From Antedon bifida (lineage: Eukaryota > Echinodermata > Crinoidea > Comatulida > Antedonidae), in the NCBI GenBank assembly GCA_963402885.1, contig OY727100.1:22601665-22665664 (forward strand): a DNA stretch of 64,000 nt, read 5' to 3'. The stretch's first letter is position 1. Each line of letters opens with the position of its first letter. A program made the position numbers and the translations under genes. Shown piece after piece: positions 1 to 64,000 of the stretch. The notes under the pieces were generated by a model. It was given only the letters and a program-made list of their open reading frames with translations, searched no databases and was not told where the DNA came from.

Positions 1-641
1 CCCATATGATTCTGTGTATATCTGCGCAGTCGAATCACGCGTAGCGCGTTGTGAAAACGAAAGCTCCGGATTACTGTTGTGAGAAACTATGTAACTTGCA
101 TTAAAGTGGTTGTGAACCAAGATTGTATGACTTTGTGTGGAATTGGCTTGACATAATTTGATGTAAACCAGCATAATTAATATTGTTATTGATTTAACAA
201 AACAATACATTTTATTGATATCATCTCAGATAACAAGTGAATCACGAGGTAAAGAGACCGAGGTAAATGGAACAGTGCAATAAATCCAAACTGTGTTTTC
301 TACTACCTACACATTTTGATATCATTTTTATATTTTCATAAATTATATGTTTCTACCACTCCTTCCCTTATGATACCACTATTTATTTTAATTTGTTTTC
401 GCTTTATCCAGTTGCGATAGCGTACACATGTTCATAAAATACGGAATTGTTGCGCATGCGTATATTCAAGATCATTCACTACTGACTTATTTGATTGTCT
501 TGTTTACAAAATGATCGTAAAGTTTTTAGAGGCCAAAATAATGATCATTGATGACATTTAGAAATGTCGTCTCTCTCAGAACAACATTCAGAATGTACGG
601 TTATCGGTATTACAATTCGATCTGTCTATGTTTTTGGTATA
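1..641. other. Intergenic sequence, nothing recognised
   Basis: AT-rich sequence without a convincing exon, RNA gene or terminal repeat. A short GC-richer patch near 25-75 contains CTGCGCAGTCGAAT, which resembles the CGCAGAGTCGAAT core of the satellite at 6.1-11.4 kb, but it is too short to call a copy. Confidence 0.5.
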
Positions 642-645
642 TTAA

Positions 646-2273
646 AGGGGGATTCTGGGTTTAAAATTGCTTTTAAATATCGTTTATTTATTAAATAAAA
701 AATATTATAACAATATAGACATGTCAGAATGAAGAAGTAATAACGAGAAATTAAAAAAATTAAATTTTATATACATTTTAGGGTAAATTCATGGAAAGTC
801 TGTTTTTCAGCAGCTTAGGGAAGCTCATTAATATTCATGAGATATTCACAAAATCACGTCATCAGTGGATTCCAAACTCGCGACGTCAAGCTTGTACGTT
901 GTGTTTGTCAACTTGCATCTCTAGCTCTCTCCCCTGTCAAACGACGACCACCCGATCATTGTGAAATACATTTTTTGTAGATTTTCTAAGCTAGGCCTAA
1001 AGTGTAATAATAACAGTAGTAGCATATATTTATTTGACATTTAATGAAATACAAAATTTACTAGTAGTACAGATTTACGGAGTCATAAATTATACTATTT
1101 TTATTCCTCGAATAGTACAGATCGTATATCGGCTTCACGTACTAGGCTAGGCCTAGCCTAAATCATTTTATTCATGGGTGAGAGCCATTTCTGACTAGGG
1201 ATTCCATGCCACGATGGCTACGTTAAAACATTGGGGCCATCATGGGCCTAGCTAGCCTACTACTAAACGATTGGCCCATAAATAACAAAACTCAGTGGAT
1301 TCCACACCCATCCTATCAACCAAACTCCTAAACAATCTAACCCTAAAACGTTCTACAAAATCGGCTGTAAATATTGAGGCAAAACGAGGTCCGATCGCCT
1401 TCCGCACGTATGGTGTCCCGATCGTCTAATAAGTAGGCCTAAAATAGGCCTAGTTTACTCTCCAAAAAAGCGGATACTGCATCAAGCAAGTAGACCAGGT
1501 AGTAGGAAGGAGACCTAGCCGATCCGGCCCAGTTAAAAATTGAGCTAGCTAGTGTAGTAGACCCTATGCGAATTGATACTACCAGGCCTTTTACTATAGG
1601 CTACACTTTTTAAAATTAGCAATACTTATGTTTACAAAATAATATTCCAACTCTCTCATTCGAGCTATATTATCTATACCATTCCGGTAGGTCGAGTCGA
1701 CCTTCAATCAAATACTGTACATCGTTCATGTTGTGATTATAGACGGGGTATACTCGACCCGACCAGTTTGGTATTGTATATTGTATCTGCTTATCACGTG
1801 ACGATGCCAGGCATGGGCAGAGAGTGAGCACGTGTATCGTCGTCTCGCTCTCCTCGCTCAGGAATGTATACGTTACGCTTCATTGATTTTGAAAGCTTTC
1901 CCTAAGTCAGTGCGAAAATCGGCAAACGTAAAGTGCAAACATATCTAATTTTTCACTGTTTTGATGGATTTTCATAAAAAATTGACTTTATAAATGGGAA
2001 GACCGACTAAAATTACATCAGATAAGTATAATTTTACAAAAGTATTTGATATGGTTAATGATAACGAGTCGTCGGAAGATTGACCATTTCACGAATTTCC
2101 TATTCTGTAACCACAGTGTGATTTTGCCGTAGCTGCACTTGTAATCTGGCCTCATTTCACAGCCTTCGTTCTGCTTCACTGGGCGCTTATATAAATTGAA
2201 ACTTTTACCGTTCAAGAGACAAACAAATATATTTTACATTTTTTGCTATTCATTTTAAACCCGGAACCCCCCT
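646..2273. mobile_element. TTAA-flanked non-autonomous DNA transposon (piggyBac- or Kolobok-like)
   Basis: The left end reads AGGGGGATTCTGGGTTTAAA and the right end, read from the other strand, AGGGGGGTTCCGGGTTTAAA, a terminal inverted repeat of about 25 bp with two mismatches. TTAA lies immediately outside both ends (642-645 and 2274-2277), the target duplication used by piggyBac and Kolobok. The 1.63-kb interior has no transposase-like reading frame (the longest ORF is 65 codons on the minus strand), so the copy is non-autonomous. The interior has several GC-richer patches with TAGGCCTA words. The superfamily is inferred from the target site alone. Confidence 0.75.
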
Positions 2274-2726
2274 TTAAAGCTTGGAGGCACACACTTTCAC
2301 GCACCGTACACGACACGAAAGTAATTTGACCAATCACAGCCGACGGATAGTTCGAACACTCGCTTCTGATTGGTAAAATTCCTTACGTTATTTCAGAGTC
2401 GTATATTACCTCTGGTTGCAGCAATAATGTAAATAGGCCTATATCTTGTTTTAGTTACACACGGTTATTGTTATTCTATGGATTTTTGTGAACACGCATG
2501 GAATAGAAACCTATTTTTTTATATTTTATTCTATTTCTCATATTGTCCTTTTAAAATTCTACTATAAAATAGTCGGCCAAGTCGGCTTCAGTAAACCCGC
2601 TCAAGTTAACTCGATTTGAATTTGATTATTTTATGTATTATTAATCCTATCCTATCTATTTTTAATATTAGTTCATTTGATTATCTTTTTATTTTAGTTA
2701 ATTTCTGGCTTTTGTTTTCTGATGAA
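2274..2726. other. Intergenic, nothing recognised
   Basis: AT-rich sequence between the TTAA element and the 42-bp minisatellite. No exon, tRNA-like box or terminal repeat was seen. Confidence 0.4.
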
Positions 2727-3045
2727 AATAGTACGGCTTTTGTACGCGCGTGTTCAAACGCTGATGCAAATAGTACAGTTTTTGTACGCGCGTGTTCAAA
2801 CGCTGATGCAAATAGTACGGCTTCTGTACGCGCGTGTTCAAACGCTGATGCAAATAGTACGGCTTCTGTACGCGCGAATTCAAACGCTGATGCAAATAGT
2901 ACGGCTTCTGTACGCGCGTGTTCAAACGCTGATGCAAATAGTACGGCTTCTGTACGCGCGAATTCAAACGTTGATGCAAATAGTACGGCTTCTGTACGCG
3001 CGTGTTCAAACGCTGATAAAACAAGCACGGCTTCTGTACGCGCAT
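2727..3045. repeat. 42-bp minisatellite, about 7.5 copies
   Basis: Units follow the pattern AATAGTACGGCTTCTGTACG, then CGCGTGTTCAAACGCTGATG, then CA; alternate units carry GCGAATTC in place of GCGTGTTC. The 42-bp period is a multiple of three and the unit has no stop in several frames, so open frames of 115-163 codons appear on both strands. These are products of the period rather than evidence for a gene: there is no start context or splice structure, and none of the frames looks like a known protein. Confidence 0.85.
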
Positions 3046-5740
3046 CGTTTACTTTGCCTTTGTTCGTAATATCACCGACTATTTCCTATTTTCTTGATAA
3101 TATTTGATTATGCATTGAATGGTGTGTATTGTGTACGCTTCGTTTACAGGGTATTTTATACAACAACTCGTTATGTTAGCTTAAGTCGGTCATTTATTAG
3201 TATTTTGAACTAGCAATATTGCCTCTTATAATGTACTAATGCTGCCGAAGTTCCTCAACATTTTCTGTAAATAATGTATGTATAAAAGTGTAAACACAAA
3301 GGAATAATTCTTGTAATAATGTATATGGAATATGTTGATATAATGATGAACATTTTTAATAACAATTATATTAATAATACTTCGCTTTAAATTAATTAAT
3401 TAAACCGCTAGAATTTTAGTGTTATATAATTTGGCTTTGATATAGTTTGTTTTGATTGCTGAGGCTGTGTGGTGTTTCCTTACTTTGTTTCTATTATAAA
3501 GATTGGTTCCCACTTGTAAAGTTGACCAATCACGACACAATGGATAATTTGAATTGTCGCGTGTAATTGGTCAACTCACTTGCGTCACGCCTGCGAGAAA
3601 CACACCTAAATGAACTGTTACCAATGCGTGGCATTGAGTACATGCTAAAATAAATGAATTAAATGTATCGTTGATTATCTTTCTCTAATTCATTCTAATA
3701 ACGAATTTCGTCCATGGTGAGAGCACATTGGCATTATACAGAGGTGTGATTATAGATTGTCTTTTCAACATTTCTGTTTGCATATTATAGATGTGTTTTA
3801 TACGAAAGCCTCTTCCTTCCTTCCACTGGTGAAGTAAAGATTACAAAGCAAGTCAATAATTTATACTCTGTGGCAGGATTAGGCTTTCGTACTTTTGATA
3901 TATTGTATTTACTAATTAGTGTAATTTAATTTGTGGTTGCTTCAGACAATTTCTTAAAATAAAGATGATTTTGTAAAACTTGGTTTGCAAAAACAAAGTG
4001 GCACCTAGTTCATCGAACCATTTAACACTAATTATGATAATATATTTTGAGAAGGTATGTTTTAATAAACTTCATATTTTATATCATCTTCCAACATATA
4101 ATACCAATTTTCATTTGGTGAGTACACACGGCGGGCCGATGTTTTAAGTTAACCTATTGCAAATAATAATAAAGTATAATAATTATATATAATAGCTTTT
4201 TGTAATACAAGGTGGTCATGCGCATATCTTTCGCACACATGGGAGATCGTACACATACCAATATTTTATTCGTACTCTTGGTACCAGTATGTTGCAACAG
4301 TTACTATTGTTTGTAGTGTAACTTTGCGTAAATCTCTCATGTGGACGAATATTTGGTTGATTTACATGTCGCCAAGTGAAACAATTGACGTGAAAAAACC
4401 CAAACCAAATGCGCGTGTAGAAAAAGTTATGCTTTTATGTACGCGCGCTTTTGTGTATTTCTTCGTGTCATGACGTCACTACTTGAGGTCAATTTGGATT
4501 TATATAACTATGTATCGTAAATTGCTTTACATGCTGCATACAGCGCATGCGTGGAGGTGATCGATTGTAAATATTGGTTCTTTTCTCTTGAATGTGTGTG
4601 ATTTTAGTGAACTTGGTAGAACGTAATTGAATACATATAATAATACTATACATACTTATATACAATAACAACGTATCCGTTTACTTTTAAATTAATTTTA
4701 GCCTTTTTCTAAAAGCGGTCACATCCATACCGTTGACTAATATTTTAATATGTACTGTAATATGTTATACACATCATTTTACACAGCATATCACCATCTT
4801 CAAACACATCGTCGTTAATCTATAATGAAATATTATGTTTAAAATTCCATAAAGAATGTACATAACACTTAGGCATGTTGTTTTTATTGGAATTATTCAC
4901 TAGACCCGTAAAATTGGAAGATATTTGGCATAATTGTAAGCTACGGTAGAACCTCCATGGTAGAACTCACATTAAAGGGATAAGTTTCCTTTGCATAGGG
5001 GTTAGCCTTAGTGTTTTCAAATATTATATTGCCACAGCCCTCGTTGGTTTCACGAGAAAATGTCCCCCATAACCCCCCCTCCCCCTCTCTCTCTTCTTTC
5101 GATTATTAGTACATGAACCTTTTAAAATAGTAGTAATAGTAGTAGTAGTAGTAGTAGTATGTGAGGTATCAGAAGTGGGGATTACTCACAACATATGGTG
5201 TCAAACAAGCCCATGGGCCTATTTTAAGATTTTTACATCGGTGTAAACGCTCATTGCATCCCTAACAACATACATGATATTATTTTATTGTTAATTCTTT
5301 AAGCATTTTGTACCTCTATGCAATGACGTCATCATCTAATGAGCATGTATATAGTCTTCCTTCTTATTGCAATGATGAATGTCACGTGATCATTTTTAAT
5401 GTATTTGTATGTGGTAATACATTAAACCATAAACTATCATTTTGTGAGTTTTTGTAGTGTTGTTAAAATTAATCAATTATCAGCGAGCAGCTCAATATGT
5501 CTAATATATTTTTTAAGCAATCGATCGATGTATAAAAAATGTATGTATGCGCTTCTTGATTTTTTGCGTGGTATTAATATTATTTTCGCGTTGATTTTTT
5601 TTTTGCTTATTATTTTCGACTCGGAGTTTTGTTTTTGCTGTACTTTTAAAATATTATACATCTATTCAAATCCAAATACTGGTTACTATAGGCCTAATGA
5701 CGCCAAAAAAACAATTTTTTTTTTATTGAATTGAATTTTT
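3046..5740. other. Intergenic, AT-rich, no gene recognised
   Basis: No coding exon is supported here. Minor structure: an imperfect 12-bp inverted pair TACGAAAGCCT...AGGCTTTCGTA (about 3799-3892); a (GTA)n run near 5140-5158; a C/T-rich tract at 5066-5100. The 96-codon ORF near 5444 is low-complexity T-rich sequence. Confidence 0.5.
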
Positions 5741-5744
5741 TTTT

Positions 5745-6022
5745 GGGGGAGTTTTATTTTTATGTAGTTTGTTTTTTTTTCGCGTGATATTTTTTCGCGT
5801 TTATTTTCGACTCGGAGATTCGCGTTTTGTTTTTGCTGAAAGAAGAACTTAATTACATGATTAGTAAGAGACTTGAACCACTTACCTTTGTTGTTGAGTC
5901 TGTGTCTGCTGTACAGTGACGTTTTACTCGTTGAGCCGTTGAACCCGGGTGATTGACAAAGCTCTTTATTGATAGAATTATTAGACCGTTTGTAGCGTTA
6001 CGCATGCGCATAAATCCCACAG
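5745..6022 (-). mobile_element. tRNA-like SINE, copy 1 (left flank of satellite)
   Basis: On the minus strand, a box-A-like GGCTCAACGAG is followed about 55 nt later by a box-B-like GGTTCAAGTCTC, as in a degenerate tRNA-derived Pol III promoter; an A-rich tail with repeated CGCGAAAA words follows. The same approximately 275-bp sequence recurs in the same orientation at 11,998-12,275 with few differences, showing that it is a discrete repeat. Assignment as a SINE is inferred from the promoter boxes and tail. Confidence 0.55.
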
Positions 6023-6099
6023 GGATTTTTTTTTTTAAATACGCTATTTTCAAAATACTATTTATTATGCAATGATATTGCTATATAGGCGCATATATT

Positions 6100-9000
6100 G
6101 CGTTACCATCTTATAGACGTATAGTAACTATTTATGTCAAAAAATAAAAAGGTCGAAATTTGGCCTTTTTTCGAAAACATCCCTGTATTTTTTAAATACT
6201 GTTATTATGCAATAATATTGCTATACATGCACATACATTGCTTTATAATCATCTTATAGACGTATAGTAACCATTTATGTCAAAAAATAAAGAGGTCGAA
6301 ATTTTGCCATTTTTTGAAAAATCTCTGTACAGGAAAATTATCGAAAAATGGCCAATTTTCGACCTTTTTATTTTTTGACATAAATGGTTACTATAGCATA
6401 AAAAACATGCGCAGAGTCGAATAATGGGTTCTGCGCATGCCAATTGTGCTATAGTAACCAGTTTCATCGAAAAATAAAAAGGTCGAAAATTGGTCATTTT
6501 TTGAAAAAATCCCTGTACTATAGTACAGGAAAATTTTCGAAAAATGGCCAATTTTCGACCTTTTTATTTTTACACATAAATGGTTACTATAGCATAATAA
6601 ACATGCGCAGAGTCGAATAATGCGTTCTGCGCATGTCAATTGTGCTATAGTAACCAGTTTTATCGAAAAATAAAAAGGTCGAAAATTGGTCATTTTTTGA
6701 AAAAATCCCTGTACTATAGTACAGGGAAATTTTCGTAAAATGGCCAATTTTCGACCTTTTTATTTTTTGACATAAATGGTTACTATAGCATAATAAACAT
6801 GCGCAGAGTCGAATAATGCGTTCTGCGCATGTCAATTGTGCTATAGTAACCACTTTTGACATAAATGGTTACTATAGCATAATAAACATGCGCAGAGTCG
6901 AATAATGGGTTCTGCGCATGCCAATTGTGCTATAGTAACCAGTTTTATCGAGAAAAAAAAAGGTCGAAAATTGGTCATTTTTTGAAAAAATCCCTGTACA
7001 GGAAAATTATCGTAAAATGGCCAATTTTCGACCTTTTTATTTTTTGACATAAATGGTTACTATAGCATAATAAACATGCGCAGAGTCGAATAATGCGTTT
7101 TGCGCATGTCAATTGTGCTATAGTAACCACTTTTGACATAAATGGTTACTATAGCATAATAAACATGCGCAGAGTCGAATAATGGGTTCTGCGCATGCCA
7201 ATTGTGCTATAGTAACCAGTTTTATCGAAAAATAAAAAGGTCGAAAATTTGTCATTTTTAAAAAAATCCCTGTACTATAGTACAGGGAAATTTTCGTAAA
7301 ATGGCCAATTTTCGACCTTTTTATTTTTTGACATAAATGGTTACTATAGCATAATAAACATGCGCAGAGTCGAATAATGCGTTCTGCGCATGTCAATTGT
7401 GCTATAGTAACCACTTTTGACATAAATGGTTACTATAGCATAATAAACATGCGCAGAGTCGAATAATGGGTTCTGCGCATGCCAATTGTGCTATAGTAAC
7501 CAGTTTTATCGAAAAATAAAAAGGTCGAAAATTGGTCATTTTTTGAAAAAATCCCTGTACTATAGTACAGGAAAATTTTCGAAAAATGGCCAATTTTCGA
7601 CCTTTTTATTTTTTGACATAAATGGTTACTATAGCATAAAAAGCATGCACAGAGTCGAATAATGGGTTCTGCGCATGCCAATTGTGCTATAGTAACCAGT
7701 TTCATCGAAAAATAAAAAGGTCGAAAATTGGTCATTTTTTGAAAAAATCCCTGTACTATAGTACAGGAAAATTTTCGAAAAATGGCCAATTTTCGACCTT
7801 TTTATTTTTTGACATAAATGGTTACTATAGCATAATAAACATGCGCAGAGTCGAATAATGCGTTATGCGCATGTCAATTGTGCTATAGTAACCACTTTTG
7901 ACATAAATGGTTACTATAGCATAATAAACATGTGCAGAGTCGAATAATGGGTTCTGCGCATGCCAATTGTGCTATAGTAACCAGTTTTATCGAAAAATAA
8001 AAAGTTGAAAATTGGTCATTTTTTGAAAAAATCCCTGTACTATAGTACAGGAAAATTATCGAAAAATGGCCAATTTTCGACCTTTTTATTTTTACACATA
8101 AATGGTTACTATAGCATAATAAACATGCGCAGAGTCGAATAATGCGTTCTGCGCATGTCAATTGTGCTATAGTAACCACTTTTGAAATAAATGGTTACTA
8201 TAGCATAATAAACATGCGCAGAGTCGAATAATGGGTTCTGCGCATGCCAATTGTGCTATAGTAACCAGTTTTATCGAGAGAAAAAAAAGGTCGAAAATTG
8301 GTCATTTTTTTAAAAAATCCCTGTACTATAGTACAGGAAAATTATCGAAAAATGGCCAATTTTCGACCTTTTTATTTTTTGACATAAATGGTTACTATAG
8401 CACAATTGGCATGCACAGAGTCGAATAATGGGTTCTGCGCATGCCAATTGTGCTATAGTAACCAGTTTTATCGAAAAATAAAAAGGTCGAAAATTGGTCA
8501 TTTTTTGAAAAAATCCCTGTACTATAGTACAGGGAAATTTTCGTAAAATGGCCAATTTTCGACCTTTTTATTTTTTGACATAAATGGTTACTATAGCATA
8601 AAAAACATGCGCAGAGTCGAATAATGCGTTCTGCGCATGTAAATTGTGCTATAGTAACCACTTTTGACATAAATGGTTACTATAGCATAATAAACATGCG
8701 CAGAGTCGAATAATGGGTTCTGCGCATGCCAATTGTGCTATAGTAACCAGTTTTATCGAAAAATAAAAAGGTCGAAAATTGGTCATTTTTTTTAAAAATC
8801 CCTGTACTATAGTACAGGGAAATTTTCGTAAAATGGCCAATTTTCGACCTTTTTATTTTTTGACATAAATGGTTACTATAGCATAATAAACATGCGCAGA
8901 GTCGAATAATGCGTTATGCGCATGTCAATTGTGCTATAGTAACCACTTTTGACATAAATGGTTACTATAGCATAATAAACATGCGCAGAGTCGAATAATG

Positions 9001-11415
9001 GGTTCTGCGCATGTCAATTGTGCTATAGTAACCAGTTTTATCGAAAAATAAAAAGTTGAAAATTGGTCATTTTTTGAAAAAATCCCTGTACTATAGTACA
9101 GGAAAATTATCGAAAAATGGCCAATTTTCGACCTTTTTATTTTTTGACATAAATGGTTACTATAGCATAAAAAACATGCGCAGAGTCTAATAATGGGTTC
9201 TGCGCATGCCAATTGTGCTATAGTAACCAGTTTCATCGAAAAATAAAAAGGTCGAAAATTGGTCATTATTTGAAAAAATCCCTGTACAATAGTACAGAAA
9301 ATTTTCGAAAAATGGCAAATTTTCGACCCTTTTATTTTTTGACATAAATGGTTACTATAGCATAATAAACATGCGCAGAGTCGAATAATGGGTTCTGCGC
9401 ATGCCAATTGTGCTATAGTAACCAGTTTTGACATAAATTGTTACTATAGCATAATAAACATGCGCACAGTCGAATAATGGGTTCTGCGCATGCCAATTGT
9501 GCTATAGTAACCAGTTTTATCGAAAAATAAAAAGGTCGAAAATTGGTCATTTTTTTGAAAAAATCACTGTACTATAGTACAGGGAAATTTTCGTAAAATG
9601 GCCAATTTTCGACCTTTTTATTTTTTGACATAAATAGTTACTATAGCATAATAAACATGCGCAGAGTCGAATAATGCGTTCTGCGCATGTCAATTGTGCT
9701 ATAGTAACCACTTTTGACATAAATGGTTACTATAGCATAATAAACATGCGCAGAGTCGAATAATGGGTTCTGCGCATGCCAATTGTGCTATAGTAACCAG
9801 TTTTATCGAAAAATAAAAAGGTCGAAAATTGGTCATTTTTTTAAAAAATCCCTGTACTATAGTACAGGGAAATTTTCGTAAAATGGCCAATTTTCGACCT
9901 TTTTATTTTTTGACATAAATGGTTACTATAGCATAATAAACATGCGCAGAGTCGAATAATGCGTTATGCGCATGTCAATTGTGCTATAGTAACCACTTTT
10001 GACATAAATGGTTACTATAGCATAATAAACATGCGCAGAGTCGAATAATGGGTTCTGCGCAAGTCAATTGTGCTATAGTAACCAGTTTTATCGAAAAATA
10101 AAAAGTTGAAAATTGGTCATTTTTTGAAAAAATCCCTGTACTATAGTACAGGAAAATTATCGAAAAATGGCCAATTTTCGACCTTTTTATTTTTTGACAT
10201 AAATGGTTACTATAGCATAAAAAACATGCGCAGAGTCGAATAATGGGTTCTGCGCATGCCAATTGTGCTATAGTAACCAGTTTCATCGAAAAATAAAAAG
10301 GTCGAAAATTGGTCATTATTTGAAAAAATCCCTGTACAATAGTACAGAAAATTTTCGAAAAATGGCCAATTTTCGACCCTTTTATTTTTTGACATAAATG
10401 GTTACTATAGCATAATAAACATGCGCAGAGTCGAATAATGGGTTCTGCGCATGCCAATTGTGCTATAGTAACCAGTTTTGACATAAATTGTTACTATAGC
10501 ATAATAAACATGCGCACAGTCGAATAATGGGTTCTGCGCATGCCAATTGTGCTATAGTAACCAGTTTTATCGAAAAATAAAAAGGTCGAAAATTGGTCAT
10601 TTTTTGAAAAAATCACTGTACTATAGTACAGGGAAATTTTCGAAAAATGGCCAATTTTCGACCTTTTTATTTTTTGACATAAATAGTTACTATAGCATAA
10701 TAAACATGCGCAGAGTCGAATAATGCGTTCTGCGCATGTTAATTGTGCTATAGTAACCACTTTTGACATAAATGGTTACTATAGCATAATAAACATGCGC
10801 AGAGTCGAATAATGGGTTCTGCGCATGCCAATTGTGCTATAGTAACCAGTTTTATCGAAAAATAAAAAGGTCGAAAATTGGTCTTTTTTTGAAAAAATCA
10901 CTGTACTATAGTACAGGGAAATTTTCGAAAAATGGCCAATTTTCGACCTTTTTATTTTTTGACATAAATGGTTACTATAGCATAATAAACATGCGCAGAG
11001 TCGAATAATGGGTTCTGCGCATACCAATTGTGCTATAGTAACCAGTTTTATCGAAAAATAAAAAGGTCGAAAATTGGTCTTTTTTTGAAAAAATCACTGT
11101 ACTATAGTACAGGGAAATGTTCGAAAAATGGCCAATTTTCGACCTTTTTATTTTTTGACATAAATGGTTACTATAGCATAATAAACATGCGCAGAGTCGA
11201 ATAATGGGTTCTGCGCATGCCAATTGTGCTATAGTAACCAGTTTTATCGAAAAATAAAAAGGTCAAAAATTTGTCATTTTTTGAAAAAATCCCTGTACTT
11301 TTTAAAAACTTGTTATTATGCAATGTTATTGCTATATATGTGCATATATTGCTTTATAATCATCTTATAGACGTATAGTAACTATTTATGTCAAAAAAAA
11401 GGTCGAAATTTTGCC
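6100..11415. repeat. 5.3-kb satellite of alternating palindromic modules
   Basis: Two modules alternate. Module P (about 90 bp) runs from TAAATGGTTACTATAGCATA to TTGTGCTATAGTAACCA, with an inner palindrome CATGCGCAGA...TCTGCGCATG. Module Q (about 100 bp) runs from AAAAAGGTCGAAAATTGG to CCAATTTTCGACCTTTTT around the palindrome CCTGTACTATAGTACAGG. P+Q gives a unit of about 196 bp; P is sometimes doubled. By eye there are about 32 P and 20 Q modules. A 1050-bp higher-order unit is duplicated (8649-9698 and 9699-10,748). The minus-strand ORFs of 60-166 codons are translations of the repeat. Diverged modules persist to about 12,560. Confidence 0.95.
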
Positions 11416-11997
11416 ATTTTTCTACAAAAGATTTTTTCAAAAAATGACCAAAAAACGCACTTTTCAAATAGTGTTTTTCCAAAAAATTGGGATGGCCAAA
11501 TAATGGCCAAATTTCGACCCATTTAATTTTTGACATAAATGGTTACTATACGTCTATAAGATTGCAATATATGCGCATATTCTGTTCAACAATATTAGTG
11601 CATAATAATAATAATTTTTTTTTTTTATTAGTATTTTTAAAAGTGAATATTTTACTTGAGTTGACCTGCGCATACCACAATAAAATAATATCATCGCATG
11701 TTACCACGATATAAATCGGCATGCGCAAAATCTCATTATTTTTTCTGCGCATGTTACCTCAAATTGGCTAAAAAATGGCAAAATTTCAATCCATATTATA
11801 GTTTTTGAAATAAATGGTTACTATACGTCTAAAAGACTACGATACCGCAATATATACGCATATATATATATATAGCTTAATAATTGAATTTCTAAAAACT
11901 CATATTTGGTATATTTCGAAATAAATGTAATATACTGTACTTATATAATAAATCTATTCAAATAAAAAAAAAAGACGTTTTTTTTGCTTTAATTTAA
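11416..11997. repeat. Degenerate satellite modules
   Basis: Diverged P-like segments are recognisable: GGTTACTATACGTCTATAAG near 11,544 and GGTTACTATACGTCTAAAAG near 11,815, and CATGCGCAAAATCTCATTAT with an opposing TCTGCGCATG near 11,720-11,750. They look like older array fragments at the edge of the homogenised satellite. Confidence 0.6.
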
Positions 11998-12275
11998 TTT
12001 TGTTTGTTTTTTGGGGTTTTTATTTTTATGTTTTTTGTTTATTTTTTCGCGTGGTTTTTTTTCGCGTTTATTTTCGACTCGGAGTTTCGCGTTTTGTTTT
12101 TGCTGAAAGAAGAACTTAATTACATGATTAGTCAGAGACTTGAACCACTTACCTTTGTTGTTGAGTCTGTGTCTGCTGTACAGTGACGTTTTACTCGTTG
12201 AGCCGTTGAACCCGGGTGATTGACAAAGCTCTTTGATAGAATATTAGACCGTTTGTAGCGTTACACATGCGCATA
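11998..12275 (-). mobile_element. tRNA-like SINE, copy 2 (right flank of satellite)
   Basis: Same sequence and orientation as the copy at 5745-6022, including TTCGACTCGGAG, GAGACTTGAACCACTTACC and GAACCCGGGTGATTGACAAA. Both copies end next to satellite-related sequence, so the SINE may be part of a larger duplicated block rather than an independent insertion. Confidence 0.55.
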
Positions 12276-12621
12276 AGGCAAAAATAAAGATAGACACGTT
12301 ATCTTATTGGGTTACAGGTTTTTATTTTTCGACATAACTGGTCATATTTCGAAATCTCTGTACTATAAGTACAGGGATTTTTTTCTAAAAATTCAATTAT
12401 GTAATAATACCTTTACTAATAGTACATTGGTCTGCGCATGTTATCTCAATGGAAAATTTAAACAGTACATAGGTAAATACCTTTCCTACAGAAAAATTCT
12501 CCGTATGTTACCTCAATACACATTTTTTGACATAACTAGTTACTATATCATATTATATTTTACATTAAAAAAATTTTGAACATTTAATTTCTTTACAAAA
12601 AACACAACATTGATGAGAGTT
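12276..12621. repeat. Diverged satellite remnants; 3' flank of the coiled-coil gene
   Basis: Fragments such as TCTGTACTATAAGTACAGGG and TTTTTGACATAACTAGTTAC match the satellite at lower identity. The minus-strand gene stops at 12,622, so its 3' UTR must run into this decayed satellite. Confidence 0.55.
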
Positions 12622-14463
12622 TTACAAATTCTTGGCCTTTTCAAAAGCATCAAGTGCCTTCATACTCGTTTCAGCCACATCTTCATCTTCATCAATAAAT
12701 TCATCGTCGTTAATAACTGCGCCCATAACATCCTGGTGGTAATATCTTTTTTGTTTTGATAATGTTTCCTTTGAAATCCTTTCCTTTTTCCTTTTTTGTA
12801 ATAGCGCCAGATTTGCATCGCGCATTAAAGCCTACAAATAAAAAAAATCAAATTATTATTATTAGACGTCTACTTAAAATTAGAATAAGTACAGAACTTT
12901 TAATCCAATATCTTCAATCTATCCTGTACTTGAGTTCACTCTACACTATCAAACTTTATGTGATAAAAAATGTGATGTGCCCATATATTGACATGATGAT
13001 GTCATATCACTACCATATTTGGGCATATCACTACCATATTTGGTGCGTACCTGGTTTGTGAGTTTCTTGCTTTCTTCGTAAATTGTTTCTTGATGAGCTT
13101 TGTTAAGATGTGCTTCTAATTCTTGGTAAAAGTAAAATAATAACAATTTTAAAACTATTATGAAATTGTTTTGGACAGTCAGTAGCTGAGAGCTGCTACT
13201 GTATGTAACACTCTGTTATCTATTTTATACCTCCTCCTCCTACTCATGCCTGTTTATACTTCTAAACACTATAACTCCTCTGCCGCTCTAGGAGATGAGT
13301 TCATCAATAATCAAAATCTTTCTTTTTAATTTTAATATAAATTTATTTTATATTGCATTCATTCAGAATTTCAGGCCTATGTGTATGTCTATGTACATAC
13401 TGTATCTGTATGTATACACACAGGTTTTATGATTGAAAATACCTTACAACTATTTGTGTTCAAATTGCGAAAATACTGAAAATGACACATAATCAATCAA
13501 CCAAAGTAACATACTGACATTAACAATAATTTGATTAAACTAAGAGGGGCGAAATCCAAAAAGGCCAAAAGGTGAGGCTAATAATGGTACATAACAACTG
13601 CTGCTCATACAAGTTTTGTCAAAATATATGCACAACTTACTTAAGTCATTTTCTTGAGGTTTGCCTGATAAGTTCACCTCTGTTAAAGTGAAAATAATAA
13701 TATTTTAATACATTTAACAAACTCATAATAACTGTAACTATGTGGATGCAACAGGTAATCTAGCAACGAGCCGGCCATTTCGGCCATTGGTTATCAACGC
13801 CTAAATTCATGTTAAATGCATAATTTACTCACAACTTTACTGTACTCACATAATTTGATACATTTGCGCAAAAGAAGTATGGTATGATGTATTCACTGCG
13901 TCTTTTCTTGTTGGAAATTTATAGTTTTGGGTTCAAAATATGCAAATCACACATTAAATTATTAGGAGACTGAGAGACGAGTATGCACGGGTATGACATG
14001 CATGACTACAAACAAAGGCTTTTTTTGCCTAGCGAGTACCCGTACGAAAAAATGTATAGTGGTAGTGGTACCTCTAGCTAGCTACTAGCCTACCTAGGCC
14101 TAAAGCCTTTCTCTAGCATAGGCCTACTAAATAGAAGACTGACAGAAGAGGGCCTGGCTGGTGGGACTACTAGGTACTAGGACCAGGTTTAGGCTACTAG
14201 ACCTGGTCCTAGGGCTAGCCTAGGCCCTAGGCTAGCCCTAGTAGCCTACTCCAGTACTGCTGCATGCTATCTAGCTTACCACCTTCTTGACCTGGCTGAG
14301 GTGCAACTGGTAGACGCTGTCGTATATCTCCTGACACTAGCCTTGATTCAATTGTAGGGTGTAAAGTGACAGACTGCCAAAACAGCTTGGCACATGCTTT
14401 GTCTTCTTCAGAACTACCGGTGAAAATAGTTGTTTTTGATTCCAAAATTCCAGCCACAGCCAT
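12622..14463 (-). CDS. Unrecognised 167-aa acidic coiled-coil protein, four exons
   Basis: Exons (minus): 14463-14280, 13679-13641, 13121-13051 and 12831-12622, with GT-AG junctions and consistent phase, giving 504 nt. The protein starts MAVAGILESKTTIFTGSSEE, has a basic, probably helical middle (about residues 75-125, including LLQKRKKERISKETLSKQKR) and an acidic run DDEFIDEDEDVAE before the C-terminal KALDAFEKAKNL. No signal peptide or membrane segment is visible. The start codon lies in CAAGATGGCTGT, a YY1-like site of the kind common at start codons of TATA-less housekeeping genes. A palindromic MITE begins a few bases inside the intron after exon 3. I do not recognise the family; splice structure and composition make it a credible gene. 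Confidence 0.72.
12937..13044. mobile_element. Palindromic MITE copy 1 (degenerate), abutting a splice donor
   Basis: Begins CTACACTATCAAACTTTATG and continues TGTGATGTGCCCATATATTG, then two units of the ATATCACTACCATATTTGGG motif. The right inverted end is missing; the sequence passes directly into the donor of exon 3 of the minus-strand gene (exon edge 13,051). It belongs to the family seen at 16,918, 26,983, 49,295, 50,320, 53,649, 54,050, 54,156, 55,858, 62,505, 63,601 and 63,735. Confidence 0.75.
13122..13640. other. Intron of the coiled-coil gene
   Basis: AT-rich intronic sequence between exons 3 and 2. No repeat with recognisable ends and no RNA gene was seen. Confidence 0.5.
13680..14279. 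other. First intron of the coiled-coil gene
   Basis: Contains a dense cluster of TAGGCCTA, CTAGCTAGC and TAGCCTA words at 14,080-14,250, adjoining the exon 1 donor. No terminal repeats or coding potential were recognised. Confidence 0.45.
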
Positions 14464-14544
14464 CTTGTTGTCATGAAAATTGTAAACAATAATAGAAAGA
14501 GCGCCCTCTATTTTCATCATACACATAGAGGGGAGTGATATCAA

Positions 14545-15377
14545 TACTGTACCAGAGCCATATATATAAAGAGTTACGACATTGAAAATTAGAAGCCATT
14601 TTTGTGTCAAAGAATTCGCACGCTGAGGGCGCGCGCGTCTCTTTTGTATAGCGTTTTCCTATAGTTCATGCATTATTTTTAGATTTTTTTGTCTATGAAA
14701 TAACGCTTATATTCCGTTTTTATTTTAGTAATTACTTTTATTAATGGTATTAATTTGGTAACATATATATATTGTGTCTATAATAACAAAAGAATAAATG
14801 CTAAGGCCTACATGCAAGTCAGGATACATCAAAGCATGAACCAATACAAAAAACACACAAATTTACCCCTCTTTTTATACAGTATATGGCTCTATGTGTG
14901 TTTTTGACACAAACTTTCAGAGACTCGTTCATCATTTCATTTGTAATAATTTGCCTTTATTATTTAAATATTGTTCATACCCTATTCAATATATTAACAA
15001 ATATATCCACGACACTTTATTATTTTATTTAGTCATCAAAGCATGCATTATGAAGTGAAAATATTACATAATTGTTATTAATAGGACGTAGTTATGGGAT
15101 GTTTCATTCAAAAATCAATCAATCGAACTTTATAATGTATTAGCGCACGCACGCGCAATATTCTTTGCCGCAAGTACTTCTGTACGCTGTGCACATCGAT
15201 ATTTCACCGTAAAATGTGCAATTACATTTTTTTAAATATAAGAAAAAGTTTAAAGTATTTTCTTGCTCCTATACTTTACATGCAATAACGGAGAAAAGTT
15301 TGACACAAATTGATCTGCATATCACGTGACTATAATCCAATGTCGTAACTCTTTATATATATGGCTCTGTACTGTAC
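14545..15377. mobile_element. hAT-like non-autonomous element with 8-bp target duplication
   Basis: The element proper is 14,553-15,369. Both ends start CAGAGCCATATATATAAAGA and the inverted repeat is perfect for 32 bp. The 8-bp word TACTGTAC flanks it on both sides (14,545-14,552 and 15,370-15,377). An 8-bp duplication with CAG-starting ends is the hAT signature. The 817-bp interior has no transposase-like frame. Perfect terminal repeats and target duplication imply a recent insertion. It sits between the start of the minus-strand coiled-coil gene (90 bp away) and a plus-strand ORF (about 20 bp away). Confidence 0.9.
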
Positions 15378-15395
15378 TACACTAGAGATGTGTGA

Positions 15396-15662
15396 ATGCA
15401 TAGAGATAAATATCTCTACGATGACAAATTAAAGATACTAAAGAAAGTAGAAGAAGAAAAAATACAGAAACATGATTCTGATCCCGTATCGCAGCCGCAA
15501 AATCTAGTATTAGATAAAGGAAGTGTGAATATTTTAAAACAATTTTATCAAACAATTATCGATTTAGAAAGTTTAGAAATGCCCAATGTAATTCACAGAC
15601 CAAGTTTAACAAACATTTATTTTTATTATACAGTATCACCTCCGTGCACAATCAATTCTTAG
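15396..15662 (+). CDS. Possible small gene, 88 aa, unrecognised
   Basis: An uninterrupted 88-codon frame starting MHRDKYLYDDKLKILKKVEE, Lys/Glu-rich at the N-terminus, with no low-complexity bias; longer than expected by chance in such AT-rich DNA. It begins just after the target duplication of the hAT-like element, divergent from the coiled-coil gene, so the two may once have shared a compact promoter. No splice donor is needed to end the frame, which stops before the CGCCCTCTA at 15,665. I do not recognise the protein; it could be a chance ORF or one exon of a longer gene. Confidence 0.35.
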   Translation: MHRDKYLYDDKLKILKKVEEEKIQKHDSDPVSQPQNLVLDKGSVNILKQFYQTIIDLESLEMPNVIHRPSLTNIYFYYTVSPPCTINS

Positions 15663-16687
15663 TAGCGCCCTCTATGATTTGATGTATTTTTCAATGTTAT
15701 AGCACACTCTATAGTTTGTCCATGCATTCATAAAAGCAAGTTGGGAGGTAGAAATTCAAAGATCTTCTTTTATTGAAACCACCAAAGCTTATTCACTCAT
15801 CTCTCAATAAATAAAAACTATCCCTCTCTCCTTACATTTGCGTCTGGTTTTTTTTACAAATTTTAAAATGCCTCTTGCTTTATTTACCAAGATCTTCTTT
15901 GTAACAAATTGTGGACTTGAATTTGACCCTCTTAATTATAATGCGACATGATAACATATTATGTACACTAACATTAATTTTGAAATGTATAATTTATTAA
16001 AATTAGCATTCATGTGGGTTTAGTGGCGTTACGCCCACACACTATTCTTTAGCTCTTAATCAATATACATCATTTATTCAACAACAGAACAAAACAACAA
16101 TTTTGAGTCAACATTTTTTTATTAGTAAAATCCAATATTTATATAATAGTGCCTAGTTCTTGAAAAAACAAATGTTATAATCTGTAAAACTGAATTAACG
16201 CTAGAAGACGGAGACAGGTTCATGTGATGCCACAAAACAATTTTTAAAGTAATTTAATTTTGGTTAAAGGTTTCAAGAGGAGTTTGTGTAAATTAAAAGA
16301 AATTTACTACTCATTACGAAGGACTTAGTTTAGAAAAAAGAGGTTATATAATTAACTAGAGAGTCAACTACAATCACAGCTCAAAGAAATATATACATTA
16401 ATGTACAGTATGTTGTGATTTATGTCTTTTTTTTCAATTCATAAAATATCAGGTTATTTCTATTACTTAATTAATATTTTTAATGAATATAGCAGTAATT
16501 TTGCCCTGTTAGCCTCACTTATACTAATTCATTTTATAACCTCATTGATTTAGAAAAAATTCTTTTGGTTTTAGACATAGTGGGCCAGCCCAATAGTGTT
16601 CAGTTTTGACGAACACTGTTTTATTTAATGTACAAACAAGAAAAAAGAAATACATTTTTTATTATGAATGTAAATAAATAAACAAAA
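15663..16687. other. Intergenic, 3' flank of POLR2H
   Basis: No gene seen. The POLR2H 3' UTR must start at 16,687 and run leftward; TTTATT words near 16,620-16,680 (AATAAA on the minus strand) could serve as its poly(A) signal. Confidence 0.45.
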
Positions 16688-19600
16688 TTAAAACGCGAGT
16701 TTTTTCATCAAGAGGTAAACATGCATATCTTGTTCTACTCCATGCAAATTGTTAGCGTCGCCTTGTAGCCTCATCAACAGTCCGCCATATGAAATGTAAG
16801 CTGACCTGAAATATACAATCATTTGCATACATTTAATATTATTATTATATTAAAAGGTTGTACAGGTATTTTAATCTGTCAATCAATTATTGTCATTGTT
16901 TATTCAATGAAAATCTAAAGCTCTGTCTACACTATCAAACATTATGTGACAAAAAATGTGATGTGCCTACAGTATAATATGGGCATGATAATGTCATATC
17001 ACTACCATATTTGAGCACATCTCATTTTTTGTCAAACTAGTTTGATAGTGTAGACAGAGCTTAAGTAACTTTTTTGATGCAGATAAGGAAGGTGAATTGC
17101 AGAACCAAAATTAACAAAAATGTGCAATTTAAATAACTATGGAAAGACAAGGGTGCATTAAAAACTGGTATTGTTTTATAGAAGATGACCACCACTCTGT
17201 GTTTTGCCATGTTCAATATGATGTTAGCAGTTTGAAAATTGAGTTGATATTAATATGACAGTATATTATCAGTCAAGTTTAGATTTTAGCTCACGATTAA
17301 CGTCTTGAACAAATAATATTATTAATAGGCTAGAGAGAGCTAAATTTAATGTTGTTGTCCTTGTATGAACTGTTAAATGAAAATGAGTTTGAAATGATGG
17401 TCATGCTATTAAGGTTTTGCTTTAAAAAGCAGTTAATATAAACCTATGTTAATCATTGATGATGATGTCATAATCTGTAGTGTTGTAAAAATTTTTTTTG
17501 AAGATTGAAGTTAGCTAACTCAGCCTGATGATGAAAGTTGTTAATGAAAAGTGTAAACCCCAATATAATATATTTATTTTCTTCACTCTCTCTCACTTGC
17601 TAATTGTGTGTTGTATACATGGTAACCATATAGGAAAAAATAAAGTAGTACAGTACAGTATAAGAAATTAACTTTAATTTTAAATGAAAGAAATAAATGT
17701 TTACGTATTTGATTGATTTTTATGCCTTGGGACTTTACTGTACTGTACAATGATTCAGGATTGTTTCGGCCCGAGACTCTATGTTTTGGCCCACTTTTGA
17801 GGGTTGGGGATAGGGGTTTAGGGCGGGGCTACTCAAGCCAGCAGCAACCTTAAACTTGCCATGTATCGTCTTGTATTGGAATTAATAAATGTTGTCAAAT
17901 TGAGCAGCTTCAAGACGTTTCGTCCGGTTCCTCTCAAGATTCTGTCACTTGTTGGCAATCGCAGACTTTGTTGATAATGGCAGTTGAAAAGCTGCAGATA
18001 ATCAGCTGTTATGGCAAGGCAGTCAGTCGGTGTGACTACTGTCTTACACACACCAGCTAACCACACTGCCTCAACAGCCAACGTCAGTTCTCATCTTAGT
18101 GTCCCTGCTTTCCTCGCTTCCTCATCTAATCTGACCTTTGACATCATGGAAGTTGGTGAGGTGAATCCTTTTATTGTTCCTTTAATTATGTATGGTAAAT
18201 GTATTTGATCCTGTCACATTCAGGTTACACTGAACATTGCAGGGAAAATAAATGACGGACAGTGAATTAAAAACATTAACAAAATGATCAAAAGGTATCG
18301 ACTTAAGACAAACTTATAATAAAAGTTGGTTTTCTGTGATAAAACTATATAAAGTTTGTTCCTAACATTATTATAACTTTATAAAATCAGTATTATTAAA
18401 AAACAATCACATAACAATCTCAACTACAGGAAAACCAGTAAAATAATAGTATTACGAAAGAGCACACATTATAATAAACACAGTTTTAAAATTCTCTTTA
18501 AAGTTAAAACCTTTTAAACTAGATAGGTTGATTAGACTCTAAGGAGACTACTTAATTGGAAACAAGAGGCTGACAGTATGAGACAGATGTAATTACAACC
18601 ACAGCAAGTCTGGACAAGCTTGTCACCAGATATCAAATCACTAACCTGTACAAACTAGTTTGAAATCACAATCGCAAATAAAAACATTAAGTGTTGAAAT
18701 ATATAAAATATTACTGTACATCATAAAGCTACCTTTGTACTAGTAAGAATATAATTAATTTTCAAAGTAATTCTATGAAAAATCAACATGTACTGTAATC
18801 ATTTACAAAGTAATAAAACTAGAAGATAAAAGGCAAACGCTGCTCATCCGGGAAAACTATATTATTAGGCCTAAATAAATAATACTACTACTACTAAAGT
18901 ATAATACTAAATAAATTAAAACACTGATAGGGCACCTGGATGTAATGTAATAAGTTAATAAAGAATCTAACATACAGTAAAGCATCAAATAATAATTCAG
19001 TTACGCAAGAGTACACCATTAGCTGACAAGTTAATTAATTTATAACACATTATAAATTCCACCATCGAGTAAAAAAAAGAAGTCTAGATCAACAATTGGT
19101 AATAAAAATAATCATATCCTGCCAACTAATAATATTAATATTCAACTTTAATTATCTACAATTCCTAGAAATTTTATCTGAAACAATCTCAATAAATATT
19201 TGTAAAACTCCAAATCAATACCTGCAGATCGGACGTCGATAAAATCAGCCGCAAAAAATCAGAACCTAACAATTCATAGAATCCAAGATTGTCGAAAAAA
19301 TATTGTGCTTGCTATCCACACGACAGTAAAAATCAAATGAACATTCAAGGATGTTTTTGTCAATCCTCAAATTATTAGTCATCAAGTACAGGCAAGTCTG
19401 AACATGTAGTAAACATTAGCCTGCTACTGGTCCACCAACAGTATGACTCATATTCTATTTTTAGAGATGAGGTCATCAATTTAGCTTCCAGAAACATCTA
19501 TACAATGCTAATCAATAATTATTGTAATAGAATGATCTAAATTGATTTTGACTTTTTTAAATAAGTATTTTATTATTCCTTTTCAAAATGTTACTGAATA

Positions 19601-22600
19601 TCAATATCATTGTACTGCAGTTACTGCAGTAGCTACATATTTTACTGCAATAATGTATGATTTTAGTACAATTAGTCTATTACCAAAAGAGCATTTTAAA
19701 TAAATAATTGAATTAACAGGTTAATGAGTAAACAAATTGTAGTTACTGCAGTAACTGCAGTAGAATAATTTTGAAATGGTCCCTCAGGAGATAAATTTAG
19801 ACAATTATTAAAGCATAACTGAAAAAAAAAAGAATTTCCAAACACAACTGTATGACAGCCCTACTAAATATTATCACTGTAAAGCATACCTCACTTCATT
19901 ACATAACAAGCTATGCATTGTGTGATTACATTAATCATCTGGTTAAAACCTATGATGACTAACAAAGTATTTACGCACGATAGATTCTTAGTAAAATGCA
20001 CAACATTGAATAAATCTATAGTCAAGATGACAATAGTATTAAGGTTTGTCTCTTTTTTAATCCTTAAAAAACGAAATAAAGAGGTCGATGTGGACTAACG
20101 TTGAACTCTAAATCCAACAAAATCGTTCTAAAAAATAATGTATCCACGAGCGATGAGTCACCAAGACATCACATGATCAAGAATGGACGTTGACGAGTCT
20201 AGGCTGGGGTCATACGATATATCAATGCATAGACAGCCTGTTTGAAATATTAAACTCCTACACTATCGATTATTCTTAAAACTTTATGTAAAAACGGAAG
20301 ACACATTAATTTAAAATAATCTCTTAGAATTTTGAATGCAAATGATTGTAGTCAGAAAATAATTTCTCCATAATAGAAGCAGCTGCATCGATAGCAATGT
20401 ATGAAACACAACAATAAACATTCCAATATTGTAGAACTCTATAATTTAAAAAATGAAAATCAACTTCATCAAGAAAATTCTATGCGAAAAAAAATCCAGA
20501 TAAATCGGAAAAATAATTCAAAGTTTAAAACTTTTTCACTTACAACGATGAACAATGATTGTCACCTGCCGCTAAGCAACATTCCCAGTGACAGTTAAAA
20601 CTTGAATAGCGCAATAAGTACAAACATGTACCATAAGACTTATTGACATAATGATAACAATTACAAACGTACCAATTATTATACTTATAATAAATTATGG
20701 ACTTTCCACCTACTAATTCTGGTTTTCCCAATTGTTAGAAAATAGTAATTAAATTTCGCAATACTTTTGATCATATGATTGGACGACAGAGAACAACGCC
20801 CAGTTGTTGTTTTATACCACCAACATCCGGTGGCTTCTTTGTTGTTTCATCATTCAAGGATTGCTGGAAAATTTGAAGCCTATTTATTGACTTAAAATTT
20901 CCCCACGTATTATTTTTAGAATACTGATGCAATCGATGGGCCTTGTTGCTAAATCGACCGTTCTACCATGAACAATAAACAATATTTATTCATAGTAATA
21001 AATACTTCTATTTCTATACTTTCATTTTAAAATTAATTATAAGTTATCAGCATATTTAAATGAATAGTTTATGAAAGACTTCTGAGCTATTTTAAGATGT
21101 TATATAGCAATAAAATAAGCTTGTACTAACTGGTGTCTGGTGTAGCAGATCTAGTAATTAATTCCACATTGTTTCAACCTAAAACGACCAACAAAATGCC
21201 TCTTATTCTAATCAAAGGGCGTAACAGCAAATTCATTAATAATAGTAATAATAATTTATGTTTAACTTGGCCTTATGTTAAGTATGTCTTTAAGTGTTCA
21301 TAGTTTTTATATTTTATTAATAACATAATTAACCAACCCTCATAATAATTATTACTTACAGTCAAAGTACTCTTGTGTAATAAAACATTGTCAACATATT
21401 GTTGAATTATTTGATTGAAAATATAATCAATAACATTAATTTATACATACAACGGTAAGAGATTAGAAAACTTGCAAGAGTAAAGCACTTTACTCAGATC
21501 ATGGGACAAAAGAACAATTCTAATCTAATACTACTAAACAATTGATTAAAAAACACCGAAATACTAAAGGACCTGTTACTAACAGTGTTAGCTAGTTGTC
21601 TAATTAATTATAAGTAAAAGTTACTTACTAGAGGACCATTCATTCTGCTGACCAGTTGCCACTAAACTCTATGGTCAAACCTAGGGATTTAAAGGATAAC
21701 ATAAAACTACTTACTAGGGGACCATTCATTCTGCTGACCAGTTGCTACTAACTCTATGGTCAAACCTATGGGGCATTTTTTAAACGATAACATAAAACCA
21801 CTTACTAGAGGACCATTCATTCTGCTGACCAGTTGCTACTAACTCTATGGTCAAACCTATGATACATTTTCAATATAACCACCGTCAATGATTGATCATG
21901 CTAACTGTAAAATGATGACCCGTTGTTTCCTTATTATATAACGGGACGACAACGACATCACAGTACGCCTCGTGACGTATAGTAGAATATTCTGGAACTT
22001 TGCCATTTGGGAAAACACCCAGGTGAGGTATAATTAGACTATGATAGCTATATTACTCCCAAAATAAGGTTTAGGTAAATTCCACAGTAATAAACAAACT
22101 AATAATACGCCGACTCGATGAATTACATTGTGTACTATTATATTTTGGTGGGTGTATGGGTGGGCGTGAATTATAGTAGTCTAATTCAATTTTATTTAAA
22201 ATATTGATTTTACAAGGTAATTTAATAATAGAATACAAGTACATACATTGTAATCTAACTTTTAATTAAAGAAGAGAAATCATGATGTTTTGAAAAATAC
22301 AATTATAGAATTCTCAAAGAAAATTTATGATCAGATTTAAAAATTGGCAAATAACTTGCCAAGCTTGAACACAATAATTTTAAAACATCAGTCTTGACCA
22401 GGACCATAAAAAATTAATTAAACAGCGTCCTATTCGGTTGCGATTATGACTACCAATCAGTAACCAGCAGATGTATTCAAATATCAAAACAATTTTGAAT
22501 ACAAATGTTGGCACGGAATGGAAGACATATTTTCTTCGGTTTTCTTTTGAAGCCAAAAAAGAAGTCGGCAAACTGAAGTCACGATCCAGTACACCTGATT

Positions 22601-25600
22601 ACGTGTCGAGTATGGGTGTGTCTGGTGTGGGTAGCCTAGCCCACATCATAACGGGTGTGTGTCTGGTCCGAGTAGCCTAACCCACATCCTAATGGGTGTG
22701 TGCATGGTGTGTCTGGTGTGAGTAGCCTAGCCCACCATGATTTTTAAAAAGGTGGGGTGGTAATTTAAGACGGATTTAAGCAAGATTTACTTCAAATAAA
22801 ACAATGCAACATTGTACAGTTAACAAATAAAATGTTTGTTTTAATATTTGCAGGAAATATTGCTGACTTTACGATGATAAAATAACATGACAAAGTGGTG
22901 TTGTTAGCGCGATGTGAATGAGGAAATACCGTTAAAAATTATTTTAGAATTTAAGAAGGAAACTATAATGCGTGTGATGAGATAAGAAATCTGTTTTGTT
23001 AATCAGAAACATCTGCGAATGAAGTATCAATTATTGCTCTTGTTGTATCATTGATGGTGTTGATAAAGGGATCATGTCAGAATTATTCTACTGCAATTAC
23101 TGCAGTAACTACATTTTTTAAACTGCAATAACATATGATTTGTAATTGTAAATAGTTTATGAGAATTTAATAAAAAAAAAAGCAATTTTTTACTGCAATA
23201 AAGTATGATTTTTGTTTGTTATTTAGTTTATGGGTCAATCACTGCTATAAACAGTGTGTATGATTACAAACAAAAACTTAATGGATAATGAACAGATTAA
23301 ACAGTAAACAATTATAGATTTTTCTGCAGTAATTGCAGTAGAATAATTCTGACGTGTCTTTTTGCATTGTTGATCAAAGCGAATTTTTAAATTTCAATTT
23401 TCTCAATAAAGTATGATATCTTAAGGTGACAAGTAGTGTTCACAAATATTGACCATGGGACTATATTCAGACCCTGTTTGATGTATTAAAGAGTGTTAAT
23501 TATAGAGCCAGACTAAATACAGTTCTCTGTATAGCAAGGCTTGACAGTAATATTGTCTTGTCTACAGTTCATGACATATTTTGTTGGCCTAGGGAAGAAA
23601 CATCCAGGGATGATGTGATAGGATGTTTGACAGCAAGTCCAACTAATTAAAGAAGGTGAGACTACTAAGTCTAGGCTTATACTTAAGTATGATAGAGGTA
23701 TTAATTAAACTTTGCCAATCTGGAGTAATATGAAAATCTACTTACAGTTTTGTTGCCGATTCTGTAGTATTCTCGTCGCCCTCTATTCTGTACACTCTTC
23801 CGTACATCACATACTCAAAACTCTCCGCCCTCGTCGGTGTGCCATCGTCAATGGGGGCGTACTCCCCATCATCTGGGTAGCCGTCTTCTCTTAATGTGGT
23901 GGCCAAGACCAAACGAAATTTATCGCCTGAAATACAAAACAGGATACAGTATGGTTAAGTATAGATTATATCTGTTAAAATAATAAGTGGCAGTCTAAGC
24001 TACAAGTATACATAGCAGATGTTGTATTCTTGGTATTGAATGATACACGTAGTGTACTGATTGGTGATCTTATTGCTCTATACATCCTGATTAAATGGGG
24101 ATGAACAGAGACAAAAAAAAGCTTGCTCTAACACTAAGAATTTTCAGGGCCACCGACAAACTTGACTAAACTTTGATTTTTTAGTTAATAAAAGTTATTC
24201 TAAAATGATTTTGCTTAAAAAATACAAAATAAACTGTGTCAAATTAAATCAAAATCCTGTATTTGTTTCTGGTTGACTATTTTCCCATTAAAAGTGCTTA
24301 AAATACAGTTTATACAATATTTGTTAAAGTTATTTTAAAAAACCTACCGTTACATATTCTGTAATTGAACTACAGTATAGACACTGCTGCCAGTGCTAAG
24401 TTGCGCACAACATCATACAAATATTTAGAAAAAAACAACTCGAAAGAGACAAAGATAGCGTGTAACGTGAATGGCATCATAGAAAATGTTAAAAAGAATT
24501 TACTTGGAGGATCCAGAGAGCTGAAGAAGAAGTGACTGCTTCAGAGTCATCCTGAGAACAACCACTAAAACAAACCTGTTCTCTATTTTATCACGACAAA
24601 AAACTCTCAGTTTTGGATCAAACAAAGCCAATAGCTAGTTTCAGTACGCATGATATGTTGTAGTATCGTTTACTACTCAAATAAAAACTAACTTTAACAA
24701 CTTTCTTTTCAAACCAACAGTTTAAAATTGTCTTTGTCTCTGAAGCTGTGAATATTTAATTCTTCTCGTAATTAAAAATGCGATGTGTGTTTAGAGTGCG
24801 CCTTTAGAAGAACTGAAAGCAGAAGTACTGCAGTACTAGCAGTGGTAGAAATATTTCTTTTCTTTAAAAGCGTACAAAGTCTAAAATTAAACATTTCCTC
24901 AAACATCAGTAACCACTAACTATATAAATAATAAGGATGCTATTCAGATAAATGAAAAAAATCTAATATTGTATAGTACATTTATATGTTTCTGGTACAT
25001 TTATATGTTTCGGTGGACACCGAACCCTTATTAAGTGGACAACTCTATTATGGTAACCCTATTAAGGGGATACCTCTGTTAGGGGACACTGTCCTGTGAA
25101 ACAAACAAGGGCCGATGTATGTTTAACACTGCGACCAACCCCTATTAAGGGGATAAGGGAAGGTACGGAGAAAAGGTCACTTTTGCTCAACAACAATTTA
25201 TTAAAAACAGTAACATTGGTCATGTGATTATGCAAATTGTAAACTTACCAAACTCAACTGGATAAAGTTGCGTGTTCACATCCAGAATAAGATCCATTTT
25301 AAAACTTTCACTTTCGCAGAACAAACGCGAAACTAAAAACAAAGCAAATAAAAACCTTATAAAACAATAAAAAGGTAAATTATTACTCATAATGTACATA
25401 AGTCAATATTGATAATGACATAATGAGTGATCACAGCAATGAATTTATTTTATTTTATTACCCAAAAAGAATATCATTAAAATTGCAAAATAGCAAATAT
25501 TTTTAGTGAAAGTGGCATAAATCAAACACTCCTACTTGTACCTCTCACCCAACCAACCAAAGAGTTGCTTACTTATATTATTCCTTGTCACTAGTAAATC

Positions 25601-28600
25601 TTTTTTAACCAATGTGGGTTGAATTGAATTGAATTGAAATATATATTTATACTGGGTCAAAGACTGGTCTCCCAGAGGGCCCAGTTATGATCAGTGGCTG
25701 TGATGTACTAATACACCGGGGTAACCCCCTACTCGTCTCGAAAGATGTACTAGGTTCTTTAAAGTGCACACGAGCTAGATGTGTACACTGGACCTACGGT
25801 TTATAGTCCTTATCCGAGAAGACTTGTTCTACCACCAGAACCATGGAGTGAGTGAGTCTCGAACCCCTGCCGATGTTATGGCTACGTAATTACGGTTCCA
25901 CTGTCTTAACCGCTCGGCCACTCACTCACAATCACCGCTCGGCCACTCACTAACTTTGAAGCACCCTCTGAATTAAATAATTGAAGACTGTATACAAAAA
26001 ATATTATATGCAAAAGTTTAATTTTAGACATACTGTACATCATGATGCAACACAGTTTATAATATTGTCTTTTTCACTTCTTGTAATGTATTGCAATGAA
26101 TGGTCTACTTTGAAAAGAATCAACTTAAACTAACTCTATAAAAACTTACCATTTTTAATATTGACTTTCTTTCAAATTCAGAATAGAAACCAAAATGTTT
26201 AAAATGAATCTGGCACTACTACACTCCTGTAATGTCACTCTGTTCCACCACACACACATGTGTTAATGCTACCCACCCTGTCGCTACAGTACTACCAAAC
26301 ATGTCTTGACAAGTATCAAATAAACAGTCCCTATTGGTCAGTTGTTTTCACATGGTATCTCAAGAGGGTAAACAATCTTCTAAATTATACCTCAAGCGGA
26401 GAGAATATAGCCTCTCCTATTGGTCAATGAGTTGCACCAGGGTCATTTTTTGTACACACAATGCCTAACTCAAAAAATTCAAGTTAAAATTTAAGTTTAG
26501 ATCCTCCAGCTTGGTATTGTTTGTGGTGTTTAATTCTCAGTTTTTTTCTCCTTTTGTCTCATTTTAGAATGAGAATACCTCTTTGTATTCTTTTGTTATT
26601 GTTCATCATCAATTGTTTAAATTGAATACTTCTGTTTTTATAGTTATTTCTAATTAATATTTCATCTGAATTACATCCTGTTTAGCCTTTGAATATTATT
26701 TGAAATCTTCCAAAATTTCCTTGGAGATACAGTTTAACCTCTTTCTGTAGGCCTATGTAATAAATTGATGTTAGCACGTTTATGCATAGTTTGCCTATAA
26801 AGTACATTGAGGTCATATATATTTATGTATGTAAATCATTTTCTTGAATTCATATCTAATGTGAAATTTGATCTTCGATCAGGTATTATAAATAGTGATG
26901 TCAACATTTTAATTTAAATATTGTATCATATTTCATAAATCTTTTGTGAATCCAAGATACTGTACATCATCTGCGCAGTAAGTTATCAAACTTTATGTGA
27001 CAAAAAAATGTGATGTATCCATATATGGACATGATGGTGTCATATCACTACCATATTTGGGTATATCACTACCATATTTAGGTATATCACTACCATATTT
27101 GGGTATATCACTACCATATTTGGGTATATCACTACCATATTTGGTCACATCACACCTTTTTTTTGTCAAACTAGTTATTTGATGATAGTGTACAGTAGAC
27201 ATGAGAACTTTAGATAGTAAATGATTTAGGAAATACATTAAAGAAAATGAATTCAATTTGTAAAATAATTATTCTACTGCAGGTACTGCAGTAACTTTAT
27301 TTTCTTTCTTTATTACTCTAGTATCTGCATGCATTTATTTAGCAAGTTTGTGAGTAATCACAATTTATCAATACCTCATACATTTTCCTGCAAAAGACAT
27401 ATGTAGTTACTGCAGTAAAATATTTGGACATGATCCCTAAATAAACAGACATTATTTTCAAATAATATTAATCTTTTTATAGCAAAGGATCCACAAACAA
27501 GGAAAAGATAAAAAATATGAACATTTCCAAAATTAAAACAAAGAAATATTTTGTAAAATGACCTGTAATTACTTCCTTCTCGTCCTTTAACATTTGAAAC
27601 AAATACAAGGAACTAAGTTAGCTATAATATTAATATTAATATGTAAAGTACTTATGCATTAAACTGTAATAAAGTAAACAATAAGAAACTAGAAACAAAA
27701 CTAAACAACGCTTTCTATCAGCAATTGACGACGACAAAGCAAACTGAAAACGCAAAATATAGTAAATATGTTTTTACTTCCTTGTATTAAAATGAAACAA
27801 TCGCATAATGGTTTAACTTTTAATAATAATAAATGAAAATTTATATAGCGCCGGTATCCTCCACCCATGTGGCGCTCATGGCGCTTTGTGCATTAACAAC
27901 GTGCGAGAACATCAGCGAATAGCGACGTCTTTAGGTTGGTCTTGAAACTGTTTAGACTAGTCGAGCATTTAACTGTTGCTGGTAAGCTGTTCCATACACT
28001 TGCGGCCGCAACGTAAAAAGATCTCTGACCCCACTGATTTTTCGCTCTACGCTCTTGAAGAAGGTTTTGTGACAATGATCGTAGGCCTCTGCGGGATGAT
28101 TCGTAACGATCCACAAGGTCAGATAAATAAGCAGGAGCACTGTCATTTAGGATCTTGAATACAAACAACGCAAGTTTGTACTTAATACGTTGTTGAACAG
28201 GCAACCAATGCAAATCCATCAGGACAGGAGTTATGTGAGCGTTTGATTTTGTATAAGTTACAATTCTAGCTGCCATATTTTGCAAGCGCTGCAAACGTTG
28301 TATTTGAGATTTTGGTATGCCAAACAACAAGGCATTACCAATGTCAATTTTAGAAGTGACAAATGAGTGTACAATCAATTCAGCTGTTTTCTTGTTAAGA
28401 TTACCGATTAAGCAATCATACTTAATAGCCCTGATGATGTTACAGCAGTTATAGAGGTCAAATTCAGCCCACAGTCAGAGTATACAAATATCAAATAAAA
28501 ATACATTTATTCATCAAATCACAATAAAATAATAGTATAATGTACAATGATTCAAGAAAATAATGAAATGGGATGTCTCTCAGGAAACCAGGAGGTTTGA

Positions 28601-31600
28601 TAGAGACCACAGATTATTTGAACAAAATAATTTAAAAATTGGTTTACAAAATAATAGTTTAACAGTAAACAAAGATAATGAGGGGAGAAGATGAAAATAT
28701 TAAACAAGCTAATTATTTACAGAGTATACGGCTTTGTTCGAGCTGCAATAGGGATTATTAGAACAAGAACTCAGAGGCTAGGCCATTCAAAATGCAACAT
28801 TCTGAAATATCTACTTTGTGATAACAAATTATTCAATGTAATGTACTAAGTAAAATATTGTAGACTTTCTTTTACAGTATTCCTTAACCTTGGCGATTCT
28901 TGAAATATTTACAAAAACCCCGATACAATATTAGGACCATTGTTAGAATTAATACCGAACACAAAATCATCCTTAAAATATTATCTATTATTGAAAATAA
29001 TTCAAGCAGGTAACAATTTATAATCGTTGGCAAAATATTAACAGTGGTCATTTTCATTTCATTTATTTCATCAAGACAGAAACATAACAAAACATGACAA
29101 AAACCTGCGACGGAGACAGGATTAAAAAGAAGCAAACTGAATTGCTGTATAAATTTTCTTCGCCGTCACGACGGGTGACAAAAAAGACAAATAAGATCAT
29201 TATGGTGGGTGGGCTGTGCCATTATTTTTTATTATTATTTATTTTATTAAACATCATGATACATTGATGATACAGTATAATATAAGTATACATTTAAAAT
29301 AAATCAACCAGAGGGTCCACCAAAGTTTGATTTATGAAATATAAAAATAATTCACATTTTTTTCGGAATTTGTAAATTAAATGATTTTCAGTAAAGTTAT
29401 ATTTTCTTGGTATGCCCAGTGCTGTTTTTAAAAAAAAACATATTTAAAGGGAAATGCTATCATCACAAGGAAGGCATCACATGCAATCATATATGATGAC
29501 ATCATGACAAAAAAAAACCACTCACTAAATTGATAGATTCATAAATTGGTGCAGCCAATCAAATGTTGCAGACAACATGGACCAATAAAAATCCTAGAAA
29601 TCCAGACAGCAACAAAGTAGCCAATCACAAATCACAAAGATTGTGATCATAGACAAAGTGGGCTAGGTTGAAATCAATGATGTCATTTTCTATTTTTAGA
29701 TATTACATCAGATGAAAAGCAAAAAGGTTAATTCCAGTATGAACAATTAGTTATCTATCTTGTGTGAATGCAAATGATGTATTGTTGAAATGTAAAGTAA
29801 TATATATTTATAAAGATTGTCCATAGTTAAAGATGTATTGTCCCTTGAAACACAAAAAAATGAAGGTCAAAATATTCTAAATTTAAATTGGCCATATCAA
29901 AGTAATATTAAAGTTATTCACTTTAAGTCGAAAATTCGAGCTAAAAGCAACAAGTTTACGTAATTAACAGGTAAATTAGTTTGATTACATTTCATCTGGA
30001 AAATCGTCGCGAGCGAAAGTAAACAAAGATTTCAAACCACGAGTACGCATTATGCATACGCTAATTAGGATTGTCTACAACTTGTCACGGTTGAGAAGGT
30101 ATTTTCACACAGATCGTGAGGAAGTTTTATGATTATGCATACAGAGTAGCCAAACAAGCGCGTTTCATTATGGGGTATGTTTTGATCGAAAACTTTGACT
30201 GGAAGTCAGAGTTATTTTTTTAACAAAAAAACATCTGTATTTCAGTTAAATGATTTTTTTTTTCGAAAAATTTTTGGTGATAGTTAATAACTATTGTGAT
30301 ACTTCAAAATGACCCACCTTTTTTCGAAATCTGTTATTTTCTATTTTTTTGGAATTAGTCAAAGGGACAATACATCTTTAACAAACTGAAAAAACTATAA
30401 CAAAAGAATAGTAGAAATTAAACGCTGTGGCAAAAGATACGGTGCCGTATCCATACTTGCATTCGTAAAATAACATAAATAAAACTCGTTCCTAAATATT
30501 AAAACTCTTTCCTAAATATTAAAAACCTAACCCTTTAAAAAATTGGTAACGGGACGATTCGGCCCTGAGACGATTCGGCCCTGTGACGATTCGGCCTGGG
30601 ACTATGCGGCCCTGAGACGATTTGGCCCACTCAAATTTATTAACTTTGACAAGAATTTTATTTAATGTTTAAATAATGTATTTTTTTTTTCTTTAGTCCT
30701 ATTCATTTATAGTAAACAAAACACCAAATTCCCTGTACTAAACTTACACAAAACGATACCGTTTGTAAACACAATGGTATCAGAAGAATTATTTACATTT
30801 AAATACATAATTGTTTAGTTCAAACACCTTTGAAAACTTGATAAAAACCAAAAAAAAAACTGTATAACATTATAATTAACAATCATTGGTTTTGTCTAAA
30901 TGTGGGACGATTCGGCCTGGGCCGAATCGTCTTAGGGCCGAATCGTCCTGGAACCAAAAAATTAAAAACTTTAAAAGAAGACGACAAGTAGAGAATCGAA
31001 CCTCCAACCCCCTTAAGCCAGAGCCTCATCACAAGCCCACTAAGCAACACAGCTGGCTTGCTGAAGACCATTGCAATAACCTATTACATAGTGCTTTCTA
31101 TAATTACCTTACCTTTAGTTTTTAGGGTTATGTATGGATACGGCAGGGAATTGTTAATTAGTGTACATGGATACGGTACCGTATCTTTAGCCATAACAAT
31201 ATTAAATTAAATGAATTTTATAAAGACCAGTGTGTGTGCAATGGTTGCTGGTTGTTTTGGGAGGGTCGGCTCCTCAGGCTCTGCACAGTCTCAGGCAGGC
31301 TTTGAGTGAGTAGAGAAGCTAACCCTTTATTTTCTTAGTACTAACTAGGTACCTAGGCCTAACTAAGTAGGCTTGCTTTTTTATTTCACTAACTATTCAC
31401 CACCACTCTCTCACCAGCAATAATCAACATTCCCCATCGGCATTGCCATTGAACATCACATCATCATGATCATATTGATTATTGTATAAATTTAATACAT
31501 AAAAAACATTGTTCATGTAGGCCTAGTCAAGGTCTTTAAACATAATTTAATTAGTCATACAACACAATATTTCTTTTAATGCTACGATATTAAGCCTTAC

Positions 31601-31877
31601 AATAAGCTAGGCCACTAGGCTAGGCCTACATACCCCAATTCGAAATGCACACCACACGGAAATCACCATTCCACTCAATAGGCGTAAACATGGCGGCCCC
31701 CATGAATTCAGCATGTCTGGGTATGTTTATGAAGTGTAATGTCTTTTGCTTGGAATATTTTTTTCACTGCCATTTATGTCTAAAAAAGAGAATCTTCAGC
31801 TTACCTCTGTCAAATTTAACACCATCTGGATCAATATCTTTTACATCGAAAATATCTTCAAATAAAACACCCGACAT
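16688..31877 (-). CDS. POLR2H: RNA polymerases I/II/III subunit RPABC3 (RPB8)
   Basis: Exons (minus): 31877-31805, 25332-25249, 23926-23746 and 16805-16688; junctions are GT-AG, phases agree, 456 nt, 151 aa (human 150). The product starts [19 protein letters not shown], continues through [19 protein letters not shown] and [16 protein letters not shown], and ends [18 protein letters not shown]...[11 protein letters not shown], closely matching vertebrate RPB8 along its whole length. RPB8 is an OB-fold subunit common to all three nuclear RNA polymerases, binding the largest subunit. Introns of about 6.5, 1.3 and 6.9 kb hold MITEs, SINEs, a LINE fragment and minisatellites. The key residues and reading frame are intact, so it should be functional. 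Confidence 0.97.
16918..17062. mobile_element. Palindromic MITE copy 2
   Basis: Nearly complete copy: AAGCTCTGTCTACACTATCA at the left and its inverse TGATAGTGTAGACAGAGCTT at the right, with ATATCACTACCATATTTGAG inside. Lies in intron 3 of POLR2H. Confidence 0.9.
17063..19609. other. POLR2H intron 3, left part
   Basis: Mostly AT-rich. A GC-richer patch at about 17,757-18,150 begins CGGCCCGAGACTCTATG, resembling the ACGATTCGGCCC repeats at 30.55-30.95 kb, and contains an 82-codon minus-strand ORF that I do not recognise; it may be a decayed repeat. No other structure was found. Confidence 0.4.
19610..19785. mobile_element. CTGCAG-type MITE copy a
   Basis: Left end TACTGCAGTTACTGCAGTAG; right end TTACTGCAGTAACTGCAGTA followed by GAATAATTTTGAAATGGTCCCTC. 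The ends are inverted copies, and the interior shares ACTGCAATAATGTATGATT with the copy at 23,067. The outermost bases read as AGGGA(C/T)CAT from outside in, and a hAT-like origin is possible. Confidence 0.75.
19786..21624. other. POLR2H intron 3, middle part
   Basis: AT-rich, no exon or repeat with recognisable ends. ORFs of 60-65 codons near 19,913, 20,401 and 20,540 lack homology and splice context and are treated as chance. Confidence 0.4.
21625..21870. repeat. Tandem repeat of about 80 bp, three copies
   Basis: Three successive copies share ACCATTCATTCTGCTGACCA, GTTGCTACTAACTCTATGGT and CAAACCTA, separated by AACATAAAACCACTTACTAG. Differences are small, so the amplification is fairly recent. 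Confidence 0.85.
22606..22740. repeat. Short tandem repeat of about 50 bp, three copies
   Basis: GTGTCTGGTGTGGGTAGCCT then AGCCCACATCATAACGGGTG recurs three times with variation, the last unit ending AGCCTAGCCCACCATG. It lies in POLR2H intron 3. Confidence 0.75.
23067..23358. mobile_element. CTGCAG-type MITE copy b
   Basis: Left end AGGGATCATGTCAGAATTAT continues TCTACTGCAATTACTGCAGT; right end ACTGCAGTAATTGCAG-type sequence followed by TAGAATAATTCTGACGTGTC is its inverse. This copy best shows the full terminal repeat of about 45 bp. Confidence 0.85.
23927..25248. other. POLR2H intron 2
   Basis: No host exon is supported. A segment at about 24,995-25,170 repeats the words CCCTATTAAGGGGATA and TTAAGTGGAC and looks like a decayed minisatellite or transposon end. 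A 48-nt stretch at 24,506-24,553 has acceptor- and donor-like edges on the minus strand but would insert residues absent from RPB8. Confidence 0.4.
25616..25952 (-). mobile_element. SINE with tRNA-Leu/Ser-like head
   Basis: On the minus strand the head reads AGTGGCCGAGCGGTTAAGAC (box A), and about 40 nt later CAGGGGTTCGAGACTC (box B), as in a type II tRNA. A body of about 230 bp follows, with TAAGGACTATAAACCGTAGG and TGCACTTTAAAGAACC, and the tail is (AATTC)n pentamers at 25,616-25,640. The body recurs at 55,488, confirming a dispersed family. It lies in POLR2H intron 1. Confidence 0.88.
25953..26982. other. POLR2H intron 1, repeat-poor part
   Basis: AT-rich, with CA/TG-rich sequence near 26,240-26,260. 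No exon, RNA gene or terminal repeat was recognised. Confidence 0.4.
26983..27200. mobile_element. Palindromic MITE copy 3 with five internal 21-bp units
   Basis: Left end GTTATCAAACTTTATGTGAC, right end TTTTTGTCAAACTAGTTATT then TGATAGTGTACAGTAGAC. Between them ATATCACTACCATATTTGGG is repeated about five times with a 21-bp period, giving open frames of 61-87 codons that are artefacts of the period. Confidence 0.85.
27262..27439. mobile_element. CTGCAG-type MITE copy c
   Basis: Left TTATTCTACTGCAGGTACTG CAGTAACTT; right GTAGTTACTGCAGTAAAATA then TTTGGACATGATCCCT. The terminal inverted repeat is complete on the right side. Confidence 0.8.
27440..27825. other. POLR2H intron 1 spacer
   Basis: AT-rich sequence with no recognisable feature, leading into the 3' tail of the LINE fragment. 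Confidence 0.4.
27826..28470 (-). mobile_element. 5'-truncated CR1/L2-clade LINE, C-terminal part of the RT ORF
   Basis: A frame with no stop (161 codons from the first Met at 28,378, open further upstream to about 28,455) encodes the conserved C-terminal region of CR1/L2-type reverse transcriptases: [59 protein letters not shown] and [20 protein letters not shown]. The frame stops at 27,893 and a short 3' UTR with GGCGCTATATAAATTTTC leads to an (ATT)n tail near 27,826. The catalytic core and endonuclease are missing, the usual result of incomplete reverse transcription. The open frame implies a fairly young insertion. It lies in POLR2H intron 1, same strand. Confidence 0.92.
28471..29830. 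other. POLR2H intron 1; possible retroelement 3' end
   Basis: Mostly AT-rich. At 29,040-29,180 the minus strand reads CCTGTCTCCGTCGCAGGTTT followed by TGATGAAATAAATGAAATGA, which looks like a LINE 3' UTR with a short-repeat tail; the 83-codon ORF across it is not convincing. Nothing else was recognised. Confidence 0.4.
29831..30377. mobile_element. TTAA-flanked MITE (piggyBac- or Kolobok-like)
   Basis: Both ends read AGATGTATTGTCCCTT inward, and TTAA lies outside each end (29,827-29,830 and 30,378-30,381). At 547 bp, with no coding capacity, it is a non-autonomous copy. Its ends differ from those of the 646-2273 element, so it is a separate family with the same target choice. Confidence 0.85.
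30551..30952. mobile_element. Nested CGATTCGGCCC repeat element
   Basis: Starts with four near-tandem units of GGGACGATTCGGCCCTGA and ends with the inverted units CCGAATCGTCTTAGGGCCGA ATCGTCC, so its ends are both direct and inverted repeats. A perfect-looking mini hairpin GACGATTCGGCCTGGGCCGA ATCGTC lies at 30,905-30,931. Similar words occur near 17,757. Confidence 0.65.
30980..31060 (-). mobile_element. tRNA-like SINE head
   Basis: On the minus strand, GTTGCTTAGTGGGCTTGTGA (box A-like) is followed about 45 nt later by GGAGGTTCGATTCTCTAC (box B). The acceptor stem does not pair, so it is a tRNA-derived repeat rather than a working tRNA gene. Confidence 0.5.
31194..31804. other. 5' part of POLR2H intron 1
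   Basis: Contains TAGGCCTA-rich patches and, on the plus strand at about 31,687-31,699, AACATGGCGGCCCCC, a YY1-like motif shortly downstream of the POLR2H start. It could be a regulatory site of POLR2H; no continuing plus-strand gene was seen. Confidence 0.35.
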
Positions 31878-32269
31878 GTTTGATATTCGTCGCGAGATCG
31901 ACTTTTTGATGTTTTTCAAACGTATATGGTAGGCTCTGTAACCAGACGTTCATACTGTCATTGTCATTTTGTTATACCTTTGAGACCCATTGTATTTAAA
32001 ATTACCTTTACCAACTAATTACTAACTAAAGAAAAGTTTAAGTTGTTGTGCTTATTATTGTTTGTTTATTATAGTGTTAATTACTGTTAACTAATATATT
32101 CAATAATATTGTATATATGTTGTATTGTATTTCTGGTAATTTAAAAAGTGTCCAAAATAATAAAAGTTGAACAATTGAGGGCTCACTCTTGATTGGTTAC
32201 ATAATAAACAATCAACATGCGTGCCAAAGTATTACCATTATTCAAGTAAGATGGGGTGGTGGTCCCACA
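31878..32269. promoter_or_regulatory. Presumed POLR2H 5' UTR and promoter region
   Basis: The sequence upstream of the POLR2H start codon; GATCTCGCGACGAATATC lies directly 5' of the ATG on the minus strand. No TATA box was identified. The call is by position only. Confidence 0.35.
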
Positions 32270-33540
32270 AGAAAAGTGCACACCCGGGACTTTGAGCGAA
32301 ATGTAAAGATTATGATTATAAGATTTTAATTATGTGACTGTCTTTATTTTCTGGCCTGTATGTATAATGTCTTTTGGGGCCTATCGTAAATTGTGAATTT
32401 GTACACTTATTTTCTTGGTACTTGGTGGTTGTTCTCTTAAATACTCCACAAGCAAGTCTGACAACGAGGCAACACATTCAACTTTACACCCTTTACCATA
32501 GTAGCTTTTATTAGTACTAGTAATAATGCAGTATAATCTATAAACCTGATTATCTCATATCAATAATAGAAACAATTGACGTAATATTTTAATTCAGACA
32601 ATGATAAAGATGGTATAGTAATTAGTGGCATTATTCCATTTGTCTGAATTATACATAATTATTCGTAGGCCTAATTTAATTATTTGTTTTGGTAAAACCA
32701 AACATTTTCTAGCGTATTATACTTGTATGTGCTATACAGTACATCTAAAAATGAATGGATACAGGATAACATGAATGACTGTATAAATGTTAATATCAAT
32801 ATTATTATGGTATTTGTTTTTTTATCTGTTGACCTGTTCCGGCACGGTTCCTGTCCGGCGCCGGCAAATCAAATCGAACGTGAATGTTTCGTTTGCACGA
32901 CGTGAAATCATTGGACAACTTCTTGAAGCTTTGATTTTGACGCTTGTCGCGTGTCGCTTTGATTTGACGCTTGTCGCTTGTCGCTTCACGTGCAAATGGT
33001 CTGTGTGAAGTTTAGATTGTTGGCGAATTTATTATTTAAATATTCAAGATTCAAGAAATTTTATTGGTCCAATTTAAATGGACATTTGTTTTGCTTGGCA
33101 TAATTAAGACAATAAAACAACAAAGAAAAATACATCAAATTGCAAAAGGCAATGTTAAGATACTAAGTAGGCCTATATGCATAATTTTATGTTAAAATTG
33201 TCTGTTTAGTTTAATATGTGGCCCGCTTCTTTGGTGCTTAGTATTGTAAAACAATTGTGAATTTGTATCAACAAACAAAACTTTACACTTATCATAGTGG
33301 CTGTTAGTAGTACTAGTAATGAATTAAGTATAATGTTTTAATAGCAGTATAATCTATAAAACGGATTCTCTCATCAATAATAAAAACAATTGACTTAATA
33401 TTTTAATTCAGACAATAGGATAAAGACGGTAAAGTAATTAGAAATGCATTAATATTAAACATCACGTGACATTATTCCAATTGTCTGAATTATACATAAT
33501 TATTCGTATAGGCCTACTTCATTACTTGTTTTGGTAAAAT
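32270..33540. repeat. Upstream part of YWTD tandem unit 1
   Basis: This block recurs, in order, upstream of the second gene and again at 45.6-46.97 kb: a GGTTC(T/C)TGTCCGGCGCC segment with CAAATCAAATCGAACGTGAA (32,838), the 27-bp CGCTTGTCGCGTGTCGCTTC minisatellite (two copies, 32,938-32,990), a retroelement-like 3' tail with the inverse of GGACCAATAAAATTTCTTGA (33,045-33,090), TGTGGCCCGCTTCTTTGGTG (33,220) and a short MITE-like unit bounded by AATTCAGACAAT and ATTGTCTGAATT (33,402-33,492). Confidence 0.85.
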
Positions 33541-34125
33541 CAACCATTTCCAACGTATACTTTGTATGTGGTGTGTGTACAACAACCATTTCTAGCGTAT
33601 TACTTTGTATGTGCTGTGTGTACATCAACCATTTCCAACGTATACTTTGTATGTGACGTGTGTACATCAACCATTTCCAGCGTATTACTTTGTATGTGAC
33701 GTGTATACATCAACCATTTCCAACGTATACTTTGTATGTGCTGTGTGTACATCAACCATTTCTAGCGTATTACTTTGTATGTGCTGTGTGTACATCAACC
33801 ATTTCTAGCGTATTTCTTTGTATGTGACGTGTGTACATCAACCATTTCTAGCGTATTACTTTGTATGTGACGTGTGTACATCAACCATTTCTAGCGTATT
33901 ACTTTGTATGTGCTGTGTGTACATCAACCATTTCTAGCGTATTACTTTGTATGTGACGTGTGTACATCAATCATTTCTGGTGTATTACTTTGTATGTGAC
34001 GTGTGTACATCAACCATTTCCAGCGTATTACTTTGTATGTGACGTGTGTACATCAATCATTTCTAGTGTATTACTTTGTATGTGCTGTGTGTACATCAAC
34101 CATTTCTAGCGTATTACTTTACATA
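33541..34125. repeat. 43-bp minisatellite directly upstream of YWTD gene 1
   Basis: About 14 units of CATCAACCATTTCTAGCGTA then TTACTTTGTATGTGCTGTGT GTA; units alternate between TGTGCTGTG and TGTGACGTG at one position and between TCTAGCG and CCAACG at another. The array ends about 20 bp before the start codon of the gene and must therefore overlap its promoter or 5' UTR. The 67-codon ORF in it is a repeat translation. Confidence 0.92.
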
Positions 34126-34146
34126 CTCAACTGAACTGAAGACAAA

Positions 34147-37100
34147 ATGATTGTTTTTGCTTGGTTTTACCTGGTGATCAACTCCCATGTTTTGGGTGAT
34201 AGGCCTGCTACGGTCCTGCCAACCACGGATACTGGTAAATAATTATTAATTGTTAACGTGTGTGTTATTATTAGGGTGACGAACAATGTTTGATGGTTAC
34301 AAAATACTACGCTTACTTAGTAATGCGGATCCAATGCACAGTGATTGGATCCAATTTTGATTTATCATCTTTTAGTAAAAATGAATCTTTCTAACTATAG
34401 GCCTACTCTGCTTCAACAAGTTATCCCTCAATAAGACTTACTCTGGAACCCTACCACGGTGACTGATATGTAATAGTCTGTGACAGTTGCTATTACTCTA
34501 CACCGATATTCTAAAGCCCTAAAAAAATAACAGTTTAGTAGTAATAATAATAATAATTAATACTTATTATAACAGTAACATGTCAATGGCTGAAATGATG
34601 ATGAGCATGTTAATAATGTAATATTCTAGAAAAAAATCATCTGGTTTCAAATGATTTATGTTAAGCTATAGGCCTAGTAGCCGAAACGTAACAAAATAGT
34701 AAGTCTAACATGATAAAATAAATCATCTCTTTTTAATATAAGTAGTTTTCTTATTGTATTTTTAGAGATTGAAAGTAGATATTATAGTTATGATCCCGAA
34801 GGATGTGTTATGGCTTACAAACACTGGAAAGAACAAAGTAAGATGTGTTGTCATTGTATGATTATTACTTTTAATAATTTACTTACTCATTAACGTAAAT
34901 CAATATAGTGATTTATAAAAAAAATTCGATTTTGTATATCCATTAAATACTAATAAATTAATATTAAACTATACAGATTAATAGTTTTTTTAATAGGGTG
35001 ATTATTGTTTTTGTATATTACTGTATTACAATAAATTAATCGTTATTGTTTTTACAGGTGACATTATATTTGTGGGTGGTACATCTGGAATTTACATGTC
35101 AAATGTAAGTTCCAGTGACAGCTCACCTTTAAGGTTTACGGTAGCGATGGAGGATGTAGAGTTCACCCTACCCTACGCTCTTGGTTATGATGTAACCACA
35201 TCTACACTATACTGGTCTGACATCAACAAGGATACCATTGAACGATATTCATTTGATACTAACCAACATGAAGTGTTTGTGTCTAATGTAAAGCGTAAGA
35301 AAAAAATTATTTAGTCTGTTTATTTTTTATTTTTTACTTTAAAAAAATAGGTATCTTTATATTTTGGTAGCAATTGTTTAAATTGTGTATGCTTATTATA
35401 GTACAAATAGGCACTCTTAAGAATATTTTGATGGTTGAACCACATCCTAAATTGTTTTATTGTTAAATAATCATGAAGGAAAATTAGTCGTTAGGAAAGA
35501 GTTACGTCACAAAATCAACGCGTACTGTATAGAGACCACCTAAACATCTGCACATAAATGGTAATTATTATAGTCTATCAAAACAAAATTGAGAAAGATC
35601 ATAATTTCTCTGCCAAAGGCTCTCTGTCAAATAATATATATGTTGTTATTCCCCATACTCTGTCAGGTAAGCCTAATTTTCAAATCCATGTCTTCAAACA
35701 ATTAAATTGGGATTACACAAGTTTATAAGAGACAGTTTTATTACTGTAGATCTTCTAAAAGATTATTATGTATAGGTCTAACATACATTAATTACATGAT
35801 ACTCTAGTCTTATTTATGGTTTGAGGGGTTGGACATTTAAAATGTGTTTAAAGACGGGTTTGTCTTTATAAAACCCTATAGCATAACTATAGGCCTACAG
35901 TAGTTAGATTGTTTATAATAGTTTGTGATTACAACGTGTTTAATTTTTCATCCTTTTAAGGGATGTCTGGTTTAGCCGTTGATGGACCTGGGAAGAAGCT
36001 TTATTGGACAAATAGTGTCCAAAAACGAATTGAAGTAATAAATCTGGATGGAACAAACGGAAGAACACTGATTGGCACAGGATTAAGATGGCCACATGCA
36101 ATTAAGATAGACACAACTAACGGGTATGCCATTCTCTATTGGTACCGTTAAACAATATCTCTCCAATTAAGATCAACTAAGTTAACTTCACATATCCATA
36201 ATATCGATTATTACGTAAACGGGTGTTATTAATGCATTACAAAATAATTTACCTATTTTAATAATGAATTAGGAAATAAATAATTATTTATATTTTTTCA
36301 TACATTCAATATAAGAATTTAATTTCATTTAATAACTCAGTTTTAGTAATTACTAAGTGTTTCTCTGGTATGTGTGTGACTGTACACAGTAACTGTAAAT
36401 AACATACTATATTTAATTAGATACCTGTACTGGACTGATACAGGATTGGACACGATAGAGCGAGTGAAGTTAAATGACTTGAGTACAAGAACCGCTTTAG
36501 TGACAACTGGACTTAGTTTTCCAACCGGATTTGTTTTAGCAGTTCCCGGTAAGTTACAGTATGAGTTACAAATGTATGCAAGTTATATATTGTAGGCTAC
36601 TATTACACGTAGGTAGGCTAGTAGATTAAACCCTTTAATATTGAACAACACGATAATGTCTCAATAAGAAGTAAAGAATTACTCCGTGCTAAGACTAATT
36701 TGGTCATGTTTCATGCACACGTAAAATGTTACAATTATCTGTTATAATGTAATACCATCTTGTACTGTACCAACCAATTCCTTAAGTATTTACACCATTT
36801 ATAGACCTGTCAACACTTGCACTTTCATACAGTTTTAAAACTGCTCACGTACAATTTTACATGAGGACAAGGAGCACATCCATTATTATCAAAAATATTA
36901 AATTTAATCCATACACTATATTCACTACAGCTTTTATATATTTTAGATGGAAAGATGTATTGGTGTGATTTCAACAAGAAGGTGATCGAGGAAGCTAACC
37001 TTGACGGAACTAACAGAAGAACGATTATAACGCTTGCTGAAACGAATCCGTATAGAATTGACATTTATAGAAACTACCTGTACTGGACAGATTACTATGC

Positions 37101-37242
37101 TAGCATATATCGAGTTGATATCACAACTGGAATATCATCAACGCAAGGTAGCGATAGTCGACTTAATGATCCAGCAGACTTATATATTTTCAAAAGTAAA
37201 TATTCTATTTTAAAGTATTTAAAAGAAATTGATATTAATTAG
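34147..37242 (+). CDS. Secreted YWTD (LDLR class B) six-bladed propeller protein, paralog 1
   Basis: Exons: 34147-34234, 34766-34837, 35058-35294, 35961-36123, 36421-36548, 36947-37242; GT-AG, phases agree, 327 aa. A signal peptide MIVFAWFYLVINSHVLG is followed by a short N-terminal segment with one Cys and a single propeller. Blade motifs: LYWSD (104-108), LYWTN (146-150), LYWTD (189-193), MYWCD (233-237), LYWTD (274-278), with IIFVGGTSGIY near 56 closing the sixth blade. LDLR/LRP propellers are normally followed by an EGF module; here none is found and the frame ends 14 codons past an internal donor-like AAA/GTAAAT. AATAAA at 37,549 supports a local 3' end. YWTD propellers bind protein ligands through the top face, so secreted recognition is inferred. 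Ligand unknown. Confidence 0.9.
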
Positions 37243-38345
37243 AACTATACAATTGTAGTTTTTCTGTATACAAATGGATGTGTGGGCGAATGAAATGTTA
37301 GATAATGTTTCATAGAAATTGCCTACATTATTTCCCTAATATTAAAAGTAGGACTAGAATAGTATATAATAATGTTTGTGGTCAGTAACGACCATTTTGG
37401 AAGTAGAGATCTAATACTTGTGGACTCATAACACTCTTATAGACTAAAACAATGTAAGACAAATGGACTATTTTTTTTGTATCGCTGTTGTATTTTGAAA
37501 AAACGTTTAATTAAATTACAAATAATGATTGAAATTAAATAACATAAGAATAAAGAATAATATATAACAGTTGCATTTATTTAATAATAACAGTATAATA
37601 ATATTAATTGACAATGTGACAATACTACTAAGATTAAGAAAGAACACTTCTGAAAAAAAATGTTTATATTTGTTGTTTACTCTTTTAAGTACCAAAGTTA
37701 TATCATATTATATAAGAATTTGCTTTTTAATCGTAAGACTTAATTAATCGAAGCCTGTACTTTATTTTAAAGCGTGTTTATATTTGTTGTTTACTCCTTT
37801 AAGTACCAAAGTTATACCATATTATATAAGAAGTTTGCTTTTTAATCGTAAGACTTAATTAATCGAAGCCTGTACTTTATTTTAAAGCGTGTTTATATTT
37901 GTTGTTTACTCTTTTAAGTACCAAAGTTATACCATATTATATAAGAAGTTTGTTTTTTAATCGTAAGACCTAATTAATTGAAGCCTGTACTTTATTTTAA
38001 AATGTGTTTGGGTGTGTGTGTGGACTGGTCCTGTCACGTGTTAGCTTTACTGACGTAAAACTAACGTAATTCTATGAAATAACGACCGCAGCTCATATAT
38101 CTAGTCTAAGTACGTAACACTTTTTAGGAAAATGCTCCATTTGTACAGCGTATCGGTTCATCATGATTTGTTTAAATGCCTAACAAGTTGAAAATAATAT
38201 TATGTTGTCAGCTTCTTATGTTGTGTCTTGTTTAGTAATTAATTACTTTGCTCGTTAAGCGCGCTTCTCAACAGAAAAAAGAAGAATACATTATTTATAT
38301 CTGTTGCTCGAATTTCCCTCTCTTCACCGCTTAATCTAAAGGGTC
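37243..38345. repeat. 3' flank of YWTD gene 1 with three 116-bp tandem repeats
   Basis: After the presumed poly(A) signal, three copies of a 116-bp unit (about 37,660-38,005) carry TTTATATTTGTTGTTTACTC, AAGTACCAAAGTTATA and TTAATTAATCGAAGCCTGTA. The same three copies follow gene 2 (44,966-45,309). The remainder, to TTCTCAACAG at 38,274, is also duplicated. Confidence 0.85.
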
Positions 38346-38700
38346 TTTAAAACCTGTTCCAGCACGGTTCTTGTCCGGCGCCCGCAAATCAAATCGAACG
38401 TGAATAATGATTCGTTTGCACGACGTGAATTTGCTGGAGTTGCTCCTTGGGCGGCAACATTTTCAAGCTTCTATTCGATTAGACGCTTGACGCGTGTCGC
38501 TTCGATTTGACGCTTGTCGCGTGTCGCTTCGATTTGACACTTGTCGCGTGTCGCTTCGATTTGACGCTTGTCGCGTGTCGCTTCGATTTGACGCTTGTCG
38601 CGTGTCGCTTCGATTTGACGCTTGACGCGTGTCGCTTCGATTTGACGCTTGTCGCGTGTCGCTTCGATTTGACACTTGTCGCGTGTCGCTTCACGTGCAA
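38346..38700. repeat. Unit 2 start with eight-copy 27-bp minisatellite
   Basis: Begins CCTGTTCCAGCACGGTTCTT; 38,480-38,690 holds about eight units of TGACGCTTGTCGCGTGTCGC TTCGATT. The 27-bp period keeps several frames open on both strands (68-73 codons), with no gene evidence. Unit 1 has two copies and unit 3 about three. Confidence 0.9.
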
Positions 38701-38876
38701 ATGGTCAGTGTGAAGTTTAGATTGTTGGCGAATTTATATACTTAAGTATATTTATATATTATTTAAATATTCAAGATTCAAGACATTTTATTGGTCCAAT
38801 TTAAAATGGACATTTGTTTTGCTTGGCATAATTAAGACAATAAAACAACAAAGAAATATACATCAAATTCCAAAGG

Positions 38877-40085
38877 TAATGTTAAAATACTATGTATATG
38901 CCTATGTTAAAATACTATGTATATGCCTATGTTAAAATGCTGTGTATATGCCTATGTTAAAATACTATGTATATGCCTATGTTAAAATACTATGTATATG
39001 CCTATGTTAAAATGCTGTGTATATGCCTATGTTAAAATACTGTGTATATGCCTATGTTAAAATACTATGTATATGCCTATGTTAAAATACTATGTATATG
39101 CCTATGTTAAAATACTATGTATATGCCTATGTTAAAATGCTGTGTATATGCCTATGTTAAAATACTATGTATATGCCTATGTTAAAATACTATGTATATG
39201 CCTATGTTAAAATGCTGTGTATATGCCTATGTTAAAATGCTGTGTATATGCCTATGTTAAAATACTATGTATATGCCTATGTTAAAATACTGTGTATATG
39301 CCTATGTTAAAATGCTGTGTATATGCCTATGTTAAAATACTATGTATATGCCTATGTTAAAATACTGTGTATATGCCTATGTTAAAATACTGTGTATATG
39401 CCTATGTTAAAATACTGTGTATATGCCTATGTTAAAATACTGTGTATATGCCTATGTTAAAATACTATGTATATGCCTATGTTAAAATACTGTGTATATG
39501 CCTATGTTAAAATACTGTGTATATGCCTATGTTAAAATACTGTGTATATGCCTATGTTAAAATACTGTGTATATGCCTATGTTAAAATACTATGTATATG
39601 CCTATGTTAAAATACTGTGTATATGCCTATGTTAAAATACTGTGTATATGCCTATGTTAAAATACTATGTATATGCCTATGTTAAAATACTGTGTATATG
39701 CCTATGTTAAAATACTGTGTATATGCCTATGTTAAAATACTGTGTATATGCCTATGTTAAAATACTGTGTATATGCCTATGTTAAAATACTGTGTATATG
39801 CCTATGTTAAAATACTGTGTATATGCCTATGTTAAAATACTGTGTATATGCCTATGTTAAAATACTGTGTATATGCCTATGTTAAAATACTGTGTATATG
39901 CCTATGTTAAAATACTGTGTATATGCCTATGTTAAAATACTATGTATATGCCTATGTTAAAATACTATGTATATGCCTATGTTAAAATACTGTGTATATG
40001 CCTATGTTAAAATACTGTGTATATGCCTATGTTAAAATGCTGTGTATATGCCTATGTTAAAATACTATGTATATGCCTATGTTAA
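38877..40085. repeat. 25-bp satellite, about 48 copies
   Basis: Highly uniform units of GTTAAAATACTGTGTATATG CCTAT, varying mainly at ACTG/ACTA/GCTG. In unit 1 the matching position (about 33,150-33,195) has roughly one degenerate copy, and in unit 3 (46,435-46,520) three or four, so the expansion happened after the unit duplication. Confidence 0.95.
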
Positions 40086-40767
40086 AATTGTCTGTTTAGT
40101 TTAATATGTGGCCCGCTTCTTTGGTGCTTAGTATTGTAAAACAATTGTGAATTTGTATCAACAAACAAAACTTTACACTTATCATAATGGCTGTTAGTAG
40201 TACTAGTAATGAATTAAGCATAATGTTTTAATAGCAGTATAATCTATAAAACGGATTCTCTCATCAATAATAAAAACAATTGACTTAATATTTTAATTCA
40301 GACAATACGATAAAGATGGTATAGTAATTAGAAATGCATTAAACATCACGTGATATTCTATTCGTCTGAATTATACATATTGCTTAGTAATACTAGCCTA
40401 GTAATAATGCAATATAATCTATAAAACGGATTCTCTCATCAATAATAAAAACAATTGACTTAATATTTTAATTCAGACAATACGATAAAGATGGTATAGT
40501 AATTAGAAATGCATTAAACATCACGTGATATTCTATTCGTCTGAATTATACATATTGCTTAATAGTACTAGCCTAGTAATAATGCAGCATAATCTATAAA
40601 ACGGATTCTCTTATCAATAATAAAAACAATTGACTTAATATTTAAATTCAGACAATATGATAAAGATGGTATAGTAATTAGAAATGCATTATTAAACATC
40701 ACGTGACATTATTCCAATTGTCTGAATTATACATAATTATTCGTATAGGCCTACTTCATTACTTGTT
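40086..40767. repeat. Three tandem copies of a 170-180-bp repeat
   Basis: Copies start near 40,199, 40,385 and 40,566 and share AATCTATAAAACGGATTCTC, AACAATTGACTTAATATTTT, AATTCAGACAAT and AAACATCACGTGA. Unit 1 has one clear copy at 33,300-33,500 and unit 3 two (46,620-46,960). A CACGTG E-box occurs in each copy. Confidence 0.88.
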
Positions 40768-41440
40768 TTGGTAAAATCAACCATTTCCAACGTATACTTT
40801 GTATGTGCTGTGTGTACATCCACCATTTCTAACGTATACTTTGTATGTGCTGTGTGTACATCAACCATTTCTAGCGTATTACTTTGTATGTGCTGTGTGT
40901 ACATCAACCATTTCCAGTGTATTACTTTGTATGTGCTGTGTGTACATCAACCATTTCCAGTGTATTACTTTGTATGTGACGTGTGTACATCAACCATTTC
41001 TAGCGTATTACTTTGTATGCTGTGTGTACATCAACCATTTCCAACGTATACTTTGTATGTGCTGTGTGTACATCAACCATTTCCAACGTATACTTTGTAT
41101 GTGCTGTGTGTACGTCAACCATTTCTAGCGTATTACTTTGTATGTGACGTGTGTAAATCAACCATTTCCAGCGTATTACTTTGTATGTGACGTGTGTAAA
41201 TCAACCATTTCCAGCGTATTACTTTGTATGTGCTGTGTGTACATCAACCATTTCCAGCGTATTACTTTGTATGTGACGTGTGTAAATCAACCATTTCCAG
41301 CGTATTACTTTGTATGTGCTGTGTGTACATCAACCATTTCTAGTGTATTACTTTGTATGCTGCGTGTACATCAACCATTTCTAGTGTATTACTTTGTATG
41401 CTGCGTGTACATCAACCATTTCTAGTGTATTACTTTACAT
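40768..41440. repeat. 43-bp minisatellite directly upstream of YWTD gene 2
   Basis: Same repeat as at 33,541-34,125, about 15 units, again ending about 20 bp before the start codon. Unit variants are shuffled relative to gene 1, and some units are shortened (TTTGTATGCTGTGTG). ORFs of 95-140 codons are repeat translations. Confidence 0.92.
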
Positions 41441-41462
41441 ACTCAACTGAACTGAAGACAAA

Positions 41463-44400
41463 ATGATTGTTTTTGCTTGGTTTTACCTGGTGATCAACTC
41501 CCATGTTTTGGGGGATAGGCCTGCTACGGTCCTGCCAACCACGGATAATGGTAAATAATTATTAATTGTTAACGTTTGTGTTATTATTAGGGTGACGAAC
41601 AATGTTTGATGGTTACAAAATACTACGCTTACTTAGTAATGCGGATCCAATGCACAGTGATTGGATCCAATTTTGATTTATCATCTTTTAGTAAAAATGA
41701 ATCTTTCTAACTATAGGCCTACTCTGCTTCAACAAGTTATCCCTCAATAAGACTTACTCTGGAACCCTACCACGGTGACTGATATGTAATAGTCTGTGAC
41801 AGTTGCTATTACTCTACACCGATATTCTAAGCCCTAAAAAAAAACAGTTTAGTGGTAATAGTAATAATAATTAATACTTATTATAACAGTAACATGTCAA
41901 TGGCTGAAATGATGATGAGCATGTTAATAATGTAATATTCTAGAAAAAAATCATCTGGTTTCAAATGATTTATGTTAAGCTATATGCCTAGTAGCCGAAA
42001 CGTAGCAAAATAGTATGTCTAACATGATAAAATAAATCTCTTTTTAATATATTCGTTTTCTCATTGTATTTTTAGAGATTGAAAATGGAGATTATAGTTA
42101 TGATCCCGAAGGATGTGTTATGGCTTACAAACACTGGAAAGAACAAAGTAAGACGTGTTGTTATTGTATGATTATTACTTTAATAATTTACTTACTCATT
42201 AACGTAAATCAATATAGTGATTTATTAAAAAAATTCGATTTTGTATATCCATTAAATACTAATAAATTAATATTAAACTATACAGATTAGTAGTTTTGTT
42301 AACAGGGTGATATTGTATATTACTGTATTACAATAAATTAATCGTTATTGTTTTTACAGGTGACATTATATTTGTGGCAAACTTGTCTCCACCTGGAATT
42401 TACATGTCAAATGTAAGTTCCAGTGACAGCTCACCTTTAAGGTTTACGGTAGCGATGGAGGATGTAGAGTTCACCTCACCCCGCGCTCTTGGTTATGATG
42501 AATACACATCTACACTATACTGGTCTGACTTCAACACGGATACCATTGAACGATATTCATTTGATACTAACCAACATGAAGTGTTTGTGTCTAATGTAAA
42601 GCGTAAGAAAAAAATTATTTAGTCTGTTTATTTTTTATTTTTTACTTTAAAAAAATAGGTATCTTTATATTTTGGTAGCAATTGTTTAAATTGTGTATGC
42701 TTATTATAGTACAAATAGGCACTCTTAAGAATATTTTGATGGTTGAACCACATCCTAAATTGTTTTATTGTTAAATAATCATGAAGGAAAATTAGTCGTT
42801 AGGAAAGAGTTACGTCACAAAATCAACGCGTACTGTATAGAGACCACCTAAACATCTGCACATAAATGGTAATTATTATAGTCTATCAAAACAAAATTGA
42901 GAAAGATCATAATTTCTCTGCCAAAAGCTCTCTGTCAAATAATATATATGTTGTTATTCCCCATACTCTGTCAGGTAAGCCTAATTTTCAAATCCATGTC
43001 TTCAAACAATTAAATTGGGATTACACAAGTTTATAAGAGACAGTTTTATTACTGTAGATCTTCTAAAAGATTATTATGTATAGGTCTAACATACATTAAT
43101 TACATGATACTCTAGTCTTATTTATGGTTTGAGGGGTTGGACATTTAAAATGTGTTTAAAGACGGGTTTGTCTTTATAAAACCCTATAGCATAACTGTAG
43201 GCCTACAGTAGTTAGATTGTTTATAATAGTTTGTGATTACAACGTGTTTAATTTTTCATCATTTTAAGAGGTGTATGGTTTAGCCGTTGATGGACCTGGG
43301 AAGGAGCTTTATTGGACACATAGTGTCCAAAAACGAATTGAAGTAATAAATCTGGATGGAACAAACGGAAGAACACTGATTGGCACAGGATTAAGCTTGC
43401 CACATGCAATTAAGATAGACACAACTAACGGGTATGCCATTCTCTATTGGTACCGTTAAACAATATCTCTCCAATTAAGATCAACTAAGTTAACTTCACA
43501 TATCCATAATATCGATTATTACGTAAACGGGTGTTATTAATGCATTACAAAATAATTTACCTATTTTAATAATGAATTAGGAAATAAATAATTATTTATA
43601 TTTTTTCATACATTCAATATAAGAATTTAATTTCATTTAATAACTCAGTTTTAGTAATTACTAAGTGTTTCTCTGGTATGTGTGTGACTGTACACAGTAA
43701 CTGTAAATAACATACTATATTTAATTAGATACCTGTACTGGACTGATAGAGGATTCGACAAGATAGAGCGAGTGAAGTTAAATGACTTGAGTACAAGAAC
43801 CGCTTTAGTGACAACTGGACTTAGTGCTCCAACCGGATTTGTTTTAGCAGTTCCCGGTAAGTTACAGTATGAGTTACAAATGTATGCAAGTTATATATTG
43901 TAGGCTACTATTACACGTAGGTAGGCTAGTAGATTAAACCCTTTAATATTGAACAACACGATAATGTCTCAATAAGATCATGAAGTAAAGAATTACACCG
44001 TGCTAAGACTAATTTGGTCATGTTTCATGCACACGTAAAATGTTACAATTATCTGTTATAATGTAATACCATCTTTTACTGTACCAACCAATTCCTTAAG
44101 TATTTACACCATTTATAGACCTGTCAACACTTGCACTTTCATAAGTTTTAAAACTGCTCACGTACAATTTTACATGAGGACAAGGAGCACATCCATTATT
44201 ATCAAAAATATTAAATTTAATCCATACACTATATTCACTACAGCTTTTATATATTTTAGATGGAAAGATGTATTGGTGTGATTGGATGAAGAGGGTGATT
44301 GAGGAAGCTAACCTTGACGGAACTAACAGAAGAACGATTATAACGCTTTCTGAAACGAATCCGTATAGAATTGACATTTATAGAAACTACCTGTACTGGA

Positions 44401-44552
44401 CAGATTACTATGCTGGCATATATCGAGTTGATATCACAACTGGAATATCATCAACGCAAAGTAGCGATAGTCAACTTTACCCAACAGGCTTATATATTTT
44501 CAAAAGTAAATATTCTATTTTAAAGTATTTAAAAGAAATTGATATTAATTAG
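41463..44552 (+). CDS. Secreted YWTD (LDLR class B) six-bladed propeller protein, paralog 2
   Basis: Exons: 41463-41550, 42076-42147, 42360-42602, 43269-43431, 43729-43856, 44260-44552; GT-AG, same phases as paralog 1, 328 aa. Signal peptide identical to that of paralog 1; blade motifs LYWSD, LYWTH, LYWTD, MYWCD, LYWTD. Relative to paralog 1 I count 34 replaced residues, one 2-codon insertion (exon 3), one 1-codon deletion (exon 6) and only two synonymous differences, while introns differ by under 1% in most parts. Replacements fall mainly just after YWTD motifs and around the Pro starting each blade. AATAAA lies at 44,855. Open frame and splice sites are intact, so both copies are probably expressed proteins. 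Confidence 0.9.
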
Positions 44553-46040
44553 AACTATACAATTGTAGTTTTTCTGTATACAAATGGATGTGTGGGCGAA
44601 TGAAATGTTAGATAATGTTTCATAAAAATTGCCTAAATTATTTCCCTAATATTAAAAGTAGGACTAGAATAGTATATATGTTTGTGGTCAGTAACGACCA
44701 TTTTGGAAGTAGAGATCTAATACTTGTGGACTCATAACACTCTTATAGACTAAAACAATGTAAGACAAATTAACTATTTTTTTTGTATCGCTGTTGTATT
44801 TTGAAAAAACGTTTAATTAAATTACAAATAATGATTGAAATTAAATAACATAAGAATAAAGAATAATATATAACAGTTGCATTTATTTAATAATAACAGT
44901 ATAATAATATTAATTGACAATGTGACAATACTACTAAGATTAAGAAAGAACACTTCTGAAAAAAAATGTTTATATTTGTTGTTTACTCTTTTAAGTACCA
45001 AAGTTATATCATATTATATAAGAATTTGCTTTTTAATCGTAAGATTTAATTAATCGAAGCCTGTACTTTATTTTAAAGCGTGTTTATATTTGTTGTTTAC
45101 TCCTTTAAGTACCAAAGTTATACCATATTATATAAGAAGTTTGCTTTTTAATCGTAAGACTTAATTAATCGAAGCCTGTACTTTATTTTAAAGCGTGTTT
45201 ATATTTGTTGTTTACTCTTTTAAGTACCAAAGTTATACCATATTATATAAGAAGTTTGTTTTTTAATCGTAAGACCTAATTAATTGAAGCCTGTACTTTA
45301 TTTTAAAATGTGTTTGGGTGTGTGTGTGGACTGGTCCTGTCACGTGTTAGCTTTACTGACGTAAAACTAACGTAATTCTATGAAATAACGACCGCAGCTC
45401 ATATATCTAGTCTAAGTACGTAACACTTTTTAGGAAAATGCTCCATTTGTACAGCGTATCGGTTCATCATGATTTGTTTAAATGCCTAACAAGTTGAAAA
45501 TAATATTATGTTGTCAGCTTCTTATGTTGTGTCTTGTTTAGTAATTAATTACTTTGCTCGTTAAGCGCGCTTCTCAACAGGAACGTTTATTTGATTTTTA
45601 AAAAATAATTTACTTAATAGTGCCCGGATGTCGAAGAAATAATACCGAGACCTCATCGTTCCCGCTTGCGTCGCTGGGAACCACGAAAAGGGCACATCCG
45701 GGACAGAGTATTTGAGTGACTGTCTTTCTTTTTTGGCCTGTATGTATATGTAAGTGGTTCTTTTGGGGCCTATTGTACATATGATTCCACTTGTCTGAAT
45801 TATACATAATTTTTCGTAGGCCTACTTCATTATTTGTTTTTGTAAAATCAACCATTGTCTAGCGTATTACTTGTATGTGCTATACATCTAAAAATGAATC
45901 GACACAGGATACAATTTATGACTGTATACATTTTAATATCAATATTATATGGTTTTTTTAAAAAAGAAGAATACATTATTTATATCTGTTGCTCGAATTT
46001 CCCTCTCTTCACCGCTTAATCTAAAGGGTCTTTAAAACCT
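44553..46040. repeat. 3' flank of YWTD gene 2 and junction to unit 3
   Basis: 44,966-45,309 repeats the three 116-bp units. After TTCTCAACAG (45,580) about 380 bp appear that are absent at the matching place after gene 1 but resemble the upstream block at 32,280-32,830 (GGCACATCCGGGAC, TTGGCCTGTATGTATA, CTAGCGTATTACTTGTATGT). It therefore looks like a remnant of another unit start. Confidence 0.75.
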
Positions 46041-46970
46041 GTTCCAGCACGGTTCTTGTCCGGCGCCCGCAAATCAAATCGAACGTGAATAATGATTCGT
46101 TTGCACGACGTGAATTTGCTGGAGTTGCTCCTTGGGCCGGGCGGCAACATTTTCAAGCTTCTATTCGATTAGACGCGTGTCGCTTCGATTTGACGCTTGT
46201 CGCGTGTCGCTTCGATTTGACACTAGTCGCGTGTCGCTTTACGTGCAAATGGTCAGTGTGAAGTTTAGATTGTTGGCGAATTTATATACTTAAGTATATA
46301 CCTAATTTATTTATATATTATTTAAATATTCAAGATTCAAGACATTTTATTGGTCCAATTTAAAATGGACATTTGTTTTGCTTGGCATAATTAAGACAAT
46401 AAACAACAAGAAAAATACATCAAATTGCAAAGGTAATGTTAAAATACTATTTATGCCTATGTTAAAATACTGTGTATATGCCTATGTTAAAATGCTGTGT
46501 ATATGCCTACGTTAAAATACTGTTAAAGTCTGATTAATATGTGACCCGCTTCTTTTGTTGGCTATTATAAAACAATTGTGAATCTGTATCAACAAACACA
46601 ACTTTACATAGAGACCCTTAGCATAGTGGCTTTTAGTAGTAATAGTAATTATGCATTAACTGTGTAATGTTTTAATAGCAGCAGTATAATCTATAAAACG
46701 GATTCTCTCATAATAATAAAAACAATTGACTTAATATTTTAATTTAGACAATATGATAAAGATGGTATAGTAATTAGAAATGCATTAAACATCACGTGAT
46801 ATTCTATTCGTCTGAATTATACATATTGCTTAGTAGTAGGCCTACTAGCCTAGTAATAATGCAGTATAATCTATAAAACGGATTCTCTCATCAATAATAA
46901 AAACAATTGACTTAATAATTAAATTTAGACGATATGATAAAGATGGTATCGTAATTATAACTGCCTTTTT
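46041..46970. repeat. Third, gene-less partial YWTD unit
   Basis: Repeats the unit-start order: CCTGTTCCAGCACGGTTCTT, about three 27-bp units (46,170-46,240), the retroelement-like tail (46,330-46,390), three or four 25-bp units, TGTGACCCGCTTCTTTTGTT and two copies of the 170-bp repeat. It stops at about 46,970 before the 43-bp minisatellite; no third propeller exon was found. Confidence 0.85.
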
Positions 46971-47017
46971 AAAGTCGAATCACCATCTAAAATCAGTTGA
47001 ATATGATTGATTTATTT

Positions 47018-47515
47018 GGGTCTAGGACAACTACCACCCGGACAATTACCCCGGTACAATCACCCTTCTAGGACAACTACCCCCTAGGACAATCACCCTT
47101 CTAGGACAACTACTCCCTGGGACAATCACCTTTCTAGGACAATCACCCCCTAGGACAACTACCCTCTTGGAACAACTACCCCCGGACAACTTTGATCACC
47201 CTTCTAGGACAACTACCCCTGGAAAACTACCCTCTTGGGACAACTACCCCTAGGACAACTACCCCTAGGACAACTACCCCCCGGACAACTACCCCCTAGG
47301 ACAACTACCTCCTAGGACAACTACCTCCTAGGACAATTACCCCTAGGACAACTACCCCCCGGACAACTACCCCCTAGGACAACTACCTCCTAGGACAACT
47401 ACCTCCTAGGACAACTACCCCCTAGGACAACTACCCCCTAGGACAATTACCCCCTAGGACAACTACCTCCTAGGACAATTACCCCTAGGACAACTACCCC
47501 CCGGACAACTTTGAA
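47018..47515. repeat. 16-bp minisatellite GGACAACTACCCCCTA, about 30 copies
   Basis: Units vary between GGACAACTACCCCCTA, GGACAACTACCTCCTA and GGACAATTACCCCTA. The strand asymmetry is complete: the plus strand is A/C-rich, the minus strand T/G-rich with runs of G. Confidence 0.95.
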
Positions 47516-48690
47516 TACTATTGGAATCGTCCTTTGATAAATATTAATAATTTCACAGATAACAAAAACGACAAACTCATCTACGAAATATAATTGTATT
47601 TATTATAACTATTATTAGTAGACTATATCAACAATAATAATAAATATGAACACATATGTGCTATGCTATAATACTTTATACATAAAATATTACTACAAGA
47701 CAAACTGTCCGTGTATCATAGCTCTATTTTGACTAGCATATGCAATTTTTATTTAAATCTAGGTTTGTAGGTATAAATTGCAAAATATATTAAACTAAAA
47801 AAATGTTAAAAATTGGAACTCTCTTATTACAAATATAAATTTGTTTAAGTTATTTTGTGAACATTATGACAGAGGAACCGCATATATTTTTCATTTTAAA
47901 CGTACAAAAACAATCCTGGCTATGGTATAAAATATATGATATTTATGTTAAGTATGATATAATTTAATTTAAAAGAAATTTACTTTTTGTATTAAACATA
48001 ATATTTATACAGTACTTATAAAAGCAAGGTCCAAAAAATAAACTAATTTAAAACTAACTTTAATTACAGTTAATTCTTTCAAAATGTACCTTAGCAAAAA
48101 TACACATTTTTGTATAAAAACAATTGTCTATAGAAAGCACCAAAAACGTAGTATAAAGTATATACCATACTGACTTGCAAGTAAAACCACAATAATCATA
48201 AGAAAAAATAAATATCATTGTGACTGTGTTGAAAGTTAGGGCAAATACAGTGTAACATGTGACACAGTAGTCACACATGTGACACACATGTCAAACTTCA
48301 CCACAGGAATTTGCCTAGATAAAGTAGTACGAAGGTAAAGTCTATCTAAAAAAAACATCATCTTATTTCATACAAAAATACAATGGGAAAAAGTGCGTAC
48401 AGCTAGGAAAGGATTGAGAGCAATTCAGCCTAAATTATCAACAATATAAACATCGTAAAATACTAATTACTAACTAATCAGTTTTAAGCGTTTTAAGCTA
48501 CATTTGAGCTTCTAACAGCCTCAATATTATTGAAATAAGGTATAGCTCATTTTTATAAACGTTAAAGGACAATTTTACCGAGAACCATATTTTAACAAAA
48601 TATTAGGGATGTATATTTGATTTCAGAATAATCGCGAGATTAAGGATATCGCCACACGCGCTTGTCGTACAGCCGTCGCCGTCAATTTGC
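47516..48690. other. Probable 3' region of UBASH3
   Basis: AT-rich, no exon seen. It could hold the 3' UTR of the minus-strand UBASH3 gene; TTTATT words near 47,597 and 47,750 would be AATAAA on that strand. The extent is unknown. Confidence 0.35.
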
Positions 48691-48915
48691 TGTAACGTCA
48701 AACATCAGAGAGGATTTGAACCAAAGCATGTGAGATTGCTAAGAAAGAATGTTTAATTTACTCTAACTATATCATTCTATTTATAGAACATGTACATGCA
48801 TAGTCTTAGTGAGAGCATTTAAAAAAAATTAGAAATCCTGACATCAGAGAGATTTGAACCCATGCCTCTGAGATTGGTAGAGATGCTTCATATTACCATA
48901 AGACTACAACTACGA
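48690..48915 (-). mobile_element. Two tandem tRNA-like SINE heads
   Basis: On the minus strand 48,915-48,840 reads TAGTCTTATGGTAATATGAA (box A-like) and GCATGGGTTCAAATCTCTCT (box B). 48,745-48,697 repeats the second half with CTTTGGTTCAAATCCTCTCT GATGTTT. Both are followed by GATGT and a T-rich/A-rich stretch. Confidence 0.55.
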
Positions 48916-48966
48916 ATGTTTATTTAACCATCACCTACTCCTATTGACATCTAATATGATGGCAGG

Positions 48967-49040
48967 CCTGCAACCCCTTGTCCATGCAACCTCTTGTCCC
49001 TGCAACCCCTTGTCCCTGCAACCCCTTGTCCCTGCAAGAC
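48967..49040. repeat. 16-bp repeat, four copies
   Basis: CCCCTTGTCCCTGCAA repeated four times; the first two units are slightly diverged (CCATGCAACCTCTTGT). Confidence 0.85.
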
Positions 49041-49294
49041 CTGTACTCATAGTTCTGCTCATGCAAACATACTGCGAAACATAGTTCCATAATAATAGAT
49101 ATATTATAGTTATCATTTTTTTGCACAGAAGGCAACAAATTGTTCGCTATAAAAATATAAAATCACTATTAAATAATTATATTTTAAACAATTATGCTTA
49201 AATATCTGAATTTTTATCAATTTATATAATTTGTACATACAAATGTCCTTCCTGCCTATCCTTCTAAAATATCTGTTTTTGTTCAAACTTTGTA

Positions 49295-49456
49295 AAGCTC
49301 TGCCTACACTATCAAACTAGTTCGACAAAAGAAGTATTATGTACCCAAATATGGTAGTGATGTGCCCAAATATGGTAGTGATATGACATCATTATGTCCA
49401 TATATAGACACATCACATTTGTTGTCATATAAAGTTTGATAGTGTAGACAAGGGTT
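49295..49456. mobile_element. Palindromic MITE copy 4
   Basis: AAGCTCTGCCTACACTATCA at the left and TTTGATAGTGTAGACAAGGG at the right, with two CCAAATATGGTAGTGAT(G/A)T units inside. Lies just 3' of the UBASH3 stop codon, so it is probably in that transcript's 3' UTR. Confidence 0.88.
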
Positions 49457-49490
49457 ATAAGTTATAAAATGCTTAATTTGTTTCATTCAT

Positions 49491-52400
49491 TCATTCAGGC
49501 TGCATTATCCTCCAATCAAATCGCGGGTTTGGTCCGTGCGTTAACGTAGGAAAAGGTGGAGGAAACATATCCCAAACTAACATCTCTTTGTATTCCTTTA
49601 GTGCGATTACACCACAGTAAGGTACCTTATAATGAAACAATGTATTATTGTTAAATAAGTTCATTTGGATCTGATAATATAATGTGATAAAAAGTTACAA
49701 TGTATTATGTTATCAATATAGTTATGTGTGATTTTTTAAACTCTTTTAATCAAAATAATATCATCTTGAGATGATCATGAATGATAAAAGAAATATATTG
49801 ATTACTGATTACAAGAGAAATTAGCAATGATAATAATACTGATATCATGATGTCGAATGAAACCCAGATGATAAGGTTGGTGATAATACTAACAATGCTT
49901 TTACACTTTCTACTTATTGATATCATGATGATAATAATGATAATTTGTGATATTAAATGTTGATGATGATACTGGCAATGATAATAATGATGATGATAAT
50001 TAGTAATAATGTTAATAATAATACACTTTCTACTTACCTTCTGAACAATTTTTGTAAATTCCAAGGCTGGCCTTGGGGACAGACCCTGAAGTAAACGTGT
50101 ACACCCATCAAGAGACCCAGCATGCCCAACAATCAGAAAATTGCCTGAAAATAATATACCAAATAATGTTAAGATTTGTTTACAATGTGTATTGAGTTTA
50201 TTAAGAGCATACAGGGACATTGGAACGTACTTCCTCACACTCAATTCCTTGAAAAAGTTTGAGTTTGAGGTGACTAACGAACCATTATATGTAAGTCATT
50301 GCAAATGGAAGTATAGAGCAAAGCTCTGTCTACACTATCAAACTAGTTTGACAAAAAACATGATGATGTGCCCAAATATGGTAGTGATATGCTCAAATAT
50401 GTTAGTGATATGCCCAAATATGGTAGTGATAATATGGCCAAATATGGTAGTGTTATGACATGTCCATATAATTATGGGCACATCACATTTTTTTGTCACA
50501 TAAAGTTTGATAGTGTACACAGAGCGTTAGTTGTCATACTGTACTTAAGTGGTCATACTTATGTTGAGTGTGTACTTAAGCGTTTCATACCTCCATCTTT
50601 GTTATGTTTCAGAATATGCCTCATAAATAGTTCACTCCTCTTGAAGTACGAGTGACAGTTCTCTTGTAGGTTTAGTTGCTGTGGAGTAATGAACGATTTG
50701 TAGTTCGTGTCAACGTTTAAGCCGAATGCTTTCAGTTCCTCGGGCGTCATCCATTTTGGTAGACCAGCTTTAGCCCACGCTAACCACTCGAATAAAGTGA
50801 TATCAATGTTGATCATAACAGAAGGCGGTGTTCCTAGACCTACGAAAAAAACAGTTTCTTTTTATTAATGTTCAGGTGCAAAGATAAATGAGTCAGAATT
50901 AATTTTAATGATTGCTAATTGCAGAAAAAAATAATAAAAAGATAAATAAATTTAAAAAATAAATAATTCCAAAACAATTTTTTTTAAATAAAAAAGAAAA
51001 ATGAGGTAAAAAAAAGTTTAACAAAATTTGTTTTAGGTTGAAAATCAAATTACATAACTAAAAATTACTTAGTCAGTGTACAGGTATCTTATATTGTGTT
51101 TAAATTATTTATGTTATTGACAATTTATTTTTAAATCGTGTGTGGTGGTGGAGATGAAAGGATGGATGGGATGGATTACAAAGGAAGGATGTGGTTTATA
51201 GTAGATAATAGAGAGATTAACATCGTTGAGATATATATGATGAAGATTAAGAAAATAATTGTAAAAAATAGGACAGTGTTGATGTGCTGGATATAATCCA
51301 GATTGCCTTCTTTGGGAGTGTGTGTAGTTTAACCATTTTTTTTGGAGAATTGATGAGAAATACAGAAACAAAAATAAAGACATAACATACCTTTTAGTAT
51401 GGCATCTGCTGTTTGCACACTTCTCAATGCCGGTGACGAGAAGATATATTTAATTTGAATTCCTGCATCCCGCATCGCTTCTCCTGAAAAATTGTAAATG
51501 GTTTTCTTTTTTAAAATTTTATTCAATGTTTTTGCTGATTATAGTAAATTAAATTAATGGTGGTTGCAAGCTTCTAGTGTTTTTGTCAAAGATGAGGTCA
51601 CTTGCCCAAGATGAGGTCACTTGCCCAAGATGAGGTCACTTGCCCAAGATGAGGTCACTTGCCCAAGATGTGGGCACTTGCTCAAGATGAGGTTACTTGC
51701 CCAAGATGAGGTCACTTGCCCAAGATGAGGTCACCTGCCCAAGATGAGGTCACTTGCCCAAGAATCGGATTTTGTATATTGCCATTTATGTATAATTCCA
51801 TTGGTGGAAAGTAAATAGTCATGACCCTTGACCTTATGACCCTTGCCTTGTCTCAGGTCATCTGTTCCACTTAAAGCATAAATAATGTAAACAAATAAAA
51901 TAATAATTGATAATATATAGAACCTTACCGGTCATTCTTGCCTGGAACAAACCCATTTCTGTAATCGGTGAGTCGTGCATAAATGTTTGAGGGCTCCCTG
52001 CTCTATCTGGCACTTGCCGTGGCATGTTTATATTTTTTCTGACATATTTGCCTTTTGAAAAAAAAAAAAGTTAAATCACATTACTTGAAAACTATTACTT
52101 GTAATTCTACCTATTTTTAACCAAGTGGTATATTAACGAACTTAACCAGGGGCGCTGTAACTTGGTGGTTAGCATGGTTGCAATCACATCGTAAGGTCAA
52201 AGTGCAACCCTGACCTACTCATTATATCTTTGTTAAGCGTCTTCTTTAGTTTTCTTTAATAAGCATTTGGTTCCAGACCAAAAATACATGATGATTTGTT
52301 GCATAGGTCAAGTTGGTTCATAGATGATTATGATCAATTAATACTTTTTTATATAACTCCTAAATAAATTCTTGTCATTTGATTGGACGATTGTGGGTGC

Positions 52401-55400
52401 AATAGTATGTATGCACTATTTAATTTTAAAGTACCTTTATCATCAAAGCTAAGACGTATCCACTGCTGTCCAAACGTTATATCAACTCGCTCGGCATGCC
52501 GCACGACAAACAGTTGCCTAGGATCGCTCTTTTTTGGGTTATTTATAGTGATCTAAACAAAAGTAATAATAATTTTATTGTTTTAATCCTGTTTCTGACA
52601 GCTCAAAGTATGTATTATTAATCGTCCTAAGTGTAATTGTCGGTTTGGTGAATAGTTTATCAGTTATTATGCACACATGCATTGTACTTTATGTACACAG
52701 GACCAATGGCTTATTCGTTGCATCCATTGAAAGAAAAGGGCAGTGAGAGAGTGAAGTAATATTGCACAGACAGGTATCGAACCCATGCTTAGCATGCTAG
52801 TCCAATACCCCTTATTACGATTAAAGTGGCTGAACAGAGGCACGAGGCCCCTGGTTTAGGGACGCTAACTGACCCTCTAACGCTGGAAGCCTTGGGCATT
52901 CCTAGCCTTTTACAACATATATTTAATGCCTTTTTATTCCTCCGGGCCCTGTTCAGGAGTCCCATAAGCTTTGGGGCCACTGGGTTTAGCCAGTGAGTGC
53001 TCATGGCCGTTACACCACTGGCCAATCACTCTTACAGTACGCCACCCATGAATATTTGGACCTATTCCTATCTGTTAGTCCATAACATGGGGACAATTCA
53101 ACAGAATATCCATGCAATAATTCTAAGATAACTAATAATAGTACAGTACATTCATGAAAAATGTTGAAATAAACATACAGTATCACTGAATGGTTAAACT
53201 TACATTTTCATACTCTGGGTTTCCCTGCAGCAGTCCTACCGAATTCCTGTATTTACTACTGTGCATCTCGTCTGACCCCATCGCGGGAGCGGGCGGACGG
53301 ACCGGTGGTACTGGAATCAGTTCGCTAGTGGTTTTTGTAATTGGAAATGCTCTATACAAGCAAGATAATGTACTTTAAATAGTGTGTACTTATAGTTGAT
53401 ATAGAACAGGTTTCAATGCACCTGAGTGAATGGTGAGGCAGTGTTTGGAAAGCAGAATTAAGGGCGTTTAGAACCTATAAGGAAATGCTTTACAGTTTAA
53501 TTGGTTTTTATTACAATGCAAAAGACATTAGTGTACAAATTAAGGAAACGACATTATAAACATTAATTCATGCTATCGAGGTAACCTGCATTTTTTTTAA
53601 AAACCCACATTGAGTATAAACCCACCCTAAAATATTTTAGGGTTTTTAAATCTCTGTCTACACTATCAAAGTGTGATGTGCCCACATCACATTTTTTTGT
53701 CATATAAAGTTTGATAGTGTAGACAGAGTTTTATACAGTACTTTTTTAATTAATTTAACATCACCAAAAAAAATAAATAATATAATAATAATAAAATTCT
53801 GCAAACCTATGTAAAGTCCATACGTCTGATTCAGGACATGATTCCAGATAATCTAATGGGAATATTCCGGAACAACCAGTCTTATGGGATACGCCGTAAA
53901 TCCAATCTGGAGTTGATGTTTCGTCATTCTGGTCACGATAGACAAAGTCATCATTTGTTGCTTCTAGTTCCTCCTCTGTTTTTGCTGCTCGGGTATACAA
54001 GACACGATAAACCTATGGAAACCAAGACAAGTTGTCATTCATATCCACTCTAAAACTCTATCAAACTATGTGATGTGGCCAAATATGGTAGTGGTATGAC
54101 ATAGGCACATCACACTTTTTGTCACATAAAGTTTGATAGTGCAGATAGAGCTTTAAAGCTCTGTCTACACTATAAACTAGTTTGACAAAAATATATAATG
54201 TGCCCAAATATGGTAGTAATATGACATCATCCTGTCCATATATGGGCATTTTGTTGTCACATAAAGTTTTATAGTGTAACAGAGCTTAAAATAAGAGGTT
54301 CCTCTGGCCTTAAAACTTCATCCAAAATGGCTCCCATAATTTAGCAAATTAATGTAGATTTGTGTCCCCTGCCCTCATAAATGTCAGCATTACCTGCTGT
54401 GACATCTTAAATGAAGTTTTACATTTGAAATAAAAATTAGTTGAACTTACATCGCCTTTACCCGCTCTAACATCTCTTGAGTAAAGCCTTAATTCCCAGC
54501 GTGCTGATTTATTAACATTGATTTCCTTGGAGAGTTGTTCTAGTTTCTCAAGATGGCTCTGGTGAAATTGATATGCTAATGTAAGATGCAACTGTTTCTT
54601 ATGAGGCTCAAGTTTGATGCCTAAAGGAGAAATTAGGTAACAGAATGTAAAGAAACAAGGAAAAATTGTATTTTCTGTAGACTCTCGTCTCTGTACAATT
54701 CATGTCTTTTAAAAAATAATTCTTTAGATATTTTTAACTGTAATTTTTCTCAATTTAAATGTATTATTAATGAAATTATTTAAATAATCTTTTTTCCATT
54801 TTGTAATATTTATATTGACTCATATTTTATAGTTTAGTTATTTTATTTTCAACCTGTTATTGGTGTTTTACACTGTTGGTTTGAAATAAAGAATAAATTA
54901 TCATGAAATTGTGTGTAAAAACATTAAAAAACACATTGTCAATGAAAAGTTATGTAAGAGATGTACTATATAATGATGTTAAGAGAAATGTACTGTACAG
55001 TATATGGAAATAAAAGTGGGATGAACCCATGTACGACAAAAAAAAACAAGGAAATTGACACTTTCCCTATGTTTGTTCAATCTAACTTAAGGTCACAAAC
55101 TGCTTTTTATGTAAACATAGTATATGGGCTATTGCGATAATTTGTTTGTTTTTAAATGGTAAAAATGTGAAAAATAAGTTGATTTTAATAAGTAAAGAAA
55201 GAAGGAAATTCGAGATTGTTGTTGTTCAAACGATACCTGCAATATTTAATGCTTCGACAGAAAAATCTTGCGCAACCCGTCTCATGTACTCTGCGTTTTC
55301 TTCTTCAATAAACAACCCGATGAAGTTTGCGGCTGCGAAGTATTCAACCGCGATTTGGTCCGGAGCCTCATTTTTCCATCGATCTATAGCTAGCTGGAAT

Positions 55401-58400
55401 GCGTGCGTTACCTGGGCAACCAAACTATCATCACACTGATAGAACATAAACATAGATCAATTTAATGCTTGCAAATCAATAGGCCTTGTGGTGGAACAAG
55501 TTTTCTCGGATAAGGACTATAAACCATAGGTACACAGTTTGCATGTGTGCACTTTAAAGAACCCAGTAGGGGGTTACCCCTGGCGAACTGGTTCAAAAAA
55601 TAGCCCCTGTATCAGGGGGATTACCACCTATCTGATAGGACAGTGATTAATTTACTATTTGTAATCCTTGGCCTCATGTGCCTAAAGACATTCAATAAAA
55701 ATGCTAAAAGTTCGAAACTAAAGAAAAGTAATTATAATGTTAACTGTTATATTTATATTCTTTTACTTGTTCAAGTAAGCTACTCATATTAAGAGTATGA
55801 AATAAAAGCCAGAAATTATCATCAAAATTTACAAACAGAAATGGTACACACACAAAGTAAGCTTTGTCTACACACTTTATGTGACAAAAAAATGTGATGT
55901 GCCCATATATGGACATATGATGTCATATCACTACCCTATTTGGGAACATCACTACCCTATTTAGGCACATCACTACCATATTTGGGCACATCACTACGCT
56001 ATTTGGGCATATCAATACCCTATTTGGGCACATCACTACCCTATTTGGGCATATCACTACCCTATTTGGGCATATCACTACCATATTTAGGCATATCACT
56101 ACCCTATTTGGGCACATCACTACCCTATTTGGGCATATCACTACCCTATTTGGGTATATCACTACCATATTTGGGCATATCACTACTATATTTAGGCATA
56201 TCACTACCCTATTTGGGCACATCACAAACTAGTTTGATAGTGTAAACAGAGCTTTAGGTAAGTTGTAATAAAAAGTAATAACAATTAATTAGTTGAAGAG
56301 TAATTTTCACTTTTGCTATTAAAACAACTGGAGTGTTCTTACTGACATTTCATTTTGTTTAAAAAAAATGTTCTTGTCTTATCTAAAACAGATTGTGGCC
56401 TACACATTTTATAATAGTACTGTGTACAGCCAGCCAAATAAATCTCTTCCTACATTCATTTTTATTAAACTATTCAAACAAATTAAACAGAAATGTTGCT
56501 GACTTTTGAAAGAATTTTGTATTGGAGACGGAAATCCTGTTTCACAAATAACTAACATTACACGATACACTGATTTCAATTATTTAGAAAATGAGTAACA
56601 ATAAGTCACAACTGAACAAATGTGTTGTATTATAAAAGGAAAGAAAGATACGTTATTGTCACAAATTTGAGTTCTTGACACGAAATCACAGTAAATTAAA
56701 ATATAAACATATTTAAAATACTTTTGAGACATAATTTATACTATTGAATTTTGAGTTAAAAAGGTGGGGGACTTATATACATAAATTATACTATTGAATT
56801 TTAAGTTAAAAAGGTTTAATTATACTTTTGAATTTTGAGTTAAAAAGGTGGGGGACTTATATACATAAATTATACTTTTGAATTTTAAGTTGAAAAGATT
56901 TATATACAATGGATTTCTTGCATGTACAGTATTTGTTTTACATACATATTTAGGGAGCAGGCAACTTCCTGATCAAGCTAATATTTGTTGACTTTAAAAA
57001 AAAAAAAAATATAGTAGTTAATTTTCAGTACTGTATAGCAAAGGTATTAGTATTGAAGTTCACCCAATTTCTGTAAATTTTGAGTTAATTACATTTGGCT
57101 AGTTCAAGATTTTTACAAAAAGTAAATTTGAAAATGGAGATCTACATAATGATCTGCTTTCCCACAGTTTCTATCTATTTTCTAACAAAATCATAAGTAT
57201 TTAAACCAAGATACTATTACATAGATAACATACCTTATTATCTACTATATCAATATAGATAATATTGTAGTATTTGAGAAATGATAAAATATTAATAAGA
57301 GGTAGTACAGTATATTGATACTGTAGAGGTAGTACAGTATATTGATAAGAGGTAGTACAGTATATTGATACTGTAGAGGTAGTACAGTATATTGATAAGA
57401 GGTAGTACAGTATATTGATACTGTAACTGTTACCTTACCATGTTTGTTGGCACATTTTCTTAGAAAACAATTATTTATTTGCATTTTTACATATAATAAC
57501 ATGCATGGGTTCATATAGTTATCCAATTCAACTAAACTGTGTTTTTAAGGGATCATGCAAATATTATTTTATTTATTTATTTATTTCATTTATTTATTTC
57601 ATTTCCCAACCAATAGTGAACTCATGGTTCACCACTTACAGGAGGGAACACAGACAAACACATACAATAACAAATATTAAACTAAACTACTAACAATGTT
57701 GCGAAACTTACAGAAATTATTACTAAAGATATCTAACTCAGGGTTTCTTAAAGTAAAAGAATTATAAGTTTGACTTAATCTATTAATAAAACCATTTTTT
57801 AAAACATTTACTCTACAAACAGTAGTACTGCAGTAACTATATTTTTTTACTGCAAAAATGTATAGTTTATGAGTCAGTCACTGCAGTAAACAATATGATT
57901 AGCTAAAAAGAGAGCTTTGTAAAAATAATCAAATGAACAGGTTAAGGCTATACAAAATGTAGTTTCTGCAGTAACTGCAGTACAAATGTTGCTCCCTGAA
58001 TAAAAACAATGAAGTACTTACTGTAAAGAATGAGCAGAGAGTGACATGTGGTAGAAGGCTATGTGCTCCATTACGACCTACTTCAATTAGAGATTTGTCC
58101 CAAAATGTTTCGAGTTCTTCCGCAAACGGGCCAACAGGACATGCGTACATGATGAACTCACGCGCAGTGTGCTCGTCCAGTGTGCTATCCTCAAGATGAT
58201 TCAGTAGCCTTTGAAAAATAAAATGTTAAAACAAGAATTGTTAAAAAAAGTTTGAATGTAATAATTGCAATTAGGTGACTGCTATGGTTCCTGACAGAAC
58301 ACAAAGCCATCCTGTCTAACAGAGGAAAATGGCGTGGAAAATAGTGAAAATTAGCGTCAGGTCGCAAGATGACAGGCAAAACTCTAATGGTTCCTGAATT

Positions 58401-60119
58401 GTACACTACAACATAGTTTAATGAAAACAACATAGTGCAAATACTATACTCAAATACTGCCTAACCAATTTTCCATTGGGGATAACTGCAATTAAATCAA
58501 CTATCTGCAATTCTTGAATGTTAAATGCTACATTGCGTCCATCTCAATTAATGGAACTCGATCATCAATTTTCTTACATAGGGCACAAGTCAAGTAACTC
58601 AAACATATCTTTAAATATGTGGGTTGAATATTTAGAACTATGGCACCATCCTTAAGTACACAGTTAGGTGCATTAAAATATAGCACTGTACCATGCTATG
58701 AGGTACTTATTGTAGGGATATTTACATTAACACTAAAAGTTCAGTTACAACGCAAACAAAATTCTTAGAATCATTAAATATTTTATAAACACTACAATAA
58801 TAGGATGTGGTTGACTGGGTTTGTAATGGAGGAGTATAAACACACCAATTGACTTATTTACATTTAACAACTATTTCTAGCACTAGTTTATACTTTAAAC
58901 ATTTTACATTTCTAGTTTAGGGATTTGAGAACAATATTCAGGAAACTCTGCAGTGTTTTGACATTGACCTATGACCTTAAACCACACAAATACTAAGAAA
59001 CCAGGAGGGACAACTGCACCTGTTTAAGAGCCTCCTTTAGCACTTTCTGAATGCTAGATTTTACTTTCCGGAAATCTTATGTGGTTTAACTTGGATTAAT
59101 TAGAATTCAGTTTTAACTGTCACCACTAACTGTGATAAAATTTAAGTCATCATTAATATAAATATAGGTAAAAGTTTTCTCCTGAAGCAGATTTTTCCAG
59201 CAAGATTTTCTGGACTAAAATTAAAAATGGTGTTAGAAATAAATAAAATAAACACTTTTCTACTGTAGCACTAGTAGTGTTAGGCCTCACCATTACAAAC
59301 ATAGACAAAGAGCAATCAATGGCTATATTTTTTTAATCAGAGACAAAGTACAATATTATTTGCCGTTTTTGTATTTGGGTAGATTTAGTTACATATATCA
59401 ATAAAATTTGGTATTTTGCCAGGATTGATTTCTATATTGGGAAAACACTGGATAGTATACAGTAAACTGTAGTATGAAAACAAGTGGTAGAGTATTTGGT
59501 GTTGTAGAACTTACACCACTGTTTTCCAAAACAATAAAACATTGAATATATCATTTTAGAACGTTCTCTTAGTAGCACCTGTGAATTAATTAAAATACTG
59601 ACCAATCAGAGGCTTGCTGAACACCTTGGTTACCAGTTGATGCTAAAGCCTTCTCACTGAAATAAAAAATAAACATTTATCGTTACTTCGTTGGTAGTTA
59701 TAAAGTGTATTCACAAAAACCTTAGCAAATACAATTTCTGTTCAAATAATATTAAAATGAGGAAGTACAAATTTGAAATATGAATTTAATTGGTTTTCCA
59801 GAAATCTGAATTTGGAAAGAATTTAACTTTTTGGACCCCAGGAAAAATCTTTGGAATGTTTCCAGTTTCATAGAGTCCAGCATTGGTAGAGTTTAAAATA
59901 ACATTCAAAACACAAATGTATTTTTTTCTAGTAGAAACAAAATGGAAGAATTTGTAAGACATAGAAGCAGCACCTGAATGTACTTGTCACACAATGCACT
60001 TACACTCTGTGTTTTGGGAAGCCCATACTCATTAGCAACTCAAGGTTATTGGTACTGGACTTAATGGTGCTTGACCGAAGAAGTGGAGCATGTTTCTTGT
60101 CTGTTGTTGATTCAGTCAT
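49491..60119 (-). CDS. UBASH3: UBASH3 (TULA/Sts) protein: UBA, 2H phosphoesterase, SH3, histidine phosphatase
   Basis: Thirteen coding exons (minus): 60119-60004, 59656-59603, 58208-58022, 55435-55237, 54620-54451, 54012-53807, 53351-53204, 52552-52435, 52051-51929, 51483-51391, 50839-50591, 50144-50038, 49625-49491; phases agree, 634 aa (human UBASH3B 649). UBA about 26-66 ([20 protein letters not shown]); 2H domain with HVT (H111) and HLT (H197); SH3 about 243-310; Pro-rich linker with PEYEN; phosphatase 374-634 with RHAER (R378, H379, R382), FEW (E489) and VGHA (H562). Family members are Tyr phosphatases that bind ubiquitin and damp Syk/ZAP70-type signalling. All catalytic residues are present; RHGER of vertebrates is RHAER here. 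The MITE-rich introns are otherwise ordinary. Confidence 0.97.
50320..50527. mobile_element. Palindromic MITE copy 5
   Basis: AAAGCTCTGTCTACACTATC AAACTAGTTTGAC at the left; CACATAAAGTTTGATAGTGT ACACAGAGCG at the right; four to five CCCAAATATGGTAGTGATAT units inside. Lies in a UBASH3 intron, 64 bp from an exon. Confidence 0.92.
50840..51390. other. UBASH3 intron, nothing recognised
   Basis: A-rich and purine-rich stretches (50,920-51,010 and 51,140-51,200), no repeat ends, no exon. Confidence 0.4.
51590..51765. repeat. 19-bp minisatellite in a UBASH3 intron, about nine copies
   Basis: Units of AAGATGAGGTCACTTGCCC with minor variation (AAGATGTGGGCACTTGCTC once). AGGTCA, a nuclear-receptor half-site, recurs at a 19-bp spacing. 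Confidence 0.93.
52770..53035 (-). mobile_element. tRNA-like SINE, interrupted or composite
   Basis: The minus strand has a box-A-like GGCCAGTGGTGTAACGGCC (53,025-53,005) and, about 210 nt later, TATTGGACTAGCATGCTAAG followed by CATGGGTTCGATACCTGTC (box B, 52,785-52,770), which normally lie about 40 nt apart. The intervening sequence has opposing GGGTTTAGCCAGTG and CACTGGCTAAACCC-type words, so an element may have inserted into the head. Lies in a UBASH3 intron. Confidence 0.5.
53649..53731. mobile_element. Palindromic MITE copy 6, minimal 83-bp form
   Basis: Only the ends remain: CTCTGTCTACACTATCAAAG TGTGATGTGCCC joined to CACATCACATTTTTTTGTCA and TTTGATAGTGTAGACAGAG. The internal repeat is absent, leaving an almost pure hairpin. 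Confidence 0.9.
54050..54153. mobile_element. Palindromic MITE copy 7
   Basis: Degenerate left end (AACTCTATCAAACTATGTGA), one internal unit, and right end CATAAAGTTTGATAGTGCAG ATAGAGCTT. It is directly followed by copy 8, the two sharing CTTTAAAG at the join. Confidence 0.85.
54156..54287. mobile_element. Palindromic MITE copy 8
   Basis: AAGCTCTGTCTACACTATAA at the left, GTTTTATAGTGTAACAGAGC at the right, one CCCAAATATGGTAGTAATAT unit. Head-to-tail neighbour of copy 7 in a UBASH3 intron. Confidence 0.88.
54621..55236. other. UBASH3 intron, nothing recognised
   Basis: AT-rich intronic sequence. No exon, RNA gene or terminal repeat. Confidence 0.4.
55488..55620 (+). mobile_element. SINE body fragment, same family as 25,616-25,952
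   Basis: Shares CTCGGATAAGGACTATAAAC, TGTGCACTTTAAAGAACC and AGTAGGGGGTTACCCC with the minus strand of the 25.6-kb copy, without the tRNA-like head. It lies 52 bp upstream of a UBASH3 exon on the opposite strand. Confidence 0.82.
55858..56255. mobile_element. Palindromic MITE copy 9, with about fourteen internal 21-bp units
   Basis: Ends: AAGCTTTGTCTACACACTTT ATGTGAC and ACTAGTTTGATAGTGTAAAC AGAGCTTT. Between them ATCACTACCCTATTTGGGCA repeats with a 21-bp period about 14 times; nearly all units share CCCTATTT in place of the family's CCATATTT, so they spread within this copy. The 100-codon open frames on both strands are produced by the period. Confidence 0.93.
56256..57290. other. UBASH3 intron with short tandem duplication
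   Basis: 56,735-56,890 repeats TAAATTATACTATTGAATTT and AAAAAGGTGGGGGACTTATA two to three times. The rest is AT-rich with no recognised feature. Confidence 0.55.
57291..57425. repeat. 47-bp tandem repeat, about three copies
   Basis: TATTGATAAGAGGTAGTACA and TATTGATACTGTAGAGGTAG alternate three times. Confidence 0.85.
57555..57690 (-). mobile_element. Probable retroelement 3' end
   Basis: On the minus strand GTGTTCCCTCCTGTAAGTGG, TGAACCATGAGTTCACTATT GG and then (AAATA)n/(AAATGAAATA)n, the form of a LINE 3' UTR with a simple-repeat tail. No coding part is attached. Confidence 0.45.
57826..57999. mobile_element. CTGCAG-type MITE copy d
   Basis: Left AGTAGTACTGCAGTAACTAT; right TTTCTGCAGTAACTGCAGTA followed by CAAATGTTGCTCCCTG, so from the outside the right end begins CAGGGA, compatible with a hAT-type terminus. 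It ends 22 bp from the UBASH3 exon at 58,022. Confidence 0.8.
58209..59602. other. UBASH3 intron, nothing recognised
   Basis: AT-rich. Short ORFs (for example 80 codons ending near 58,191) have no homology or splice context and are not called. Confidence 0.4.
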
Positions 60120-60405
60120 CTGCAAAAACAAATATCATAATATCAATATCATCATAATATCAATATATCATATACTTATAGATAGATAAGATATATTATC
60201 TACAATATAAAAGGCAGAGCAGGCTATGCCTATGCCTTAAATGCAGGCATGCTATCCATGGTTCTACTAGCTAGGTTCTACTAGCTAGGTTCTGCAAGAG
60301 TCTAGGGCCTAGCTAGGCCCTAACCTACTTTTCAAATTTATAGCATGGTACTTGATAGGCTCTAGACTAGGCCTATAATATTATTATGTACTTCCGCAAA
60401 CTTAC

Positions 60406-60485
60406 AATGGTTGCTGACTTTACAATACGCTCTCCTCCGCTCGTGGTGTTCTCCTTCTCCTCCTCCTGTCAACTTCAACTCACCC
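60406..60485 (-). other. UBASH3 5' UTR exon (approximate upstream edge)
   Basis: On the minus strand, GAGCGTATTGTAAAGTCAGC AACCATT precedes a consensus donor GTAAGT (edge 60,406), and the first coding exon opens with a TTTTTGCAG acceptor directly before its ATG. The segment contains a stop in frame, so it is untranslated. The upper edge is a guess. Confidence 0.55.
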
Positions 60486-60489
60486 CACC

Positions 60490-60900
60490 CGGCCCCCAAA
60501 AACCTGTCGCCAATTATTCTACCTCGTCGACAAAGTAAATAAACATGCAAAAATATTCACAGAACGTTCCTTTTTCAATGAATTTACCAAGGAATGACCT
60601 TAACAAATACTTTACGTTCTGTAAAACGAGAGCCGAACTTTTTGAGTAAAAGAGGCGTGTGGTTTTCGTGTCAAATGTCGTTGTTTGACCTTGGCATCGT
60701 TTATTCACGCTTGATCGACCACACCCAATGATAAAAGTCAAAAGCAAGACGACGATGAATATTCAGCAGGTTATCTCTACAACCGGAAGTTTTAGTCGTA
60801 AACATTGGTGACGTCACATCTGTCAAACGTCGTTTCGTTGTTGATCTTGTGTGTGGCCAGCCAGCTGCATGTTTTTTTAGTGGATAAAGACAAAGGCATT
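60490..60900. promoter_or_regulatory. Probable bidirectional promoter with ETS and CRE sites
   Basis: Lies between the UBASH3 5' exon (minus) and the first exon of the plus-strand Cys/His-rich gene. It contains CCGGAAGT (60,783-60,790, ETS) and the palindrome TGACGTCA (60,809-60,816, CRE). It is less AT-rich than its surroundings. Divergent arrangement and motifs support promoter function; start sites are not visible. Confidence 0.55.
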
Positions 60901-60987
60901 TTTTGCGAGAAAGTAGAAGAAATAAATAATATATTTGCCTTTTATACGCTGAAGATGAAAACATTTAACAGAGTGTGGTATTCAAAT
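60900..60987 (+). other. 5' UTR exon of the Cys/His-rich gene (approximate upstream edge)
   Basis: Ends at the donor AAT/GTAAGT. An ATG at 60,955 opens a frame that would stop two codons after splicing to 61,315, making it a short upstream ORF of 13 codons rather than the main start. The left edge is not determined. Confidence 0.45.
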
Positions 60988-61319
60988 GTAAGTTTATAGT
61001 TTCTGTAAACATATTAAATAAGATGGTAAATTAATTAAGTAATAGTAGAGGAGAACCCACCACAAAAATACGAAATGAAAATTATTGATTGTGTTGTTGA
61101 AGAAAGGGAGCTGAGAGAGAGAGTTGCAGCGGAGAAGACGTCGATCTGCCACTTGTTACTTGCCTTGTTTTTGGTACCTTTCAACTTCAAGTGGGGCTAG
61201 GTTTGTAGGGTAGAAGAATTCAAATGGATGCTTTTTAAATAACGTAGAAAGATTTTACTATAATCATATGATTTAATTAGGAGGAATTATTTAAATTCAA
61301 CATTTTTTTTTCAGAAACT

Positions 61320-62848
61320 ATGAAAATGATAAAAAGTGAACATTTTGTGACAATTAGTCTTGACCTGAATGAATGTGAAATTTGTCACCAATGTACTGGA
61401 GAGGAACTGGTGACATGCAAGGAGTGTTTCCAACCCGTTCTAGAAGAAACAATCAAAGAGGGCTTCAATGAACTAGTTGGCGTTGTCCATCAAGAACAGC
61501 TAGGCCACGAAGCTTGCTTCTCAAAAGCTCACCAAGTTCTCAACCAGGGACTTAAAAGTAACCGCAAGTTATCAACAGACAGCGTAACATCTCAACTTAA
61601 GGGCCTTCTGGATGGAAAGTTTCAGCAAATTATAAAATATGCACGAAACGAAGGAAATTTAAGTGTCCCTCAACCTCTAATGGAAGTGAAGAGTACGCCA
61701 TGTTCTCGAACTAGTAGCCCGCTCAGAGTTTCTAACGCACGATTTGATCATGCTACTAAACGAAAATGCAATAGTGATGAAAATGTTGCCTTAAGACGAG
61801 GTAGAAATCCGGCCCTTGCGAAGGGATCTACAATTTATCGCGAGAAATATGAAGGAATAACGAACGATATAAGAAACGATAAATCAACAAAAGTTGAACA
61901 TGCAATAAATGATGAAAATGTGAAAATGGCCGATCAAAATAAAGTTAAAGAATCGTACTCACATGAACCTAAATTTGTCAAGACGAACCACAGTGCTAGC
62001 TCTTGCCATCATAGACAGTCTGGTAATGAATGTGCAACTGGATACACTATTGGAATTCCATCAGATAGGTTTGTTTATTTACCCTGCGAACATCAGTATG
62101 TGAGTGAAGGATGGACTGTTGATGACCTGGTGTGTGATGTTTGTGGCCATCATCATCATCATCATCCGCGAATAAACCAATCGGATTTACTTATAAGCAG
62201 CCAATCGGATTCAAGTACTGATACTGATTTTGATGATTTATTACCTGTTCTGAATTACGAAGCAAAAGGTTCAAAGGTCACCACCAAAGAAGATGAACAT
62301 AAAAAAGATAAACATTTTAAGATTTATACGGATGAAGAGTGTAAGATTAGTATAAATATAATTATTTTTTATTATATTATTATAAAACACCCGTATTTAT
62401 TATTTTAAAAAATGGAAATAACATTGCTCATGACTGTCAATTTAAAATTTAATCATCATCATCAAAATAAATCATAATTGAAGTATATTTGTGTACTGTT
62501 TGGTAGAGCTCTATCTACGCTATCAAACTTTATGTGAGAAAAAAATGTGATGTGCCCATATATGGACATGATGATGTCATATCATTACCATATTTGTGCA
62601 CATCACACTTTGTTTTGTCAAACTAGTTTGATAGTGTGGACAGAGCTTTATTAAACTACAGAAAGTAAACATATAAATGAATTCTGTCTTAGCGTACTGC
62701 TTTACTAACTAAATTACTTACTGAATGTAGTTCATGTAAAAGTCAAAATAAACAAAATGTATCTGTAAATTTATCTTTTTTTTAGTGAAACACTCAAGTC
62801 TGGAACAACTGTCTGACATATTGGAAACAATAAAGTTAAAGTGTACAG
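61320..62848 (+). CDS. Unrecognised Cys/His-rich protein, partial (3' end outside or not found)
   Basis: Exon 61,315-62,340 (ATG at 61,320) then 62,786-62,848, phase-consistent, about 361 codons before the next donor. The N-terminus has CEICHQCTGEELVTCKEC (Cys 19, 22, 25, 34, 37), a possible small zinc-binding unit. A Ser/Asn/Lys-rich, probably disordered middle (about 120-245) follows, then LPCEHQYVSEGWTVDDLVCD VCGHHHHHH (about 257-285), a second CxxC with a His run, and an acidic C-terminal part. No signal peptide or membrane segment. The donor after exon 2 is either a GC donor (G/GCAAGT) or GTAATG four bases on, at the edge of a MITE. I do not recognise the family; zinc binding is inferred only from Cys/His spacing. 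Confidence 0.75.
62505..62648. mobile_element. Palindromic MITE copy 10
   Basis: GAGCTCTATCTACGCTATCA at the left, TTTGATAGTGTGGACAGAGC at the right, one ATATCATTACCATATTTGTG unit. Lies in the intron between the two visible coding exons of the Cys/His-rich gene. Confidence 0.9.
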
Positions 62849-63356
62849 GCAAGTAATGTATTCTACTGAAGTTACTGCAGTAACTACATTTTGTTTATTA
62901 ACCGAAGTTAAGCAACGTTGGGCCTGGTTAGAGCTTGGATGGAAGACCATCTGGGAATATAGGGTGCATTTGAAATCAGCACTGCTGACTCTTATGGCAG
63001 CCCCTGCATCTAGTATCTGCCTGGCTTATGCCTTTCCTCTGGTCAAGGTGGGCACTGGGCGAGAGAAGCCCTTGATCAATGTTAGGACAAATCAAGGTGC
63101 TTTAAACAGTCCTGGCTTTGTTTGTATCAAACCTGTTAGTGGCGATAATTATCGCTGTTGGTTTCGATTGAATAAAATAATAATAAAATGAAAAATAAAA
63201 ACTTTAACCTGTTTATAAGAAATAATACAAATTGTGCAGTGACTGCCTTATAAACTCCTGCATTTTAAACAAAATCATATGAAAGTTAACAGTTAAAACA
63301 AATGTAGTTAACGGTACTGCAGTAACTGCAGTAGAATATATTTGACATGATCCCTA
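62846..63356. mobile_element. CTGCAG-type MITE copy e, with a 5S-derived SINE inside
   Basis: Left end CAGGCAAGTAATGTATTCTA then CTGAAGTTACTGCAGTAACT; right end GTACTGCAGTAACTGCAGTA then GAATATATTTGACATGATCC CT. The ends match the other copies, but the interior is replaced at 62,899-63,190 by a 5S-rRNA-like SINE. Confidence 0.82.
62899..63190 (+). mobile_element. 5S rRNA-derived SINE (SINE3 type), 5'-truncated
   Basis: ACCGAAGTTAAGCAACGTTG, GGCCTGGTTAGAGCTTGGAT and GACCATCTGGGAATATAGGG match the second half of eukaryotic 5S rRNA, which contains the internal control region, with few changes. The first roughly 48 nt of 5S are missing. A body of about 200 bp unrelated to 5S and an A-rich tail (AATAAAATAATAATAAAATG) follow. 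That architecture is SINE3; relation to Deu-domain SINEs is possible but not shown. Confidence 0.85.
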
Positions 63357-63600
63357 AATCCACTGGAATGTGTTTAGGAATGTAGAATGTTATCTGAAGA
63401 CCAAAATATAAACATTTAAGCAATTATATTATTCTGAAGAACATTAGCTATTGATTTTATGACTTTTGACAACCCGAATGTTTAAACAACAACTTCAGGG
63501 TAGTCTGATATCTGGAATATTTATTGATAATAACAATTGATATCTGAAGTGATGTCAACACCACATTCCAGTGACAGATGCTGACATCTTTGCATCATGT
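63357..63600. other. Intergenic or intronic, nothing recognised
   Basis: A CTTCAG acceptor-like site near 63,497 opens frames with immediate stops in the phases left by the upstream exon, so no further exon of the Cys/His-rich gene is called. Confidence 0.35.
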
Positions 63601-63734
63601 TAAGCTCTGTCTACACTATCAAACTAGTTTGAAAAAAAAAAAGATATGCCCAAATATGGTAGTAATATGCCCAAATATGGTAGTAATATGCCCAAATATG
63701 GTAGTTATAATGACATCATCATGTCCATATTTAT
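63601..63734. mobile_element. Palindromic MITE copy 11 (right end missing)
   Basis: AAGCTCTGTCTACACTATCA AACTAGTTTGA at the left and three CCCAAATATGGTAGTAATAT units; it stops at TCATGTCCATATTTATG where copy 12 begins, lacking its own right end. Confidence 0.88.
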
Positions 63735-63908
63735 GAGCTCTGTCTGCACTATCATACTAGTTTAACAAAAAAGTGTGATGTGCCCAAATATGTTAGTTAT
63801 ATGCCCAAATATGATGATAGTGATATGACATCATGTCCATACTGTATATGGGCACATCACATTTTGTTATCACATAAAGTTTGATACAGTAGTGTAGACA
63901 GAGCTTAA
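63735..63908. mobile_element. Palindromic MITE copy 12
   Basis: GAGCTCTGTCTGCACTATCA at the left; CACATAAAGTTTGATACAGT AGTGTAGACAGAGCTT at the right; two internal units. Directly abuts copy 11 in the same orientation. Confidence 0.9.
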
Positions 63909-64000
63909 CATTACAATATCCCCACCCCCAACCCCTGTGCACCCATTGCAATGCCTGCTCCCACATTTATTATAAGCAAATTGAAAGACAAAGTATGTTT

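Follow-up and report, generated by a model that had tools for sequence, protein, structure and literature searches.

The locus analysed here raises the question of why two neighbouring genes should differ almost only by amino-acid replacements. The original prediction was that this pattern reflects strong diversifying selection. We examined the two genes, A and B, within their window (the whole stretch of 64 kb, C13:22601665-22665664), and together with their relatives elsewhere in the genome.

The gene pair and its repeat units

Genes A and B lie on the forward strand, each with six exons, GT-AG introns throughout and an intact reading frame, and their DNA is 97% identical over 3116 aligned bases. 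Gene A (34147-37242, 327 residues) is composed of exon 1 (34147..34234, with the start codon, a GT donor and, as judged by eye, a signal peptide), exon 2 (34766..34837), exon 3 (35058..35294), exon 4 (35961..36123), exon 5 (36421..36548) and exon 6 (36947..37242), which runs to the stop codon. Gene B (41463-44552, 328 residues) has its six exons at 41463..41550, 42076..42147, 42360..42602, 43269..43431, 43729..43856 and 44260..44552, the last again reaching the stop codon. The Pfam search of gene A detected the YWTD/LDL-receptor class B repeat (PF00058; E 2.8e-24, 85.7 bits, cut-off 21) and no EGF domain. Both genes show the features of a six-bladed propeller fold; each encodes one propeller and lacks the LRP5/6-type layout of several propeller-EGF units, a membrane span and a tail. 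The signal peptide and the absence of a membrane span, both judged by eye, suggest that A and B are probably secreted. In both genes, the final coding stretch (37196-37242 and 44506-44552) continues past a donor-like AAAAGTAAAT and finishes in a short tail. A similar tail closes the relative P0001, which suggests, by eye, the possible loss of a membrane part. With eight crinoid queries, no YWTD exons beyond those of A and B were detected in the 64-kb window at E 0.05, and none were found in the neighbouring 9.9 kb on either flank (L018, L019).

Both genes are framed by repeats. A 43-bp minisatellite stops 26 bases ahead of each start codon, with 13.6 copies in front of gene A (33539..34120) and 15.6 copies in front of gene B (40776..41436). 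On the 3′ side, unit A carries a repeat module at 37661..40735 with arrays of 115-bp (3 copies), 27-bp (8 copies), 25-bp (48 copies) and 175-bp (2.9 copies) repeats, and unit B carries one at 44967..46523 with arrays of 115-bp (3 copies), 27-bp (2.6 copies) and 25-bp (3.6 copies) repeats. The 25-bp minisatellite thus reaches 48 copies in unit A (38879-40088) and fewer than four in unit B (46436-46523). Upstream of unit A, a comparable 3′ module at 32517..33518, approximately 80-95% like the A and B modules, is present without a YWTD gene and looks like the leftover of a third unit.

Replacements, silent changes and intron divergence

The codon alignment agreed with the original count. Of the 326 codons compared between A and B, 34 were replaced and two differed silently, by GGT/GGG in exon 1 and by ATC/ATT in exon 6; there were also two in-frame indels. 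Several replaced codons had been said to carry two changed bases, and this was also the case: 24 had one changed base, eight had two and two had three. Neutral divergence had been expected to give a larger silent share, and the two silent codons among 36 changed codons were indeed significantly fewer than the neutral share of approximately 25% (p 0.003). The pairwise dN/dS test proposed at the same time supported the direction of the effect (omega 2.1) but not its significance, with a whole-gene maximum-likelihood p of 0.08. Pairwise Nei-Gojobori omega was 1.9-2.6, whereas raw counts would imply 6 or more; the lower value reflects silent steps concealed in multi-hit codons, path-averaged counting giving 6.3 silent steps between A and B, most of them inside such codons. 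Silent divergence was lower than replacement divergence, not equal to or above it. As the whole-gene pairwise dN/dS was borderline only, we rejected it as proof and, in addition, partitioned the codons by structural half and anchored the rate on the introns.

The exonic changes were clustered, 28 of 45 gaps between adjacent substitutions being nine bases or shorter against an expected 15.8, and no single base change predominated. In simulations of point substitution with 40-60 strongly selected codons, the numbers of multi-hit codons were matched fairly well; with 60 selected codons, two or more triple-hit codons appeared rather rarely, in 7-13% of runs. When all 132 top-half codons were equally selected, the observed number of multi-hit codons was reached in no run. 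We rejected the import of blocks as the sole origin of the multi-hit codons, since point substitution at 40-60 codons gives similar numbers. Four codons carry an extra change that was not forced; three of them, codons 60-62, adjoin the 6-base indel and look like one complex event. Once these three codons were omitted, maximum-likelihood omega was 3.2 (p 0.023).

To locate the replacements in the protein, we used an AlphaFold model of a relative. Of the variable propeller positions, 28 of 31 fell in one half (28/133 versus 3/115, p 5e-6), the half that bears the ligand-binding face of LRP5/6, formed by the D-A and B-C loops. In a joint codon model, omega was 5.3 for this top half (p 8.7e-5) and 0.73 for the remainder; anchoring on introns, or on introns plus flanks, raised the top-half value to 11 or 37. 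Across 40 other YWTD proteins, this half likewise varied more (entropy 2.17 versus 1.57), indicating that ordinary tolerance accounts for some of the bias, yet height in the propeller still contributed after the variability of other YWTD proteins was considered (p 5e-4).

Introns and flanks served as the neutral yardstick. A and B differed at 46 of 981 exon sites, 25 of 2097 intron sites and four of 480 sites in the near flanks, and exons 3-6 differed at 41 of 821 sites versus five of 1360 in introns 3-5. Intron divergence was uneven, with 20/737 in introns 1-2 versus 5/1360 in introns 3-5 (p 7e-6). The non-repeat DNA 3′ of the genes was near-identical up to position 38473 (4/414, 0/265 and 0/193) and diverged beyond it (5/184 and 24/132). 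This unevenness of introns and spacer indicates a mosaic history of the units, with a low neutral rate near exons 3-6. A separate observation concerns 34515-35010 in unit A and 41831-42312 in unit B: this segment contains exon 2, holds 19 of the 20 substitutions of introns 1-2 and is several-fold more divergent than the surrounding sequence, as if of other origin.

The family in the genome and the sharing of loops

We searched the genome that carries the window, 315.6 Mb in 27 contigs and, to judge from the gene at 61320-62345, probably that of a crinoid close to Antedon mediterranea, with P0001 as the query, and found at least 54 last-exon places on ten contigs, C7-C16 (141 of 306 candidates scored). 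A place was a match with query start 155-175 and query end 255 or more, counted by hand, and some of the 54 may be decayed copies or relatives bound to the membrane. Arrays of the family lie on C15, C16, C9 and C13. Orthology of P0001 with A and B was not supported, its last-exon part being 73% identical to C13:20821676 versus 68-69% to A and B. Exon 6, compared at 30 loci, had 26 distinct forms with most scaffold residues fixed; variation was located at model residues 184-187, 205-212, 224-228, 241 and 249-252, all of which were assigned to the top half. Many copies thus have a conserved scaffold and variable sites on one exposed half. The tail was identical or almost identical within the C9, C15 and C16 groups, and several C13 copies had a shorter or a different one. 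Two Antedon mediterranea proteins, P0125 and P0126, carry, as seen by eye, a hydrophobic span, tyrosine-rich tails and additional parts besides the propeller, suggesting that soluble forms may exist alongside membrane receptors.

The ratio pN/pS in the C15 array was 2.9 for the top half and 0.24 for the bottom half, with a bootstrap interval of 0.001-0.131 for the top-half excess. The corresponding values were 0.92 and 0.24 for C9/C16, and 0.81 and 0.23 for all copies, indicating that omega exceeds 1 among young copies, not in the whole set.

The original prediction had proposed the same comparison for other family members, and here the result was divided. Among 16 pairs, hand-picked from the best BLAST pairs of the 30 loci and not independent because members are shared, replacement divergence exceeded noncoding divergence in eight, A/B included (p<0.05), and did not do so significantly in the other eight; noncoding windows of less than 70% identity were excluded. 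The pairs without excess include two of almost identical copies and one (L026/L027) with no exon changes and changes at 18 of 1884 noncoding sites. In some older pairs, pS was higher than pN (0.146 versus 0.089 in L033/L049 and 0.206 versus 0.104 in L032/L043). Of three further full-length pairs, two repeated the excess: L010/L012, with 67/973 exon and 57/2265 intron differences (p 2e-8; L012 is decayed), and L050/L051, with pN 5.9%, pS 5.1% and noncoding divergence 1.8% (p 1e-8). For the third, L052/L053, the values were 1.6%, 1.0% and 0.9% (p 0.11). At greater distances, exons differed less than introns, as in A versus L014 (12% versus 21%), which is what scaffold constraint predicts.

Some copies deserve separate mention. 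L023-L025 (C15:13951869, 13974385 and 13996901) are spaced exactly 22,516 bases apart; over 3.27 kb they show no difference or a single mismatch plus a single gap, and they may reflect either duplication in the very recent past or an effect of the assembly. In L012 (C13:20975000-20984999), the copy at 3118-3697 is decayed, its exon 2 being interrupted by a stop codon and the reading frame of its exon 3 disrupted; it belongs to a second tandem pair. L031 of the pair tests and of the exon 6 set is the last exon of this copy. L017 (C13:10760000-10769999) contains, at 4297-9538, many repeated fragments that resemble only the start of exon 3, with stops between them.

Loop variants were shared between copies in a way that their flanks were not. 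The block TAC-AAC-AGA-AAG was found in L023, L028 and L040, and TAC-GCC-GCT-GGG in L029 and L030, whereas flanking DNA groups L023 with L029, and L028 with L030 and L040. On C16, the exon 6 differences between L049 and L046 were confined to one span of 99 bases, and the third loop of L049, silent neighbours included, resembled that of L032 and L044 on C9. Compatibility of nearby sites was above that of permuted data in C15 (p 0.0005) and in C9/C16 (p 0.0055); over all 26 copies jointly, no recombination signal was detected (p 0.27). In both groups the exon data rejected the flank tree and the flank data rejected the exon tree (AU p 0.017 and 0.0035; 0.0068 and 0.0004), a conflict that rests on few sites, with L030, L042 and L044 long-branched in the flanks. 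We infer short-tract gene conversion as the probable cause of this conflict. At all 46 exonic differences between A and B, at least one of the two states was present in four other paralogues, and both states at 15; in the recurrence of both states, exons (15/46) showed no significant excess over noncoding DNA (3/17, p 0.35).

Explanations and known systems

The intron yardstick, the confinement to one half, the partitioned codon model and the recurrence in part of the family all support the predicted diversifying selection. It is likely that A and B, which lie in tandem, belong to a large family of crinoid YWTD propellers that have a single six-bladed domain and are probably secreted, with diversifying selection on the binding face and shuffling of loop variants. 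Selection would favour amino-acid change in the D-A and B-C loops, with the scaffold and the opposite half conserved; the variable face would meet a diverse or co-evolving ligand, and changes on it would be fixed or retained. Short-tract gene conversion would carry loop variants among copies, and the repeat-rich arrays would multiply the copies.

The exon-intron contrast could also stem from old variation, if balancing selection had kept alleles or paralogue variants while recombination or conversion homogenised introns and other sites, the variants being preserved with no new burst. The mosaic introns and spacer of the units are consistent with this account, as are the presence of at least one state of all 46 exonic differences in four other paralogues and the silent exon divergence of L050/L051, which exceeds the noncoding value as if old exon patches had been kept or imported. 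It is nevertheless unlikely, since only two silent codons stand amid dense replacements and the homogenising tracts would need to be very short. Drift in loops that accept any residue would fit the greater variability of the same half in 40 other YWTD proteins, but drift cannot exceed the neutral rate, as the top-half omega does both in the joint model and against introns and flanks, making relaxed constraint very improbable. Hypermutation directed at exons, or a mutational hot spot, would produce clustered changes such as those observed; given the scarcity of silent changes, the lack of a dominant base change, the restriction to one protein half and the fair match of simulated point substitutions at 40-60 selected codons, we consider it extremely improbable. 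The 97% identity of A and B might further point to two alleles, or an error, joined as a tandem by the assembly. This is highly unlikely because A and B sit in distinct repeat units, whose arrays differ in length and whose spacers are not the same, next to a third module, and because the family shows the pattern elsewhere; errors would be neither in frame nor on one protein half, and the case for selection would stand even if A and B were alleles.

As to what the selected face would recognize, immune recognition of microbes or parasites is a tentative suggestion to which we give nearly an even chance. Recognition of gametes or of self and non-self, in which the face would meet a conspecific gamete or tissue partner, would leave an equal sequence pattern and had been named in the original prediction as well, but dozens of copies on ten contigs and relatives with, by eye, tyrosine-rich cytoplasmic tails (P0125 and P0126) would fit a repertoire better; we regard it as the chief alternative, though a less probable one. 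The broader possibility, which we put somewhat below even, is that dozens of soluble YWTD propellers form a germline recognition repertoire in crinoids, in which hypervariable loops on one face of a constant scaffold are reassorted as cassettes by short gene conversion across tandem and dispersed genes, giving combinatorial diversity.

A and B share the YWTD beta-propeller with LRP5/LRP6, and with LDLR, LRP4 and nidogen; they differ from the LRP5/LRP6 group in the lack of EGF, LDLa and membrane parts, and in being multicopy and loop-diversified. To our knowledge, the YWTD propeller fold is not known for combinatorial recognition diversity. Crinoids are the echinoderm class sister to the other living classes. 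Two other diversified invertebrate systems are relevant, although Sp185/333 is not a propeller and tachylectin-2 is not a YWTD protein. In the purple sea urchin, the Sp185/333 immune genes are described as tandem genes framed by short repeats, with duplicated units of approximately 7 kb and proposed gene conversion (PMC5103432). A and B resemble them in their repeat-framed tandem copies, duplicated units and proposed conversion, and differ in having six exons, Sp185/333 being described there as a two-exon gene with an element mosaic in exon 2 (PMC5103432). In ASSET, exon segments of snake venom families are swapped on a conserved fold, with similar introns and an altered molecular surface, by a mechanism described there as not understood (PMC2711939). 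As presented there, ASSET concerns venom toxins, whereas in the crinoid family the sharing of loops between loci points to conversion. Coral tachylectin-2, a putative invertebrate immunity gene, is likened to the A/B family by its reported high amino-acid diversity and positive selection (PMC2880987).

In the open-licence literature, we found no description of a crinoid YWTD family. Repeat-framed immune genes and exon-segment switching have already been described in other animals. The fixed scaffold and changing face of A, B and their relatives suggest an undescribed set of diversified recognition molecules. If this is true, a crinoid lineage has made a propeller of the LDL-receptor type into a recognition repertoire of many copies with a variable face. 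The general question of how loops diverge while introns a few bases off stay near-identical becomes directly testable, and the family offers defined sites and natural loop swaps (e.g. L046 versus L049) for binding tests.

Other contents of the window include a nested satellite at 6045-11299 with periods of 89, 196 and 285 bp, which gives several open reading frames of at least 100 residues and shows no other evidence of genes. A minus-strand reading frame at 27893-28378 (161 residues) looks like the terminal part of a LINE reverse transcriptase. Tandem copies of a 21-bp unit (ATATCACTACCATATTTGGG and variants) occur at dispersed sites (13003, 27042, 49339, 50364, 55924 and 63644), some with shared flanks, and perhaps represent a mobile element with an internal repeat. 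Finally, the gene at 61320-62345 is conserved and looks single-copy, with 97% identity (331/343 aligned) to an A. mediterranea protein, the relative in that species carrying PF06937.
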